Shown here in pieces: positions 1 through 50,366 of a stretch of DNA of 50,366 bases (the first letter of the stretch is position 1; each line of letters starts with the position of its first letter). The DNA is from an uncultured Clostridia bacterium (lineage in GTDB: Bacteria > Bacillota > Clostridia > RUG12999): contig CAMNSU010000009.1 in assembly GCA_946555455.1 (NCBI GenBank), positions 1 through 50,366 on the forward strand. Reading direction: 5' to 3'. The notes below the pieces were generated by a model, which worked only from the letters and a program-made list of their open reading frames with translations, was not told the origin of the DNA and ran no database searches. The position numbers and the translations under genes are program-made.

Positions 1-90
1 GATGTTAGTGATCTTGTTTTGAATGCGTTAACGATTTCTGATGTTGTGCAATATCTCCAACCAGATTATCCTTGGCTGGTAACAGAATAA
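1..90 (+). CDS. C-terminal tail of a dockerin-like surface protein (5' part outside window)
   Basis: An open frame from base 1 to TAA at 88-90 encodes 29 residues beginning DVSDLVLNALTISD. This nearly matches the end of the second dockerin-like repeat in the next gene (DVSDLVLNALTVSD). It is therefore the tail of another protein of the same type, so at least three related genes stood in tandem here. The family normally has Ca2+-binding loops that bind cohesins. Only the helix after the second loop is visible, so the role is inferred from the neighbour. A short hairpin (CGCTAC/GTAGCG, 101-115) follows, without a T-tract. Confidence 0.8.
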   Translation, partial: DVSDLVLNALTISDVVQYLQPDYPWLVTE

Positions 91-170
91 TAAAAAATTA
101 CGCTACATGGTAGCGATGATATATATATTAAGGTGTATATGAATAATAATGTTAGGAGGCAAAGAAAAGA

Positions 171-3100
171 ATGAAATTGAGAAAAAACGCTGCATTTATG
201 TTGGCATTGACTATGGTATTTTCTTTATTTGCAGGACTAATGTCAGTTAATGTAAATGCAGAAGGGGACAAAGCGCAGATTAAATTGGAAGTATATGAGA
301 TGGCGGCTGATGGTGATTTTGGACGTCAACTTGTAACAGAAGGCACTAGCAAAGAGTCCTTGAAAGTTGGAAAGGATTATATTGTTGTAATGCAGGCATA
401 TAATGCGAGTAAATTGTTTGAGCCATATGGATTAGATACAATGCAACTACAATTATTGTATAATAGTAATGATTTGGCGCAACAGGCTGTAAAACAAGCA
501 GGTGTAGTTAAAGATGAATCGACTTTTACCACTTCGGCATCTGGGCAACCACTTTCTGAGAGTATGTATGCACAACAAGTGTTTGTTAGTAAAAATTCTA
601 AAATTGGATCTAGAGATGATGGTATAACGTCAATGCCTACAGATCCAGAAGAATATAATAGAGAATTGCGTTGGTTTAATATATACCAAAGCGTGAGTGG
701 AATCCTACACTATGACCAACCGAATATCAAATATAAAAAAGTAATGGATGCAGAAAATAACTGGGTAGATAATAAAGTGCGGATAGTTTCTATTATTTCA
801 CCTTCTGCAATGTATGAGGAAGGTGCGCCTCTTAAAGGATTGGGGAGCGGTGAAGATAAAAAAATGCTGATGGCTTTTCAGTTTAAGCCGAAAGCGGTAC
901 CAGCAGAGGGAACCACAACAATCGCACTTGAAACAGAACCAACAGATGCCTTTGCGTTCAAAGTATATAAAGAAGCGGGAGATAGTGACAAAGAGAATAG
1001 AACTTATGATGTTTTGACAACTGGTGGATATATGGATGAAGTAACTCCTCTTACACTGAAAATTGAGAATCCTTCTGATACTCCTGTCATTGTGGATCCA
1101 GAGGAACTAGATAAGGATACTGCATGGAAAGAAGCTGTTCAGAAAACAGTGAATGACAATGATGAATATATTGCACCTAGTTTCATCAAAATCATGGGAA
1201 CCAGAGCGGACGATGCGTCTGAAACGACAATGACTCTGCCTGACGGATTGAAAGTCAAATTGTTCGATAAAGATTCAACCCCGTTATATTTTGGTGGCGG
1301 TAAGACAACCGGCGGTAAAGATTGTTTAACTGTAGGCACAGATTTGCTTGTGGGTGAAGATACAAAATATACAGTTGATTTGACAACGGTTTATAATGAA
1401 AATGGAACTGTTGTCAAAGACCAGACACTCTATCTGGCAGTGCAGCAGGAAGGAAAAGGCGACAGCGCGAAAGTGGAAATCGCTGAAAACTCTCCGGCTC
1501 CTGTTATCACAGAAGCAAATGCGAAGAAAGTGGTTGATTTTGAAACAGGTGATTTGACTACCGGTAGCGAAGTTGTGATTACAAAAGTAAAGAAACCTGT
1601 TTATACAGACGCACGTGATTTGGTAGCTGGTTCTACTGTGACAATGTATGATGAAGGTAATAACGAAATTGCAAGCAAAAATGCCGAAGAGGTAGATGGA
1701 ACAGTTCAAGTAAAGTTTGACAGCGATTTGGTTGGCAAAGCTGATGCGAAATACTATTTCACCGTGGAGGAACCGAATGACGCAGGCAAAGTGCCGAGTA
1801 AGAAAGCGAAATCCCTGAAAACAACAGTACAGGAAGCATCTGCAAGACCGGTGCTGGGTACAGTCACAAAAGAGGGTGCAACGATTTCCAGCTTTGAAAT
1901 CACAGGTCTGCAAAAAACAAAAGACAGCGCGAAAGTTGCACTTAATAGTAATGATACATTCACAGTATTGAAAGATGGAAATCCGGTGACTGAAACAGGA
2001 TATACTGTTTCAGCAGTAACAGATGGAAAAGTGATAGTAACGCTGAATCCGGCATTAGGGAAAGGCGTTTCAGTCTATGCAACGCAGCAGAATAGCGATG
2101 GTGTGAATCTGCTACCGAGTGAAGCGGTGGAAGTGGCACTGAAAATCGGAAAACCAATTCTTACTGGTGTCAGCAAAACGCTAACGGAGGACGGCAAGAT
2201 TCAAGCAGGTGAGGCGACTGTAACAGAGTTGGAAGGCGATGGCGCAATTCCTGATGATGTGGAATTGGTGCTGAAAAAAGCGGACGGAACGATTGTAGAC
2301 GGTGCGTGCGCAAAAACCGGAACGTATCCGAACATCAGCTATAAAATTACACTTCCGGCGAATGAACCGGATCAAACTTTCTCTGTAATTGCGCAGCCTA
2401 AGGAGACAGGATCTGACTTTGAACCTTCTGACCCGGCATATATTGTGAAAAACTCCATTAAACCGGCAGGTATCACAATCACCAACAACTTCACTGCTGA
2501 ACAGGAAAGTGACAAAATCTATGAAGTAGTTGTTGCACATCTGGAAGGAAATGTACCAATCGGTAAAGATGACAAACTGTATATCTATAAAAAAGGCGAT
2601 GGCGGTGCAAAAGGTGATTTGGTTGCAACCGTAAATGCAACTCCGGTTTCAGCAGTCATGACGTTAGCTGACGAAAGCGGTGTGACCTATGAATTCAGAC
2701 ATGCTTTCCCCATGACGAGTCCTGAGTTTGAAATCGGTGCAGCAGGTACAGACCTCTGGTTAGAAGTGGAACAGACTGTGAATGAAATGACTTATATGAA
2801 GAGTATCGCAGTTCATATGGATCCGGTACCGTCAGAAATCTTCGTTAGGAGTGTCATTGACCCCAAAGCAACAGATGCGAATCTGAATGCAGATGGAATT
2901 CCGGCAGTCATTGCAGATGAAGGAACCAGAGATGCAGATCAGTTAGCTGCAATGAAACCTTACTTGTTCAAGAGCCGTGTGGCAATTCCGGAAGGAACCG
3001 CAATCAGTAAAGCAGATTTGGAAGGCTATACGCTGAATGACAAAGTCGTTGTTGAGTTCAATGTTTCTGTGACAATTGATGGTATCAAATCGAAATATCA

Positions 3101-4130
3101 TGCAGTGCCGGTAACTTGGACGAGAGCAAACTTTGAAGAAGAAACCAGAACGGCAATTGATGCGGTAACAGTTAAGCCGGAAGATGCAACTGAAACAACA
3201 CCTGCAACTGAAATCGCAACAATTGAAGGAACAGGTACATCTTATGAATTTAATCTTTATGGTATGGCATATGATATGAGCACTGTTCTGACAGGTACGG
3301 ATAAAGATAACTTTACAACAGATGATTCTCATAATGCGAAACCGGTAGTTACAATGGTTGTGAAACAGATGCCGAAACTGGAACTGGCAGAAGGTAACTG
3401 GAATACAAACATTGAAGGTGAAAGACCGGAAGGCGAAGAAGCAACATATCACACCTATGTGCATAGCTACTATCGTGATCCTGGATTCACAATCAAGGAG
3501 GGTGGCGTGGAACTGGCTAGCGACAGGTTGCAGACAGAACTGGCGAAAGTGACACGTACAGCATATGAAGGTACAACAGCATTGACGAATAATTTCACAA
3601 CGCCATACGCTGCTGATGAATTGATTGATATTTTTGATATCACAAATGAAAGTAAAACAGTGGTTGACACAAATTCTCCAACGGGAACAAGGAATATTGG
3701 TACCTATAAGCATGGTGATTACACAGTTCAATATGTATATAGCTATGAAGATACCGTTGGGACTGATTTGATTACTGTGAAAAATGCCGCGACAGGAGAT
3801 GAACATAAAATCTCTATTACTGCAGAACGTAAAGTTATCGTCAGACAAAGACGCGGTGATTTGAACTTGGATGGTCGAATTAACTCAGGTGATGTTTCTG
3901 ATATGGTATTGCATGCATTAACAGTTTCCGATGCAGTGAAATATTTGCAGGACAATAAGTTTTTTGATGGATATTTGCAGTATGTCGGAGATGTAAATCG
4001 TGATGGTCGTGTTAACTCAGGTGATGTTTCTGATTTGGTGTTGAATGCATTGACAGTATCGGATGCAGAACAATATTTGAAACAGGATTATGAAGGCTTT
4101 TTAGATATGTGGAAAATAACCAAACCATAA
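171..4130 (+). CDS. Large secreted multidomain protein with C-terminal dockerin-like module
   Basis: A 1319-aa protein with a signal peptide at about residues 1-31 (KLRKN, hydrophobic core, then VNAEG). AGGAGG at 154-159 supports this ATG. The first ~290 residues match the N-terminal region of the next gene and contain GLDTMQLQLLY and GSGEDKKMLMAF; they look like a beta-sandwich with some cohesin-like character. The middle is a series of beta-rich Ig-like repeats that I cannot assign. The C-terminus has two Ca2+-loop repeats of dockerin type, GDLNLDGRINSGD (from about 1229) and GDVNRDGRVNSGD (from about 1273). They lie about 44 residues apart, longer than in classical type I dockerins. It was probably exported and held on the surface through a cohesin partner; the partner is unknown. 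The codons look more AT-rich in the first ~1 kb than later. Confidence 0.85.
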   Translation: MKLRKNAAFMLALTMVFSLFAGLMSVNVNAEGDKAQIKLEVYEMAADGDFGRQLVTEGTSKESLKVGKDYIVVMQAYNASKLFEPYGLDTMQLQLLYNSNDLAQQAVKQAGVVKDESTFTTSASGQPLSESMYAQQVFVSKNSKIGSRDDGITSMPTDPEEYNRELRWFNIYQSVSGILHYDQPNIKYKKVMDAENNWVDNKVRIVSIISPSAMYEEGAPLKGLGSGEDKKMLMAFQFKPKAVPAEGTTTIALETEPTDAFAFKVYKEAGDSDKENRTYDVLTTGGYMDEVTPLTLKIENPSDTPVIVDPEELDKDTAWKEAVQKTVNDNDEYIAPSFIKIMGTRADDASETTMTLPDGLKVKLFDKDSTPLYFGGGKTTGGKDCLTVGTDLLVGEDTKYTVDLTTVYNENGTVVKDQTLYLAVQQEGKGDSAKVEIAENSPAPVITEANAKKVVDFETGDLTTGSEVVITKVKKPVYTDARDLVAGSTVTMYDEGNNEIASKNAEEVDGTVQVKFDSDLVGKADAKYYFTVEEPNDAGKVPSKKAKSLKTTVQEASARPVLGTVTKEGATISSFEITGLQKTKDSAKVALNSNDTFTVLKDGNPVTETGYTVSAVTDGKVIVTLNPALGKGVSVYATQQNSDGVNLLPSEAVEVALKIGKPILTGVSKTLTEDGKIQAGEATVTELEGDGAIPDDVELVLKKADGTIVDGACAKTGTYPNISYKITLPANEPDQTFSVIAQPKETGSDFEPSDPAYIVKNSIKPAGITITNNFTAEQESDKIYEVVVAHLEGNVPIGKDDKLYIYKKGDGGAKGDLVATVNATPVSAVMTLADESGVTYEFRHAFPMTSPEFEIGAAGTDLWLEVEQTVNEMTYMKSIAVHMDPVPSEIFVRSVIDPKATDANLNADGIPAVIADEGTRDADQLAAMKPYLFKSRVAIPEGTAISKADLEGYTLNDKVVVEFNVSVTIDGIKSKYHAVPVTWTRANFEEETRTAIDAVTVKPEDATETTPATEIATIEGTGTSYEFNLYGMAYDMSTVLTGTDKDNFTTDDSHNAKPVVTMVVKQMPKLELAEGNWNTNIEGERPEGEEATYHTYVHSYYRDPGFTIKEGGVELASDRLQTELAKVTRTAYEGTTALTNNFTTPYAADELIDIFDITNESKTVVDTNSPTGTRNIGTYKHGDYTVQYVYSYEDTVGTDLITVKNAATGDEHKISITAERKVIVRQRRGDLNLDGRINSGDVSDMVLHALTVSDAVKYLQDNKFFDGYLQYVGDVNRDGRVNSGDVSDLVLNALTVSDAEQYLKQDYEGFLDMWKITKP

Positions 4131-4150
4131 TATGTAGGCTTATGATAGAT

Positions 4151-4174
4151 GAGAGGGGAACAAGTTTCCCTCTC
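4151..4174 (+). terminator. Hairpin between dockerin-type and SLH-type paralogues
   Basis: A 10-bp stem, GAGAGGGGAA/TTTCCCTCTC with a CAAG loop, begins 20 bases after the stop codon. No strong T-run follows, so it may be a weak terminator or an mRNA-stabilising hairpin. Confidence 0.55.
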
Positions 4175-4228
4175 CATCTAATCATGATAAAAAATAATTA
4201 AACAGGAGAATTAAAAGGAGGAAAAATG

Positions 4229-7200
4229 ATGAGACTAAAAAAGAAAGCTGCATTGCTGATGTTAATTGTAATGCTTTGCAGTTTGTTTGCTGGGGTATCA
4301 GCAACGACTTATGCTGCTGATAAGGGTTCAATTAAACTAGAAGTTTATAAACCAGCATCAGATGGAAACTTTGGTAACAAACTTAATCTAGCGACAGACA
4401 AAGTTAAAGAAGGCGACACTATTATTGTAGCGGTGCAGGCATATAAGGCAAGTACATTGTTTGGTCCAAAAGGGCTTGATACATTACAGTTGCAATTGTT
4501 ATATGATAGCACTGCAATAACGCAGCAGTTTATGAAACAGGGGGCAAATTACATTGCAGAGGAAACTCTTACAACAGCGGCCAGTGGACGTGGCTGTTCT
4601 GAAACACAGTATGCACAACAAGGTTTTATATCTAAAAATAGTGTAGTAGGTTCTCCAGATGATGGAATAGTTGATATGCCTAGTGCTGAAGCGGCATATG
4701 ATAAAGAGACTCGTTGGTATAATTTGTGTACAAATGAGACGGGTGCACCTTTCTATACTAACACTATTACTTTTAAGAAAGTACTGCCTGATGGTTCAAA
4801 TTGGAATAATCAAGTAAGAATTATTATGAATGCCACTGCATCCCAATTTTATAGTGATGGTACTAAAAATGCTATCATGCAGGGATTTGGTAGCGGTGAA
4901 GATAAAAAATTATTATATGCATTTTCGTTTAAGGTAAAAAGTTTACCGGCAGAGGGTATAAAATTTGAACTTGAATCATCACCCGATGATGCATTGGCGA
5001 TTCAATACTATCAAACAGAGGAATCAACTAGTAAAGTAAATAAAGTTTATTCAGAATTGATAGCAGAACGCATGGAAGAGGTGGCACCAGTTACAGTCCA
5101 ATGTGAACTTCCAGCGTCTGCAAAACCGACGGCTGGCAACTTGACAGACTATAATGCTGGTAGTCGTAACGTAACTGTAACAGCGGCAACAGGTGCAACT
5201 GTTAATGTTTATGCAGATGCAGCTAAAACAACGAAACTTGGAACAGGAACAGCAGGAACAGCAATTGCGCTGAGCAGAGGCAGTGAAGCTGGTACTTCAG
5301 CTACTGTAAAAGCATTGAACCTTGGTGAAGTTTATGTTACAGCAACAGAAGCTGGTAAAGGCGAAAGTGAAGCGCTTAAAGTAAGCGGCACAAAACGTCC
5401 GAACGAAACCATGATAACAACAACACCGACTGCAACAGCTAGTGCTGTAAAAGTGGGCGCACCGATTAGCGATGCTAAATTACCTGCAAAGGTACGAGTT
5501 CCATTCACCTATGTTGGCAATACAGGCGCAGAACCCGGTGGTGATGGAGATGTTCCTGTTACATGGGCTTGGAAAGAGGGACACAGACCGACTACAGCAG
5601 GTACGCCAGCAGTAGCAGTAGCTACTTATGGAGCTTTGACTCTGCCGCTGAAATATCAGGATAATATCAACAATTATATACCGGAAGTTAACGTTACGGT
5701 TTCTGCAGCAGAATATACCGCAGCAACAGCAACAAGTCCGGCAACAGAAACCGCACAATCAGCATATGCGAAAGGTTGGACAACAGAAGCGGCGTTGAAA
5801 GCATGGCTGGATGCGAATGTGAAAGTAAACACAACCAAAGAAGGCAATGTAACAGCGACAGAATCAACCGCTTGGACAAAGACAGCCGGAGACTTTAGCG
5901 TAAAAGGCGGTACATATACCTATGAATCTGGTGCATTTGGTAGTGAGAAAGCAACGATTACCGTGAAAGTAACACCGGTAAAAGGTGAACTGGGATGGCG
6001 CGCGACAAAGGATGAAATTTCCGTGACAGCGTTGGATGAAGAACTCAACGTAGTTGAAAGACCGACGACCAACGAGGCGTTAATCGCTTTGATGCCGGCA
6101 AAGGCTTTTGTAAACTATGGTGACGCAGCCAGTCCGTCACAGGGAGAAGCAGATCTGACCTGGACTGTGGAATCGCTGAGCAGCGACACAGGAGCGCTGA
6201 CAGACGGCGCTGTAATGGGTACATTGATTCGTACAGTAACATTGCCGGCAGACTTGGCATGGCTGACTGTTGATACGAATCCGGCGCCGGACAAAGTAAC
6301 AGTAAAAGCGGCATTGGCGCTCGGCGGCGTTAGAGCAACAGCAGCAAATATGCCCGGCACCGATAACGACATGATTCGGGTAACAGCGGATAATCAGCAA
6401 ATAGATATCATGAGGAAATTGGTAGCAAAAGAGGGCGCTGTCATTGAAGTCTATGACAGCAAAGAAGCAACAGAGCCTTCTATCACGCATACTGTCACAG
6501 CAGAAGAAGCGACGCAAGCACTGTTTACCACAGACAACTTCAAGACAGCAGGCAGCACACGCTATGTTGGTATTAACTATAAAGGCATGAAAACACCAAA
6601 TGAAAGCCGTCTCGAAATGGCAGTGCCGGCAGAACCGGCAGTAACGCTCACAGGTACTGCAACCTCAGTCAAAGAGGGTGCTACAATCACTGAAACAGCA
6701 CAACTGAACGGCACTTGGACATTCGTTGCCGACAGCCAGACATGGGCGAGCAGCGCGGACGCAACACTGACTGCTACAGCAAATGCAGACAAATCAACTG
6801 CAACACTCAAAGGTATTGCAGCAGGTACTGCAACTGTGACATTCACAGCAAAAGTGGAGCATCCGTTCAAAGCAGAGCTGATTGCAGCAAATCCGGACGC
6901 TACTAACACAGAAGTTGAAGTGACTGCAACAAAAGCATATTCTGTAACGAAAAAAGCTACACCACCGACCCCAACTAATCCGACTACTCCGGGAACACGT
7001 CCTGGTACTAGCGGAAACCATGGCACTGGCGGCGTTGTGATTGTTCCGTCTGAAAAACAATATTTCATTGATATCGACAACATCACATGGGCAAAAGACA
7101 AAATCAATGCTCTGGCTGAAAAAGGTATCGTTGAAGGTGTTGCAGACAAAATCTTCGCACCAAACAATACGGTAACAAGAGCAGAATTTGCGAAAATGAT

Positions 7201-7609
7201 TGTTGGTGCATTCGGTATCTATGATACAAATGCAACCATGGACTTTGTTGATACAGTAGGTGCAGAAAATGAATGGTACTACAAATATGTAGCTTCTGCT
7301 GCAAAACGCGGTATCATCTTGGGTTATGAAGAAGACCACACCTTCCGTCCGACACGTACAATCTCTCGTGAAGAAATGTGCGCTATCGTTGTTCGTGCTT
7401 GCAAAGCAACAGGCAGAACTCTGGTTCGGAAACATCAGCCGATTACCTTCAACGACGATGCTAGCATCATGGGTTATGCAAAAGAATCTGTTGACCTGAT
7501 GACAAGCGCTGGTATCATCGACGGTATGGGTGAAAACATGTTCGTACCGAAGGGAAGCGCTACAAGAGCACAAGCTGCTAAAATTATCTATGATGTAACC
7601 ATTGGATAA
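4229..7609 (+). CDS. SLH-anchored surface protein, paralogue of the preceding gene
   Basis: About 1126 aa. Two ATGs occur in a row (4226, 4229); AGGAGG at 4216-4221 lies 7 bases before the second, which I prefer. A signal peptide ends near TTYAADKG. Residues ~30-290 are homologous to the same part of the upstream dockerin-tailed protein (shared GLDT-QLQLLY, YAQQ-F-SKNS, GSGEDKK). Ala/Thr-rich beta domains follow, including a Big2-like segment (about 790-915), then a Pro/Thr linker (PTPTNPTTPGTRPGTSG). Three SLH repeats close the protein, with the motifs WAKDKINALAEKGIVEGV, TRAEFAKMIV and SREEMCAIVVRA. SLH domains bind pyruvylated secondary wall polymer, so this one is probably wall-attached. 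The same N-terminal module is thus carried on two different anchors in adjacent genes. Confidence 0.9.
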   Translation: MRLKKKAALLMLIVMLCSLFAGVSATTYAADKGSIKLEVYKPASDGNFGNKLNLATDKVKEGDTIIVAVQAYKASTLFGPKGLDTLQLQLLYDSTAITQQFMKQGANYIAEETLTTAASGRGCSETQYAQQGFISKNSVVGSPDDGIVDMPSAEAAYDKETRWYNLCTNETGAPFYTNTITFKKVLPDGSNWNNQVRIIMNATASQFYSDGTKNAIMQGFGSGEDKKLLYAFSFKVKSLPAEGIKFELESSPDDALAIQYYQTEESTSKVNKVYSELIAERMEEVAPVTVQCELPASAKPTAGNLTDYNAGSRNVTVTAATGATVNVYADAAKTTKLGTGTAGTAIALSRGSEAGTSATVKALNLGEVYVTATEAGKGESEALKVSGTKRPNETMITTTPTATASAVKVGAPISDAKLPAKVRVPFTYVGNTGAEPGGDGDVPVTWAWKEGHRPTTAGTPAVAVATYGALTLPLKYQDNINNYIPEVNVTVSAAEYTAATATSPATETAQSAYAKGWTTEAALKAWLDANVKVNTTKEGNVTATESTAWTKTAGDFSVKGGTYTYESGAFGSEKATITVKVTPVKGELGWRATKDEISVTALDEELNVVERPTTNEALIALMPAKAFVNYGDAASPSQGEADLTWTVESLSSDTGALTDGAVMGTLIRTVTLPADLAWLTVDTNPAPDKVTVKAALALGGVRATAANMPGTDNDMIRVTADNQQIDIMRKLVAKEGAVIEVYDSKEATEPSITHTVTAEEATQALFTTDNFKTAGSTRYVGINYKGMKTPNESRLEMAVPAEPAVTLTGTATSVKEGATITETAQLNGTWTFVADSQTWASSADATLTATANADKSTATLKGIAAGTATVTFTAKVEHPFKAELIAANPDATNTEVEVTATKAYSVTKKATPPTPTNPTTPGTRPGTSGNHGTGGVVIVPSEKQYFIDIDNITWAKDKINALAEKGIVEGVADKIFAPNNTVTRAEFAKMIVGAFGIYDTNATMDFVDTVGAENEWYYKYVASAAKRGIILGYEEDHTFRPTRTISREEMCAIVVRACKATGRTLVRKHQPITFNDDASIMGYAKESVDLMTSAGIIDGMGENMFVPKGSATRAQAAKIIYDVTIG

Positions 7610-8456
7610 TCAAGTAGCATCGTAATATACAGGGCGAGTATATAGCATTTTGAATGGACAGTATAAAAAAGGGAAATCCCGCGGGCGGTTTGCCCGCGGG
7701 ACACCCTCCATTCCTATGAATACATGGGAATCTATTTATACAGGAAAGAAGAAATGACTGATATGCTCGCTTTGTTATATTATGATAACGGTTGAAAAGT
7801 GATTATCATGCAAACTCCATAGAATTTACAAAAAAGAATGTACTGTGCATTAATAAGGCGATATAGAAGCCGGACGGCACAAAAATAGCGCATAAAAATC
7901 AGGCTGCAAAAAAGGGAACTCTTAAAAGTTGCATAAGAGAGAATTGCGAAAGTGAAAACTGCAAGACGACAAGAAGTAATACAAAAAGAATTGCAAGAAA
8001 ACTGAAAGAAGTACTGCAAAAAGAGTTGCGAAAAATTGCAAGAAAAACTGCAAAAAGAGAGGGAAGTCAAAAACATTGTTGCGCGCAAGAATTCGAGCGG
8101 TGCGGCACAATCTATATGCAAAACCGGAGCAACAGCAGTCTGAAAAAATAATATTGTGCGAAAATGGTATTGCGCGAGTAGGAAAAACGAAAAGAAGGCT
8201 TTTTTGTAAATTGTGTGGGGGTATATGAAAAGCGGCAGAGACGAGAAATCGTTTGCACCAACGTGTGTTTGGGTATAAAAGGGTTGATTCTCATGCGGTT
8301 TGTGGGACAGATTTTCCATATGATATCCGATTTTTTATGCCTATAGTTCATGCGCCATATAAAAATGCTTTTGCGGCAAATGATGCAGCCTTTGTCAAAC
8401 AGCGCAGAGAAATACGCAAAAACAGCACACAGGAACAATGAAAGGGGCGATATACA
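7610..8456. other. 847-bp intergenic region with hairpin and A-rich TGCAA-repeated tract
   Basis: No supported gene. After the hairpin at 7677-7701 the region holds a small inverted repeat (TGATAA 7783-7788, TTATCA 7803-7808). A purine-rich tract at ~7920-8065 follows, in which TGCAA or TGCGA recurs between runs of A; the TGC positions are 7930, 7945, 7960, 7992, 8015, 8027, 8037 and 8049. Reverse-strand open frames here are low-complexity Phe/Leu/Gln strings produced by this tract. The rest (8070-8440) shows no family I recognise. It is upstream of an SLH gene, so a long 5' leader or a curved promoter region is possible. Confidence 0.5.
7677..7701 (+). terminator. GC-rich hairpin after SLH gene
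   Basis: The stem TCCCGCGGGC/GCCCGCGGGA with a GGTTT loop begins 68 bases after the stop. It is very stable but is not followed by a clear T-run. Confidence 0.6.
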
Positions 8457-10568
8457 ATGAAAAAGAGAGGCATACTGTTAGTATTGGTATTTATTTTGGC
8501 GCTCACTTCTATGGCGGGAATTTCCGCTGCTGATGGAGCAGGAGAAGTAGTGCCGGAGAACATCAAAAGCGGCATTACATTTCAGGTGCTCAGAGAATCG
8601 AAAAGAGTGGAAGAAATCGTTGTCGGCGACATGATTCAACTGGAAGTATGGGTCTATGACATTGCGCCGCAGGCAATTGTGCTGCCTATTAAATTCAATC
8701 CCAAGGTGTTGCAGGTTGTTGACAAACGCCAGGGGGAAAACACCTATACACCTGTGACAAGCGGGTTTAAGACAGCAGAGGACAAACGGGTGGGGAATGC
8801 CGGATTCCAGACGTATTCTAAGCCTAGCTATGACACTACAACATGGGAACCAACCTATTGGAACGGCAACGTTCAATTTTATAAAAGTTATCCGTACTTG
8901 AATAATGAAACGGGTATTTATAAATTCTTTTTCTGGTCGGACAATCCATTCACAGCCAAACAGCCGAACAAAAAAATGTCCATTAACTTCCGCGCCATCG
9001 GAGAAGGTGATTGCGGTATCGGTATTGCTACAAAAGAGGATGGAGACCATCTGGCGGAAGATGATGTTGACGGACGCAGTGAATATTATGATGTTTCCTC
9101 GGCGCAGGGTGCAGTGGTAGCATTCCCGAACAAGGATATGTATTTACCGGCGGAGAGCATGGAATTTGACCCGTCCAGCGCGGTAATTTATACAGATTTG
9201 ATTAATAAAGTGAATTGCAAAGTAGTGAGTGCGAAACCAAATTTTAGTCAAGGAAGTAGCATTGGCAGCAGCGGCAGTGCAACCGCGGCACCGGTGACAA
9301 CGCCGAAACCCTCGCCCACACCCACACCGGGACCGCCGGAGTTGAAAACAGAATTGGTGGCAAAACCCACAGTCGCAACGCTGCCGCTGAAAGAAACCAT
9401 TTCCATTAAAGCGGCAATCAAACCGAATGCTAACAATGAAATTACCAATAACTGCGAATATATGGTGGTGCCAAAGGAACTGGAAAGTTTGCTAAACAGC
9501 GAAGATGCGCGCAAGGCAAAAGATATTGTGGTGGAAATGCCGGATGAAATTCTGCAAAGTTCGCAATATATTGTGAATATCCGTACAATCTATTTCCGTA
9601 CCATGGATCAAAAGGAAATCAAGAATATCTATTTCAACACCCCCTATGGAACGGTGGGAATGCTGATTCCGTCGTTTTTACGCACCAAGAGTCTGGTAGA
9701 TGGAGAATTGAAATTCGTGGTTTCGGGCGGAGAAGGCAGTCTCCGTGTCAGCGCTTTTCTGGACGGAACGGTTTTAGAAGGCGTAAAAACAGGACGTATC
9801 GCTAAAATTGCGATTCCCTATGAGACGCAGACACCGGATAAGATTGTTATGACACACACACGGGGAGACGCTACTTATAAAATTCCGCTGTCTTGTTATT
9901 TGGAGAAGGAAAAACTCGTCTATGCGATGTATACCGAATATGGTAATTTTGCAGTCGAACAAAGTGGCAGCAGCACCTTCACAGATTTGGATACAGTGCA
10001 GTGGGCGCAGGAATCCATTGCACTTTTGGCAGATAAAGGCGTTATCAATGGCGTGAGTGAAACAATATTTGCACCGGATAATCAGGTAACGCGGGAAGAA
10101 TTTGCAAAAATGCTGGTGGAAGCCTTTGGACTTTTGCTGCCGGAGGCAGATAGTGAATTTACAGATGTGGAAAACGGCAGTTGGTACGAACCTTATGTAG
10201 CGTCCGCAACCAATGCGGAAATTACCAAAGGAATCAGCGAGACAGAATTTGGAATCGGACAGCAAATCAGCCGCGAGGACATGGCGACAATGGTAGAACG
10301 CGCGATGGTAAACGTGGGACTACATCAACCGCAAGATACAACGGATGATATCGTGATTGGCGATAAAGAAGAAAAATTCCGGTTTGCGGACGACGACCAA
10401 ATCGCTTCCTATGCAAAAGACGCCGTCTACCGTATGCAAAAAGAGGAGATTCTGTCCGGTAAGGAAAACAATTTGTTTGACCCGAAAGGATATGCAACGC
10501 GGGCAGAAGCTGCAAAAATCATCGGGCTGGTATTCCGGCAGATGTTGCAGCAGATTCAGCCGGACTAA
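8457..10568 (+). CDS. SLH surface protein with cohesin-like N-terminal domain
   Basis: 703 aa. AAAGGGG at 8441-8447 supports the ATG; a signal peptide ends near GISAADG. Residues ~35-215 look like a cohesin-type or related beta-sandwich: VGDMIQLEVWVYDI, then IKFNPKVLQVVD, and KKMSINFRAIGEGDCGIGI near the end. This is the usual cohesin layout, but the match is by eye. A Pro/Thr linker (TTPKPSPTPTPGPP, ~280-295) leads to a second beta domain. Three SLH repeats finish the protein (~500-700: WAQESIALLADKGVINGV, TREEFAKMLVEA, SREDMATMVERA, TRAEAAKIIG). Such an architecture, wall anchor plus cohesin, is that of an anchoring scaffoldin and would fit the dockerin-tailed protein upstream. That pairing is inference. 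A strong terminator follows. Confidence 0.88.
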   Translation: MKKRGILLVLVFILALTSMAGISAADGAGEVVPENIKSGITFQVLRESKRVEEIVVGDMIQLEVWVYDIAPQAIVLPIKFNPKVLQVVDKRQGENTYTPVTSGFKTAEDKRVGNAGFQTYSKPSYDTTTWEPTYWNGNVQFYKSYPYLNNETGIYKFFFWSDNPFTAKQPNKKMSINFRAIGEGDCGIGIATKEDGDHLAEDDVDGRSEYYDVSSAQGAVVAFPNKDMYLPAESMEFDPSSAVIYTDLINKVNCKVVSAKPNFSQGSSIGSSGSATAAPVTTPKPSPTPTPGPPELKTELVAKPTVATLPLKETISIKAAIKPNANNEITNNCEYMVVPKELESLLNSEDARKAKDIVVEMPDEILQSSQYIVNIRTIYFRTMDQKEIKNIYFNTPYGTVGMLIPSFLRTKSLVDGELKFVVSGGEGSLRVSAFLDGTVLEGVKTGRIAKIAIPYETQTPDKIVMTHTRGDATYKIPLSCYLEKEKLVYAMYTEYGNFAVEQSGSSTFTDLDTVQWAQESIALLADKGVINGVSETIFAPDNQVTREEFAKMLVEAFGLLLPEADSEFTDVENGSWYEPYVASATNAEITKGISETEFGIGQQISREDMATMVERAMVNVGLHQPQDTTDDIVIGDKEEKFRFADDDQIASYAKDAVYRMQKEEILSGKENNLFDPKGYATRAEAAKIIGLVFRQMLQQIQPD

Positions 10569-10658
10569 AAACGATAGAATAGTAAAGCGGTTGTGTATTT
10601 TACTATGCAGGACTGTCCGGAACAGAAAAATTTTAATCAGGATATTATGATGCATATC

Positions 10659-10695
10659 ACCGGCGCCGGTCTGAATCGGCGCCGGTTTTGCTTTT
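10659..10695 (+). terminator. Intrinsic terminator after cohesin-like/SLH gene
   Basis: A 10-bp GC-rich stem, ACCGGCGCCG/CGGCGCCGGT, with an 8-base loop is followed by TTTTGCTTTT. It ends the upstream transcript before the htrA promoter. Confidence 0.85.
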
Positions 10696-10837
10696 GGAAA
10701 ATGAAAAGAGTGCAAATTGGAATGAGTGCATATAAGTGGATGGGTTTTGTTATAAGGACAAATATCACAGGCGACAGATGAACCATAAAGTGAAATAGAT
10801 TAAAAATAATTTAGTTTGTTCGTAGAACATTTACATA

Positions 10838-10865
10838 TTGTTCATAATTTCGCAAAGAATATGAT
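10838..10865 (+). promoter_or_regulatory. htrA promoter with adjacent TGTTC/GAACA palindrome
   Basis: TTGTTC (10838-10843), a 16-bp spacer and TATGAT (10860-10865) form a sigma-A-type promoter about 45 bases before htrA. Just upstream is the perfect inverted repeat TGTTC-GTA-GAACA (10817-10829), and its GAACA half recurs as GTTC inside the -35 box. This could be an operator for a stress regulator; which one is unknown. Confidence 0.65.
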
Positions 10866-10912
10866 GTATGATACATACATAAGATGAATCAAAAGAAAAC
10901 GGAGGGATTCAT

Positions 10913-12190
10913 ATGGCAGATTTTAATGATTATAAATGGTACAGTGATGATTACGAAAAAAGCCGCGGACAAATGCAAGATGGTAATGCCGGCGGAACAA
11001 ATCACACAATATATACAGAGACTGTTATTCCGAAAAAGAAAAAACGGACAAAAACATGGATTGCATCAATTGCAGGTATTATGGCAGCAGTGGTATTGGT
11101 TGGCGCTGGTGCAGTCGGCTATAAATATTTAGGTGGCGGACAAAACGCAGCACCGGGCGGCAGCGAGAATCACTTAGCAACAGACCCCAACACTTCTTTC
11201 CATTTTGAACAACTCACCAACGGTGAACAAAAGGCAATGAGCGTTGTGGATATTGCAAAAGAAGTTGGACCGGCGGTTGTCGGGATTACCAATACAGCGC
11301 AGGTACAATCCTTCTTTGGTATCAGCGAACAGCAATCCAGCGGTTCCGGTGTGATTATCAGCCAGGAAGGATATGTTGTAACCAACAACCATGTGGTAGA
11401 AGGCGCAAAAGAATTATCCGTACAGCTGAACACTGGAGAAGAATATGCGGCAAAGCTGATTGGGGCAGACGCACAGACGGATTTGGCGGTGATTAAAATT
11501 GAACCCAAAGGAACTTTGACCGTTGCCAAGTTGGGTGAAAGCGCAAAACTCCAAGTCGGAGAATTGGCAGTTGCAATTGGAAACCCGTTGGGCGCAGAAT
11601 TATCCGGTTCCGTTACCATGGGTATCATCAGCGGTTTGAACAGAACCATTCAAACAGACAGCCGCGACCCCAATAGCACCATGACGCTGATTCAGACCGA
11701 TGCAGCAATCAATCCTGGAAATTCAGGTGGTGCGTTGATTAACGGATATGGCGAAGTGATTGGTATTAATAACATGAAATATGCAGATGAAAATGTGGAA
11801 GGTATTGGGTTTGCCATTCCGATTGATACAGCGAAAACAATTGTCAATGATTTGATTGAAAGCGGCTATGTGAAAGGTCGTCCGCTGATTGGTATTACTG
11901 TGCAGGAGGTTACTTCTGACATTGCGTTTAGAAATAACTTGCCGGTGGGACTTTATGTAGCACAGGTGAGCGAACTGGGACCTGCTGACAGAGCGGGTAT
12001 GCAGCGCGGCGACGTGATTACGGCGGTCAATGGTAAAAAGATTGAGAACAGCCGTGAACTGAATGAAATTAAGAATAATTCTAAGGTTGGCGACGTGTTA
12101 ACGTTTACGGTTGAGCGCGACGGCAAAAAAATGGATATTGCGGTAACACTTCAGGAGGATAAATCCAGAGCAGCAGTACCGCAGGGTTAA
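10913..12190 (+). CDS. htrA: HtrA/DegP-type membrane-anchored serine protease with PDZ domain
   Basis: 425 aa, with GGAGGG 9 bases before the ATG. The order is: a polar cytoplasmic N-terminus (1-45, ending PKKKKRTK), one membrane segment (~49-70), a chymotrypsin-fold protease domain (~105-315) and a C-terminal PDZ domain (~325-415, GPADRAGMQRGDVITAVNGK). The catalytic triad is complete: His160 (TNNHVVEGA), Asp190 (QTDLAVIKIE) and Ser271 (NPGNSGGAL). Family members degrade or refold misfolded exported proteins at the outer face of the membrane. It sits among large secreted and SLH proteins, so quality control of those products is a natural job, but that is inference. It has its own promoter and appears monocistronic. 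Length and domain order are normal for Gram-positive HtrA. Confidence 0.95.
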   Translation: MADFNDYKWYSDDYEKSRGQMQDGNAGGTNHTIYTETVIPKKKKRTKTWIASIAGIMAAVVLVGAGAVGYKYLGGGQNAAPGGSENHLATDPNTSFHFEQLTNGEQKAMSVVDIAKEVGPAVVGITNTAQVQSFFGISEQQSSGSGVIISQEGYVVTNNHVVEGAKELSVQLNTGEEYAAKLIGADAQTDLAVIKIEPKGTLTVAKLGESAKLQVGELAVAIGNPLGAELSGSVTMGIISGLNRTIQTDSRDPNSTMTLIQTDAAINPGNSGGALINGYGEVIGINNMKYADENVEGIGFAIPIDTAKTIVNDLIESGYVKGRPLIGITVQEVTSDIAFRNNLPVGLYVAQVSELGPADRAGMQRGDVITAVNGKKIENSRELNEIKNNSKVGDVLTFTVERDGKKMDIAVTLQEDKSRAAVPQG

Positions 12191-12253
12191 TTTGCTCCCC
12201 CAATTTTTAATATATATTTTAGCTTGGCAGGATCCCCTTTTTCCTGCCGGCTG

Positions 12254-12296
12254 CACGAAAATGCACAGTCCCATTTGGTTGGCTGTGCATTTCGTG
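12254..12296 (+). terminator. Long hairpin after htrA
   Basis: CACGAAAATGCACAG pairs with CTGTGCATTTCGTG with a single bulged A, 64 bases past the stop. The stem is strong, but the following bases (TTGCATTCC) are not a T-run. Confidence 0.6.
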
Positions 12297-12546
12297 TTGC
12301 ATTCCAAAACTGGTACAAGACAGCATGAAATGCAAAAAATCAATGAGACGGGCAACTTTTGTCATGGGCATTACAGAATATTTTTTAGGCAAAAGACGTA
12401 TGTTTTTAGGAAACCTAAGTGTTTCACTTCATGGCGAGGGTGTGGTATTCCCCATGAGATGCAGCAATGACTGCTGCCGGAAGAAGAGGTCGAGCGGCTA
12501 TGGTACCCTCTCCCACAAAAGGCGTATGCGCTCTTGGGAGGGAGAG

Positions 12547-12845
12547 TAAGCAAAGGAGAGTCGAACCGCGTGCGGTCTCCGAGGCAGATTTCCTTGCCTA
12601 CTACGTTAAAATCACTTGAAATACGCTAGTATTCCCGCGTGCTTTTGCCTTGTCGGCAAAAAAATCTGCTATCGGAGACTTCAAAGAACCGTTGCGCGTC
12701 AAAATTTTTTGCAAGGCAAGGAAAAGGTTCCTTTGCATACTGGGCGTACGCGTGCCACGGAGTGGTATGGAAAGCGGTTCGTGGGCGTTGCATTTGCATA
12801 AAATTTTTCGCGCACGGCACATGTGGTTCGACTATCCTTTGCTTA
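12547..12845. repeat. Nested imperfect inverted repeat (~300 bp), MITE-like or structured RNA
   Basis: The outer arms 12547-12567 (TAAGCAAAGGAGAGTCGAAC and one more C) and 12825-12845 are inverted copies matching at 20 of 21 bases. Inside them 12575-12591 (GTCTCCGAGGCAGATTT) pairs with 12662-12679, and 12589-12599 (TTTCCTTGCCT) pairs perfectly with 12714-12724. A smaller hairpin (TTTTGCC/GGCAAAA) lies near 12645-12660. No transposase or convincing ORF is present; frames reading through here into the next gene lack a ribosome site. The rest of 12297-12968 contains further short palindromes (for example CCTCTCCC near 12508 with GGGAGGGAGAG near 12536) and no recognised gene. It may be a miniature mobile element or an interspersed intergenic repeat. 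Confidence 0.65.
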
Positions 12846-12968
12846 AGAGTACCGGAAAAGAAAAGGGAACTTTTTGGCAGACGGGAGCGTCTAATAAAAT
12901 GTGAAGCGGGAAACGAGATATTTATTTTTAAACCCGCGCCTAATTTGAAACAGAAAGGGATGAACGGT

Positions 12969-15900
12969 ATGAAAAGAATTGTAGCGGTCGTATTGTCGTG
13001 TATGATGTGCTTTGGCATCATGCAAAGCGCATTTGCTTATACGGATGTGCCGGGCGATGCAAACTATGGAGAAGCCATTGAAGTATTATCGGCTCTCGAG
13101 ATTTTAAAAGGAGACCCGGAGGGAACGTTCCGTCCGAGTGATACGATTACAAGAGCAGAATTTGCCGCGGTGATTTGCCGTGCATTGGGACTTGGCGATG
13201 CGGCGATTGGTATCGGCGGCAGCACAAAGTATTATGATGTGCAACAGGGACATTGGGCAACCGGATATATCAATATGGCGACGCAGCGGGGCATTATCAA
13301 CGGAGACCCGGAAGGGACATTCCGTCCGGAAGACCCTGTACTATATGAAGAAGCGGTAAAAATGGTAGTGGCGGCGCTGGGGTATACGCCGGCGGCAATG
13401 CGGGACGGCGGATATCCGACAGGATTTATCACCATTGCTTCCCAAGAGAGAATTTTGAAAAATGTCACAGGAACAAACGGCAGCCGTGCACCGCGTTCCA
13501 TGGTAGCGCAAATGACATTCAATGCGCTGGAAGTGCCGATTATGGCGCAGACATCGTTCACCCAAGGCGCCGGTTATATTACATATGAAAAAACAGACCG
13601 GATGTTGCTTGACAATCTGGATGTAGAAAAAATGGAAGGTACGGTTGTGCAGGTACCCGGTTCCACTTCAAACCGTACGGAGAAAAACCAAATTACTTTT
13701 GACGTAGACAGACGTTATGAATACATTAATGGAAACCGCGTGTATTATAACGTGCAAAACTTCAATCAGAAAATGGATGTTGGCGAAACAGATGCAATGA
13801 ATTATCTGGAATCCTATTGCAGCGTTTATGTGCGCGGTATGGACGAAGATGAAGCGGTTATTATTGCGATTTATCCCAAGAATGGCAAAACCACGTTCAT
13901 TGAAATTGAAGATATCAACATCAACACAATGAAACTGGATGAACTGACGACGCGGGGACGGTTATATTATTATGACAAAAGTTATTCCTCCTCACGCGAG
14001 CAGAGCGTATACATTGACCAGTCCCAGATTACCTATTACTATAATGGGACAAAAGAAACCGGTGCAACGATTGATGATATCAAAAACCGGCTGGACAAAG
14101 GAATTAACGGCGTAATCCGTCTGGTCAATAACGATAATGATTCAGAATATGACGTTGTTTTCATCTATGACTATACGGATATCGTTGTGGACGACGTCAA
14201 TTTGAAAAACTACCGTATTTTAGGAAAGAACAATGGCGGCAGCCTGTATCTGGACAATACAGAACCGGATGCATGTTTCACCATTGAGAAAAACGGACGA
14301 GAAATTGAACTGAGCGATATTCGTAAGGACGACGTACTCAGCTACTATGGTCGCGTAGAAGACCGTAAACTGTTGTCCGGTAAAGTGATTGTATCGCCCA
14401 ACAGCGTTGTGGAAGGGTCCATCACTTCTTATTCGCCGGATGACCACGAAATTGAAGTGGACTATGAAAAGTTTGAATATAAACCGGAAAATTTCACGGA
14501 ACGCGATTTGAGAGTTGGAAGCTATGGTATGTTCTATCTGAACTTCAGAAATAAAATCATTGCTTCTGATACCAAGATTATGCTGTCCAACACCAAATTC
14601 GGTTTTGTCACAAAAATCGGAACAGGCGGCGGCATATCGAGTTCTCTGGAAGCAAGAATGCTGACGGCTGACGGTAATTGGGTGACCTACAACTTTGCGA
14701 ACAAAGTTATCGTAAACGGTGAGGATAACTCCATTAGCGCGACAAGTCTCATGGAAGACGGCGTATGGAATCAGTATAAACCGGCAGATTGGAACTGCAC
14801 GGAACCGGTGACCAATGTGAGAAAAGTATATTCTCTGGTAACCTATACAATGGATTCCAAAAACCAGATTAAACGAATCAACTTTGATTTGGCGAACACC
14901 AACGTCACAGGAGACGACTATCAATATAAAGCATTTAGCAATTCCTACAATGCAGCAGCAGAAAGTCTTGGCGGCATTTATACAACAGGCAGCACACTCA
15001 TCTTTGACGTGCCGCAGAACAACCGCTACAATGCGAACGAAAACGACATTGTTTTGGGCAAAGCAGATGCATTGATTGACGACATGACCTATAGCGGTAA
15101 TGCGTTCATTGACAGAGATTCCAGAGAAGCGCTGGCAATTGTCGGCAGCAATCTGGTGGGCAACATCAACTATGCACAGCCTGTGATGGTTGTCAGCGGC
15201 GTGAAAACGGTTGCCAGCGACGACGGCGATGTGGTTGCACTGAGCGGCTATCAGAATAGTGAAGCGGTCAGCGACGTACGCTACGAGAGATCTGAGATAA
15301 CCATTCACAATGAGACCGGTATCAGCGGTGTGAGCGGTATTCAGAAAGGCGACGTTATCACGTATACAACCTTGCCAAACGGCAGAATCAAAGACGCAAG
15401 CATACTTTTCCGTCCGTCTACCATGATCGTACAAGATATGGTGATTAACCGCAACACACCGAGCGGTGCAATCACGTATATCACAACAAATGATTCAGCG
15501 AGAACGACATTCCTGTATGGTCTGGTTCGTAAAATCAGCGGTCGGAGACTGGATATCGCTTACGACGATACCTATGCGGAAACAGAATCTTTTGCAGTGA
15601 AATCGGGCGTTAATGTTGTCATGTATGATGGCATCAACTATTCCAATGCAAGAGTTGCAATGGCGGATATTGGCGACATTGATACAGACAGAGACGCGGA
15701 TAATTCACCGGCGAGCGACAGCGGAGAATTTGTCTTTGCAAGAGCAGAAGACGGCATTATCATGGACGTTCTGATTGTAAAACGTGACGAACGGTATCGT
15801 GACGACGGCGCATCAACACTGAAATCCAACGATGCAACGCTGAAAAATATCACGGTGGAAGGCGTCACTTTAAATGAAACATTCTCACCGAAAGTAACAG

Positions 15901-16544
15901 AATATACAGCGACAGTGGAAAACGAAGTGGAAACGGTAGCAGTCGGCGCGGCTGCAAACCATGCCAACGCGGTTATCTCCGGCACCGGAGATAAAACGCT
16001 GACAGTAGGCGAAAATGTGATTCCGATTTCTGTGAAAGCGGAAGATGGAACAACAATGTCATATACATTGACGATTACGAGAAAAGCCTCTAGCAATGCA
16101 AATTTGAGCGCAATTCAAGTGAACAGCGGCGTAGTAACGCCGGCATTTGACGCAAATGTGCTGAACTATACCTGGACGGTAAGCAATGCAAACGGCATTC
16201 AGATTACAGGACAGCCTGCGAATGAAGGGGCAAAGGTCACAGTGACAAATGAATTGGTGCGGGAAACACCGGTCTATCACATCAACGTGACGGCACAGGA
16301 TGGAACAACGACAAAAACGTATATCGTTACATTGGCAGTGGACGCTGCGATGAGTTCGCAGCCCACGCCGATTCCGACACCTACGCCGACACCCACACCG
16401 ATTATTATCGTTTCGCCTACGCCGGTTTCTACGCCGACTCCGACTGTAGCGCCCACGGTGACACCGACGCCACTACCGACTGCAACGGCGACGCCAACCG
16501 CAACGCCTACGCTGGCACCGTCGGTAACGCCTACGCCTACTTAA
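12969..16544 (+). CDS. Large SLH-domain protein with cadherin-like repeats, ended early by in-frame TAA
   Basis: I start it at ATG 12969 (MKRIVAVVLS), nine bases after AAAGGG (12954-12959). The frame stays open upstream to 12639, but without a ribosome site and without signal-peptide character there. The product is 1191 aa: a signal peptide (~1-22, ending QSAFA), three N-terminal SLH repeats (~23-190; GDPEGTFRPSDTITRAEFAA), a long uncharacterised middle (~200-930), two cadherin-like beta-sandwich repeats (~950-1120; DATLKNITVEG, NANLSAIQVNSG) and a Pro/Thr linker. The TAA at 16542-16544 falls inside that linker. The same frame continues for another 217 codons with more Pro/Thr linker and a beta-helix-like domain. 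The intact protein would be about 1409 aa. SLH repeats at the N-terminus differ from the C-terminal SLH of the two upstream proteins. Confidence 0.88.
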   Translation: MKRIVAVVLSCMMCFGIMQSAFAYTDVPGDANYGEAIEVLSALEILKGDPEGTFRPSDTITRAEFAAVICRALGLGDAAIGIGGSTKYYDVQQGHWATGYINMATQRGIINGDPEGTFRPEDPVLYEEAVKMVVAALGYTPAAMRDGGYPTGFITIASQERILKNVTGTNGSRAPRSMVAQMTFNALEVPIMAQTSFTQGAGYITYEKTDRMLLDNLDVEKMEGTVVQVPGSTSNRTEKNQITFDVDRRYEYINGNRVYYNVQNFNQKMDVGETDAMNYLESYCSVYVRGMDEDEAVIIAIYPKNGKTTFIEIEDININTMKLDELTTRGRLYYYDKSYSSSREQSVYIDQSQITYYYNGTKETGATIDDIKNRLDKGINGVIRLVNNDNDSEYDVVFIYDYTDIVVDDVNLKNYRILGKNNGGSLYLDNTEPDACFTIEKNGREIELSDIRKDDVLSYYGRVEDRKLLSGKVIVSPNSVVEGSITSYSPDDHEIEVDYEKFEYKPENFTERDLRVGSYGMFYLNFRNKIIASDTKIMLSNTKFGFVTKIGTGGGISSSLEARMLTADGNWVTYNFANKVIVNGEDNSISATSLMEDGVWNQYKPADWNCTEPVTNVRKVYSLVTYTMDSKNQIKRINFDLANTNVTGDDYQYKAFSNSYNAAAESLGGIYTTGSTLIFDVPQNNRYNANENDIVLGKADALIDDMTYSGNAFIDRDSREALAIVGSNLVGNINYAQPVMVVSGVKTVASDDGDVVALSGYQNSEAVSDVRYERSEITIHNETGISGVSGIQKGDVITYTTLPNGRIKDASILFRPSTMIVQDMVINRNTPSGAITYITTNDSARTTFLYGLVRKISGRRLDIAYDDTYAETESFAVKSGVNVVMYDGINYSNARVAMADIGDIDTDRDADNSPASDSGEFVFARAEDGIIMDVLIVKRDERYRDDGASTLKSNDATLKNITVEGVTLNETFSPKVTEYTATVENEVETVAVGAAANHANAVISGTGDKTLTVGENVIPISVKAEDGTTMSYTLTITRKASSNANLSAIQVNSGVVTPAFDANVLNYTWTVSNANGIQITGQPANEGAKVTVTNELVRETPVYHINVTAQDGTTTKTYIVTLAVDAAMSSQPTPIPTPTPTPTPIIIVSPTPVSTPTPTVAPTVTPTPLPTATATPTATPTLAPSVTPTPT

Positions 16545-17198
16545 ACACCAACACCTACAGCGACAGCAACAGCAACAGTAACGCCAACGCCCACAGCGAC
16601 CGCGACACCTACGCTGGCACCGACAGCAACACCCACGGCAACCGTGACGCCGACACCTACTGCAACAGCAACGGCGACACCAACTTCTACGCCTACGGCA
16701 ACTCCTACACCGACTGCGACACCTAAACCGGCAGTGGCGTCGGATGTTCAGGTGGATACCCGTGCGATTGGAAAAGCGGCGGGCACGCTGATTCAGATCA
16801 ATGGTCAGAACTATGAAGTTGGCTATAATGTATTTGGCAGTGTCCGTGAGGCGATTGCAAAAGTAGCGGCAGGCGGATTTGTCACCATTGGCAATGGTGT
16901 CTATACAGAGGACATCTATTTGAACCAACAAGTAACGGTTCAGGGCAGCAGCAATGTTTTTCTGAACGGAACCGTATATATCACGGCAAACAATGCCACA
17001 GTGAAAGGTATCAACATTGTGTATAACCGCAGCGCAAGCGGTGAAAACGGAATTGTGATTGGCGGCAGCGTCAATCCGTCCTCGCTCACCATCCGCAATT
17101 GCACCTTGCTCAACGGCGGAAAATCCACCGGTGTAGCGCTGGTGAACAACAGCGGCAAAGCATTTCAACTGGACAGCAGCAACAGCGGTGCGCAATAA
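16545..17198 (+). pseudogene. Detached 3' part of the SLH protein: Pro/Thr linker plus beta-helix-like domain
   Basis: This is the same reading frame as the preceding gene, directly after its TAA. It has ~65 further residues of Thr/Pro linker, then ~150 residues ending at TAA 17196-17198. The folded part (VREAIAKVAAGGFVTIGNGVYTEDIYL, then VTVQGSS, GTVYITANNATVKGINIVYN, SLTIRNCTLL) has the regular short-strand rhythm of a right-handed parallel beta-helix as in pectinesterase or pectate-lyase-like proteins. No catalytic set can be claimed. The only start in reach is a GTG at 16644 inside the linker with no ribosome site. It is therefore translated only by readthrough, or not at all, unless the TAA is an assembly error in this repetitive stretch. 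Confidence 0.7.
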
Positions 17199-17239
17199 CA
17201 ATGACAAACTGATCTTCTTATTGATATCATATATCGAAA

Positions 17240-17275
17240 AAGCAGCGGAACCCTTCGGGGAACCGCTGCTTTTTT
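17240..17275 (+). terminator. Intrinsic terminator with UUCG loop
   Basis: AGCAGCGG and CCC pair across a TTCG tetraloop with GGG and CCGCTGCT, leaving a small AA/AA internal loop. A run of T follows. It ends the surface-protein cluster. Confidence 0.9.
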
Positions 17276-17415
17276 GTGTGCAGTGAAAATTAGGAAAAGA
17301 AAACGCACAAAACATTCTCTGCATAATATACTAATAGTGAGGTACAGAATCAATAGAAAACAGAAGGCAGAAATCCTTCGGATAAATAGAAGAAATTAAC
17401 GGAGGTTGAATCAAC

Positions 17416-17658
17416 TTGAGCAATTCGTGTATCCCTTTAAACCGTCTCAGACCGGGATCACAAGCAAAGATATCAGCATTGGACTTATCGGGAAATATCC
17501 GGCGGCGTATATTAGATTTAGGTCTGGTTGCAAACACACTTGTGGAAGCAATTGGGAAAAGTCCGTCCGGTGACCCGACTGCGTATTACATACGCGGCGC
17601 AGTTATCGCGATCAGAGACGAAGACGCATCCAAAATTATTGTCGAGCCGGTGGAGTAG
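17416..17658 (+). CDS. feoA: Ferrous iron transport protein A (FeoA)
   Basis: 80 aa, the usual length for the SH3-like FeoA fold: LNRLRPGSQAKISAL, then RRRILDLGLV, then RGAVIAIRDEDASKIIVEPV. FeoA is a small cytosolic partner that interacts with and modulates the FeoB iron permease. The start codon is TTG at 17416, ten bases after GGAGG (17401-17405). feoB follows on the same strand after an intrinsic terminator, so the two can be expressed at different levels. The 217 bases before the gene contain a TATACT-like -10 but no convincing -35 and no clear Fur box. Confidence 0.93.
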   Translation: MSNSCIPLNRLRPGSQAKISALDLSGNIRRRILDLGLVANTLVEAIGKSPSGDPTAYYIRGAVIAIRDEDASKIIVEPVE

Positions 17659-17742
17659 GTATAATATTCTTTAGCTGCAGTTTTGGGAATACTAAGATTA
17701 GTAAACCGCTTGCGGGCAGACAATAGAAAGAGCTTGTATAAG

Positions 17743-17780
17743 AGCGGGTAAAACAAATCAAATTTTACCCGCTTTTTTTC
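17743..17780 (+). terminator. Intrinsic terminator/attenuator between feoA and feoB
   Basis: An 11-bp stem, AGCGGGTAAAA/TTTTACCCGCT, with a 9-base loop is followed by TTTTTTTC. It lies inside the feoAB unit, 85 bases after feoA and 77 bases before the preferred feoB start. Confidence 0.85.
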
Positions 17781-17856
17781 ATAAAGATGACAGTTGTCAG
17801 CAGTGGATGAAAGGGATACAAAATGGCTTAAGAACTATAAAAGCGGGAGGGAGTTT

Positions 17857-20007
17857 ATGGGTCTTACAGCAAATTCCATGGGAGCGGCGCTGCTCCAGGA
17901 TGATTTGAATACCATACGTAAGACAGACGATGACATTGTCATTGCGCTTGCCGGCAATCCCAATGTTGGAAAAAGTACCGTGTTTAATGAACTGACAGGT
18001 ATGAACCAACATACGGGAAACTGGCCCGGAAAAACAGTGGCAAGCGCGAGAGGAAATTATACCTATTGTGACACGGTACATATTATGGTAGACCTACCGG
18101 GAACTTATTCGCTGATGGCAAGTTCCGCAGAAGAAGAAATTGCGCGGAATTTCATTTGTTTTGGCAATCCGGATATCACGGTGGTTGTGGTGGACGCTAC
18201 TTGTTTGGAAAGAAATTTGAATCTGGTATTGCAGACGCTGGAAATTACAGAGCAGATGATTGTCTGCGTAAATTTGATGGACGAAGCGGAAAAAAAGAAA
18301 ATATCCATTGATTTGGAGCGGCTCTCCCGCTTGCTGGGCGTTCCGGTGATAGGAACCAGCGCAAGAAGCGGAAAGGGGCTGGAAGAGCTGAAAGAATGCA
18401 TTTTCCGGCAAGTGCGGCAGCGCGAGGAGAGAATACCGCTGCGGCTCGCTTATCCGCCGGAGGTGGAAAACGCGATTGACGCTTGTTTGCCGGCAGTGGA
18501 GAGAGTGGTAGGGAAACAGCTTCCGGCAAGATGGCTGGCACTGAAATTACTGGACCAAAATCAGCAGATGTCGGAGGAAATAGAAAAGTATTTGTCCATT
18601 GATATCGGACAGCAAACGGCATTGACAGAGACAGTGGAACAGGCGCGGAAAGGATTGCAGCAAAAAGGAATTGACGCAGTGAAGCTGCGGGATATCATTG
18701 TCGGAACGTTGGTAGACCAGGCGGAGGTGCTGGCGCACCGTGTTACCTCCTATGCGAAAAGAGACTATAACGCGACCAGCAGGCGGATTGATAGGGTGAT
18801 TACGTCCAAACGATATGGTATTCCCATTATGATTGCGCTGCTCGGAGCAATTTTATGGCTGACGATGACGGGAGCAAACTATCCTTCCGCGGCATTGTCG
18901 GCGGCGTTTGGGTGGCTGGAGGAACAACTGACTGTTTTCTTTGCGTGGTGCCACGCGCCGGATTGGCTTTATGGCATTTTGGTGCAGGGGATTTACCGAA
19001 CGCTTTCTTGGGTAGTTGCCGTTATGCTGCCGCCCATGGCGATTTTCTTTCCGCTGTTTACTTTGCTGGAGGATTTGGGATACTTGCCGCGCGTAGCATT
19101 CAATTTGGATAACTTTTTCCAAAAATCTCATGCCTGCGGTAAACAGGCGCTAACCATGTGTATGGGTTTTGGATGTAATGCAGCGGGCGTTATTGGTTGC
19201 CGCATCATTGATTCGCCCAGAGAACGGCTGATTGCAATTTTGACGAACAATTTTGTACCCTGCAACGGCAGATTCCCGACTTTGATTACGCTGATTACCA
19301 TTTTCTTTGCAGCGTCCTCGCTCGGCGCGTTTCAAAGTGTGACGTCTGCACTGTTTCTCTGTGCTATCATCGTGTTTGGCGTGATGGTCACTTTGTTTGT
19401 CTCTAAATTGCTGTCACGGACACTGCTGCGCGGCATTCCGACCTCTTTCACGTTGGAATTGCCGCCGTACCGCCGCCCGCAGGTCGGAAAAATTATTATC
19501 CGCTCCATTTTTGACCGAACCTTGTTCGTGTTGGGGCGCGCGATTGTGGTTTCCATTCCGGCAGGGCTGATTATTTGGTGCATGGCAAATGTGCAGGTTG
19601 GCGGCGATTCACTATTGCAGATATGCAGTGGTTTTTTAGACCCATTCGCCCGCTGGATAGGACTGGACGGCGTTATTTTAATGGCATTCATTTTGGGATT
19701 CCCTGCCAATGAAATTGTGATTCCCATTATTTTAATGGCATATTTAGCAGGCGGACAGATGGTGGAATATGAAAGTTTGGCAAGTTTAAAAACCATTTTG
19801 ACAGACAACGGCTGGACGTCTGTGACGGCGTTATGTACGATGCTATTCTCTTTATTGCATTTTCCGTGCGGCACAACTTGTATGACCATCCGAAAGGAAA
19901 CGGGAAGCATGAAATGGACGGCGGCGGCGTTTTTGATTCCCACTTTGATGGGCATTATTGTTTGTTTTTTGGTGGCGAGTTTTGCAAGACTGCTGGGGAT
20001 TGGGTAA
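17857..20007 (+). CDS. feoB: Ferrous iron transporter FeoB (GTPase-permease)
   Basis: 716 aa from ATG 17857, chosen because GGGAGGGAG ends 5 bases before it; the frame is open to a TTG at 17794 but without such a site. The N-terminal cytosolic G domain has G1 GNPNVGKST (33-41), G3 DLPGTYSL, G4 NLMD and a G5-like TSARSGKG. A helical spacer follows, then the membrane part with two Gate-type regions (~310-715). The second half of each carries conserved Cys/Gly stretches such as CMGFGCNAAG and NNFVPCNGRFPT. It imports Fe2+ across the cytoplasmic membrane with FeoA. Length is normal for the Gram-positive type; no FeoC-like gene follows. Confidence 0.96.
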   Translation: MGLTANSMGAALLQDDLNTIRKTDDDIVIALAGNPNVGKSTVFNELTGMNQHTGNWPGKTVASARGNYTYCDTVHIMVDLPGTYSLMASSAEEEIARNFICFGNPDITVVVVDATCLERNLNLVLQTLEITEQMIVCVNLMDEAEKKKISIDLERLSRLLGVPVIGTSARSGKGLEELKECIFRQVRQREERIPLRLAYPPEVENAIDACLPAVERVVGKQLPARWLALKLLDQNQQMSEEIEKYLSIDIGQQTALTETVEQARKGLQQKGIDAVKLRDIIVGTLVDQAEVLAHRVTSYAKRDYNATSRRIDRVITSKRYGIPIMIALLGAILWLTMTGANYPSAALSAAFGWLEEQLTVFFAWCHAPDWLYGILVQGIYRTLSWVVAVMLPPMAIFFPLFTLLEDLGYLPRVAFNLDNFFQKSHACGKQALTMCMGFGCNAAGVIGCRIIDSPRERLIAILTNNFVPCNGRFPTLITLITIFFAASSLGAFQSVTSALFLCAIIVFGVMVTLFVSKLLSRTLLRGIPTSFTLELPPYRRPQVGKIIIRSIFDRTLFVLGRAIVVSIPAGLIIWCMANVQVGGDSLLQICSGFLDPFARWIGLDGVILMAFILGFPANEIVIPIILMAYLAGGQMVEYESLASLKTILTDNGWTSVTALCTMLFSLLHFPCGTTCMTIRKETGSMKWTAAAFLIPTLMGIIVCFLVASFARLLGIG

Positions 20008-20083
20008 ATCGCCTTTGTTGATGGGAAACGCCATTCATCGTGCAGATTCGACAACATATTGTGGACGCAAAGGAAGGAAATAC

Positions 20084-20112
20084 TTGACAAACTCAATATA
20101 TTGTGGTATAAT
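20084..20112 (+). promoter_or_regulatory. Consensus sigma-A promoter and structured leader of veg
   Basis: A perfect TTGACA (20084-20089), a 17-bp spacer and a perfect TATAAT (20107-20112). The leader of ~165 bases contains three short hairpins in a row: AACGGC/GCCGTT (20142-20156), GCGTGC/GCACGC (20157-20171) and CCTGT/ACAGG (20171-20189). Confidence 0.9.
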
Positions 20113-20286
20113 GCTTATAGAAACGTTGCGTTGCAAGGTTTAACGGCTTTGCCGTTGCGTGCATGGCACGCCTGTGTTTATTATACAGGAATTGCCCTCC
20201 GCAGTTGATGTTTTTGAAATTACATATGGCTGGGGAAGGAGACAGGTATAATAAGGAGCATCTTAAGACAAGGGAGTGTTTGCTGA

Positions 20287-20529
20287 GTGGCTGATATTAA
20301 TACAATCCGAAAAGGTATTGAACGCTATAAAGGGAGTTACGTTCGTGTGACGACAAAAGAAGGCAGAAACCGCTGTATCAGCAGAAAAGGGACCATTGAA
20401 AGTATCTATCCCAGTTTGTTTGTTGTGCGTTTTGATAAAAATTCGTACAGCGAAGACGAAGTAAGCAGAGTGTCTTACAGTTATACCGATGTTTTAACAA
20501 GCAGTGTAAAGCTAGCAGTATATAAGTAG
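20287..20529 (+). CDS. veg: Veg family protein
   Basis: 80 aa, close to the ~86 residues of Bacillus Veg: INTIRKGIERYKGSYVRV, then GRNRCISRKGTIESIYPSLFVVRF and SYSYTDVLTSSVKL. The start is GTG at 20287, ten bases after GGGAG (20272-20276). Veg is a small cytosolic protein of Firmicutes reported to stimulate biofilm-matrix expression in Bacillus subtilis; its biochemistry is not settled. The gene stands alone between a perfect consensus promoter and a strong terminator, so high constitutive expression is likely. A 28-codon frame starting at ATG 20208 overlaps its start by 8 bases but lacks a ribosome site. Confidence 0.92.
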   Translation: MADINTIRKGIERYKGSYVRVTTKEGRNRCISRKGTIESIYPSLFVVRFDKNSYSEDEVSRVSYSYTDVLTSSVKLAVYK

Positions 20530-20530
20530 G

Positions 20531-20561
20531 AAGAACCGGAAATATTTCCGGTTCTTTTTTT
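20531..20561 (+). terminator. veg terminator
   Basis: The palindrome AGAACCGGAAA-TATTTCCGGTTCT is followed by TTTTTT, starting 2 bases after the veg stop. Confidence 0.92.
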
Positions 20562-20661
20562 GTTGGCGCTGACATGCCGCCTGTTTTGGAGACGGAGGGA
20601 GAAACGCTAACAGAGCAAAAAAGCTATGATGGAAACGGCGCGCATAAGATTATCAAAGCCG

Positions 20662-20919
20662 CTAGCGTTCCTGGTCTGTAGACATCCAACCGCGCAAGTG
20701 CAGTAAATCAGCGGGAAAAATATCTAATGTCTCACTGATTTTAAAAAGCATGTCCAGCGACATTGCTTTGGCGATGTTGGGCGCCTCAATTTGCCCGACA
20801 AAACTGATTTCACATTGCAGCAGTTTTGCCAGTTCCGCCTGTGTCAAACCTTTTAATCGGCGGTAGTATGCGACATTGCGGCCAATTTGCAGATAATATT
20901 TTTCATATTTGTCTAACAT
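20662..20919 (-). CDS. Small XRE-type helix-turn-helix regulator
   Basis: 85 aa on the reverse strand from ATG 20919 (MLDKYEKYYLQIG). An ATG nine bases earlier (20928) abuts the AAGGAAGG site (20929-20936), so the inner one has the proper spacing. The protein is almost only a Cro/C1-type HTH: GRNVAYYRRLKGLTQAELAKLL, then EISFVGQIEAPNIAKAMSLDMLFKISETLDI. It is a DNA-binding regulator; the target is unknown. It faces veg and points away from the SRP RNA/dnaX unit. Its promoter (21073-21101) leaves a ~145-base leader. TTAGTATACTA over the -10 box could be an operator for autoregulation. Confidence 0.85.
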   Translation of the reverse strand: MLDKYEKYYLQIGRNVAYYRRLKGLTQAELAKLLQCEISFVGQIEAPNIAKAMSLDMLFKISETLDIFPADLLHLRGWMSTDQER

Positions 20920-21072
20920 GGTATGCATCCTTCCTTTTTCAATGATGTTTTATGATGATTGCGGAATAGTCTGCGCTGCTTCTTCTGTAACAGAAACAAA
21001 TTGATATCTGAAAGTTGCTGATTTTTAATGCCCGACACAGAAATACGAAAGATGGAAAAATAAACTATTATT

Positions 21073-21101
21073 AGTATACTATAGATGTGAAGAAAATGCA
21101 A
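21073..21101 (-). promoter_or_regulatory. Promoter of the small XRE gene
   Basis: Read on the reverse strand: TTGCAT (21101-21096), a 17-bp spacer and TATACT (21078-21073). The -10 lies in the palindromic TTAGTATACTA. The remaining bases 20938-21365 show no gene that I can support. Confidence 0.7.
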
Positions 21102-21365
21102 GGAATTTATGCATAAAATGCGGAAAATGAAGAAATAATTTTTGTTTTATGTGGGTACAAAAAGATAATATATAACAAACTATTAGTTTTGAATAAGGAA
21201 TTACAAAACAAAAAGATAATATAACTTTAAATCGTTATTTTCTGACAGTAAATAAAAATGGATTATGTGTGAGAACTTCTGATATTTGGTGAAAGAGGCA
21301 AAATACCATTCCGCTGCATAAAGGGTGATTTGCAAGGATTGGCAAATATAATCGGAGAAAAAGGG

Positions 21366-21394
21366 TTGATTTTTTGGAAAAAGTATAGTATAAT
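21366..21394 (+). promoter_or_regulatory. Promoter of the SRP RNA gene
   Basis: TTGATT (21366-21371), 17 bp, TATAAT (21389-21394). Transcription would begin near 21401. That leaves a ~70-base 5' extension with a CGCAGGA/TCCTGCG hairpin (21421-21427 with 21460-21466), consistent with a precursor trimmed to the mature RNA. Confidence 0.8.
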
Positions 21395-21473
21395 AAGGAA
21401 ACATTGGAAGTGTATTTGAGCGCAGGAGATTTGACGTTCTCATAGGGGAACAGATTCATTCCTGCGTTGAAAT

Positions 21474-21749
21474 AAGCCGTACTAGCTGGGGCGGTAGCGG
21501 TGCCCTGTACTTGCAGTCCGCTATAGCAAGGGCGAATTCCTTTTAGAGGGCTATTTTTTTGTGTTGTCGGGCAGGATGCTGCGGCGTTGATGATCGGGTC
21601 TTGCGCAATGTGAAGCTGTGAACCTCGTCAGGCGGGGAACCGAGCAGCGATAAGCAGTGTTTCACATGTGCCGCAGGAGCGCCTGGTCGGAGTTTGCTGT
21701 TTCTGTTACGGGCACAGTCGTAGTTCGACGAAAGGTGTACGGCTTTTTT
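21474..21749 (+). ncRNA. ffs: Signal recognition particle RNA, large Gram-positive type (scRNA)
   Basis: The closing helix pairs AAGCCGTAC (21474-21482) with GTACGGCTT (21737-21745), and T6 ends the gene. The 5' Alu-type part contains GGTAGCGGTGCCCTGTA and GCAGTCCGCTATAGC, the Bacillus scRNA signature. The S domain contains GAACCTCGTCAGGCGGGGAA followed by GAGCAGCGATAAGCAGT, the Ffh-binding region. It forms the RNA core of SRP, which targets nascent membrane and secreted proteins. Location just before dnaX is the classic Firmicute arrangement. The ~276-nt length fits the long form. An internal run of seven T (21554-21560) is unusual. Confidence 0.93.
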
Positions 21750-21795
21750 ATTTGAAAAATGAAGACGGGCCGAACTCGGAAGGAAGGCGGCGGAT

Positions 21796-23349
21796 ATGGC
21801 TTATCAAGCATTATACAGAAAATTCAGACCAACAACATTTGATGACATTGTCGGACAAAAACATATCACACAAACATTGCGAAATGAAATTTTGATGGGC
21901 AGAATAGGTCATGCCTATTTGTTCACAGGAATCCGCGGAACGGGCAAAACGACAACGGCAAAAGTGTTTTCGCGCGCAATTAACTGTTTGAATAATGTAG
22001 ATGGAAGCCCCTGCAATGAATGTGAGATTTGCAAGGGGATTTTGGATGGCAGCATTTTAGACGTGGTGGAAATGGACGCCGCAAGCAACAATGGTGTGGA
22101 GGATATCCGTGAAATTCGTGAAGAAGTCATGTATACGGCAGCGTCTACAAAATATAAAATCTATATCATTGACGAAGTGCACATGCTTTCCACCGGCGCG
22201 TTTAACGCATTGCTGAAAACCTTGGAAGAACCGCCGGAACATGCGGTGTTCATTTTGGCGACAACAGATGTGCATAAGCTGCCGGAAACCATTTTGTCGC
22301 GTTGTCAGCGGTTTGATTTCCGGCGGATTACCATGGAGGACGTGAAACAGCGTCTGCGGGAAATTGCCGAGGCAGACGGTGCAAAGGTGGAAGATGAGGC
22401 GCTTGGCGTGATGGCGCAGCTTTCGGAAGGGTCTATGCGCGACGCTATCAGTACGCTGGATCGCTGTCTCGCGTTTGGCAAAGAACAGGTGACCTATCAA
22501 GACGTGATAGATATTTTGGGGATTGCAGGCATTGAGGTAAGCTGCCGTATGATACAGAGCATCGGAAAAGCAGACGTGGCGGGGGCGCTGCATTTGCTGG
22601 ACGAAGTGCTGTCCAAAGGGAAATCCATTACGCAGGTGGCAGATGGATTGTTGGACGCGCTGCGCAATGTGTTGATTTGTAAAATCACGCAAGGCGCAGA
22701 GGCGGCGGTGCCGGTGGACAGCAGTCATATGGCATTGCTGAAAGAGACGGCAGAAGGTATTTCGGAAGAACAGTTGATTCATTGTGTGTCCGTGTTGACG
22801 CAAACCGGACAGGCAATTCGCTTTAGCAGCAATCCGCGGATTTTGCTGGAACTGGCGTTTGCAAAAATGGGAATGCCGCAATATGTGGATACGCAGGAAG
22901 CATTGGTCAGCAGAGTGGCGCAATTGGAGCAAAAGCTGGAACAAGGTGTGCCTATGGCAGCGCCGGCGGCAGCAACGCCGGTGGCGGCGCAAAAAACAGA
23001 GCCGGCAGTTTCTCCCAAAAAAGTGGTGTATGCAGGTCCAATGCATGACAAATGGAAAGAAATCGTGGGCGTGATAAAACAGACGCATAAAGGGCTGGGC
23101 GCGGCGATTGGACTTGCCAAGGCGGCAGATGACGGAGAAGATTTGGTGATTCTGCTGGACAAGGAAGATACTTTTGGGCTGGGCGCGATGTTTCTCAAGG
23201 AGGAATATCAGAAAATTTTGAGCGACGCCGTGGAACAGGTGTGCGGACGGCGGCCGCGTATGATTAAGACGGAACGGGAATTTGTTTTGGAGGAAAGTGA
23301 CCAGGCGCTGCGCGAAAAAGCGGAGCAAAAGGGCATTGAAATACAATAA
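21796..23349 (+). CDS. dnaX: DNA polymerase III subunit gamma/tau
   Basis: 517 aa. An AAGGAAGG-type site precedes the ATG. It is a clamp-loader AAA+ ATPase: Walker A GIRGTGKT (45-52), zinc-binding cysteines 64, 73, 76 and 79 (CNECEIC), DEVH Walker B (126-129), sensor 1 LATTDVHKLP and SRCQRFDF. Domains II-III follow to ~365, then an Ala/Pro linker (~375-400) and a short C-terminal domain. It loads the sliding clamp and ties polymerase to helicase. It is shorter than the ~560-640 residues of typical tau. First protein gene of the SRP RNA-dnaX-ebfC-recR unit; ebfC follows after 41 bases. Confidence 0.96.
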   Translation: MAYQALYRKFRPTTFDDIVGQKHITQTLRNEILMGRIGHAYLFTGIRGTGKTTTAKVFSRAINCLNNVDGSPCNECEICKGILDGSILDVVEMDAASNNGVEDIREIREEVMYTAASTKYKIYIIDEVHMLSTGAFNALLKTLEEPPEHAVFILATTDVHKLPETILSRCQRFDFRRITMEDVKQRLREIAEADGAKVEDEALGVMAQLSEGSMRDAISTLDRCLAFGKEQVTYQDVIDILGIAGIEVSCRMIQSIGKADVAGALHLLDEVLSKGKSITQVADGLLDALRNVLICKITQGAEAAVPVDSSHMALLKETAEGISEEQLIHCVSVLTQTGQAIRFSSNPRILLELAFAKMGMPQYVDTQEALVSRVAQLEQKLEQGVPMAAPAAATPVAAQKTEPAVSPKKVVYAGPMHDKWKEIVGVIKQTHKGLGAAIGLAKAADDGEDLVILLDKEDTFGLGAMFLKEEYQKILSDAVEQVCGRRPRMIKTEREFVLEESDQALREKAEQKGIEIQ

Positions 23350-23390
23350 AGCAGCGTTAGCTGCAAAGAGATTGAAAGGAGCATAACAAA

Positions 23391-23735
23391 ATGGGAAAAG
23401 GAAAATTTAATGGCTTTCCGGGCGGCGGAAATATGAACAACATGCTGCGCCAAGCGCAGAAAATGCAGGCAAATATGGAAAAAATGCAGGAGGAACTGGA
23501 AGCAAAAGAAGTGGAAGCATCCTCGGGCGGCGGCATGGTGACGGTAAAAGTGACAGGGAAAAAGAAATTGACGGAAGTGGTTATTAAACCGGAAGCGGTA
23601 GACCCTGACGATGTGGAAATGCTGCAAGATTTAGTGCTGGTGGCAGTCAATGACGCGCTTGCGAAAGTGGACGAAATGACAGAACAGGAAATGGGCAAAA
23701 TCACCGGCGGAATCAGTATGCCAGGATTATTTTAA
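23391..23735 (+). CDS. ebfC: YbaB/EbfC family nucleoid-associated protein
   Basis: 114 aa: a Gly-rich start ([18 protein letters not shown]), the amphipathic helix [20 protein letters not shown], the strand-rich core [19 protein letters not shown] and [20 protein letters not shown], and a C-terminal helix. Members form dimers that bind DNA without strong sequence preference. The dnaX-ebfC-recR order is conserved across bacteria and supports the call. The start is the ATG after AAAGGAGC. A terminator lies between it and recR. Confidence 0.95.
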
Positions 23736-23743
23736 AGAAACCG

Positions 23744-23786
23744 AAAAGGAGATGTAAAAAACTTGTGTTTCTACATCTCCTTTTTT
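23744..23786 (+). terminator. Intrinsic terminator between ebfC and recR
   Basis: AAAAGGAGATGTA (23744-23756) pairs with TACATCTCCTTTT, and T6 follows (23781-23786). It would reduce recR expression from the dnaX promoter. Confidence 0.85.
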
Positions 23787-23820
23787 ACAGACTCTTTTCA
23801 CGAGGGAGGAGGAAGGAATC

Positions 23821-24411
23821 ATGTATATTGCACCACTAGACCGTTTGGTGACGGAGTTTGCAAAGCTGCCGGGAATTGGGCGGAAATCTGCGGCGCGGCT
23901 TGCGTTTTATGTGCTGAATCAGCCGCAGTCTACGGCGCAGCAGCTTGCAGACGCCATTTTACAGGCGAAAGAACAGATTCACTATTGCAGTATTTGCCAG
24001 AACCTGACAGACGAAGACCCGTGCGCGATTTGCAGCAGCGAGCGGCGTGACCGCTCGGTCATTTGCGCTGTGGAAACACCGCGGGACGTGATTGCTATTG
24101 AAAATACCAAAGAATATACAGGACTGTATCACGTACTGCATGGCGCGATTTCGCCGATGGACGATATTGGGCCTGACGATATCAAGCTCAAGGAATTGGT
24201 GGCGCGCTGCGCCGACGGCGTGCAGGAAGTGATTGCAGCGACAAACCCAACGGTAGAAGGGGAAGCAACGGCGATGTATATCGCGCGGCTGCTCAAACCA
24301 TTGGGCATTAAAGTGACCAGAATCGCACACGGCATTCCTGTGGGCGGCGACTTGGAATATGCAGATGAAATTACGCTGGGAAAAGCAATTGAAGGACGAC
24401 GGGAATTGTAA
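23821..24411 (+). CDS. recR: Recombination mediator protein RecR
   Basis: 196 aa, the usual length. The N-terminal HhH segment ([15 protein letters not shown], 16-30), a zinc finger (Cys56, 59, 68, 71: [16 protein letters not shown]) and a Toprim domain (~78-175, [17 protein letters not shown] to [19 protein letters not shown]) are all present. RecR works with RecO (and RecF) to load RecA on SSB-coated single-stranded DNA. A purine-rich GGAGGAGGAAGG site precedes the ATG. It is the last gene of the dnaX unit; a DnaA-box cluster starts 62 bases downstream. Confidence 0.96.
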
Positions 24412-24473
24412 AAAAATAGGAATGTTTTTTGGGCGGGGGACTTTGCTCTGCGGTGGGTTTATTTTGGCAAGAG

Positions 24474-24696
24474 TTATCCACATGGGAAAGCACGGAAAAT
24501 CACTTATACACCGACTTATCCACAGGGTGTGGAAAACCAATTGGCAAAAATACAATGGTAAATGGAGGAAAGTAGTTTACATAACTCGAAATTCGTAACC
24601 TTTTTGTAACAGAAAAGCCCAGAATTCATAGTTATCCACGAAGTTATCCACATTATCCACGAAGTTATTGCAGGGCGATGTGGATAATGTGGAAAC
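24474..24696. promoter_or_regulatory. Cluster of DnaA boxes between recR and efp
   Basis: Forward TTATCCACA boxes occur at 24474-24482, 24516-24524 and 24644-24652. TTATCCACG boxes occur at 24632-24640 and 24653-24661. A reverse TGTGGATAA is at 24679-24687, and reverse variants are at 24528-24536 (TGTGGAAAA) and 24688-24696 (TGTGGAAAC). That is eight sites in 223 bases, followed by an AT-rich stretch (~24698-24790). Such density is typical of a replication origin, a DnaA titration/reactivation site, or DnaA control of a promoter. The genes do not change strand here, which argues against the main chromosomal origin. Confidence 0.85.
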
Positions 24697-24726
24697 AAAA
24701 AAATTCCGAAAAATACAAATTTTCTC

Positions 24727-24755
24727 TTGCTATTTGCGCCGTTTTATTATACAAT
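24727..24755 (+). promoter_or_regulatory. efp promoter
   Basis: TTGCTA (24727-24732), 17 bp, TACAAT (24750-24755). The 22-base block 24716-24737 spanning the -35 matches the block at 34083-34104 before another gene at 21 positions. Confidence 0.65.
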
Positions 24756-24807
24756 AATAAATAATAACAATGCAATCAAGTACAAAAAGATAAATGGAGG
24801 TAAAAAT

Positions 24808-25365
24808 ATGATTTCAGCTGGAGATTTCAGAAATGGTGTGACATTTGAACTGGAAGGAAACGTTTTTCAGGTGGTGAACTTTCAGCATGTAAAACCTGGA
24901 AAAGGCGCGGCATTTGTCAGAACCAAAATCAAAAATGTCATTACGGGTGCAGTTGTGGAACGTACATTCAGCCCGACGGACAAAATGCCAAAAGCACATA
25001 TTGACCGCCGTGATATGGAATATCTGTATAATGACGGAGATTTGTATTATTTCATGGACAGCGAAACCTATGAACAGCTGCCGCTGGGAACAGATTTGCT
25101 GGAAAATTCTTTGCCCTATCTGAAAGAAAACATGATTGTGAAAGTGTTGTCTTTCAAAGGCAGTGTGTTTGGGGTAGAACCGCCGAACTTTGTGGAACTG
25201 GAAGTGGTTGAGACAGAACCTGGTTTCAAAGGTGATACGGCAACCGGCGCAACAAAACCGGCGAAGCTGGAAACCGGCGCAACTGTAAACGTTCCGCTGT
25301 TTGTAGAACAGGGGAATGTCATTCGCGTTGACACCAGAACCGGCGAATACATGGAACGCGTATAA
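24808..25365 (+). CDS. efp: Translation elongation factor P
   Basis: 185 aa from ATG 24808, seven bases after GGAGG (24796-24800). The frame runs upstream to 24727, but those codons lie in the promoter. Three beta-barrel domains fill the normal EF-P length. The tip loop is [10 protein letters not shown] with Lys32, the position modified in many bacteria; no modification gene is next to it. Domain III ends with [32 protein letters not shown] binds between the P and E sites of the ribosome and relieves stalling at proline runs. That fits a genome coding for the Pro/Thr linkers seen in the surface proteins. Confidence 0.96.
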
Positions 25366-25409
25366 TAAAGGACTGCCGCACGAAGAAGCGGAGAAAGGAA
25401 GGCGTTTCT

Positions 25410-25796
25410 ATGAGTTATTTATCCGAACGCATTGCATATCTCAGAGGTCTTTCGGAGGGAATGGGAATTCCGGGAGAAACCAATGAAGGAAAAATGATTG
25501 AGGCAATCATTGATTTTCTGGACGACATGGTGGAAGAAGTTCAAATGAGTCAGGATATGCAGAAAGAGTTCATGGAACAGATGGCGGAAGCCTTGGAATT
25601 GGAAGACGACGAACTGGACGATATCGAATATTTTGATGTGACCTGTAACCAGTGCGGCGAGGTGTTCGCGGTTGATGAAGATATGCTGCAAAAGGAAACC
25701 ATTCAATGTCCGAATTGCGGCGAAGAAATTGATATTCAAATTGAAGAAGATTTTGAATGCGGTGGCGAATGCAGCGGCTGCCATGACTGCGACTAG
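25410..25796 (+). CDS. CD1247-type zinc-ribbon protein of Clostridia
   Basis: 128 aa. The N-terminal helical part (MSYLSERIAYLRGLSEGMGI, EGKMIEAIIDFLDDMVEEV) resembles the CD1247 N-terminal domain family, often found after efp in Clostridia. An acidic middle (ELEDDELDD) leads to a zinc-ribbon-like part with CNQCGE and CPNCGEE, and the Cys-rich tail ECGGECSGCHDCD. Function is unknown; metal binding is likely from the cysteines. AAAGGAAGG precedes the ATG, 44 bases after efp, so it is probably cotranscribed. A terminator follows. Confidence 0.8.
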   Translation: MSYLSERIAYLRGLSEGMGIPGETNEGKMIEAIIDFLDDMVEEVQMSQDMQKEFMEQMAEALELEDDELDDIEYFDVTCNQCGEVFAVDEDMLQKETIQCPNCGEEIDIQIEEDFECGGECSGCHDCD

Positions 25797-25864
25797 AGGG
25801 CTGCGAAAAAGGAAACTGCATGAAGAGCAGATACGAAACATTAGAAAATATAGGTTAGATAGTA

Positions 25865-25901
25865 AAAACGGCAAAGACAAGGATTCTGTCTTTGCCGTTT
25901 T
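25865..25901 (+). terminator. Terminator of the efp unit
   Basis: The stem AAAACGGCAAAGACA/TGTCTTTGCCGTTTT has a 7-base loop. Its right arm ends in T4. It may act on both strands. Confidence 0.85.
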
Positions 25902-26014
25902 GTCTGTAATACAAAAATATAAGATTCGACTTTTGTTTGCCCCAAAGAAACGAACCTCGTGCAGTTTCCGGAGCAAACTATATTCCACTGACACTCTCTT
26001 ATGTGAAAGCATAT

Positions 26015-26371
26015 TTATAGATTCCTGTGCGGAAAGCGGCGTTTGCAGATGATTTGAAACAGTTTTATCAAAAGAAAACCGCCAAGCAAAATCGTGGCAA
26101 GCCACCAAATACAGATAAGCGCATCATACCACCAAACAAGACCATAGGTGTTTAACAAGTCCGCATAGGCATGTTCCCTATACCAGAAGTATTGCTGTTT
26201 ATATTGCGCGATAAAACGGTCACTGCCGTAAAAGATATTTCGCAGGGTGGGATAAAACTTAGCAATTATGACAGGGCTTTCTTCTGTTTGGAAATCCGCC
26301 CGCGCCGTGAACCATTTCAGGGCGGATAAAATGCAATATCCTGCTGCGATAAATTTTTTACTGCGCATCAT
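26015..26371 (-). CDS. Small membrane protein of unknown function
   Basis: 118 aa on the reverse strand. GGAGG lies 7 bases before the first of two ATGs. A hydrophobic N-terminal segment (KFIAAGYCILSALKWF) and a strong membrane helix near the C-terminus (ALICIWWLATILLGGFLLIKLF) flank an aromatic-rich outer part (FYGSDRFIAQYKQQYFWYREHAY). I recognise no family. It is the last gene of a three-gene reverse unit, 38 bases after the lipoprotein gene, and probably acts in the same envelope process. Confidence 0.7.
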   Translation of the reverse strand: MMRSKKFIAAGYCILSALKWFTARADFQTEESPVIIAKFYPTLRNIFYGSDRFIAQYKQQYFWYREHAYADLLNTYGLVWWYDALICIWWLATILLGGFLLIKLFQIICKRRFPHRNL

Positions 26372-26409
26372 GACGATACCTCCTTTTCTGCCTATATAAT
26401 GATGATATC

Positions 26410-26985
26410 CTAGCCGGAATAGGTTGTCAAAAGTGCGCCGGTCAGGGGATTGATAGTCGCCGTATATTTTTGGTTTGCCGCGTCGGTAAAAATGATTTTC
26501 AGTTCCTCTTGATTCAAAATGCTGCTATACGCTATGACAGAGGTTTCGTGAAACGTATATTCGGTTAAAAGAGCAGCTTTTGCGAGGCGAACCGCCTCAG
26601 CACTGTCGATTGCCCATTGGTCTATCGGAAGGGTTCCGGTTAAGTTATATCCGCCCCTTGCAGCCGAACGATTTCCTGCATAGACCAGCCGCATATCCGC
26701 CGGATTCCATTTGATGGTATGCAGTTTGGGGTTGCGGGAGGTTTCTTTGAACGTGTAGGTAATTACCCCATCTTCTGTTGCGTTCTGTGACAGCGTTACT
26801 TCATATAAAGTACAAGGCGTGTCGATATTGTCTTTGACATACTGAACTGCGCTGCTATAGACGGTTTTTATGGAATTTTGCGAAGCCGGCAGGGGAAGAG
26901 CGGGATAGTTCTTGCTGCAGCCTGCTATGGAAAAGAGTATACAGAATAGACATATGCTATAACATAATTTGCAGAGCGTCTTCAC
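26410..26985 (-). CDS. Lipoprotein with PepSY-like C-terminal region
   Basis: 191 aa; the start is GTG at 26985 with AGGAGG about 8 bases ahead. A lipoprotein signal peptide ends in SIAGC (Cys ~23). The exported part has two similar beta-alpha segments. The last (KIIFTDAANQKYTATINPLTGALLTTYSG) has the look of a PepSY-type end (strand, then a DAxTGE-like turn). PepSY domains occur in protease-inhibitory or envelope-associated proteins; here that is only resemblance. It lies 64 bases after the alkyltransferase-type gene, in the same reverse operon. Confidence 0.65.
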   Translation of the reverse strand: MKTLCKLCYSICLFCILFSIAGCSKNYPALPLPASQNSIKTVYSSAVQYVKDNIDTPCTLYEVTLSQNATEDGVITYTFKETSRNPKLHTIKWNPADMRLVYAGNRSAARGGYNLTGTLPIDQWAIDSAEAVRLAKAALLTEYTFHETSVIAYSSILNQEELKIIFTDAANQKYTATINPLTGALLTTYSG

Positions 26986-27049
26986 CGTGCATTCCTCCTA
27001 GATAGCATTTTGAATCATGGGGCAGTTGCCGTAGGGTTCCGCGCGGAAC

Positions 27050-27355
27050 CTAAAACCGAAATTGATATTGTTTCAAATCAACACAATATTCTGCGTTCAC
27101 TGTAACGCCTTCCGCCTCCAATAATTCTTTTTGACGGTCAATGCCGCCAAAGGCGAAGCCGCCGCTTAAATGTCCTTTATGATTCACTACGCGGTGACAG
27201 GGAATCACGCCGGGAGCCGGATTCACGTGCAGGGCATTGCCAACGGCGCGGGAGGCGCGCGGTCGCCCGCAGGCTGCCGCAATTTGTCCGTAGGTCATCA
27301 CGAATCCTTTTGGGATACCGGCTACTGTTTCATAGATTTGCTCGTAAAATGTCAT
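27050..27355 (-). CDS. O6-alkylguanine-DNA alkyltransferase-type (MGMT family) protein
   Basis: 101 aa, which is only the DNA-binding/active-site domain of the family without the N-terminal domain. The acceptor cysteine is present: VIPCHRVV, Cys53. The HTH part with SRAVGNAL, including the arginine finger Arg36, and the Asn45/Pro46 region precede it. With the Cys intact it may repair O6-alkylguanine. Many short members without the usual tail act as base-flipping sensors instead, so activity is not certain. AGGAGG precedes the ATG. It is first in a reverse operon with a lipoprotein and a membrane protein. Confidence 0.88.
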   Translation of the reverse strand: MTFYEQIYETVAGIPKGFVMTYGQIAAACGRPRASRAVGNALHVNPAPGVIPCHRVVNHKGHLSGGFAFGGIDRQKELLEAEGVTVNAEYCVDLKQYQFRF

Positions 27356-27386
27356 AAATAGATTCCTCCTGAGAATAAAATTCTCC

Positions 27387-27415
27387 TTTACAAACCGTCA
27401 TTATTATAGTATAAT
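27387..27415 (+). promoter_or_regulatory. Cupin gene promoter
   Basis: TTTACA (27387-27392), 17 bp, TATAAT (27410-27415). Its -10 box shares two bases with the -10 of the opposing promoter. Confidence 0.75.
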
Positions 27416-27442
27416 TTTACTAGAAAATAACATAACTGTCAA
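27414..27442 (-). promoter_or_regulatory. Promoter of the MGMT-type gene operon
   Basis: Reverse strand: TTGACA (27442-27437), 17 bp, TAAAAT (27419-27414). It overlaps the cupin promoter, so polymerase cannot occupy both at once. Confidence 0.75.
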
Positions 27443-27463
27443 TGTGAAGGGAGAAGAAAAACA

Positions 27464-27787
27464 ATGTTGTTTCAAAATGAAGACTGTGCGGCAGTAGCGC
27501 CGCAGGAGGGCGTCACCCGTAAAGTGCTGGCGACAGGAAAAGATATGATGATGACGGAGGTGTGCGTGAAAGCGCATGTAACAACGCCGCCGCACAAACA
27601 TGTGCATGAGCAGGTCAGTTATATAGCGAAAGGGTCGTTTGACGTGATTTGCGGCGAAGAAACATTTGTGGCAAATCAGGGCGACAGCATTTGGTTTCCG
27701 TCGAATGTGGAGCACGGCGTGACAGCGCGGGATGAAGATTCCATTATTATTGATGTGTTTAATCCCATTCGGAAAGATTTTCTATAA
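27464..27787 (+). CDS. Single-domain cupin protein
   Basis: 107 aa. The two cupin motifs are clear: PPHKHVHEQVSYIAKGSFDV, with His-x-His and Glu as likely metal ligands, and GDSIWFPSNVEHGVTA, with the last His. The fold is a small cytosolic beta-barrel. Members bind a metal and a small ligand or act as simple isomerases or dioxygenases; the substrate cannot be told. A GGGAG site precedes the ATG. It is divergent from the MGMT-type gene and ends at a terminator, so it is monocistronic. Confidence 0.88.
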   Translation: MLFQNEDCAAVAPQEGVTRKVLATGKDMMMTEVCVKAHVTTPPHKHVHEQVSYIAKGSFDVICGEETFVANQGDSIWFPSNVEHGVTARDEDSIIIDVFNPIRKDFL

Positions 27788-27803
27788 ACATTCGGCTGGC
27801 AGC

Positions 27804-27853
27804 GAAAAAACGCCCGGTACAAACCTGTTTTTGTGCTGGGTTTTCGTTTTTTC
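27804..27853 (+). terminator. Terminator after cupin gene
   Basis: A perfect outer stem GAAAAAACG/CGTTTTTTC with inner CCCGGTACAAA/TTTGTGCTGGG (two G-U pairs). It can act on both strands. Confidence 0.75.
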
Positions 27854-27926
27854 ATGTGTCTATGCTCCCATAGGCATATTCGACTTTTGTTTGCCTAAGG
27901 AAAAGGACGGAAAAACAAGTCTTCAC

Positions 27927-27956
27927 TTGACGAATCATAGCGAGTTGGCATATAAT
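27927..27956 (+). promoter_or_regulatory. Promoter of the dusB-apbE-trxB unit
   Basis: TTGACG (27927-27932), 18 bp, TATAAT (27951-27956), 32 bases before dusB. Confidence 0.75.
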
Positions 27957-27988
27957 AAATATAAAAGCGGAACCATAGGAGATAGGTT

Positions 27989-28951
27989 ATGAACATTGGC
28001 ACATTGCAGCTCGAAAACAACGTGTTTGTCGCCCCCATGGCGGGCGTGACGGATTTGGCATACAGAACCATATTACAGGAAATGGGAGCGGGAATGCTCT
28101 ACACGGAAATGGTCAGCGCAAAAGCTTTATATTTCGGCGACAGAAAAACAAAACAGCTGATGCAGGGCGGTACAGAAAAAGCATGGGGCATACAGATTTT
28201 CGGCAGCGACCCGGCGGTGATGGCGTATGGCGCGCAGATGGCGGAACAGACGGGCTGTCGTTTGATTGATATTAACATGGGGTGCCCTGTGCCCAAAGTG
28301 GCAGGTAACGGCGACGGGAGCGCATTGATGAAACAGCCGCGGCTGGCAGGGCAAGTGATGGAAGCGGTGAAACGGGCGGTAAGCGTTCCGGTGACGGCAA
28401 AAATCCGCAGCGGCTGGAATGCGCAGCAGGTGAATGCAGTGGAAGTGGCGGCTGTTTTGCAGGAAAGCGGCGCGGATGCAGTGACGGTGCATGGGCGGAC
28501 GAGAGAACAAATGTATCGCGGCAAAGCGGACTGGAACGTGATTGCGGCGGTGAAAGATGCGCTGCGCATTCCGGTCATTGGCAACGGTGATATCATGGAA
28601 GCGGACGACGCGGCGGCAATGCTTGAAAGAACGGGCTGCGACGGCGTGATGTTGGCGCGCGGCGTGATGGGAAACCCATGGCTGGTGCGGCAATGCTTGC
28701 AGAAATTAAACGGACAGACGCCGGAGACGGTGTCGGCGGACGCGCGGGTGGCAATGGCGTTGCGCCATGTCAAACTGCTGGCGGACACCAAAGGAGAAAA
28801 AATTGGTATTTTGGAGTCGCGCAGTCATCTCAGTTGGTATCTGAAAGGACTGCATGGGGCTGCACAGGCGCGTGAGCGGTTGAACCGTGCCGGTTCGGTG
28901 CAGGAGATAGAGAACATTTTGCAAACGGTTTTGCAGGAACAAACAGCGTGA
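27989..28951 (+). CDS. dusB: tRNA-dihydrouridine synthase
   Basis: 320 aa, typical length. An FMN-binding TIM barrel: PMAGVTDLAYR near the start, INMGCPVPKV with the catalytic Cys99, KIRSGW, VHGRTREQMYRGKADW and PVIGNGDI, and then a helical C-terminal domain. It reduces specific uridines in tRNA to dihydrouridine using NADPH. An AGGAGATAGG site precedes the ATG. It is the first gene of a forward unit with apbE (10-base gap) and trxB (4-base gap), all flavin-linked. The stop is TGA, showing that TGA is a stop codon here. Confidence 0.93.
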   Translation: MNIGTLQLENNVFVAPMAGVTDLAYRTILQEMGAGMLYTEMVSAKALYFGDRKTKQLMQGGTEKAWGIQIFGSDPAVMAYGAQMAEQTGCRLIDINMGCPVPKVAGNGDGSALMKQPRLAGQVMEAVKRAVSVPVTAKIRSGWNAQQVNAVEVAAVLQESGADAVTVHGRTREQMYRGKADWNVIAAVKDALRIPVIGNGDIMEADDAAAMLERTGCDGVMLARGVMGNPWLVRQCLQKLNGQTPETVSADARVAMALRHVKLLADTKGEKIGILESRSHLSWYLKGLHGAAQARERLNRAGSVQEIENILQTVLQEQTA

Positions 28952-28961
28952 GGAGAAGAAA

Positions 28962-29984
28962 ATGAAACAGTGTCGTTTTGCATGGATATATCGGATTGCC
29001 GCAATGCTATGCTGCATTGTTCTGTTCTGCGGCTGCGCAAAAAAATTGCCGGATCAGACCTTTTATGCACTGGATACGGTGATTGAGTTGCGGCAGATGG
29101 AGGGCGCGGCGCCGGAGACAGTCCGGCAGGCGGAGCAGCGAATCATAGAACTGGAAAACCTGTTGAGCTGCCACAAAGAAGGCAGCGATGTTTGGCGCAT
29201 CAATGAACAGCCCTATGGGCAGCCGGTACAGGTTGCGCCGGAAACATATGCCCTGTTGCAGCGCGCCAAAGAAATTTCTTTGAAAACGGAGGGGCGTTTT
29301 GACGTGACCATCAGGCCGCTGTCGGACTTGTGGAACGTGAAACAGGCGGAGAAACCGCCGGCGGAAGCGGAGATTTTACGGGTAATGGACAGCGTGGGAT
29401 TTCCCAATTTGACATTGACCGAAGACACGGCGGTGACACGGCTTTCGCCCGATACACAGGTGGATTTGGGCGGTATGGCAAAAGGCATGATTGCAGATGA
29501 AGTGAAAAAATTGCTGCGGGAAGCGGGTGTGCAGCGCGGCATTATTGATTTGGGCGGCAGCATCACGCTGATTGGTGAAAAGGAAAACGGAAAACCGTGG
29601 ACAGTGGGCATCAAAAATCCGTTTCAAACGGGAGAATCCTATGCAAAATTGGCTGTCGCGGACACTTCCGTTGTGACTTCGGGCGGCTATGAACGCTATT
29701 TTACTTATGAAGGGCAAGACTATCACCACATATTTGACCCATATACAGGCTATCCGGCGGAAGCGGGACTGAAATCGGTCACGGTGGTGTCGCAGGACAC
29801 GGCGCTGGCAGACGCACTGTCCACGGCGGCATATGTGGGCGGCAGAGAACGCGCATTAGCTTGGGCAAAAGCGTATGGCGTGGAGATGGTGTTGGTGGAT
29901 ATGGATAAAAAGGTTTGGATAACCCACGGTCTGCGGGACAAACTAACGATATTGGACACGACATTTCAGATGATGGAGGAATAA
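28962..29984 (+). CDS. apbE: FAD:protein FMN transferase (ApbE), lipoprotein
   Basis: 340 aa. A lipoprotein signal ends in VLFCGC (Cys ~25). The body has the ApbE features: YALDTVIELRQ, INEQPYGQPVQVAPETYALLQRA, GRFDVTIRPLSDLW, VDLGGMAKGMIAD, IDLGGSITLIG, VTSGGYERYF, HHIFDPYTGYPA and a TALADALSTAAYVGG stretch. The enzyme transfers FMN from FAD to Ser/Thr of extracytoplasmic redox proteins in a Mg2+-dependent reaction. No Rnf, Nqr or FMN-bind partner gene is in the window. It sits between dusB and trxB with almost no gaps. Confidence 0.95.
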   Translation: MKQCRFAWIYRIAAMLCCIVLFCGCAKKLPDQTFYALDTVIELRQMEGAAPETVRQAEQRIIELENLLSCHKEGSDVWRINEQPYGQPVQVAPETYALLQRAKEISLKTEGRFDVTIRPLSDLWNVKQAEKPPAEAEILRVMDSVGFPNLTLTEDTAVTRLSPDTQVDLGGMAKGMIADEVKKLLREAGVQRGIIDLGGSITLIGEKENGKPWTVGIKNPFQTGESYAKLAVADTSVVTSGGYERYFTYEGQDYHHIFDPYTGYPAEAGLKSVTVVSQDTALADALSTAAYVGGRERALAWAKAYGVEMVLVDMDKKVWITHGLRDKLTILDTTFQMMEE

Positions 29985-29988
29985 AGCA

Positions 29989-30912
29989 ATGTATGATGTA
30001 GTGATAATCGGCGGCGGTCCGGCGGGCATGAGCTGCGGGCTTTATGCAGGCAGAGCGGGCATGAAAACCATGATTATTGAAAAAATGTTTTCCGGCGGAC
30101 AGATGAGCACCACAAATGAAGTAGAGAATTATCCGGGCGTGGAAAATGTGATTTCCGGCGCGGAACTGGCATATAAGTTTGAGAATCAGGCGCGAAAATT
30201 CGGTGTGGAATTTTTAAATGCAGATGTAACGGGCGTCCAGTTAGAGGGAGCGGTGAAAAAGATTGTCACCAGTCAGGAAACACTGGAAACAAAAACCGTT
30301 GTATTTGCTATGGGAACGGTTGCGCGCAAGCTGGGCCTGGAGGACGAAGCGCGGCTGACCGGCAAAGGCGTATCCTACTGCGCGACATGCGACGGCGCGT
30401 TTTTCCGCGGCAAAGACGTTGCGGTTATTGGCGGCGGTGATACGGCGCTGGAGGATGCACTCTTTTTGAGCCGGATTTGCAGCAAAGTATATCTGGTGCA
30501 CAGAAGAAACGAATTTCGCGGCGCGAAGGTGCTGCAAGACCAGGTATTGCAAACGGAAAATATTGAAATTTGCTATCAGATGGTGGCGGAAAAAATTCTG
30601 GGAGAAAACAGTGTGGAAGGCGTGGTCTTGCGGCAAGTGGAGAACATGGCGCAGCGGCAGCTTACCGTGCAGGGGATTTTTGTAGCAGTGGGCAGCGACC
30701 CGTCCAGCCAGCTGGTACAGGAAGTATTGGAATTGTCAAAGGGAGGATATATTCTCACAGATGACACCATGCAGACCAGCATACCGGGCGTATATGCAGC
30801 AGGGGATATTCGGGAAAAGCAATTGCGGCAAATTATTACGGCAGCCAGCGACGGCGCGATTGCCGGATTCAATGCGGCGCTGTATGCAGCTAAATTTGTA
30901 CCTTATGCCTAG
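29989..30912 (+). CDS. trxB: Thioredoxin reductase
   Basis: 307 aa, the standard low-molecular-weight form. FAD motif IIGGGPAGMSCGLYAGRAG at the N-terminus; redox-active Cys131-Ala-Thr-Cys134 (CATCDG); NADPH motif VIGGGDTALEDALFLSRI; closing FAD motif PGVYAAGDIREKQLRQIITAASDGAIAG. It passes electrons from NADPH to thioredoxin in the cytosol. A GGAGG site lies inside the end of apbE, and the 4-base gap implies translational coupling. No trxA gene is in the window. Confidence 0.95.
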   Translation: MYDVVIIGGGPAGMSCGLYAGRAGMKTMIIEKMFSGGQMSTTNEVENYPGVENVISGAELAYKFENQARKFGVEFLNADVTGVQLEGAVKKIVTSQETLETKTVVFAMGTVARKLGLEDEARLTGKGVSYCATCDGAFFRGKDVAVIGGGDTALEDALFLSRICSKVYLVHRRNEFRGAKVLQDQVLQTENIEICYQMVAEKILGENSVEGVVLRQVENMAQRQLTVQGIFVAVGSDPSSQLVQEVLELSKGGYILTDDTMQTSIPGVYAAGDIREKQLRQIITAASDGAIAGFNAALYAAKFVPYA

Positions 30913-30946
30913 GCGTAGAAGAAAACGGGAGAAAGAGGGACTACCT

Positions 30947-32116
30947 ATGATTTTGCTGAAAAACGGACGTATTTATACCATGGCGGGAAAAACGTATGAG
31001 AATGGTTATGTGACAATAGACGGTGGGAAAATAGCGGCAGTGGGTGCAATGGAAACGCTGCGGGAGACGGAAAGTTCTTTTACGGAAGTACACGATTGCA
31101 CAGACTGTATTGTGATGCCGGGCATGGTAGACGGACATAACCACATTGGCATGTGGGAGGACGGTTTGGGATTTGAAGGGGACGACGGCAATGAAGATAC
31201 AGATCCCATTATGCCGCATTTGCGCGCGTTGGATGCAGTGAATCCACTGGACAGAGCCTTTTCCGAGGGACTGCGTGCAGGTGTAACGACTTCTGTGACA
31301 GGACCGGGCAGCGCGAATGTGCTGGGCGGACAGTTTGTGGCGCTAAAAATGGCGGGCAAATGCGTAGACGATATGGTGGTGCGTGCGCCGGTGGCGGTAA
31401 AAGCGGCGTTTGGGGAAAATCCAAAATCAACCTATCACGATAAAAACCAGACGCCCACCACCAGAATGGCAACGGCGGCGCTGCTGCGGGAAGCGCTGAT
31501 AAAAGCAAAAGAATATAGCCGGACGCTAGCGGAATATCAGGAAAATCCAGAGGAAGCGGACAAACCGGAATATGACATCAAAAGCGAAAGTTTGCTGCCG
31601 GTATTGGATAAAAAAATTCCATTGAAAGTACATGCGCACCGCAGTGACGATATGTTTACGGCGCTTCGGATTGCCAAGGAATTTGATATTAAAATCACGC
31701 TGGAACATGCAACGGAAGCGCATTTGATGACGGAATATCTGGACGGCACGGTTCCGATTTTGGTCGGACCGCTGCTTTGCGACAGAAGCAAACCGGAACT
31801 GCGCAACCTCACGCCCGGTATTGCCGGTATATTGGAGGACGCAGGGCTTGCGCCTGCCATTATCACAGACCACCCTGAAATTCCGGTGCAATACCTGCCG
31901 GTCAGCGCAGCAATTGCTGTGCGGGAGGGAATGCCATATATGGCGGCGCTGGAGGCGGTGACAATCCGTCCGGCGCAGTATACCGGAATTGCGGATAGAG
32001 TAGGGTCGCTGGAAGCGGGAAAAGATGCGGATATCGTTGTGTTTGACGGCGACCCGCTGGCATATACCAGCAAGCCTGTCATGGTTTGGCTGAATGGGAA
32101 ACAGGTCTTAGTATAG
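30947..32116 (+). CDS. Amidohydrolase of the imidazolonepropionase-like type
   Basis: 389 aa from ATG 30947 (MILLKNGRIYTMAG); AGAGGGA lies 6 bases before it. The frame is open into trxB but only in another phase. Metal-site motifs: MVDGHNHIG, then KVHAHRSDDM, LEHATEAH and TDHPEIP, followed by IADRVGSLEAGKDADIVVFDGDP, which is the usual composite-domain end. The family hydrolyses C-N bonds in small cyclic amides, amines or dipeptides; the substrate cannot be chosen from sequence. It lies 34 bases after trxB and probably belongs to the same transcript. Confidence 0.88.
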   Translation: MILLKNGRIYTMAGKTYENGYVTIDGGKIAAVGAMETLRETESSFTEVHDCTDCIVMPGMVDGHNHIGMWEDGLGFEGDDGNEDTDPIMPHLRALDAVNPLDRAFSEGLRAGVTTSVTGPGSANVLGGQFVALKMAGKCVDDMVVRAPVAVKAAFGENPKSTYHDKNQTPTTRMATAALLREALIKAKEYSRTLAEYQENPEEADKPEYDIKSESLLPVLDKKIPLKVHAHRSDDMFTALRIAKEFDIKITLEHATEAHLMTEYLDGTVPILVGPLLCDRSKPELRNLTPGIAGILEDAGLAPAIITDHPEIPVQYLPVSAAIAVREGMPYMAALEAVTIRPAQYTGIADRVGSLEAGKDADIVVFDGDPLAYTSKPVMVWLNGKQVLV

Positions 32117-32205
32117 ACACAAGAGAGACGAAATGCAGAGCGTAAAAGGATTTGACATATAAAAAAGACAGCAATGGAAGAAGACAGCAAGGAGCAGCGT
32201 TACAT

Positions 32206-34056
32206 ATGAGATATCTGGTGCCTATATTTGGGTCACGCGTACAATTTGAATTAGATGAAAAAACAAGGCAGCTGATTGTTCATCGGGAGTTTTCCAGTAT
32301 TGCATTTGATGTTGAGATTGGATTAGAACTGCGCGGCGGACGCAAATATCGGCTGCTGAGTAGCAGTGCGCCGCAGGAGGTAGTCCCCTGTTTTACGTTA
32401 GAACAGGGAGCAGGCTGTTTGACAATGGCAGGTTATGACCCTGCATCAGGATTGCGGCTTACCTGTATGGTGAGTAATACGTTTGAAGCAGGAAATGAAA
32501 AGGCGTCCTGTGTGCCGGCTGTTTTGTTTGAATGCAGGGCGGAACGGGTGAGAAAAGAGCCGGACAACGTGGCGGGCAATATTTTTTTCAGAATCAATCC
32601 CTGTAAAGGAAAAGTGGATGTGGAAAGCGCGATGCGGTTAATGGTGGGATACTATGTCAGCGGCGCGTCCTATAATCCAAACTACGGTCTGGATGAACAG
32701 AACCGGTATGAAATGATACGCGTGCGAGACCACATTTTGCCAACGCGCGGAAAAGTGAAAGGTAAAGCGATTAAGCAGCCGTTCTTTTTTCAGTATGGCA
32801 AAGAGGTGGATACCATGCGTTTTGTGTGGTGTATGCATGATCCGGTGGAACGCTATTGTATTCGCCGCTGTGCTAGTCAATATTTTTATAATCGCTTTTT
32901 TAAGAGCATCTATCAGGTAGAGGAATATATGGTAAAAGAGGAGTGGAACCTACGGAAAAAACGCGATGCAATGTTGCTGCATGGGCGTATATCTTCCGGT
33001 GGGAAACGGCTGAATGAAATTATGGCATATGCGTTTAACACTTTGGTAGGCAGTGTGGGATATTATTTAGAAAATGAAAAAGATAAAAGAGTGTTGCAGT
33101 TCGCGCATCCGGACGGTTCCTATAATCATTTCCATACACAATTTTATATGTTGCCGTTTTATAAGGCGTGCCAGCCGCAGTTGCTGCGGGAGATTGTATT
33201 AGAATGGCGGCAATTCCGTATGGTAAAAAAGGTCGGGGATAGGGAAATTTTTGTGTTTCCGGACGGGATAGGATCCGGATATAAAATTGATCCGCAGCCG
33301 CCGGAAAAAATAAACGCAGCAAACAGTATCTATTTTATCTTATATTTTTATGCCATTTATAAAATGGAAGCGGATGAAAATATTTTGTGGGTGAACCGCA
33401 ATTTTTTAGATAAAGTATTTTCGTTTATTTTTTTGGAGTTTAAAGACCTGCAATATATGGATTTGTTTTCTACCATCGGAAAATTTGAAATAACAGAATA
33501 TTTACCGTTTTCTGTTTTGACGAAATTGAAAATGGTGCTGCGCATTATCAAAGAACTGGTTTATTTATTGGAAATGCAAAAAAAAGATGCAGCGTATCTG
33601 CCGCGTTTGAATGAACTGGAGAAACTGGTGCAGAAAAAAATGCATTTGGCGTTTTATAAGATTCCGGAGGAACTTCCATATTATGATATTTCTGATATGG
33701 TGTACTACCAGATAACATTCCGGAATGAAAATGTATGGGGAATAGAAAAAGCGGCAGACTATATCCGTATGGGCTGGACAAAACAATTTTGTCCGCACGG
33801 AAAAGGAACCTGTCAGCCGGATGAAGTGCAGGTGATGCACTATTGTCCATATAGCAAGAAGAATCGGGATATTTGTATAGAACACTTTATTTTGCGTGAT
33901 TTGCTTTTGAGCCAGGGAGAAACGAACTGCTTTGGGAAACTCATTGACTATGAAGCGTGGGTCGGCGCTGAAAAACGGCAAACAGAAAGCGCATATCCAT
34001 TACCGGAACTTACCGCGTCAGTGGGATATCTGTCGTTCAGGCAATCGGATAAATAA
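32206..34056 (+). CDS. 616-aa protein of unknown function, possibly an (alpha/alpha)-barrel glycosidase-like protein
   Basis: I start it at ATG 32206 (MRYLVPIFGSRV), after AAGGAG (32189-32194). A TTG at 32152 in the same frame has AAAGGA almost touching it. There is no signal peptide, so it should be cytosolic. The N-terminal ~210 residues are beta-rich. The C-terminal part is helical with aromatic/acidic segments (AHPDGSYNHFHTQFYMLPFYKAC, VFPDGIGSGYKIDPQPPEK, NSIYFILYFYAIYKMEADENIL). That layout and a C-terminal cluster (CPHGKGTCQ) recall six-hairpin glycosidases, but I do not recognise a family or catalytic pair. It follows the amidohydrolase by 89 bases. Confidence 0.6.
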   Translation: MRYLVPIFGSRVQFELDEKTRQLIVHREFSSIAFDVEIGLELRGGRKYRLLSSSAPQEVVPCFTLEQGAGCLTMAGYDPASGLRLTCMVSNTFEAGNEKASCVPAVLFECRAERVRKEPDNVAGNIFFRINPCKGKVDVESAMRLMVGYYVSGASYNPNYGLDEQNRYEMIRVRDHILPTRGKVKGKAIKQPFFFQYGKEVDTMRFVWCMHDPVERYCIRRCASQYFYNRFFKSIYQVEEYMVKEEWNLRKKRDAMLLHGRISSGGKRLNEIMAYAFNTLVGSVGYYLENEKDKRVLQFAHPDGSYNHFHTQFYMLPFYKACQPQLLREIVLEWRQFRMVKKVGDREIFVFPDGIGSGYKIDPQPPEKINAANSIYFILYFYAIYKMEADENILWVNRNFLDKVFSFIFLEFKDLQYMDLFSTIGKFEITEYLPFSVLTKLKMVLRIIKELVYLLEMQKKDAAYLPRLNELEKLVQKKMHLAFYKIPEELPYYDISDMVYYQITFRNENVWGIEKAADYIRMGWTKQFCPHGKGTCQPDEVQVMHYCPYSKKNRDICIEHFILRDLLLSQGETNCFGKLIDYEAWVGAEKRQTESAYPLPELTASVGYLSFRQSDK

Positions 34057-34093
34057 AAAGGCGAAGCGGGATAAGTTTTGTGCAAATTTTCTC

Positions 34094-34122
34094 TTGATAT
34101 TTGCCTGCGAAGATAGTATACT
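34094..34122 (+). promoter_or_regulatory. Promoter of the DUF2156-like gene
   Basis: TTGATA (34094-34099), 17 bp, TATACT (34117-34122). The -35 is embedded in a 22-base block nearly identical to that of the efp promoter. Confidence 0.75.
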
Positions 34123-34137
34123 AAATAGGTGTGATAA

Positions 34138-35046
34138 ATGAATGGGGATGAAATAATGGAACAGGCAAAAGTAAAATGTGATTGTAAATTTAAAGAAATC
34201 ACGCTGAAAGATAAAAAAATATTAGATCGGTATTATACGCAGTGCGGATATATTAATTCGGATTGTAATTTTACCAATATGTATATGTGGCAGCAGGAGT
34301 TTCATATCCGCTATGCGGTTATTGAAGATTGTTTGATATTAATTGCGCAGGAAGAAAACGGCGAGTGGTACCATACCATGCCCGTCGGCGGCGGAGACGT
34401 GAAACATGCGGTTTTAACCATGCGGGAATGTTTAGATGGAGATTTTGCCATAAAGCCGCTCACAGAAGAAATGTGCCAGCGGCTGGAAGAAGCGCTGCCG
34501 GGACAATATGTCTTTGAACACATGCGCGATATGGATGATTATGTATATACGCGGGAAAAACTGATGCATCTTTCTGGGAAAAAAATGCATGGCAAACGTA
34601 ATCATGTCAATAGTTTTAAAAATACTTACGATTATGTATATCTACCCATTACAGAAGAAAATGTGGCGGAAGCGGCAACGTTTGTCTGCCGGCAGATTGA
34701 CCAGCGCAGCATGAATGCGGAGGGTGAAAAACGGGCGGCAAAACGGTTGTTTGACCACTATTTTGAACTTGGCGTCAAAGGCGCTGTGCTGACGGTGGAA
34801 AATAAAATCGTTGCTGCCACTGTGGGAGAGAATCAAAATGGTACAGTGTTGGTTCACATTGAAAAGGCGGATACAGACTATAAAGGTGCCTATGCTGCAA
34901 TCAATCAATTGTTTATTGAACGGGAGTGGGAAGGATATACGTATGTAAACAGGGAGGAGGATATGGGCATTGAAGGCATTAGAAAGGCAAAAATGTCCTA
35001 CCACCCTGATTTGATGGTGGAAAAATATGTTGCGCATTTACAATAG
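34138..35046 (+). CDS. DUF2156 (GNAT-fold, phosphatidylglycerol lysyltransferase-like) protein
   Basis: 302 aa. I keep ATG 34138 with AGGTG upstream; ATG 34156 (MEQAKVK) is also possible. Features: SDCNFTNMYMWQQEFHIRYAV near the start; GKKMHGKRNHVNSFKNTYDY in the middle, the K-x-x-K-R-N-x-x-N-x-F motif usual in this group; and YVNREEDMGIEGIRKAKMSYHPDLMVEKY at the end. The domain is related to the catalytic part of MprF and to FemX-like acyltransferases, which move amino-acyl groups from tRNA; for soluble members like this the substrate is not known. There are no membrane segments. It has its own promoter, and rnpB follows. Confidence 0.85.
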   Translation: MNGDEIMEQAKVKCDCKFKEITLKDKKILDRYYTQCGYINSDCNFTNMYMWQQEFHIRYAVIEDCLILIAQEENGEWYHTMPVGGGDVKHAVLTMRECLDGDFAIKPLTEEMCQRLEEALPGQYVFEHMRDMDDYVYTREKLMHLSGKKMHGKRNHVNSFKNTYDYVYLPITEENVAEAATFVCRQIDQRSMNAEGEKRAAKRLFDHYFELGVKGAVLTVENKIVAATVGENQNGTVLVHIEKADTDYKGAYAAINQLFIEREWEGYTYVNREEDMGIEGIRKAKMSYHPDLMVEKYVAHLQ

Positions 35047-35052
35047 AAATGC

Positions 35053-35081
35053 TTGACATTGTGGCATACTTCCGATATACT
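35053..35081 (+). promoter_or_regulatory. rnpB promoter
   Basis: Perfect TTGACA (35053-35058), 17 bp, TATACT (35076-35081). Its position puts the start at about 35088, the first base of the RNA. Confidence 0.9.
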
Positions 35082-35087
35082 AAAGAA

Positions 35088-35448
35088 GTTGAGTAAGCCA
35101 GACAATCGCGGGTCGTCCGGCTGAAGGCTGGGCGGCATGAGGAAAGTCCGAGCTCCGCGAACCAAGGGTGCTGGGTAACTCCCAGTGGAGGCGACTCTAA
35201 GGAAAGTGCAACAGAGAGATACCGCCGGCATTTTAGCAGCTGGCAAGGGTGGAAAGGCGAGGTAAGAGCTCACCAGCGTTTAGGCGACTATTCGGCTATG
35301 TAAACCCCACCTGGAGCAACACCAAAAGCAGAAACCTTAAAATGGTTCTAAATGGTTTCTAATAGGTAGGTGGCTTGAACCGTATAGTAATATGCGGTCT
35401 AGATAGATGATTGTCCAATACAGAACTCGGCTTATAGACTTGCTCAAC
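35088..35448 (+). ncRNA. rnpB: RNase P RNA, class A
   Basis: The ends pair: GTTGAGTAAGCC (35088 onward) with GGCTTAT-GACTTGCTCAAC (to 35448). Conserved core pieces in order: GAGGAAAGTCCGAGCTCC, ACAGAGAGATACCGCC, GGTAAGAGCTCACCAGCG, AACCCCACCTGGAGCAA, GGCTTGAACC, GATGATTGTCC and ACAGAACTCGGCTTAT. At ~361 nt it has normal length. It is the catalytic RNA that trims tRNA 5' ends and lies directly before a tRNA pair. A perfect -35 promoter and a terminator flank it. Confidence 0.96.
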
Positions 35449-35460
35449 ACCAGAAAATAT

Positions 35461-35485
35461 GCGGCTTCCAGGAAGCCGCTTTTTC
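35461..35485 (+). terminator. rnpB terminator
   Basis: GCGGCTT/AAGCCGC hairpin followed by TTTTT. The bases from here to the tRNA promoter (~35486-35715) hold no gene that I can support. Confidence 0.88.
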
Positions 35486-35715
35486 TATTTGTACGCTATT
35501 GCCATTTTTTATGAGTAAGGATTTGTATTTTAGAAAAGAATGATAGGCAGAGTATTCAAAATAAAAAATGGTGCAATAATAGAGAGGGGAGACAAACAAA
35601 AGTTGAATCGCTTATGCCTAAACGATACCGGTCGGTTTTGTAATTGGCGGAAAGAAGCGATGGCGGTGAAAGAAAACGGTTGCAGGAAAAGGAATATAAT
35701 TTTTAAAAAAAGATA

Positions 35716-35744
35716 TTGACAAATGGAAATCCATGTGCTATAAT
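35716..35744 (+). promoter_or_regulatory. tRNA-Thr/tRNA-Tyr promoter
   Basis: Perfect TTGACA (35716-35721), 17 bp, perfect TATAAT (35739-35744), 39 bases before the first tRNA. Confidence 0.92.
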
Positions 35745-35783
35745 AATGAAGTCGGTTAAAGGTAGTCCTTTTCCGGGCGATTT

Positions 35784-35859
35784 GCTGATGTAGCTCAATT
35801 GGCAGAGCAGCTGATTTGTAATCAGCAGGTTGCGGGTTCAAGTCCCATCATCAGCTCCA
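35784..35859 (+). tRNA. tRNA-Thr (anticodon TGT)
   Basis: 76 bases with encoded CCA. The acceptor GCTGATG pairs with CATCAGC; the anticodon arm is GCTGA-TTTGTAA-TCAGC with TGT; the T-arm contains GGTTCAAGTCC. It reads ACA and related Thr codons, which are plentiful in the Thr-rich surface proteins. Confidence 0.96.
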
Positions 35860-35913
35860 GAAAACAGCGGCGGGCGCATTTTTGCGCCCTGCATGTTTCA
35901 TAAAATTGCATAT

Positions 35914-35998
35914 GGAGGGGTTCCCGAGTGGCCAAAGGGGGCAGACTGTAAATCTGTTGTCTTCGACTTCGATGGTTCGAATCCATCTCCCTCCACCA
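35914..35998 (+). tRNA. tRNA-Tyr (anticodon GTA)
   Basis: 85 bases with encoded CCA and the long variable arm typical of bacterial tRNA-Tyr. Acceptor GGAGGGG pairs with CCCTCC plus a wobble/end base; the anticodon loop CTGTAAA holds GTA; the T-loop is GGTTCGAATCC. It is cotranscribed with tRNA-Thr 54 bases upstream. Confidence 0.95.
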
Positions 35999-36000
35999 AA

Positions 36001-36038
36001 AAAAGACGTCCACTGCTTTGCGGTGGACGTCTTTTTTT
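36001..36038 (+). terminator. Terminator of the tRNA operon
   Basis: The perfect stem AAAAGACGTCCAC/GTGGACGTCTTTT is followed by more T, starting 2 bases after tRNA-Tyr. Confidence 0.93.
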
Positions 36039-36501
36039 GGTGAAAATAGATATAGGATTCAAACAGGCGGAAAAAAACAATATGCCGGTGGCATATTGTC
36101 CCGCCGCGGCTCGCGAATCCATCTCCCGTGTCGGAACGGACTTTGCTTCGTTCCGATTTTTTTGCAGAAAAATCGGTTATACGCTTCGTCATTCCTCCTT
36201 TTTCGCGAAAAGGCACGATCGGCTCGCCTGTTCGTTTGCAAGCGCGCTCATGATGGCGCGCTGTCGCTACCACCTTTTTGCGATATAGCGCCTACGGCGC
36301 AAAGAACCCTATGGTGCGGATTTTTTCTTTTGTATTTTTCATTTTTCAATATTCACCATTTATTAAAGCAGCAAAATTTTTAAATGAATATTGAAGCCGC
36401 TGCGCTGATGAATAATGAATCATTGAAAGTTGAAATTCCATAAATATTACTTAAAAATCGTCAGTTTTTTATTTTGAGAAAATTTGTTGTGAATGGATAA
36501 C
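36039..36501. other. Gene-free stretch with tRNA-Tyr 3' fragment, second terminator and palindromes
   Basis: No supported gene. It holds the hairpin ACAATATGCC-GGT-GGCATATTGT (36077-36099); CGAATCCATCTCCC at 36114-36127, identical to the 3' part of tRNA-Tyr (35978-35991); and a terminator-like hairpin TCGGAACG/CGTTCCGA plus T7 (36131-36163). A near-perfect palindrome around AGCGCGC...GCGCGCT (36241-36262) and a GCGCC/GGCGC hairpin near 36287 also occur. The last ~170 bases are AT-rich without visible signals. Open frames here have no ribosome site. Confidence 0.55.
36131..36163 (+). terminator. Orphan intrinsic terminator next to the tRNA-Tyr 3' fragment
   Basis: TCGGAACG and CGTTCCGA (10-base loop) followed by seven T, 4 bases after the 14-base tRNA-like segment. 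No gene ends here, so it may be left from a lost tRNA copy. Confidence 0.65.
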
Positions 36502-36530
36502 TTGTGGTAGTCATGCATGTATGCTATACT
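36502..36530 (+). promoter_or_regulatory. Promoter of the lipoprotein gene
   Basis: TTGTGG (36502-36507), 17 bp, TATACT (36525-36530), 51 bases before the start codon. Confidence 0.6.
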
Positions 36531-36580
36531 GATATTGTTAAAAATGCAGATTGACAAAACAAGCAGAGAGGGCTGATCAT

Positions 36581-37432
36581 ATGAAAAGAATTGTATGTAA
36601 TTTGTGTTTATTTCTTGCATTATGTATTTTATCCGGCTGTGCTAATTTGGAGAAAAGAGATATAAATTTAATAAAAGTAACAGCGCAAACGCCGGAAGAA
36701 GCGGTATTTGCGATAAGCGATATATTATTTGAAGATAATGTATTTGATGATATGAGAATAACTGATGTGGAATTGCTGAATTATACGCAGTTAAATAAAT
36801 ATGAAAATTTGACGGAGACAGGAACTGTATATTCATATGAGTTAGTCTATCAATTTAAGACAGACGACGAAAGAATTTTTATAGATAATAAAGTTACAGG
36901 TGAATTGGTTGAAACAGGAGTTTGGATTGAAGAAGCAGTTGCTGACAGATGTATTGTTTTATATGAAAATAACGGTACATATTATAGGATTTTATCGAGG
37001 GACACGACAGAATTGACAGACGGCTATCATACGACTTATTTTAGATATGAAAATGATGAGTATGGGGGAAGTAACTCGTGTGCGAAAGATTGGCTGGAGT
37101 GTAATATTATCAAAGAAATATTTGAAAATGCATATGGTATTCCGGATTTGAAGCTGCGCACAGATGCGACAAGTAATAGTGTTCTTAGAAAATTAATAAG
37201 AGATATTGAACTAGAGACTAGACCAGATTATTCCATAGATGTGTCGAAAAGCAAAATGTATCATATGACATATCATGAAGACTTAGAGTGTATATCTTTT
37301 AAAGCAGATCTGTATACTTCAGATGGTGAAGAAGTTGTTAAAAATGCAGATTTTTCCTTGTGTTTAGACGGCGGATTTTCTATATATGAAGTGGGTGAGA
37401 ATAATAAAGATGTTCCTAAGTCTTTGCATTAG
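36581..37432 (+). CDS. Predicted lipoprotein of unknown function
   Basis: 283 aa from ATG 36581 with a GAGAGGG site upstream; the frame extends to 36551 without one. A lipoprotein signal ends CILSGC (Cys ~19). The mature part begins ANLEKRDINLIK. It is acidic and Tyr-rich with no family that I can name (YSYELVYQFKTDDERIFIDN, TYYRILSRDTTELTDGYHTTYF). It should be attached to the outer face of the membrane. The base composition is clearly more AT-rich than the dusB-amidohydrolase region, hinting at separate origin. The next 400 bases contain a decayed glycosidase gene. Confidence 0.75.
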   Translation: MKRIVCNLCLFLALCILSGCANLEKRDINLIKVTAQTPEEAVFAISDILFEDNVFDDMRITDVELLNYTQLNKYENLTETGTVYSYELVYQFKTDDERIFIDNKVTGELVETGVWIEEAVADRCIVLYENNGTYYRILSRDTTELTDGYHTTYFRYENDEYGGSNSCAKDWLECNIIKEIFENAYGIPDLKLRTDATSNSVLRKLIRDIELETRPDYSIDVSKSKMYHMTYHEDLECISFKADLYTSDGEEVVKNADFSLCLDGGFSIYEVGENNKDVPKSLH

Positions 37433-37481
37433 TATCTTGGTAGTAGGCGTTTGAGAGACTGACAGTAAAATCGTCAAGCCG

Positions 37482-37847
37482 AGCATCCAAAATGGTCTTG
37501 CATTGGTATACCGCTATACGCTGGACCCTGAATTTTTGGAAATGGGAAAACGGGTGACAAACTATTGTTTGAACCGGCTTCCGTCCGACCATGTCTATAC
37601 ATGGGATTTTATCTTTACCGGAGATGATGACGCGTGAGATTCCTACGCTGCGCCTGTGATTGCCTGTGGTCTGCCGGAACTTGTGGAGCACCTGCCGGAG
37701 GGCGATGAACAAAACTGTTATATCAAAATGCTACGGGAGATATGATGCTGTGTTTGGGACGACTATTATTACATGGGAGGTTTACTGCGTCTCACAAAAA
37801 ATGGAATCCATATTGGTAAAACAATAGATGATCGGCATATAAAATGA
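37482..37847 (+). pseudogene. Remnant of a GH88-type unsaturated glucuronyl hydrolase
   Basis: One frame reads through two TGA stops (37635-37637 and 37743-37745) to TGA 37845-37847. It gives LALVYRYTLDPEFLEMGKRV, then YTWDF, then DSYAAPVIACGLPELVEHLP, and after the second stop WDDYYYMGGLLRLTK. These follow the C-terminal third of GH88 enzymes (AYRYT, WDF, DSSAAAIAACGLLEL, WGDYFYMEALTRL), with a large piece missing between the last two blocks. The intact family member removes unsaturated uronic acid from oligosaccharides left by polysaccharide lyases. The 5' two-thirds are absent. A terminator follows at 37861. Confidence 0.7.
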
Positions 37848-37860
37848 TGTTTCATAAAAA

Positions 37861-37904
37861 TGACCCGCAGGGGAATGCAACAATCCTTGCGAGTCGTTTT
37901 TTTT
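37861..37904 (+). terminator. Terminator after the GH88 remnant
   Basis: GACCCGCAGG pairs imperfectly with CCTTGCGAGTC, followed by eight T. It probably served the original GH88 gene. Confidence 0.7.
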
Positions 37905-37955
37905 GTCAAAAACGGAATCAGCGGAAAATGGTGTTATGAAAACAAAATATGAAAT

Positions 37956-37993
37956 AAAACCGGCAACGAATACAAAACAAAGTTGCCGGTTTT
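37956..37993 (-). terminator. Terminator of the XRE/ImmA unit (reverse strand)
   Basis: AAAACCGGCAAC/GTTGCCGGTTTT with a 14-base loop. On the reverse strand it follows the metallopeptidase stop by 7 bases and ends in T4. Confidence 0.8.
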
Positions 37994-38000
37994 ATAGCGA

Positions 38001-38963
38001 TTATGGCGCCTGCTGCTTCAAAAATCTTTTCTGACAAGTGTTACAAAGGGATTTATTGCCGACATAAGCATAGGGAAGTTCGGTCACGCCATCGTGTCCT
38101 TTGATATAGGAACAATCTGCAAACAAATGATAGACGCGTCCTGTCTTGGCAACATATACGAGGGTGGCGTCATCTAGTTGAATAGATTGAACAACGGGAG
38201 CCGGAGAAGGAGAAACAGTGCCAGGTGAAGTTGATGATGACCCGCCGGAGCCGGCAGCAGTGGTATATTGGCTTCCAGGGGATGTTTTGATAGCGGGAGG
38301 AAGTGTGTTTTCAGGCGTATCAACACTGTTATGTCCTGCCGACGTTTGATTTGAGGTAGCAGGAACATTTTCTGTAGGTTCCTGGGAATCAGCGCCGAAG
38401 GTGAGAATATCGCCAGAGGCAGGGTGCTGCAAAAACTGAAAACCAGAGAGGCAGCAAAGAACAAGTATGAGTGCGCCGATAAATGAAATTTTAACCTTGT
38501 GAAATAGGATAAATTCTTTTGTAGAATGCGGTCGCTGTTCTTGTAGCATATAGTGCATAAAAGAATTCGCTTCTTTTTCCAAATAATAATTTCCTTTTCC
38601 TAAAATGCAGTCGATGGATTCATGTTCGTTTTTGATATGTCCGATTTCATGCAGCAACAAACGTTGGATTTTGGCTGGGGAAGGTTTGCGTGCCAGATTG
38701 ATAAAAACGGCGCGGTTCTCTTTGGATTGATAGGTGAAAGATGGAACGCTGCGCGCGTAATCTTCAATATCAGCAACATGAATAATTTGTTCGCCGGTAT
38801 CATCGGGTGTCGTTTGTGATAAATGCTTACAGTAGGATGAATTCCCACCGTAATAACAAAGTTTCCAGCCGTGACGAGTGAGATAACGTTTGAGCGATTG
38901 GTGTGAAATTTGATGGTCCAGTTCAGCAAAAACGGACAGAGCATATTTCTTTTGTAAATACAT
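38001..38963 (-). CDS. ImmA/IrrE-type zinc metallopeptidase with membrane anchor and Cys-rich tail
   Basis: 320 aa on the reverse strand. The N-terminal domain carries LLLHEIGHIKNEH (His105, Glu106, His109) and YLEKEANSF, the zinc site of ImmA/IrrE peptidases, which cleave XRE-type repressors. A membrane helix (~158-178, ISFIGALILVLCCLSGF) follows, then a ~95-residue Ser/Thr/Pro linker. The C-terminal domain YVAKTGRVYHLFADCSYI...LCNTCQKRF has His/Cys ligands of an Ada-like metal-binding motif. Anchoring an ImmA domain to the membrane is not the standard form. It lies 131 bases after an XRE gene, the usual pairing. AAGGAGG is 13 bases before the ATG, a little far. Confidence 0.88.
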   Translation of the reverse strand: MYLQKKYALSVFAELDHQISHQSLKRYLTRHGWKLCYYGGNSSYCKHLSQTTPDDTGEQIIHVADIEDYARSVPSFTYQSKENRAVFINLARKPSPAKIQRLLLHEIGHIKNEHESIDCILGKGNYYLEKEANSFMHYMLQEQRPHSTKEFILFHKVKISFIGALILVLCCLSGFQFLQHPASGDILTFGADSQEPTENVPATSNQTSAGHNSVDTPENTLPPAIKTSPGSQYTTAAGSGGSSSTSPGTVSPSPAPVVQSIQLDDATLVYVAKTGRVYHLFADCSYIKGHDGVTELPYAYVGNKSLCNTCQKRFLKQQAP

Positions 38964-39094
38964 GATGTTAAAAAAGCCTCCTTAAACGGTATAGCGATAC
39001 CAGTAGTTCCCCAAGCCCGAGCACCCTTTGCATTGGAAGATTAGGATTGATTGTTTCATATCGTTTGGAATGACCTACAACATAATCTGAACAA

Positions 39095-39556
39095 TTAATC
39101 TAAGTTCATGAATAATTCATCCAATTTTTTCTGTTGTTCTTCTGATAAAATACTGGATGCAACTTTACCGCCATAGGCAATTGCCTGCTGTTTCCGTTCC
39201 GATTGCAAAAGAATTGCAGCGATTTTGATATCTTTATCCAAATCATCAACATATTGAAAAACCTGTCTGCGGTTTTTTTCATCAAAAGAACGCAGTTTAT
39301 GCATCATATGCAGTTCCTGATTTGATAAAAGTAAATAGTTTGAAGAGACAGGTTCCATATCAGCGCCATTGAGATATTCCAGTGTGACGCCCAGCCCTTT
39401 CGCTAATTTGAAAGCAACATCCAAAGCAACCGTTTTGGAATGACGTGTTAAAATGCTTCGTATGGTGGAATCAGATAGTCCGGAAGCACGCGCTACATCG
39501 GGTATACGCATGGATTTTTCTTCCATAACGGCTTGCAATATTTTATAAAATTCCAA
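39095..39556 (-). CDS. XRE family transcriptional regulator
   Basis: 153 aa on the reverse strand. The HTH spans ~10-65 (MRIPDVARASGLSDSTIRSIL, VALDVAFKLAKGLGVTLEYL). The C-terminal part is helical (LLSNQELHMMHKLRSFDEKNRRQVFQYVDDL), as in phage-type regulators. It is likely a repressor cleaved by, or acting with, the ImmA-type peptidase downstream; targets probably include its own promoter and the divergent small genes. AAGGGAGGG precedes the start. Four GCAAT-type motifs in the 150 bases upstream could be its operators. Confidence 0.88.
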   Translation of the reverse strand: MEFYKILQAVMEEKSMRIPDVARASGLSDSTIRSILTRHSKTVALDVAFKLAKGLGVTLEYLNGADMEPVSSNYLLLSNQELHMMHKLRSFDEKNRRQVFQYVDDLDKDIKIAAILLQSERKQQAIAYGGKVASSILSEEQQKKLDELFMNLD

Positions 39557-39580
39557 ATGTGATCCCTCCCTTTTCTTTTT

Positions 39581-39609
39581 AGTATATCACAATAAATCGC
39601 GCAATGCAA
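39581..39609 (-). promoter_or_regulatory. Promoter of XRE/ImmA unit with GCAAT-type repeats
   Basis: Reverse strand TTGCAT (39609-39604), 17 bp, TATACT (39586-39581), the same hexamers as the XRE gene at 20.9 kb. Related motifs lie around it: CGCGCAATGCAAT (39598-39610), TGCAATGCGT (39641-39650), TACGCAATAT (39671-39680) and ATTGCGT (39707-39713). Confidence 0.65.
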
Positions 39610-39841
39610 TAAAAAAGGCAATTAAAATATTGATAAACAGTGCAATGCGTGATAAAATAAAGTCGAAAATTACGCAATATATGAAAAAAATGTAGAATTT
39701 TGACGAATTGCGTGGAGAGCGCCGGAAAAGTATGCAAAGCTACAAGTACAACAGCTGAAAACACAGTGTATTAATATACAGTATCTGGTAAGAAGTCTGT
39801 TCAGGGGGAAGTTTGAAATAGGGAAGGAGAAACGAGGATTG

Positions 39842-40012
39842 ATGTATGTAGAGATAGAATGTGATGCATGTGGTAAAAAAATGAGGTGGAGTGATATCGT
39901 ACCAAAATATACAGTGGTATTGTGGGCGCGTAATTGCGGCTGGAGTGTTGGCAGACGGGTGTTGTGCAGAACGTGTAGAGAAAAGGTAGGAAATCGCTAT
40001 GGGAATTTTTGA
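39842..40012 (+). CDS. 56-aa zinc-ribbon-like protein
   Basis: ATG 39842 to TGA 40010-40012. A GAGG site is about 6 bases upstream. The protein begins MYVEIECDACGKKMRWSD and ends LCRTCREKVGNRYGNF. The two Cys-x-x-Cys pairs (7/10 and near 44/47) plus a middle Cys suggest a small zinc knuckle. It overlaps the next gene by 14 bases, so the two are translationally coupled. Both diverge from the XRE/ImmA pair, as accessory genes of a phage-like or integrative element would. Function is unknown. Confidence 0.65.
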   Translation: MYVEIECDACGKKMRWSDIVPKYTVVLWARNCGWSVGRRVLCRTCREKVGNRYGNF

Positions 40013-40436
40013 AGGGCGCGATGCGCTGGAAGAAAATTATCTGGCATTGTGTATTGCAATTTTATATCCATACGGAATCGGGTGCGAGGAGGCATGGAAA
40101 GTATTGTACGGAAAATTAGAAGAACCGATAGTTGCGGCGGGAATATTACAAGATGCGGCTGCTATTTTGAAAAGTAATAAACGAAAGTTGGAGCGTCTAC
40201 GCGGCGTAATGAACGAGGAATCCTATTGCAAAGCGATATTTATGCAGGAGATTTTGTTGTTCTATGAACAATGTTTAGGCGGCAGAACAGTAGGAGAACT
40301 AAAATCGGTTTCATGCGTGAAATGTAATTATTCCGGAAGTTATAAGTGTTGGCGGGAATTTGTGAAATTTATGGGTATCCACACAAAAGGAATAAAAAGA
40401 TGCAGATTGGGGGAAATAGATACGACCCGCCTATAA
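39999..40436 (+). CDS. Hypothetical 145-aa protein coupled to the zinc-ribbon gene
   Basis: ATG 39999 lies inside the end of the previous gene; AAAAGGTAGG is its ribosome site. The N-terminal ~100 residues are helical (NYLALCIAILYPYGIGCEEAWKVLYGKL, LKSNKRKLERLRGVM). The C-terminal 45 are basic and Cys-bearing (CVKCNYSGSYKCWREF, GIKRCRLG). No family recognised. A terminator that serves both strands follows. Location opposite an XRE/ImmA pair suggests an accessory element. Confidence 0.65.
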   Translation: MGIFEGRDALEENYLALCIAILYPYGIGCEEAWKVLYGKLEEPIVAAGILQDAAAILKSNKRKLERLRGVMNEESYCKAIFMQEILLFYEQCLGGRTVGELKSVSCVKCNYSGSYKCWREFVKFMGIHTKGIKRCRLGEIDTTRL

Positions 40437-40473
40437 GCGTAGTTTTAAAGATGACCATAAAATGAAATAATAA

Positions 40474-40521
40474 AAACCGGCTGCCTGATAGCAGAATGAT
40501 TCTGCTTTTGGCAGCCGGTTT
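40474..40521. terminator. Bidirectional terminator between two small-gene units
   Basis: Outer stem AAACCGGCTGCC/GGCAGCCGGTTT with an inner stem AGCAGAAT/ATTCTGCT. It lies between the 145-aa gene and the end of the convergent Cys-rich peptide gene. Confidence 0.85.
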
Positions 40522-40533
40522 GGTTTATGCGCA

Positions 40534-40686
40534 TTAGAATTGCATACAAGAGCAATCGCGCCGGATGGTTCTTATTGTATCAGTCTGCGTGCAGCAGCAA
40601 CAACAATGGCAGCAGCAGCGGTTTCTACGCCGGCATCTGCAATTTCGGTTGCAGCAGCAACGGGAGCAGCAACAATTACGGTTCAT
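40534..40686 (-). CDS. 50-aa cysteine- and arginine-rich peptide (18 Cys)
   Basis: Reverse strand: ATG at 40686-40684, TAA at 40536-40534. GGAGG lies 7 bases before the ATG (40694-40698). The peptide starts MNRNCCCSRCCCNRNCRCRR. It has Cys at 5-7, 10-12, 16, 18, 24-26, 28-32, 45 and 47, and eleven Arg; there is no signal peptide. It follows the 62-aa gene by 78 bases in the same direction and ends at a terminator, as a real last gene would. Possible roles are metal binding, a structural cross-linked (spore-coat-like) peptide or a modified peptide precursor; none is shown. Forward-strand frames here are Ala/Gln repeats from the same TGC/GCA runs and lack ribosome sites. Confidence 0.7.
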   Translation of the reverse strand: MNRNCCCSRCCCNRNCRCRRRNRCCCHCCCCCTQTDTIRTIRRDCSCMQF

Positions 40687-40764
40687 AAAATTACCTCCGC
40701 ATTTGAAATCAGGAGTACTCCCTACTTCATCCTATGCGCAGTGCTATATTTGCGTGACAAGAAA

Positions 40765-40953
40765 TTAATCATCGCCGCGTAATAAATTGTCAGCATAAGA
40801 CTGCAATTCTTTTTCTGTATGAATGTTGTCTCCGCGTTTTTGAATGCTGTCTTGTACATAGTCGGGCAGCGACTGAAAATATGCGTTTGCCTGCGGACAG
40901 TTATCTATCAAACAAGTGAGGTCTGAATAGTGCTGAGGTCTGTTTTGTGCCAT
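40765..40953 (-). CDS. Conserved-looking 62-aa protein preceding the Cys-rich peptide
   Basis: From ATG 40953 (MAQNRPQHYSDLTCLIDNCP); GGAGG at 40961-40965 is 7 bases away, so the in-frame GTG at 40962, which overlaps that site, is not the start. The protein is soluble and helical (YFQSLPDYVQDSIQKRGDN, TEKELQSYADNLLRGDD). I do not recognise a family. It is first of two genes; upstream CATACTAA (reverse strand, ~40982-40974) resembles the -10 of late sporulation sigma factors, but no -35 is convincing. Confidence 0.7.
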   Translation of the reverse strand: MAQNRPQHYSDLTCLIDNCPQANAYFQSLPDYVQDSIQKRGDNIHTEKELQSYADNLLRGDD

Positions 40954-41215
40954 GTCTATCACCTCCTTTTATTGTTAGTATGACAGAAAAAAAGAAAAAT
41001 ACGCGGTGGAACTTCAAAAACATAACAAAATATTGCAAAAATGGATGATGCAGTATGAATGCGAAAATGCATTATCAGAAAATCTGTTTTTGCAGTATTT
41101 GCCATGATTTACATATTGCAGCAGACGAAAAACGGTGTTATGTTAAAAACAATATCAGGCGTAAGATTCGATTTTTGTTTGTCTAACTGATTTCCAAAGG
41201 AGGCATGTGAGAAAG

Positions 41216-44200
41216 ATGAAAAGAGTAAAATGGGTCATGGGAACGTTGCTTTTGGCGGTCGCTGTCTTTATGGCAGCACTGCCGCTGCCGGCGGCAGCGG
41301 AACCGAAAACGAACCTTTGTAACGGAATAGCGTCGCCGACATTAAACGTTGCAACCACCAGCGGGGCAACGGCTGAGGAAAAAGCGGCGCAAAAAGCGCT
41401 GCAGGCAGCGGCATTAATTGACGGCGTCTATGCAAACGGAAACAATAATTCCTCTTGGGGTCTGCGGGCAGAATATTGCTATAGTGAGACGAATCCGCCG
41501 TCTGCCACGCTGGATTTGGGGGCGGCGAAAAAGGTTGGGAAATGGGTTATTACGGGCGCATCTTCCTATCCCGCAATGGTACCGGCTAATTTTGATATTC
41601 AATACAGTGCGGACGGAGAGATATGGCAAACAGCGAAAGAAGTGCGCGGCAACACTGACATGACCTGCACAGTAGAGTTTGCAAATAAGACAGCGCAATA
41701 CTGGCGGATTGTGATTCATTTTCAGTCTAAAACAAGTGGTGAATGGAGCAAAATCACGGAAATAGAGTTGTATGAAGGCGATGACACGGCAGAGGGGACG
41801 GATACCACCACAAACTGGTGCTTGCATCTGCCGCCAACGCTAGATAAAGCGTCAACCAGCGGGGCAACGGCTGAGGAAAAAGAGGCGCAAAAAGCATTGC
41901 AGGCAGCGGCAATGGTAAACGGAAAAGTGGAAAACGGATATAACAATACGGCTTGGGGATTGCGGGCGGATTGGCATAAACCGCAAGCGACCGCCGTTTT
42001 TGATTTGGGAGATGACAGAACAATCGGGAGATGGGTTGTGACAGGGGCGTCCTCTTATCAATCAAACTTTCCGGTGAATTATGACATTTGCTACAGTACA
42101 GATGGCAATCACTATACGACAGTAGCAGAGATTAGAGAAAACGTCAATTATGAAAACACGACATTGTTTTCTAACGTGACAGCACGTTATTGGAAAATGG
42201 TTGTTTATTTTAGTACCACAGCAGGTACAGAACTTTACAGGGTTTCTGAAATTGCAATGTATGGTGGGGAGGACGTTGTGGAAGTCATTGAGAAACCAGA
42301 GGTGGCAATGGCGAAGCCGGAAAAACTGACGCAGCTTCAGGAGGGAGAAACACTTGCGCTTTCCGCTTTGGCAAGCTGCGAAACAGCGGAAATAGAAAAC
42401 GTAAGTTTCTATGCAAACGGAACATCTATTGCAGACGCGGCATGGAACAGCGAAGAGAATTGCTGGAAAGCCGTGGTGGAGAATATGGCAGCCGGAGAAT
42501 ATTATATCACTGCTAAGGCGGTCACGGCGAAAGGCGGAGAGGCAGAAAGCGACAGCGTTCGGATTCGTGTTCATGCAAAGAGCTACGCCAACATTGCTTT
42601 GCGAAAAGACGTCACAGCAAACCCTGTTAAATCTCCCGACTCAAATCCGGACGCGTTGGCAGACGGCAAATATAATGACGCTACCGGAGATTATAAATGG
42701 TTTGCAAACGACAGTCAGGCAAACGGTGCGTGGGCTGAAATTGACTTGGATAGCGGGTTTGACAACATGTTTTTGCTTGGCACCATTAAATTATATTCCG
42801 GTTATCCAAACGGCGGCGAACAGATAAGCGATTTCACACTGTATTATCATAACGGCGAAGAATGGATTGAAATTACAAATGTCAGTGGGAACACACAGGA
42901 AGTCTATACCTATGTTTTTCAGGCAGAGGTAAAAGCGAGTGCGGTAAAACTTGTTTCAGCGCAAAATGTACGCTTTCGCATACGGGAACTGGAAATAATC
43001 GGGAAATTAGATGATACAAAGCTTTCTAAAACAACAACGGTGGCAACGGACGGTGAAGGGCATGAAATTCGAGTTTTAGAAAAAGATACTGTAGTCTGTG
43101 CCAAAGCGAATATATCCAGTTCGGATAAAGAAGAAAATGTGGATATATTGTCCCTGCTTGCTGTGAAAGACGGTAATCAAAAGTTATTGACGGCTGCAAG
43201 CTGTTCGAAAACAGTGAAAGCCGGTACGTCTGAACCGTTTGAGTTGCAAGCGACAATACCGGAGGGGGAAGGGGTGTATTGTGAAGTGTTATGGTTTGAT
43301 GCGCATACGCTTGCGCCGCTGTTCCCGAAAAATACTATCAAAAGCAAAGTGCAGAAATACAGCAGCGATGAAATTGTGGTTGGAGTAACAGCGGATACCA
43401 GCTTCAATATCTATGTCAAAGGGTCGGATATTTACGGTGCCGATTATGTGCAGTATCCCTTTAAACATATTAAAAATGCCGGTATGAACGCCGATTTATA
43501 CCGCATTTATAAGGCGTATGCAGTGGAAAGAATAAGCGACACTTCTTTTATACAGACCATTCCTGCGCCGCTGCTCAGTGATGGAGAAGTTGAATTTGCT
43601 ATATGGGAATTGGAAGATGGTGTACGGGCGGCGGACGCTGTCGGCGGTTTTCATGGAGATGAAAACCTGACGAGTGTTTCTCTGAAACTTGACGGTGCTG
43701 AAATTGATTTGAACCAACCTGGATTTTATAAAGGTTCGGTGGTGGAATTTATACAGAATTCCACTTTAAACAGATGTAACAAACCAAAAGAAATCACTGC
43801 CTATCATACAAAGACATACACTGTGGACAAAGACGGTGTAAAACTAAATCAAATTGTTGAATGGATTGATTCCGTTGTCCTCGACACATGCCACCCGGGA
43901 ATGTTTCCGGTCTACCGTACAGATGGTGTGACGCAGGTGACAGAGTTTGTCAAATATCAGTTGGATGGGAAAGATATTATATATGATACAAGAGACAATA
44001 AAGAATATTATATGTCGCCGACAGTCGGTATTTACGAAGTAACAATCTATAGTATTTCCAATGGATTCAGCGCCTATATGAAACATATTCCCATAGAAGG
44101 ACTTGAGAATCAGAAATTTTTCTTCCAGGTACGTCCGGTGGGCGATACGAAAGTTTATGTAACCGCCAATTACGGCGATACGACAAAGCCCGGAGATCGC

Positions 44201-44239
44201 TATGAATGGACAAATGTTTATAAACTTGACTTGAAATAA
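41216..44239 (+). CDS. Secreted protein with three F5/8C (discoidin) domains, copy 1
   Basis: 1007 aa from ATG 41216; AAAGGAGG (41196-41203) is 12 bases away. A GTG at 41207 is too close to it, and copy 2 has the same layout. The signal peptide ends PLPAAAEP. Domain order: F5/8C-like (~30-190; ATLDLGAAKKVGKWVITGAS, FDIQYSADGEIWQTAKEV, KITEIELYEG); a second (~200-360; VFDLGDDRTIGRWVVTGAS); an Ig-like domain (~365-460); a third F5/8C (~463-605); and a C-terminal ~400 residues I cannot assign. F5/8C domains bind sugars on polymers or cell surfaces. There is no SLH, dockerin or sortase motif, so attachment is unexplained. No catalytic domain recognised. Confidence 0.85.
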   Translation: MKRVKWVMGTLLLAVAVFMAALPLPAAAEPKTNLCNGIASPTLNVATTSGATAEEKAAQKALQAAALIDGVYANGNNNSSWGLRAEYCYSETNPPSATLDLGAAKKVGKWVITGASSYPAMVPANFDIQYSADGEIWQTAKEVRGNTDMTCTVEFANKTAQYWRIVIHFQSKTSGEWSKITEIELYEGDDTAEGTDTTTNWCLHLPPTLDKASTSGATAEEKEAQKALQAAAMVNGKVENGYNNTAWGLRADWHKPQATAVFDLGDDRTIGRWVVTGASSYQSNFPVNYDICYSTDGNHYTTVAEIRENVNYENTTLFSNVTARYWKMVVYFSTTAGTELYRVSEIAMYGGEDVVEVIEKPEVAMAKPEKLTQLQEGETLALSALASCETAEIENVSFYANGTSIADAAWNSEENCWKAVVENMAAGEYYITAKAVTAKGGEAESDSVRIRVHAKSYANIALRKDVTANPVKSPDSNPDALADGKYNDATGDYKWFANDSQANGAWAEIDLDSGFDNMFLLGTIKLYSGYPNGGEQISDFTLYYHNGEEWIEITNVSGNTQEVYTYVFQAEVKASAVKLVSAQNVRFRIRELEIIGKLDDTKLSKTTTVATDGEGHEIRVLEKDTVVCAKANISSSDKEENVDILSLLAVKDGNQKLLTAASCSKTVKAGTSEPFELQATIPEGEGVYCEVLWFDAHTLAPLFPKNTIKSKVQKYSSDEIVVGVTADTSFNIYVKGSDIYGADYVQYPFKHIKNAGMNADLYRIYKAYAVERISDTSFIQTIPAPLLSDGEVEFAIWELEDGVRAADAVGGFHGDENLTSVSLKLDGAEIDLNQPGFYKGSVVEFIQNSTLNRCNKPKEITAYHTKTYTVDKDGVKLNQIVEWIDSVVLDTCHPGMFPVYRTDGVTQVTEFVKYQLDGKDIIYDTRDNKEYYMSPTVGIYEVTIYSISNGFSAYMKHIPIEGLENQKFFFQVRPVGDTKVYVTANYGDTTKPGDRYEWTNVYKLDLK

Positions 44240-44255
44240 GCGGAGGGTGAAGAAA

Positions 44256-47200
44256 ATGAAGAAGGTGAAATTTTTCCAACCATGGGGCGCTGTGTTAGCG
44301 GCAATTGTTTTGATAACAGCGTTGTCGATAAGCGCGGCAGCGGAACCGGAAACGAATTTTTGTACTGGAATAGCGCCGCCGACACTAAGTGCAGCGGCAA
44401 CCAGCGGGCAAACAGATGAAGAAAAAGCGGCACAAAAAGCGCTGCAGGCAGCGGCATTGATTGACGGCGTTTATGCAAACGGAAACAATAATTCGTCTTG
44501 GGCGCTGCGCGCGGATTATCACTACAACGAAACAAATCCACCGGCTGCCACGCTGGATTTGGGCGCGGCAAAAAAAGTCGGGAAATGTGTTGTTACCGGA
44601 GCTTCCGCCTATGCCGCCATGGTACCTGCCAATTTTGATATTCAGTATAGCACGGACGGAACAGCATGGCAAACCGCAAAAGAAGTACGCGGCAATACCA
44701 ACATGACGTGTATGGCAGCGTTTTCCAATATAGAAGCGCAATATTGGCGGATTGCCATTCGATTTGAGTCCAAAACAAGCGGCGAATGGAGCAGGATTAC
44801 GGAAATCGAACTGTATGAAGGTAGTGATGGCGAAGGCGGAGGAAACGAGGGAGGGGAAACCGGCGAGACAGACACTACCACAAACTGGTGCCTGAATTTG
44901 CCGCCAACGCTGGATAAAGCGTCGACAAGCGGTGCGAACGACGAAGAAAAAGCGGCGCAGCGTGCGTTGCAGGCAGCTTCATTGGTAAATGGGAAAGTGG
45001 AAGGCGGCAACAGTAATACGTCATGGATGATACGCGGAGATTATCATAAGCCGTCGGCAAGCGCGACATTTGATTTAGGGGCAGAGAGAACAATTGGGAA
45101 ATGGGTCATTACAGGTGCATCCTCTTATAAAGCGCTGTATCCTGTGAATTTTGATATTTTATCCAGCGCGGACGGAATCAGCTATAGGACGGTGACGGAG
45201 GTAAGAGATAATGCGGATTATGAAGCAACAATAGAGTTTTCCAATGTTACCGCACGGTATTGGAAATTGATTGTATATTTCACTGCTACTGAGCAATACA
45301 GAATCTCCGAAATTGAGATGTATGGCGGGCAGGACGTCTTTGTACCGGTGATACCGCCGGTCGTGACAATGGAGACGCCGGAAAATATGACGCAGATAGA
45401 GGCGGGAAATACGCTTTCGCTCTGTGCGCGGGCAAGCTGCGAATCGGCGGATATCAAAAGCGTTACATTCTTGTCCGGCGATACGGTTCTTGCAGAAGCG
45501 GCGTATGACAGCGCGGCGGGACTTTGGAAAGCGGACGTTCCGGATGTTGCCTATGGAAATTATACGATTGCGGCGAAAGCGGTTTCGGAGCAGAATGAAG
45601 AAACCGTGAGCGAGAGTATACGCGTGCGGGTGCATGGGACAGGTGTTTATAACGTTGCGCTTGGCAATGAGGTGACGCCGAGCGTTGCGAGCAACAAAAA
45701 CACAAATCCGGGTGCGCTGACTGACGGCAAAAGCGATGACGCCGACGTTCCATTTAGGTGGTATATGAGTGCGACCAACGCCCAAAACGGTGTTTCTGCG
45801 GATATCGATTTGGACGGCGGATTTGATAATCTGTATTCCATTGAGTCGATAAAACTATATTCCGGCGACCCCCAAAAGGACTACGAAAGAAAAGTGACGG
45901 ATTTCACAATTTATACATGGAACGGCGAAAAATGGGAGGAACTCATTAAAGTCACAGAAAATGAGAATATTGAGTGGGAATATACGCTGCCGACTCCGAT
46001 AAAAACAGGCGGTATCAGGCTTTTTGTGAATCAGAGCAAAGCGTTTGCCGTGAAAGAGATGGAAGTGATGGGCAGACGTGCAGACGGATTGAAAAAAGCG
46101 GCGACTGTAGTGACGGACGGCAGTACGGGCAAAGAAATAAAGGCGATAGAAAAAGGGACTGTGATTTGCGCGGAAGCGGAAATTTTGAATGCGGCAACAG
46201 AGGGGAGCAAGAAGGCTGATGTGATGTCGCTGCTGGCAGTGAAAAACGGCGACGGCAAAGTTTTGACAGCGGTTTGTGATACTAAAACGGTACCAAGTGG
46301 CGCGGCAGAAACATTTGCGCTGCGCGCTTCCTGTCCGGAGGGTGAGGATATGTATGGAGAAGTGTTTTGGCTGGACGCACATACGCTGGAACCATTGTTT
46401 CCAAAAAATGTAATACGCAGCAAAGAAAAAATATATAACGAGGACGAAGTTGTGGTTTCCGTCACCACCGCAGGCTTTGATGTGTATCTCAAGGGGACGG
46501 ATGCGTATGGTACCGATTATGTGAAGATTCCGTTCAAGCATACGGTGAATGAGACGACGAATGCCGATTTATATCGGATTATCAATGCATATGCAGTGGA
46601 GAGAACGGGCGATACGACTTTTACACAAACGATTCAGGCGCCGCTGCTCAGTCCTGGAGAACTGGAACTTGCCATGCGGGAGATAGAAGACGGCGTTGTG
46701 GCGGAGGATTTTATCGGCGGATATCACGGCGATGAGATATTGTCAAAGGTGACGTTAAAGGTTGACGGAACAGAAGTGGATTTGACAAAAGCTGCTTCCT
46801 ATAAAGGTACAAAAGTAGAATTTGTGCAGGAGGCCGCTATTAATAAATGCAATAAACCGTCGGAGGTTGTCGCCAATCATACCAAATCATATGTCATTGA
46901 TAAAACAGGTATCACGTTAGACCAAACGCTTGATTGGGTGGATTCTATTACGCTTACCGCCTTCTATCCCTGCATGTTCCCTGTGTACCGCTATGACGGT
47001 AAAACGCAGGTGACGGATTATATTACCTATACGGAGGGCGGAAAGAAAATCGTTTACGATACGAGGGGAAATAAAAGCTATAATATGTCGCCCATACCGG
47101 AGGTGTTTGAAGCGACTGTCTACAGCGAAACAAACGGTTATAGCGCCCATGTAAAATATATGCCGAAGGAAGGACTGAGTGACCATATATTCTTCTTCCA

Positions 47201-47327
47201 AATGCGCGATGCAGGGGACACAAAAATTTATTTTGGCGCGAATATGAACAATGTTCCGCAGGCGGGCGAACATTGGATATGGACAAGTATCTATCAGTTT
47301 GATATCAACAAAGATACGATCAAATAA
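44256..47327 (+). CDS. Secreted protein with three F5/8C (discoidin) domains, copy 2
   Basis: 1023 aa from ATG 44256; GGAGG lies 9 bases ahead. It is a full-length paralogue of the preceding gene, 16 bases downstream, with the same signal peptide type and domain order. Many stretches are the same (ALIDGVYANGNNNSSW, FDIQY-DG-WQTAKEVRGNT, YWR, TTNWCL-LPPTLDKASTSGA). A Gly/Glu-rich insert (DGEGGGNEGGETGETDTT) extends the linker after domain 1. The C-terminal block (EVVVSVTTAGFDVYLKGTDAYG, SYVIDKTGITLDQTLDWVDS, YDTRGNKSYNMSP) matches copy 1, so it is a conserved domain of this family. The two are surely cotranscribed. A terminator follows. Confidence 0.85.
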   Translation: MKKVKFFQPWGAVLAAIVLITALSISAAAEPETNFCTGIAPPTLSAAATSGQTDEEKAAQKALQAAALIDGVYANGNNNSSWALRADYHYNETNPPAATLDLGAAKKVGKCVVTGASAYAAMVPANFDIQYSTDGTAWQTAKEVRGNTNMTCMAAFSNIEAQYWRIAIRFESKTSGEWSRITEIELYEGSDGEGGGNEGGETGETDTTTNWCLNLPPTLDKASTSGANDEEKAAQRALQAASLVNGKVEGGNSNTSWMIRGDYHKPSASATFDLGAERTIGKWVITGASSYKALYPVNFDILSSADGISYRTVTEVRDNADYEATIEFSNVTARYWKLIVYFTATEQYRISEIEMYGGQDVFVPVIPPVVTMETPENMTQIEAGNTLSLCARASCESADIKSVTFLSGDTVLAEAAYDSAAGLWKADVPDVAYGNYTIAAKAVSEQNEETVSESIRVRVHGTGVYNVALGNEVTPSVASNKNTNPGALTDGKSDDADVPFRWYMSATNAQNGVSADIDLDGGFDNLYSIESIKLYSGDPQKDYERKVTDFTIYTWNGEKWEELIKVTENENIEWEYTLPTPIKTGGIRLFVNQSKAFAVKEMEVMGRRADGLKKAATVVTDGSTGKEIKAIEKGTVICAEAEILNAATEGSKKADVMSLLAVKNGDGKVLTAVCDTKTVPSGAAETFALRASCPEGEDMYGEVFWLDAHTLEPLFPKNVIRSKEKIYNEDEVVVSVTTAGFDVYLKGTDAYGTDYVKIPFKHTVNETTNADLYRIINAYAVERTGDTTFTQTIQAPLLSPGELELAMREIEDGVVAEDFIGGYHGDEILSKVTLKVDGTEVDLTKAASYKGTKVEFVQEAAINKCNKPSEVVANHTKSYVIDKTGITLDQTLDWVDSITLTAFYPCMFPVYRYDGKTQVTDYITYTEGGKKIVYDTRGNKSYNMSPIPEVFEATVYSETNGYSAHVKYMPKEGLSDHIFFFQMRDAGDTKIYFGANMNNVPQAGEHWIWTSIYQFDINKDTIK

Positions 47328-47366
47328 GTGCAGGTTTGCAATATTCAGCATAGCGGCAAGCTATCG

Positions 47367-47402
47367 AAAACGGTTCATGGCAGAAGCCATGAGCCGTTTT
47401 TT
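47367..47402 (+). terminator. Terminator after the F5/8C pair
   Basis: AAAACGG-TTCATGGC pairs with GCCATGA-GCCGTTTT, with an AGAA loop and extra T. Confidence 0.88.
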
Positions 47403-47489
47403 GATGTGGAAAATGACAGAATACGATATGAAAAAGAGGGGGGATTTTTGTATAAGTGTTCATAGAGCGGCTATGAAATGAAAAAATAA

Positions 47490-47518
47490 TTGAATCATGG
47501 AAAAAATTGTGGTATAAT
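47490..47518 (+). promoter_or_regulatory. recJ promoter
   Basis: TTGAAT (47490-47495), 17 bp, perfect TATAAT (47513-47518). Confidence 0.8.
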
Positions 47519-47599
47519 ACCTATTAGACGTTTTTATGGAAAAAGAAAATGGTTGTTTCAAAATATCATCATGGAATAAAAAGAATTGGAGAAATGCAT

Positions 47600-49609
47600 A
47601 TGAATCAGTACCGGTGGGTATATCAACCATATACGCCGCAGTCGCCGCGCGCCGCGGAACTCGCGGAAGAATTTCATATTTCGCCGGTCTATGCTGCTCT
47701 GCTGCTCAACCGCGGACTGGAGATAGAAGAAGAATTGCAGGCGTTTGTGCAGCCTACGGCGGAAACACTATCGCCGCCGCAGCTTTTGACCGATATGGAC
47801 AAAGCGGTTTCCATCATTCGCGAGGCAGTGGCACAGCAGAAAAATATCGTTGTCTATGGCGATTATGACGTGGACGGTATCACCTCCACCGCGCTTTTGG
47901 TACAGTATTTGCGCGGAATTGGCGCAAAAGCAGGATTTTATATTCCCAGCAGAATGGAAGAGGGCTATGGTGTCAATGAACAGGCATTGCGGACGCTGGC
48001 AGAAAAAAAGGCGCAGCTGATTATCACGGTGGACTGCGGCATCACTGCCATGCAGGAGTGTGACATAGCGCACGAGCTGGGTATGCAAATCATTATCACA
48101 GACCATCATGAATGCAGAGAGGAACTTCCGAACGCGGACGCGGTGGTGAATCCCAAACGGTTTGACAATGAATTTCCGTTTGACAAATTAGCGGGCGTTG
48201 GTGTGGCATATGAACTGATTGTGGCGCTGGAAAACGGAGACCATCAAAAGGTACTAAACAAGTTTGCAGACATTGTGGCGCTGGGGACGATTGCAGACGT
48301 TGTGAGTTTGCAGGGAGAAAACAGAACAATTGTAAAAGCGGGACTGCAAAAATTGCAGCAAACTGAAAATATAGGACTACAGGCATTGCTGGAAGTGGCG
48401 GGACTCAAAGGGAAACCGGTCACAACGGCAAATGTCGGGTTTGGTATTGCGCCGCGGCTTAATGCAGCGGGGCGGATTGGCGACGCCAAATGCGGCGTGC
48501 GGCTATTGCTGTGTCGGGACGCGGCACAGGCGAAAGAAATGGCAATGGCAATGGAACTCGCGAACCGGCAGCGCCAACAGATGGAACAGGAAATTTTGCA
48601 GCAGGTAACTGTGCAGATAGAACAAGACAAGGCATACCAAAAGAAAAAAGTGCTGGTGATTGCGGGAGACGGCTGGCACCAAGGCGTGGTTGGCATTGTG
48701 GCGTCGCGCATCAAAGAACGGTATCATAAACCAACGATTATCATAACCTGTACAGAGGGCATGGGAAAAGGCTCTGGACGAAGCATTCCGCATTTCAATC
48801 TGTTTGAGGCGCTGCAAAACTGCGGCGCGCTGCTGGAACAATTCGGCGGACATGAACAGGCGGCGGGTATCACAGTGAAGCAGGAAAACATTCCGCTTTT
48901 GGAGGAACAACTCAATGCCTATGCAAACGCGCATTTGGCAGCAGCGGATATGCAGCCGGAACTGCGCATTGAATTTGAATGGCAGCCGGAATATTTGACG
49001 CAGCAGGCAGTGGAAGAACTGAACCGGCTGGAACCGTGCGGAACAGACAATCCTGCGCCGTGTTTCAGTATATCGGGCGCAAAACTGCGCGCGAAACGTA
49101 AACTCAGCGGAGACAAACATTTGAAACTTTTGGTGGAAACGGGCGGCGTGCAGCTGGAAGCCATTGGATTTGGTATGGGCAATGCCGCAGACGGACTGCT
49201 GGAAGGAGATATGCTGTCGTTGGCAGGCAGTTTGTCCGTCCATGAATGGGAGGGACAGCGGACGCTGCAATGCACCTTGAAAGACATGAAACTACAGGAG
49301 GAAGAACACGCCGGCAGCATTCCGGGACGCAGTGAATGCGGCGCGGTGTATCAATATATCCGCGGGCTGTGCGTAGATGGACAGATGCGGGAAAAGAGCG
49401 AAGTGCTGCACAGAAAAGTGTCGCGTGCGGCGGATATGCAGATTGGACGGACAATGCTCCAAAATTGTCTGGACATTCTGGAGGAACTGGAACTCATTTC
49501 CTGCCGCCGTGAAAACGGTTTTTTGGTGATGCAGATGAGAGAAACCAAAGATACAAAAGGGGATATTTATAAAACGAAAAAAATGCGGGAACTATTAAAA
49601 ATTGTTTGA
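47600..49609 (+). CDS. recJ: Single-stranded-DNA-specific exonuclease RecJ
   Basis: 669 aa from ATG 47600 (MNQYRWVYQPYTP), 8 bases after GGAG; ATG 47594 and the upstream frame are less well placed. DHH-family phosphoesterase: motif I VVYGDYDVDGITST, ITVDCGI, motif III ITDHHECREELP, and VNPKR. The DHHA1 part has GKGSGRSIPHFNLFEAL and FGGHEQAAG. An OB-type domain (~460-570) and a short C-terminal extension follow. It degrades single strands 5' to 3' in recombination and mismatch repair. relA follows after 49 bases; the apt gene often found between them in Firmicutes is absent. Confidence 0.94.
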   Translation: MNQYRWVYQPYTPQSPRAAELAEEFHISPVYAALLLNRGLEIEEELQAFVQPTAETLSPPQLLTDMDKAVSIIREAVAQQKNIVVYGDYDVDGITSTALLVQYLRGIGAKAGFYIPSRMEEGYGVNEQALRTLAEKKAQLIITVDCGITAMQECDIAHELGMQIIITDHHECREELPNADAVVNPKRFDNEFPFDKLAGVGVAYELIVALENGDHQKVLNKFADIVALGTIADVVSLQGENRTIVKAGLQKLQQTENIGLQALLEVAGLKGKPVTTANVGFGIAPRLNAAGRIGDAKCGVRLLLCRDAAQAKEMAMAMELANRQRQQMEQEILQQVTVQIEQDKAYQKKKVLVIAGDGWHQGVVGIVASRIKERYHKPTIIITCTEGMGKGSGRSIPHFNLFEALQNCGALLEQFGGHEQAAGITVKQENIPLLEEQLNAYANAHLAAADMQPELRIEFEWQPEYLTQQAVEELNRLEPCGTDNPAPCFSISGAKLRAKRKLSGDKHLKLLVETGGVQLEAIGFGMGNAADGLLEGDMLSLAGSLSVHEWEGQRTLQCTLKDMKLQEEEHAGSIPGRSECGAVYQYIRGLCVDGQMREKSEVLHRKVSRAADMQIGRTMLQNCLDILEELELISCRRENGFLVMQMRETKDTKGDIYKTKKMRELLKIV

Positions 49610-49658
49610 GGGGAAACCAGCTCCGGCGGGCGCGCCGGACGGAAAGAGGGAATGGAAT

Positions 49659-50366
49659 ATGATTCAAACGCGCACCAATCCAACAGAAATATTTGACGAC
49701 CTGATGAGCAAACTGTCGCGTGCCGGCGACCGTGACGTTGTGGTACGCGCCTATGAGTTTGCCAGCGCAGCGCATGAGGGACAAGTGCGCCGTTCGGGCG
49801 AAGCATATATTTGTCATCCGTTGGAGGTAGCGTGTATCATTGCGGACATGGCGCTGGACAGCGAGACCATTGCGGCGGGCATTTTGCATGATGTGATTGA
49901 GGACACGGGCGCAACGCATGAGGAAGTGAAACACCTGTTTGGCGAAAACATTGCGGACATGGTGGAGGGCGTGACCAAACTCGGAAAAATCAAGTTCACT
50001 AATCAGGAAGAAGAACAAATTGAAAATTTGCGCAAAATGTTTATTGCAACGGCAAAAGACGTGCGCGTCATGTTGATTAAACTTTCCGACCGGCTGCACA
50101 ACATGCGGACAATGGACGCACAGCCGGATTATAAACAGCGCAAGAAATCGCTAGAAACCATTGAAATCTTTGCGCCCATTGCCCAGCGGCTCGGCATGTT
50201 CCGTATCAAAGTGGAACTGGAGGATTTGTCGCTGAAATATCTGGACCCCTATGCCTATGCGGAAATTGACCGTGTGGTGAAGGAGAAAGAAAGCCAAAAC
50301 CACGATTATATCAATACCTTGAAACAGGAAATGGATGCCAAACTGGAGGAAATCCACATCAAAGGC
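49659..50366 (+). CDS. relA: RelA/SpoT (p)ppGpp synthetase/hydrolase, N-terminal part (runs off window)
   Basis: ATG 49659 (MIQTRTNPTEIFDDL), after an AGAGGG site; 236 codons are visible and the frame is still open. The HD hydrolase domain is intact: YICHPLEVACIIADM, AGILHDVIEDTG (the HDxxED metal site), VEGVTKLGKI and LIKLSDRLHNMRTM. The start of the linker to the synthetase domain follows (IFAPIAQRLGMFRIKVELEDLS). Firmicute Rel enzymes are ~730 aa and both make and degrade (p)ppGpp. Next to recJ as usual in the phylum. The synthetase domain cannot be seen. Confidence 0.94.
   Translation, partial: MIQTRTNPTEIFDDLMSKLSRAGDRDVVVRAYEFASAAHEGQVRRSGEAYICHPLEVACIIADMALDSETIAAGILHDVIEDTGATHEEVKHLFGENIADMVEGVTKLGKIKFTNQEEEQIENLRKMFIATAKDVRVMLIKLSDRLHNMRTMDAQPDYKQRKKSLETIEIFAPIAQRLGMFRIKVELEDLSLKYLDPYAYAEIDRVVKEKESQNHDYINTLKQEMDAKLEEIHIKG

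Follow-up and report, generated by a model that had tools for sequence, protein, structure and literature searches.

The DnaA-box cluster between recR and efp in an uncultured member of the Clostridia, a probable remote control site for replication timing

In Escherichia coli, datA has DnaA boxes flanking an IHF site and stimulates the hydrolysis of DnaA-ATP, and DARS promotes the release of ADP from DnaA. The bending of the DNA at datA and DARS2 is carried out by IHF. According to a 2026 review, datA and DARS are absent in Bacillus subtilis, as is IHF, and whether any regulator acts on the nucleotide state of DnaA there is an open question (PMC13220808). The joint removal of six DnaA-box clusters (DBCs) located outside oriC in this species leads to early initiation (PMC5295017, PMC13220808), and titration has been proposed for these clusters. 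The DnaA of E. coli prefers pairs of boxes that are 2–3 bp apart (PMC11317965).

The cluster between recR and efp was analysed within a window of 50,366 nucleotides, the whole stretch of DNA studied, from an uncultured Clostridia bacterium. It is a box cluster outside oriC and, like the B. subtilis DBCs, it has several closely packed boxes at a distance from dnaA and is not the only such site in its genome. It appears to differ from the DBCs in the fixed arrangement box-(30–33)-box-12-box-9-box, referred to here as the module, whose long spacer contains two A-tracts, and in having a double array with a central element. The module is origin-proximal in four of the relatives. The cluster probably controls the timing of replication from a distance and is unlikely to be an origin or to switch a gene.

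Boxes and layout of the recR-efp cluster

The strict DnaA box was defined as TTATCCAC(A/G), i.e. TTATCCACR. A motif scan located six strict boxes within 24474–24687 (214 bp), four being TTATCCACA and two TTATCCACG, which agrees with the six boxes on both strands in 223 bases that had been claimed in the initial annotation. Three close variants are present (TTTTCCACA, TTATACACC and GTTTCCACA; Table 1), rather than the two counted there. The draft genome (G000) has 3,125,272 bases in 181 contigs and contains 76 strict boxes, from which 0.0054 are expected per 223 bp. The Poisson probability of at least six strict boxes in 223 bp is 3.5e-17, which multiplied by the genome length is approximately 1e-10 per genome. 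This is the densest cluster of strict boxes in the 3.1-Mb draft and the only other site in G000 with at least three of the 76 within 500 bp is C21:7614–7708. Three boxes extend across 200 bp at C156:3589, and the box pairs at C1:10366 and C48:16729 have no cluster around either of them. No RNA was found at the cluster site in Rfam.

The central element, in outline GTTTACATAAC...TTGTAA, separates the two arrays and is probably the site of a second protein. An AT-rich stretch follows the boxes, as had been described, and the efp promoter placed after it is represented by a promoter-like site, TTGCTA-17-TACAAT (24727–24755), that is not above chance for such scans. Of 41 relatives, 40 have the efp product as a conserved protein encoded in one copy.

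Elsewhere in the window, the large SRP RNA, dnaX, ybaB and recR occur at 21477–24411 in an order that is common in Firmicutes, and an RNase P class A RNA and two tRNAs are found at 35090–35995. Upstream of feoB, at 171–16544, there are large ORFs (1319, 1127, and 1301 aa); the proteins of this region include SLH, weak dockerin, and trypsin-PDZ matches and are probably at the cell surface.

Table 1. Features of the recR-efp cluster, its neighbours, and associated sites in G000 and G002
Feature	Coordinates	Strand	Remarks
Composite DnaA-box element (array A, central element, array B)	24474–24696	+	Homologous ~230-bp units; matches to model R1
Array A	24474–24524		Two strict boxes and one 2-mismatch box
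Array A box 1, TTATCCACA	24474–24482	+	Strict; motif scan
Array A spacer with two A-tracts, GGGAAAGCACGGAAAATCAC	24483–24503	+	Pattern in 14/15 other-family modules
Array A box 2, TTATACACC	24504–24512	+	2 mismatches; 30 bp past box 1; 30/12 register as in other families
Array A box 3, TTATCCACA	24516–24524	+	Strict; 12 bp past box 2; motif scan
Inverted box, TTTTCCACA	24528–24536	-	Variant; retained in G001 and G002
Central element, GTTTACATAAC-N9-GTAACCTTTTTGTAA	24575–24609	+	Both g1 copies; modified at g2 ftsZ site
Array B	24632–24661 plus inverted boxes		Motif scan
Array B box 2, TTATCCACG	24632–24640	+	Strict; motif scan
Array B box 3, TTATCCACA	24644–24652	+	Strict; 12 bp past box 2; motif scan
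Array B box 4, TTATCCACG	24653–24661	+	Strict; abuts box 3; motif scan
Inverted pair, TTTCCACAT-TATCCACA	24679–24696	-	Boxes at 24679 (strict, TTATCCACA) and 24688 (variant, GTTTCCACA); 26-bp spacing common to tRNA-Leu copy
AT-rich stretch	24697–24807		23% GC; base composition
recR, upstream neighbour	23821–24411	+	Pfam RecR domains
efp, downstream neighbour	24808–25365	+	Name from the initial annotation
Second composite copy	G000:C34:17981–18205 (L005:3982–4206)		Upstream of tRNA-Leu/tRNA-Gly pair
Other box cluster	G000:C21:7590–7716 (L003:7590–7716)		Different arrangement; upstream of mutS2
Putative MITE halves	L042:1–175, L123:1–119		G002
Putative MITE copy	L183:1502–1782		G000

Copies of the composite and recurrence of the module

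A BLAST search with 24600–24720 identified G000:C34:18149–18210 and its orthologues, and alignment showed that the entire 223-bp stretch is a composite that is duplicated upstream of tRNA-Leu. In both copies a pair of boxes at a distance of 42 (41) bp comes first, then the central GTTTACATAAC-N8/9-GTAAnCTTnTTGTAA element, then boxes at 12- and 9-bp spacing, with an inverted box after another 26 bp. In the tRNA-Leu copy there are 11 bp extra between the halves, which is about one helical turn, and a strong-looking promoter (TTGACA...TATAAT) lies between this copy and the tRNAs. A sequence model of the composite (R1) found these two, and no others, as strong copies in each of the three genomes of the genus. 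The sister genus g2 has a homologous composite as well, whose central element is related; it is beside ftsZ in G005 and on a short contig in G003. The other cluster, upstream of mutS2, is nearly invariant in the three species G000, G001, and G002 and is absent from the mutS2 upstream regions in other genera.

Non-dnaA loci found with R1 in further families have the module geometry when read in register. About nine clostridial families have this geometry whole or in large part (f1, f4, f7, f8, f10, f19, f22, f36, and f50; the f and g labels are working family and genus designations, not named taxa). In the genus of the window, g1 of family f1, its parts are divided between arrays A and B. The initial annotation mentioned neither that the boxes make up a class-wide, fixedly spaced module in two copies nor that the composite occurs again at tRNA-Leu. 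In f50 the 12/9 part is present but no first box is found at the usual distance, some loci, including that of f7, are without the second box, and an inverted box often follows. The loci examined are those returned by the model search, many of them in draft genomes. Since several R1 loci come from related genomes, families rather than loci are taken as the independent units, and because the filters of the large R1 search were strict, absence in a genome is not evidence. Partial or weak R1 matches without the geometry (L242, L245, L249, and L252) were left out of the module count.

When at least three boxes in the module register were required, with no more than one mismatch allowed, 18 of 30 R1 loci qualified, whereas none of the 30 dnaA loci and none of 3000 shuffles did. 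In 1.26 Mb of clostridial background the only further instances were copies of these sites. R1 itself selects for the 12/9 part. The first box, however, present at −51 to −54 at 15 loci, is outside array B, through which most loci were found, and is therefore evidence that is largely independent. The spacer between boxes 1 and 2 has two A-tracts (or A then T) in 14 of 15 modules, compared with a mean of 2.5 and a maximum of 7 in shuffles. A second model (R2), made from 15 other-family module sequences only, matched array A (24472–24524, E=2e-8) and array B (24612–24661, E=8e-12), the latter match not being fully independent because the R2 training loci were found through R1. At dnaA loci R2 gave only partial matches of 27 bits or less, most of the module copies tested having 30–45 bits. 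No description of the module geometry was found in the open-licence literature, and the conserved architecture is apparently undescribed so far.

The genes beside the module vary. In f4, f22, and f36 it adjoins a gene for an amino-acid ABC-transporter substrate-binding protein (SBP_bac_3), with a small zf_Tbcl protein also nearby in f22 and f36. It is by NAGPA or a histidine kinase in f10, by MatE in f8, near a RadC-like gene in f19, and downstream of spo0A in f50. The strand of the module relative to its neighbours is not constant. Such differences between neighbours, ftsZ included, suggest that the function is not bound to one gene. In four complete genomes the module is within roughly the first third of the replichore. 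From sampled skew, the origin is at 2.87–3.41 Mb and the module at 2.58 in G181, with corresponding positions of 1.10–1.34 Mb and 1.06 in G078 and 2.15–2.44 Mb and 2.60 in G151; the G194 sequence starts at dnaA and has the module 0.39 Mb away.

Sporulation regulators are near the module in complete genomes (L264, L265, and L266), namely sigH in G181, where tRNA-Gly is also near, and spo0A in G078 and G151. Replication control and sporulation may be connected in this way. The module was also found on two viral contigs, at L316:4939–4984 (R2 E=1e-12) and L315:763–803 (E=1e-8). The L316 module is among phage head genes and adjoins a Mu-F/ADP-ribosyltransferase fusion protein; the phage copy might bind host DnaA.

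Relation to the chromosome origin and to efp

An origin of replication at the cluster, main or auxiliary, such as an ancient duplicated origin, would fit the number of boxes, their strand mix, and the AT-rich stretch directly after them, but is scarcely credible. Boxes on both strands are also a property of the clostridial bipartite oriC (rpmH-dnaA-dnaN), where isolated 12-bp pairs occur. There, however, dnaA and dnaN adjoin the boxes, whereas the flanking genes here are recR and efp, as had been noted from the outset, and the module is at none of the 30 dnaA loci. The observation that genes keep one direction through the site also holds: recR and efp are on the same strand, as are nearly all genes of the window. 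GC skew is positive in every 2-kb window across the 50 kb, with neither a sign switch nor a minimum at the site. The dnaA gene is missing from the G000 assembly, which has two weak AAA matches without the DnaA C-terminal domain. Both G001 and G002, of the same genus, have dnaA-dnaN loci in which boxes precede dnaA and also occur in the interval separating it from dnaN. True loss of dnaA in G000 was therefore rejected, its absence most likely being an assembly gap, and the bracketing of dnaA by boxes in the two relatives indicates that the usual bipartite origin is at another place. In G001 the AT-rich stretch, the candidate for an unwinding element next to the boxes, has diverged, and in G002 it is interrupted. 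Whole-genome cumulative skew and the position relative to dnaA-dnaN had been proposed as checks in the initial annotation; with skew uniform over the 50 kb and canonical dnaA-dnaN loci in the genus, the cluster was rejected as the chromosome origin.

Conservation of the boxes in relatives, whose absence had been named in the initial annotation as evidence against an origin, holds at this site for all three species of the genus compared (G000, G001, and G002). Box columns are 94% conserved against 82% for the rest at the recR site (P=0.014), and 98% against 77% at the tRNA site (P=8e-5). The recR and efp loci of other genera have no cluster and the two genes are not adjacent there, which limits conservation at this position to the genus; outside it the module recurs elsewhere in the chromosome. 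Control of efp transcription by DnaA, and likewise that of tRNA-Leu and mutS2, would couple their expression to replication. In B. subtilis DnaA also acts as a transcription factor (PMC4447404), and both g1 copies and the mutS2 cluster are upstream of promoters. Against this, the upstream regions of efp at approximately 100 loci outside the genus have no box cluster, the module in relatives adjoins unrelated genes in varying orientation, and the predicted efp promoter is not overlapped by boxes. The cluster and efp are on separate contigs in G002, each of which ends in one half of a multi-copy repeat bounded by perfect 15-bp terminal inverted repeats (ACCATCACTTGACAA); if the halves join, this repeat would be ~281 bp long. 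It parts the cluster from efp just past the putative efp −10. This putative MITE has 19 matches in G002 and 16 in G000. The presence of efp without the cluster in other genera, together with this repeat, makes an efp operator very unlikely. Three readings had been left open initially, and with the origin removed and efp control improbable, it is the titration or reactivation type that is favoured.

A possible role in the control of initiation

The preservation of the geometry at unrelated loci, its absence at dnaA loci, and its origin-proximal position in four relatives favour a function of DnaA at the level of the chromosome. The effect of cluster removal in B. subtilis and the preference for box pairs in E. 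coli favour titration of the initiator by a cooperative DnaA complex, the 12-bp repeats satisfying the 2–3 bp preference (PMC11317965). The preferred reading, with a probability of about 0.6, is that this is an extra-oriC DnaA-box cluster on whose two arrays DnaA assembles cooperatively, titrating the initiator. DnaA binding, DNA bending, titration, and the effect on initiation are all predicted from sequence. Tandem boxes at 12 bp (3-bp gap) and 9 bp (abutting) would bind neighbouring DnaA protomers, and the A-tract spacer would bend the DNA, bringing the first box into the same complex. The central element probably binds a second protein. The site would hold DnaA, and more of it once a passing fork has duplicated the site, leaving less free DnaA and delaying re-initiation at the dnaA-dnaN origin.

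The fixed geometry exceeds what a passive sink needs, which points to an active complex of the datA/DARS kind over plain titration and makes a nucleotide switch the main rival. In such a switch an ordered DnaA complex would stimulate ATP hydrolysis or ADP release and so alter initiation competence. The strict 30–33/12/9 spacing with its A-tract spacer, the resemblance of the central element to a second-protein site, and the helical turn gained between the arrays of the tRNA copy are in keeping with it. DARS1 and DARS2 of E. coli share a tandem box pair with a 3-bp gap and an inverted box with the present cluster, and DARS2 has extra protein sites, comparable with the putative site at the central element. 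Similarly, the high-affinity boxes of datA are in non-coding DNA that is bent between them, a bend that here would come from the A-tracts, and datA adjoins tRNA-Gly genes, one g1 copy being upstream of tRNA-Leu and tRNA-Gly. The box layout differs from that of datA, however, which is IHF-dependent, and no IHF-type partner is known in B. subtilis (PMC13220808). The three-box core in its E. coli arrangement was not found when compared with the DARS1 region in L256, where the boxes (+1608, −1622, and −1634) are not in a 30/12/9 layout. A nucleotide switch is possible but doubtful. That the boxes are an anchor for chromosome organisation or segregation, bound by DnaA or another protein and without a role in initiation timing, is highly improbable; the module is origin-proximal in four genomes and has spo0A and sigH nearby in some, but DnaA boxes alone suffice to explain the motif.

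Titration by a cooperative complex remains the favoured function. It can be suggested, tentatively, that the module is a widespread clostridial counterpart of datA/DARS, in which a DnaA complex of fixed geometry, with A-tract bending replacing IHF and a second partner at the central element, would set the nucleotide state or availability of DnaA close to the origin, and which has been relocated with its architecture kept. The limitation of DnaA in Firmicutes is only partly understood. A conserved extra-oriC module in many Clostridia provides defined DNA on which titration and nucleotide switching can be weighed, and the sequence model of the module can be used to find it in genetically tractable species.
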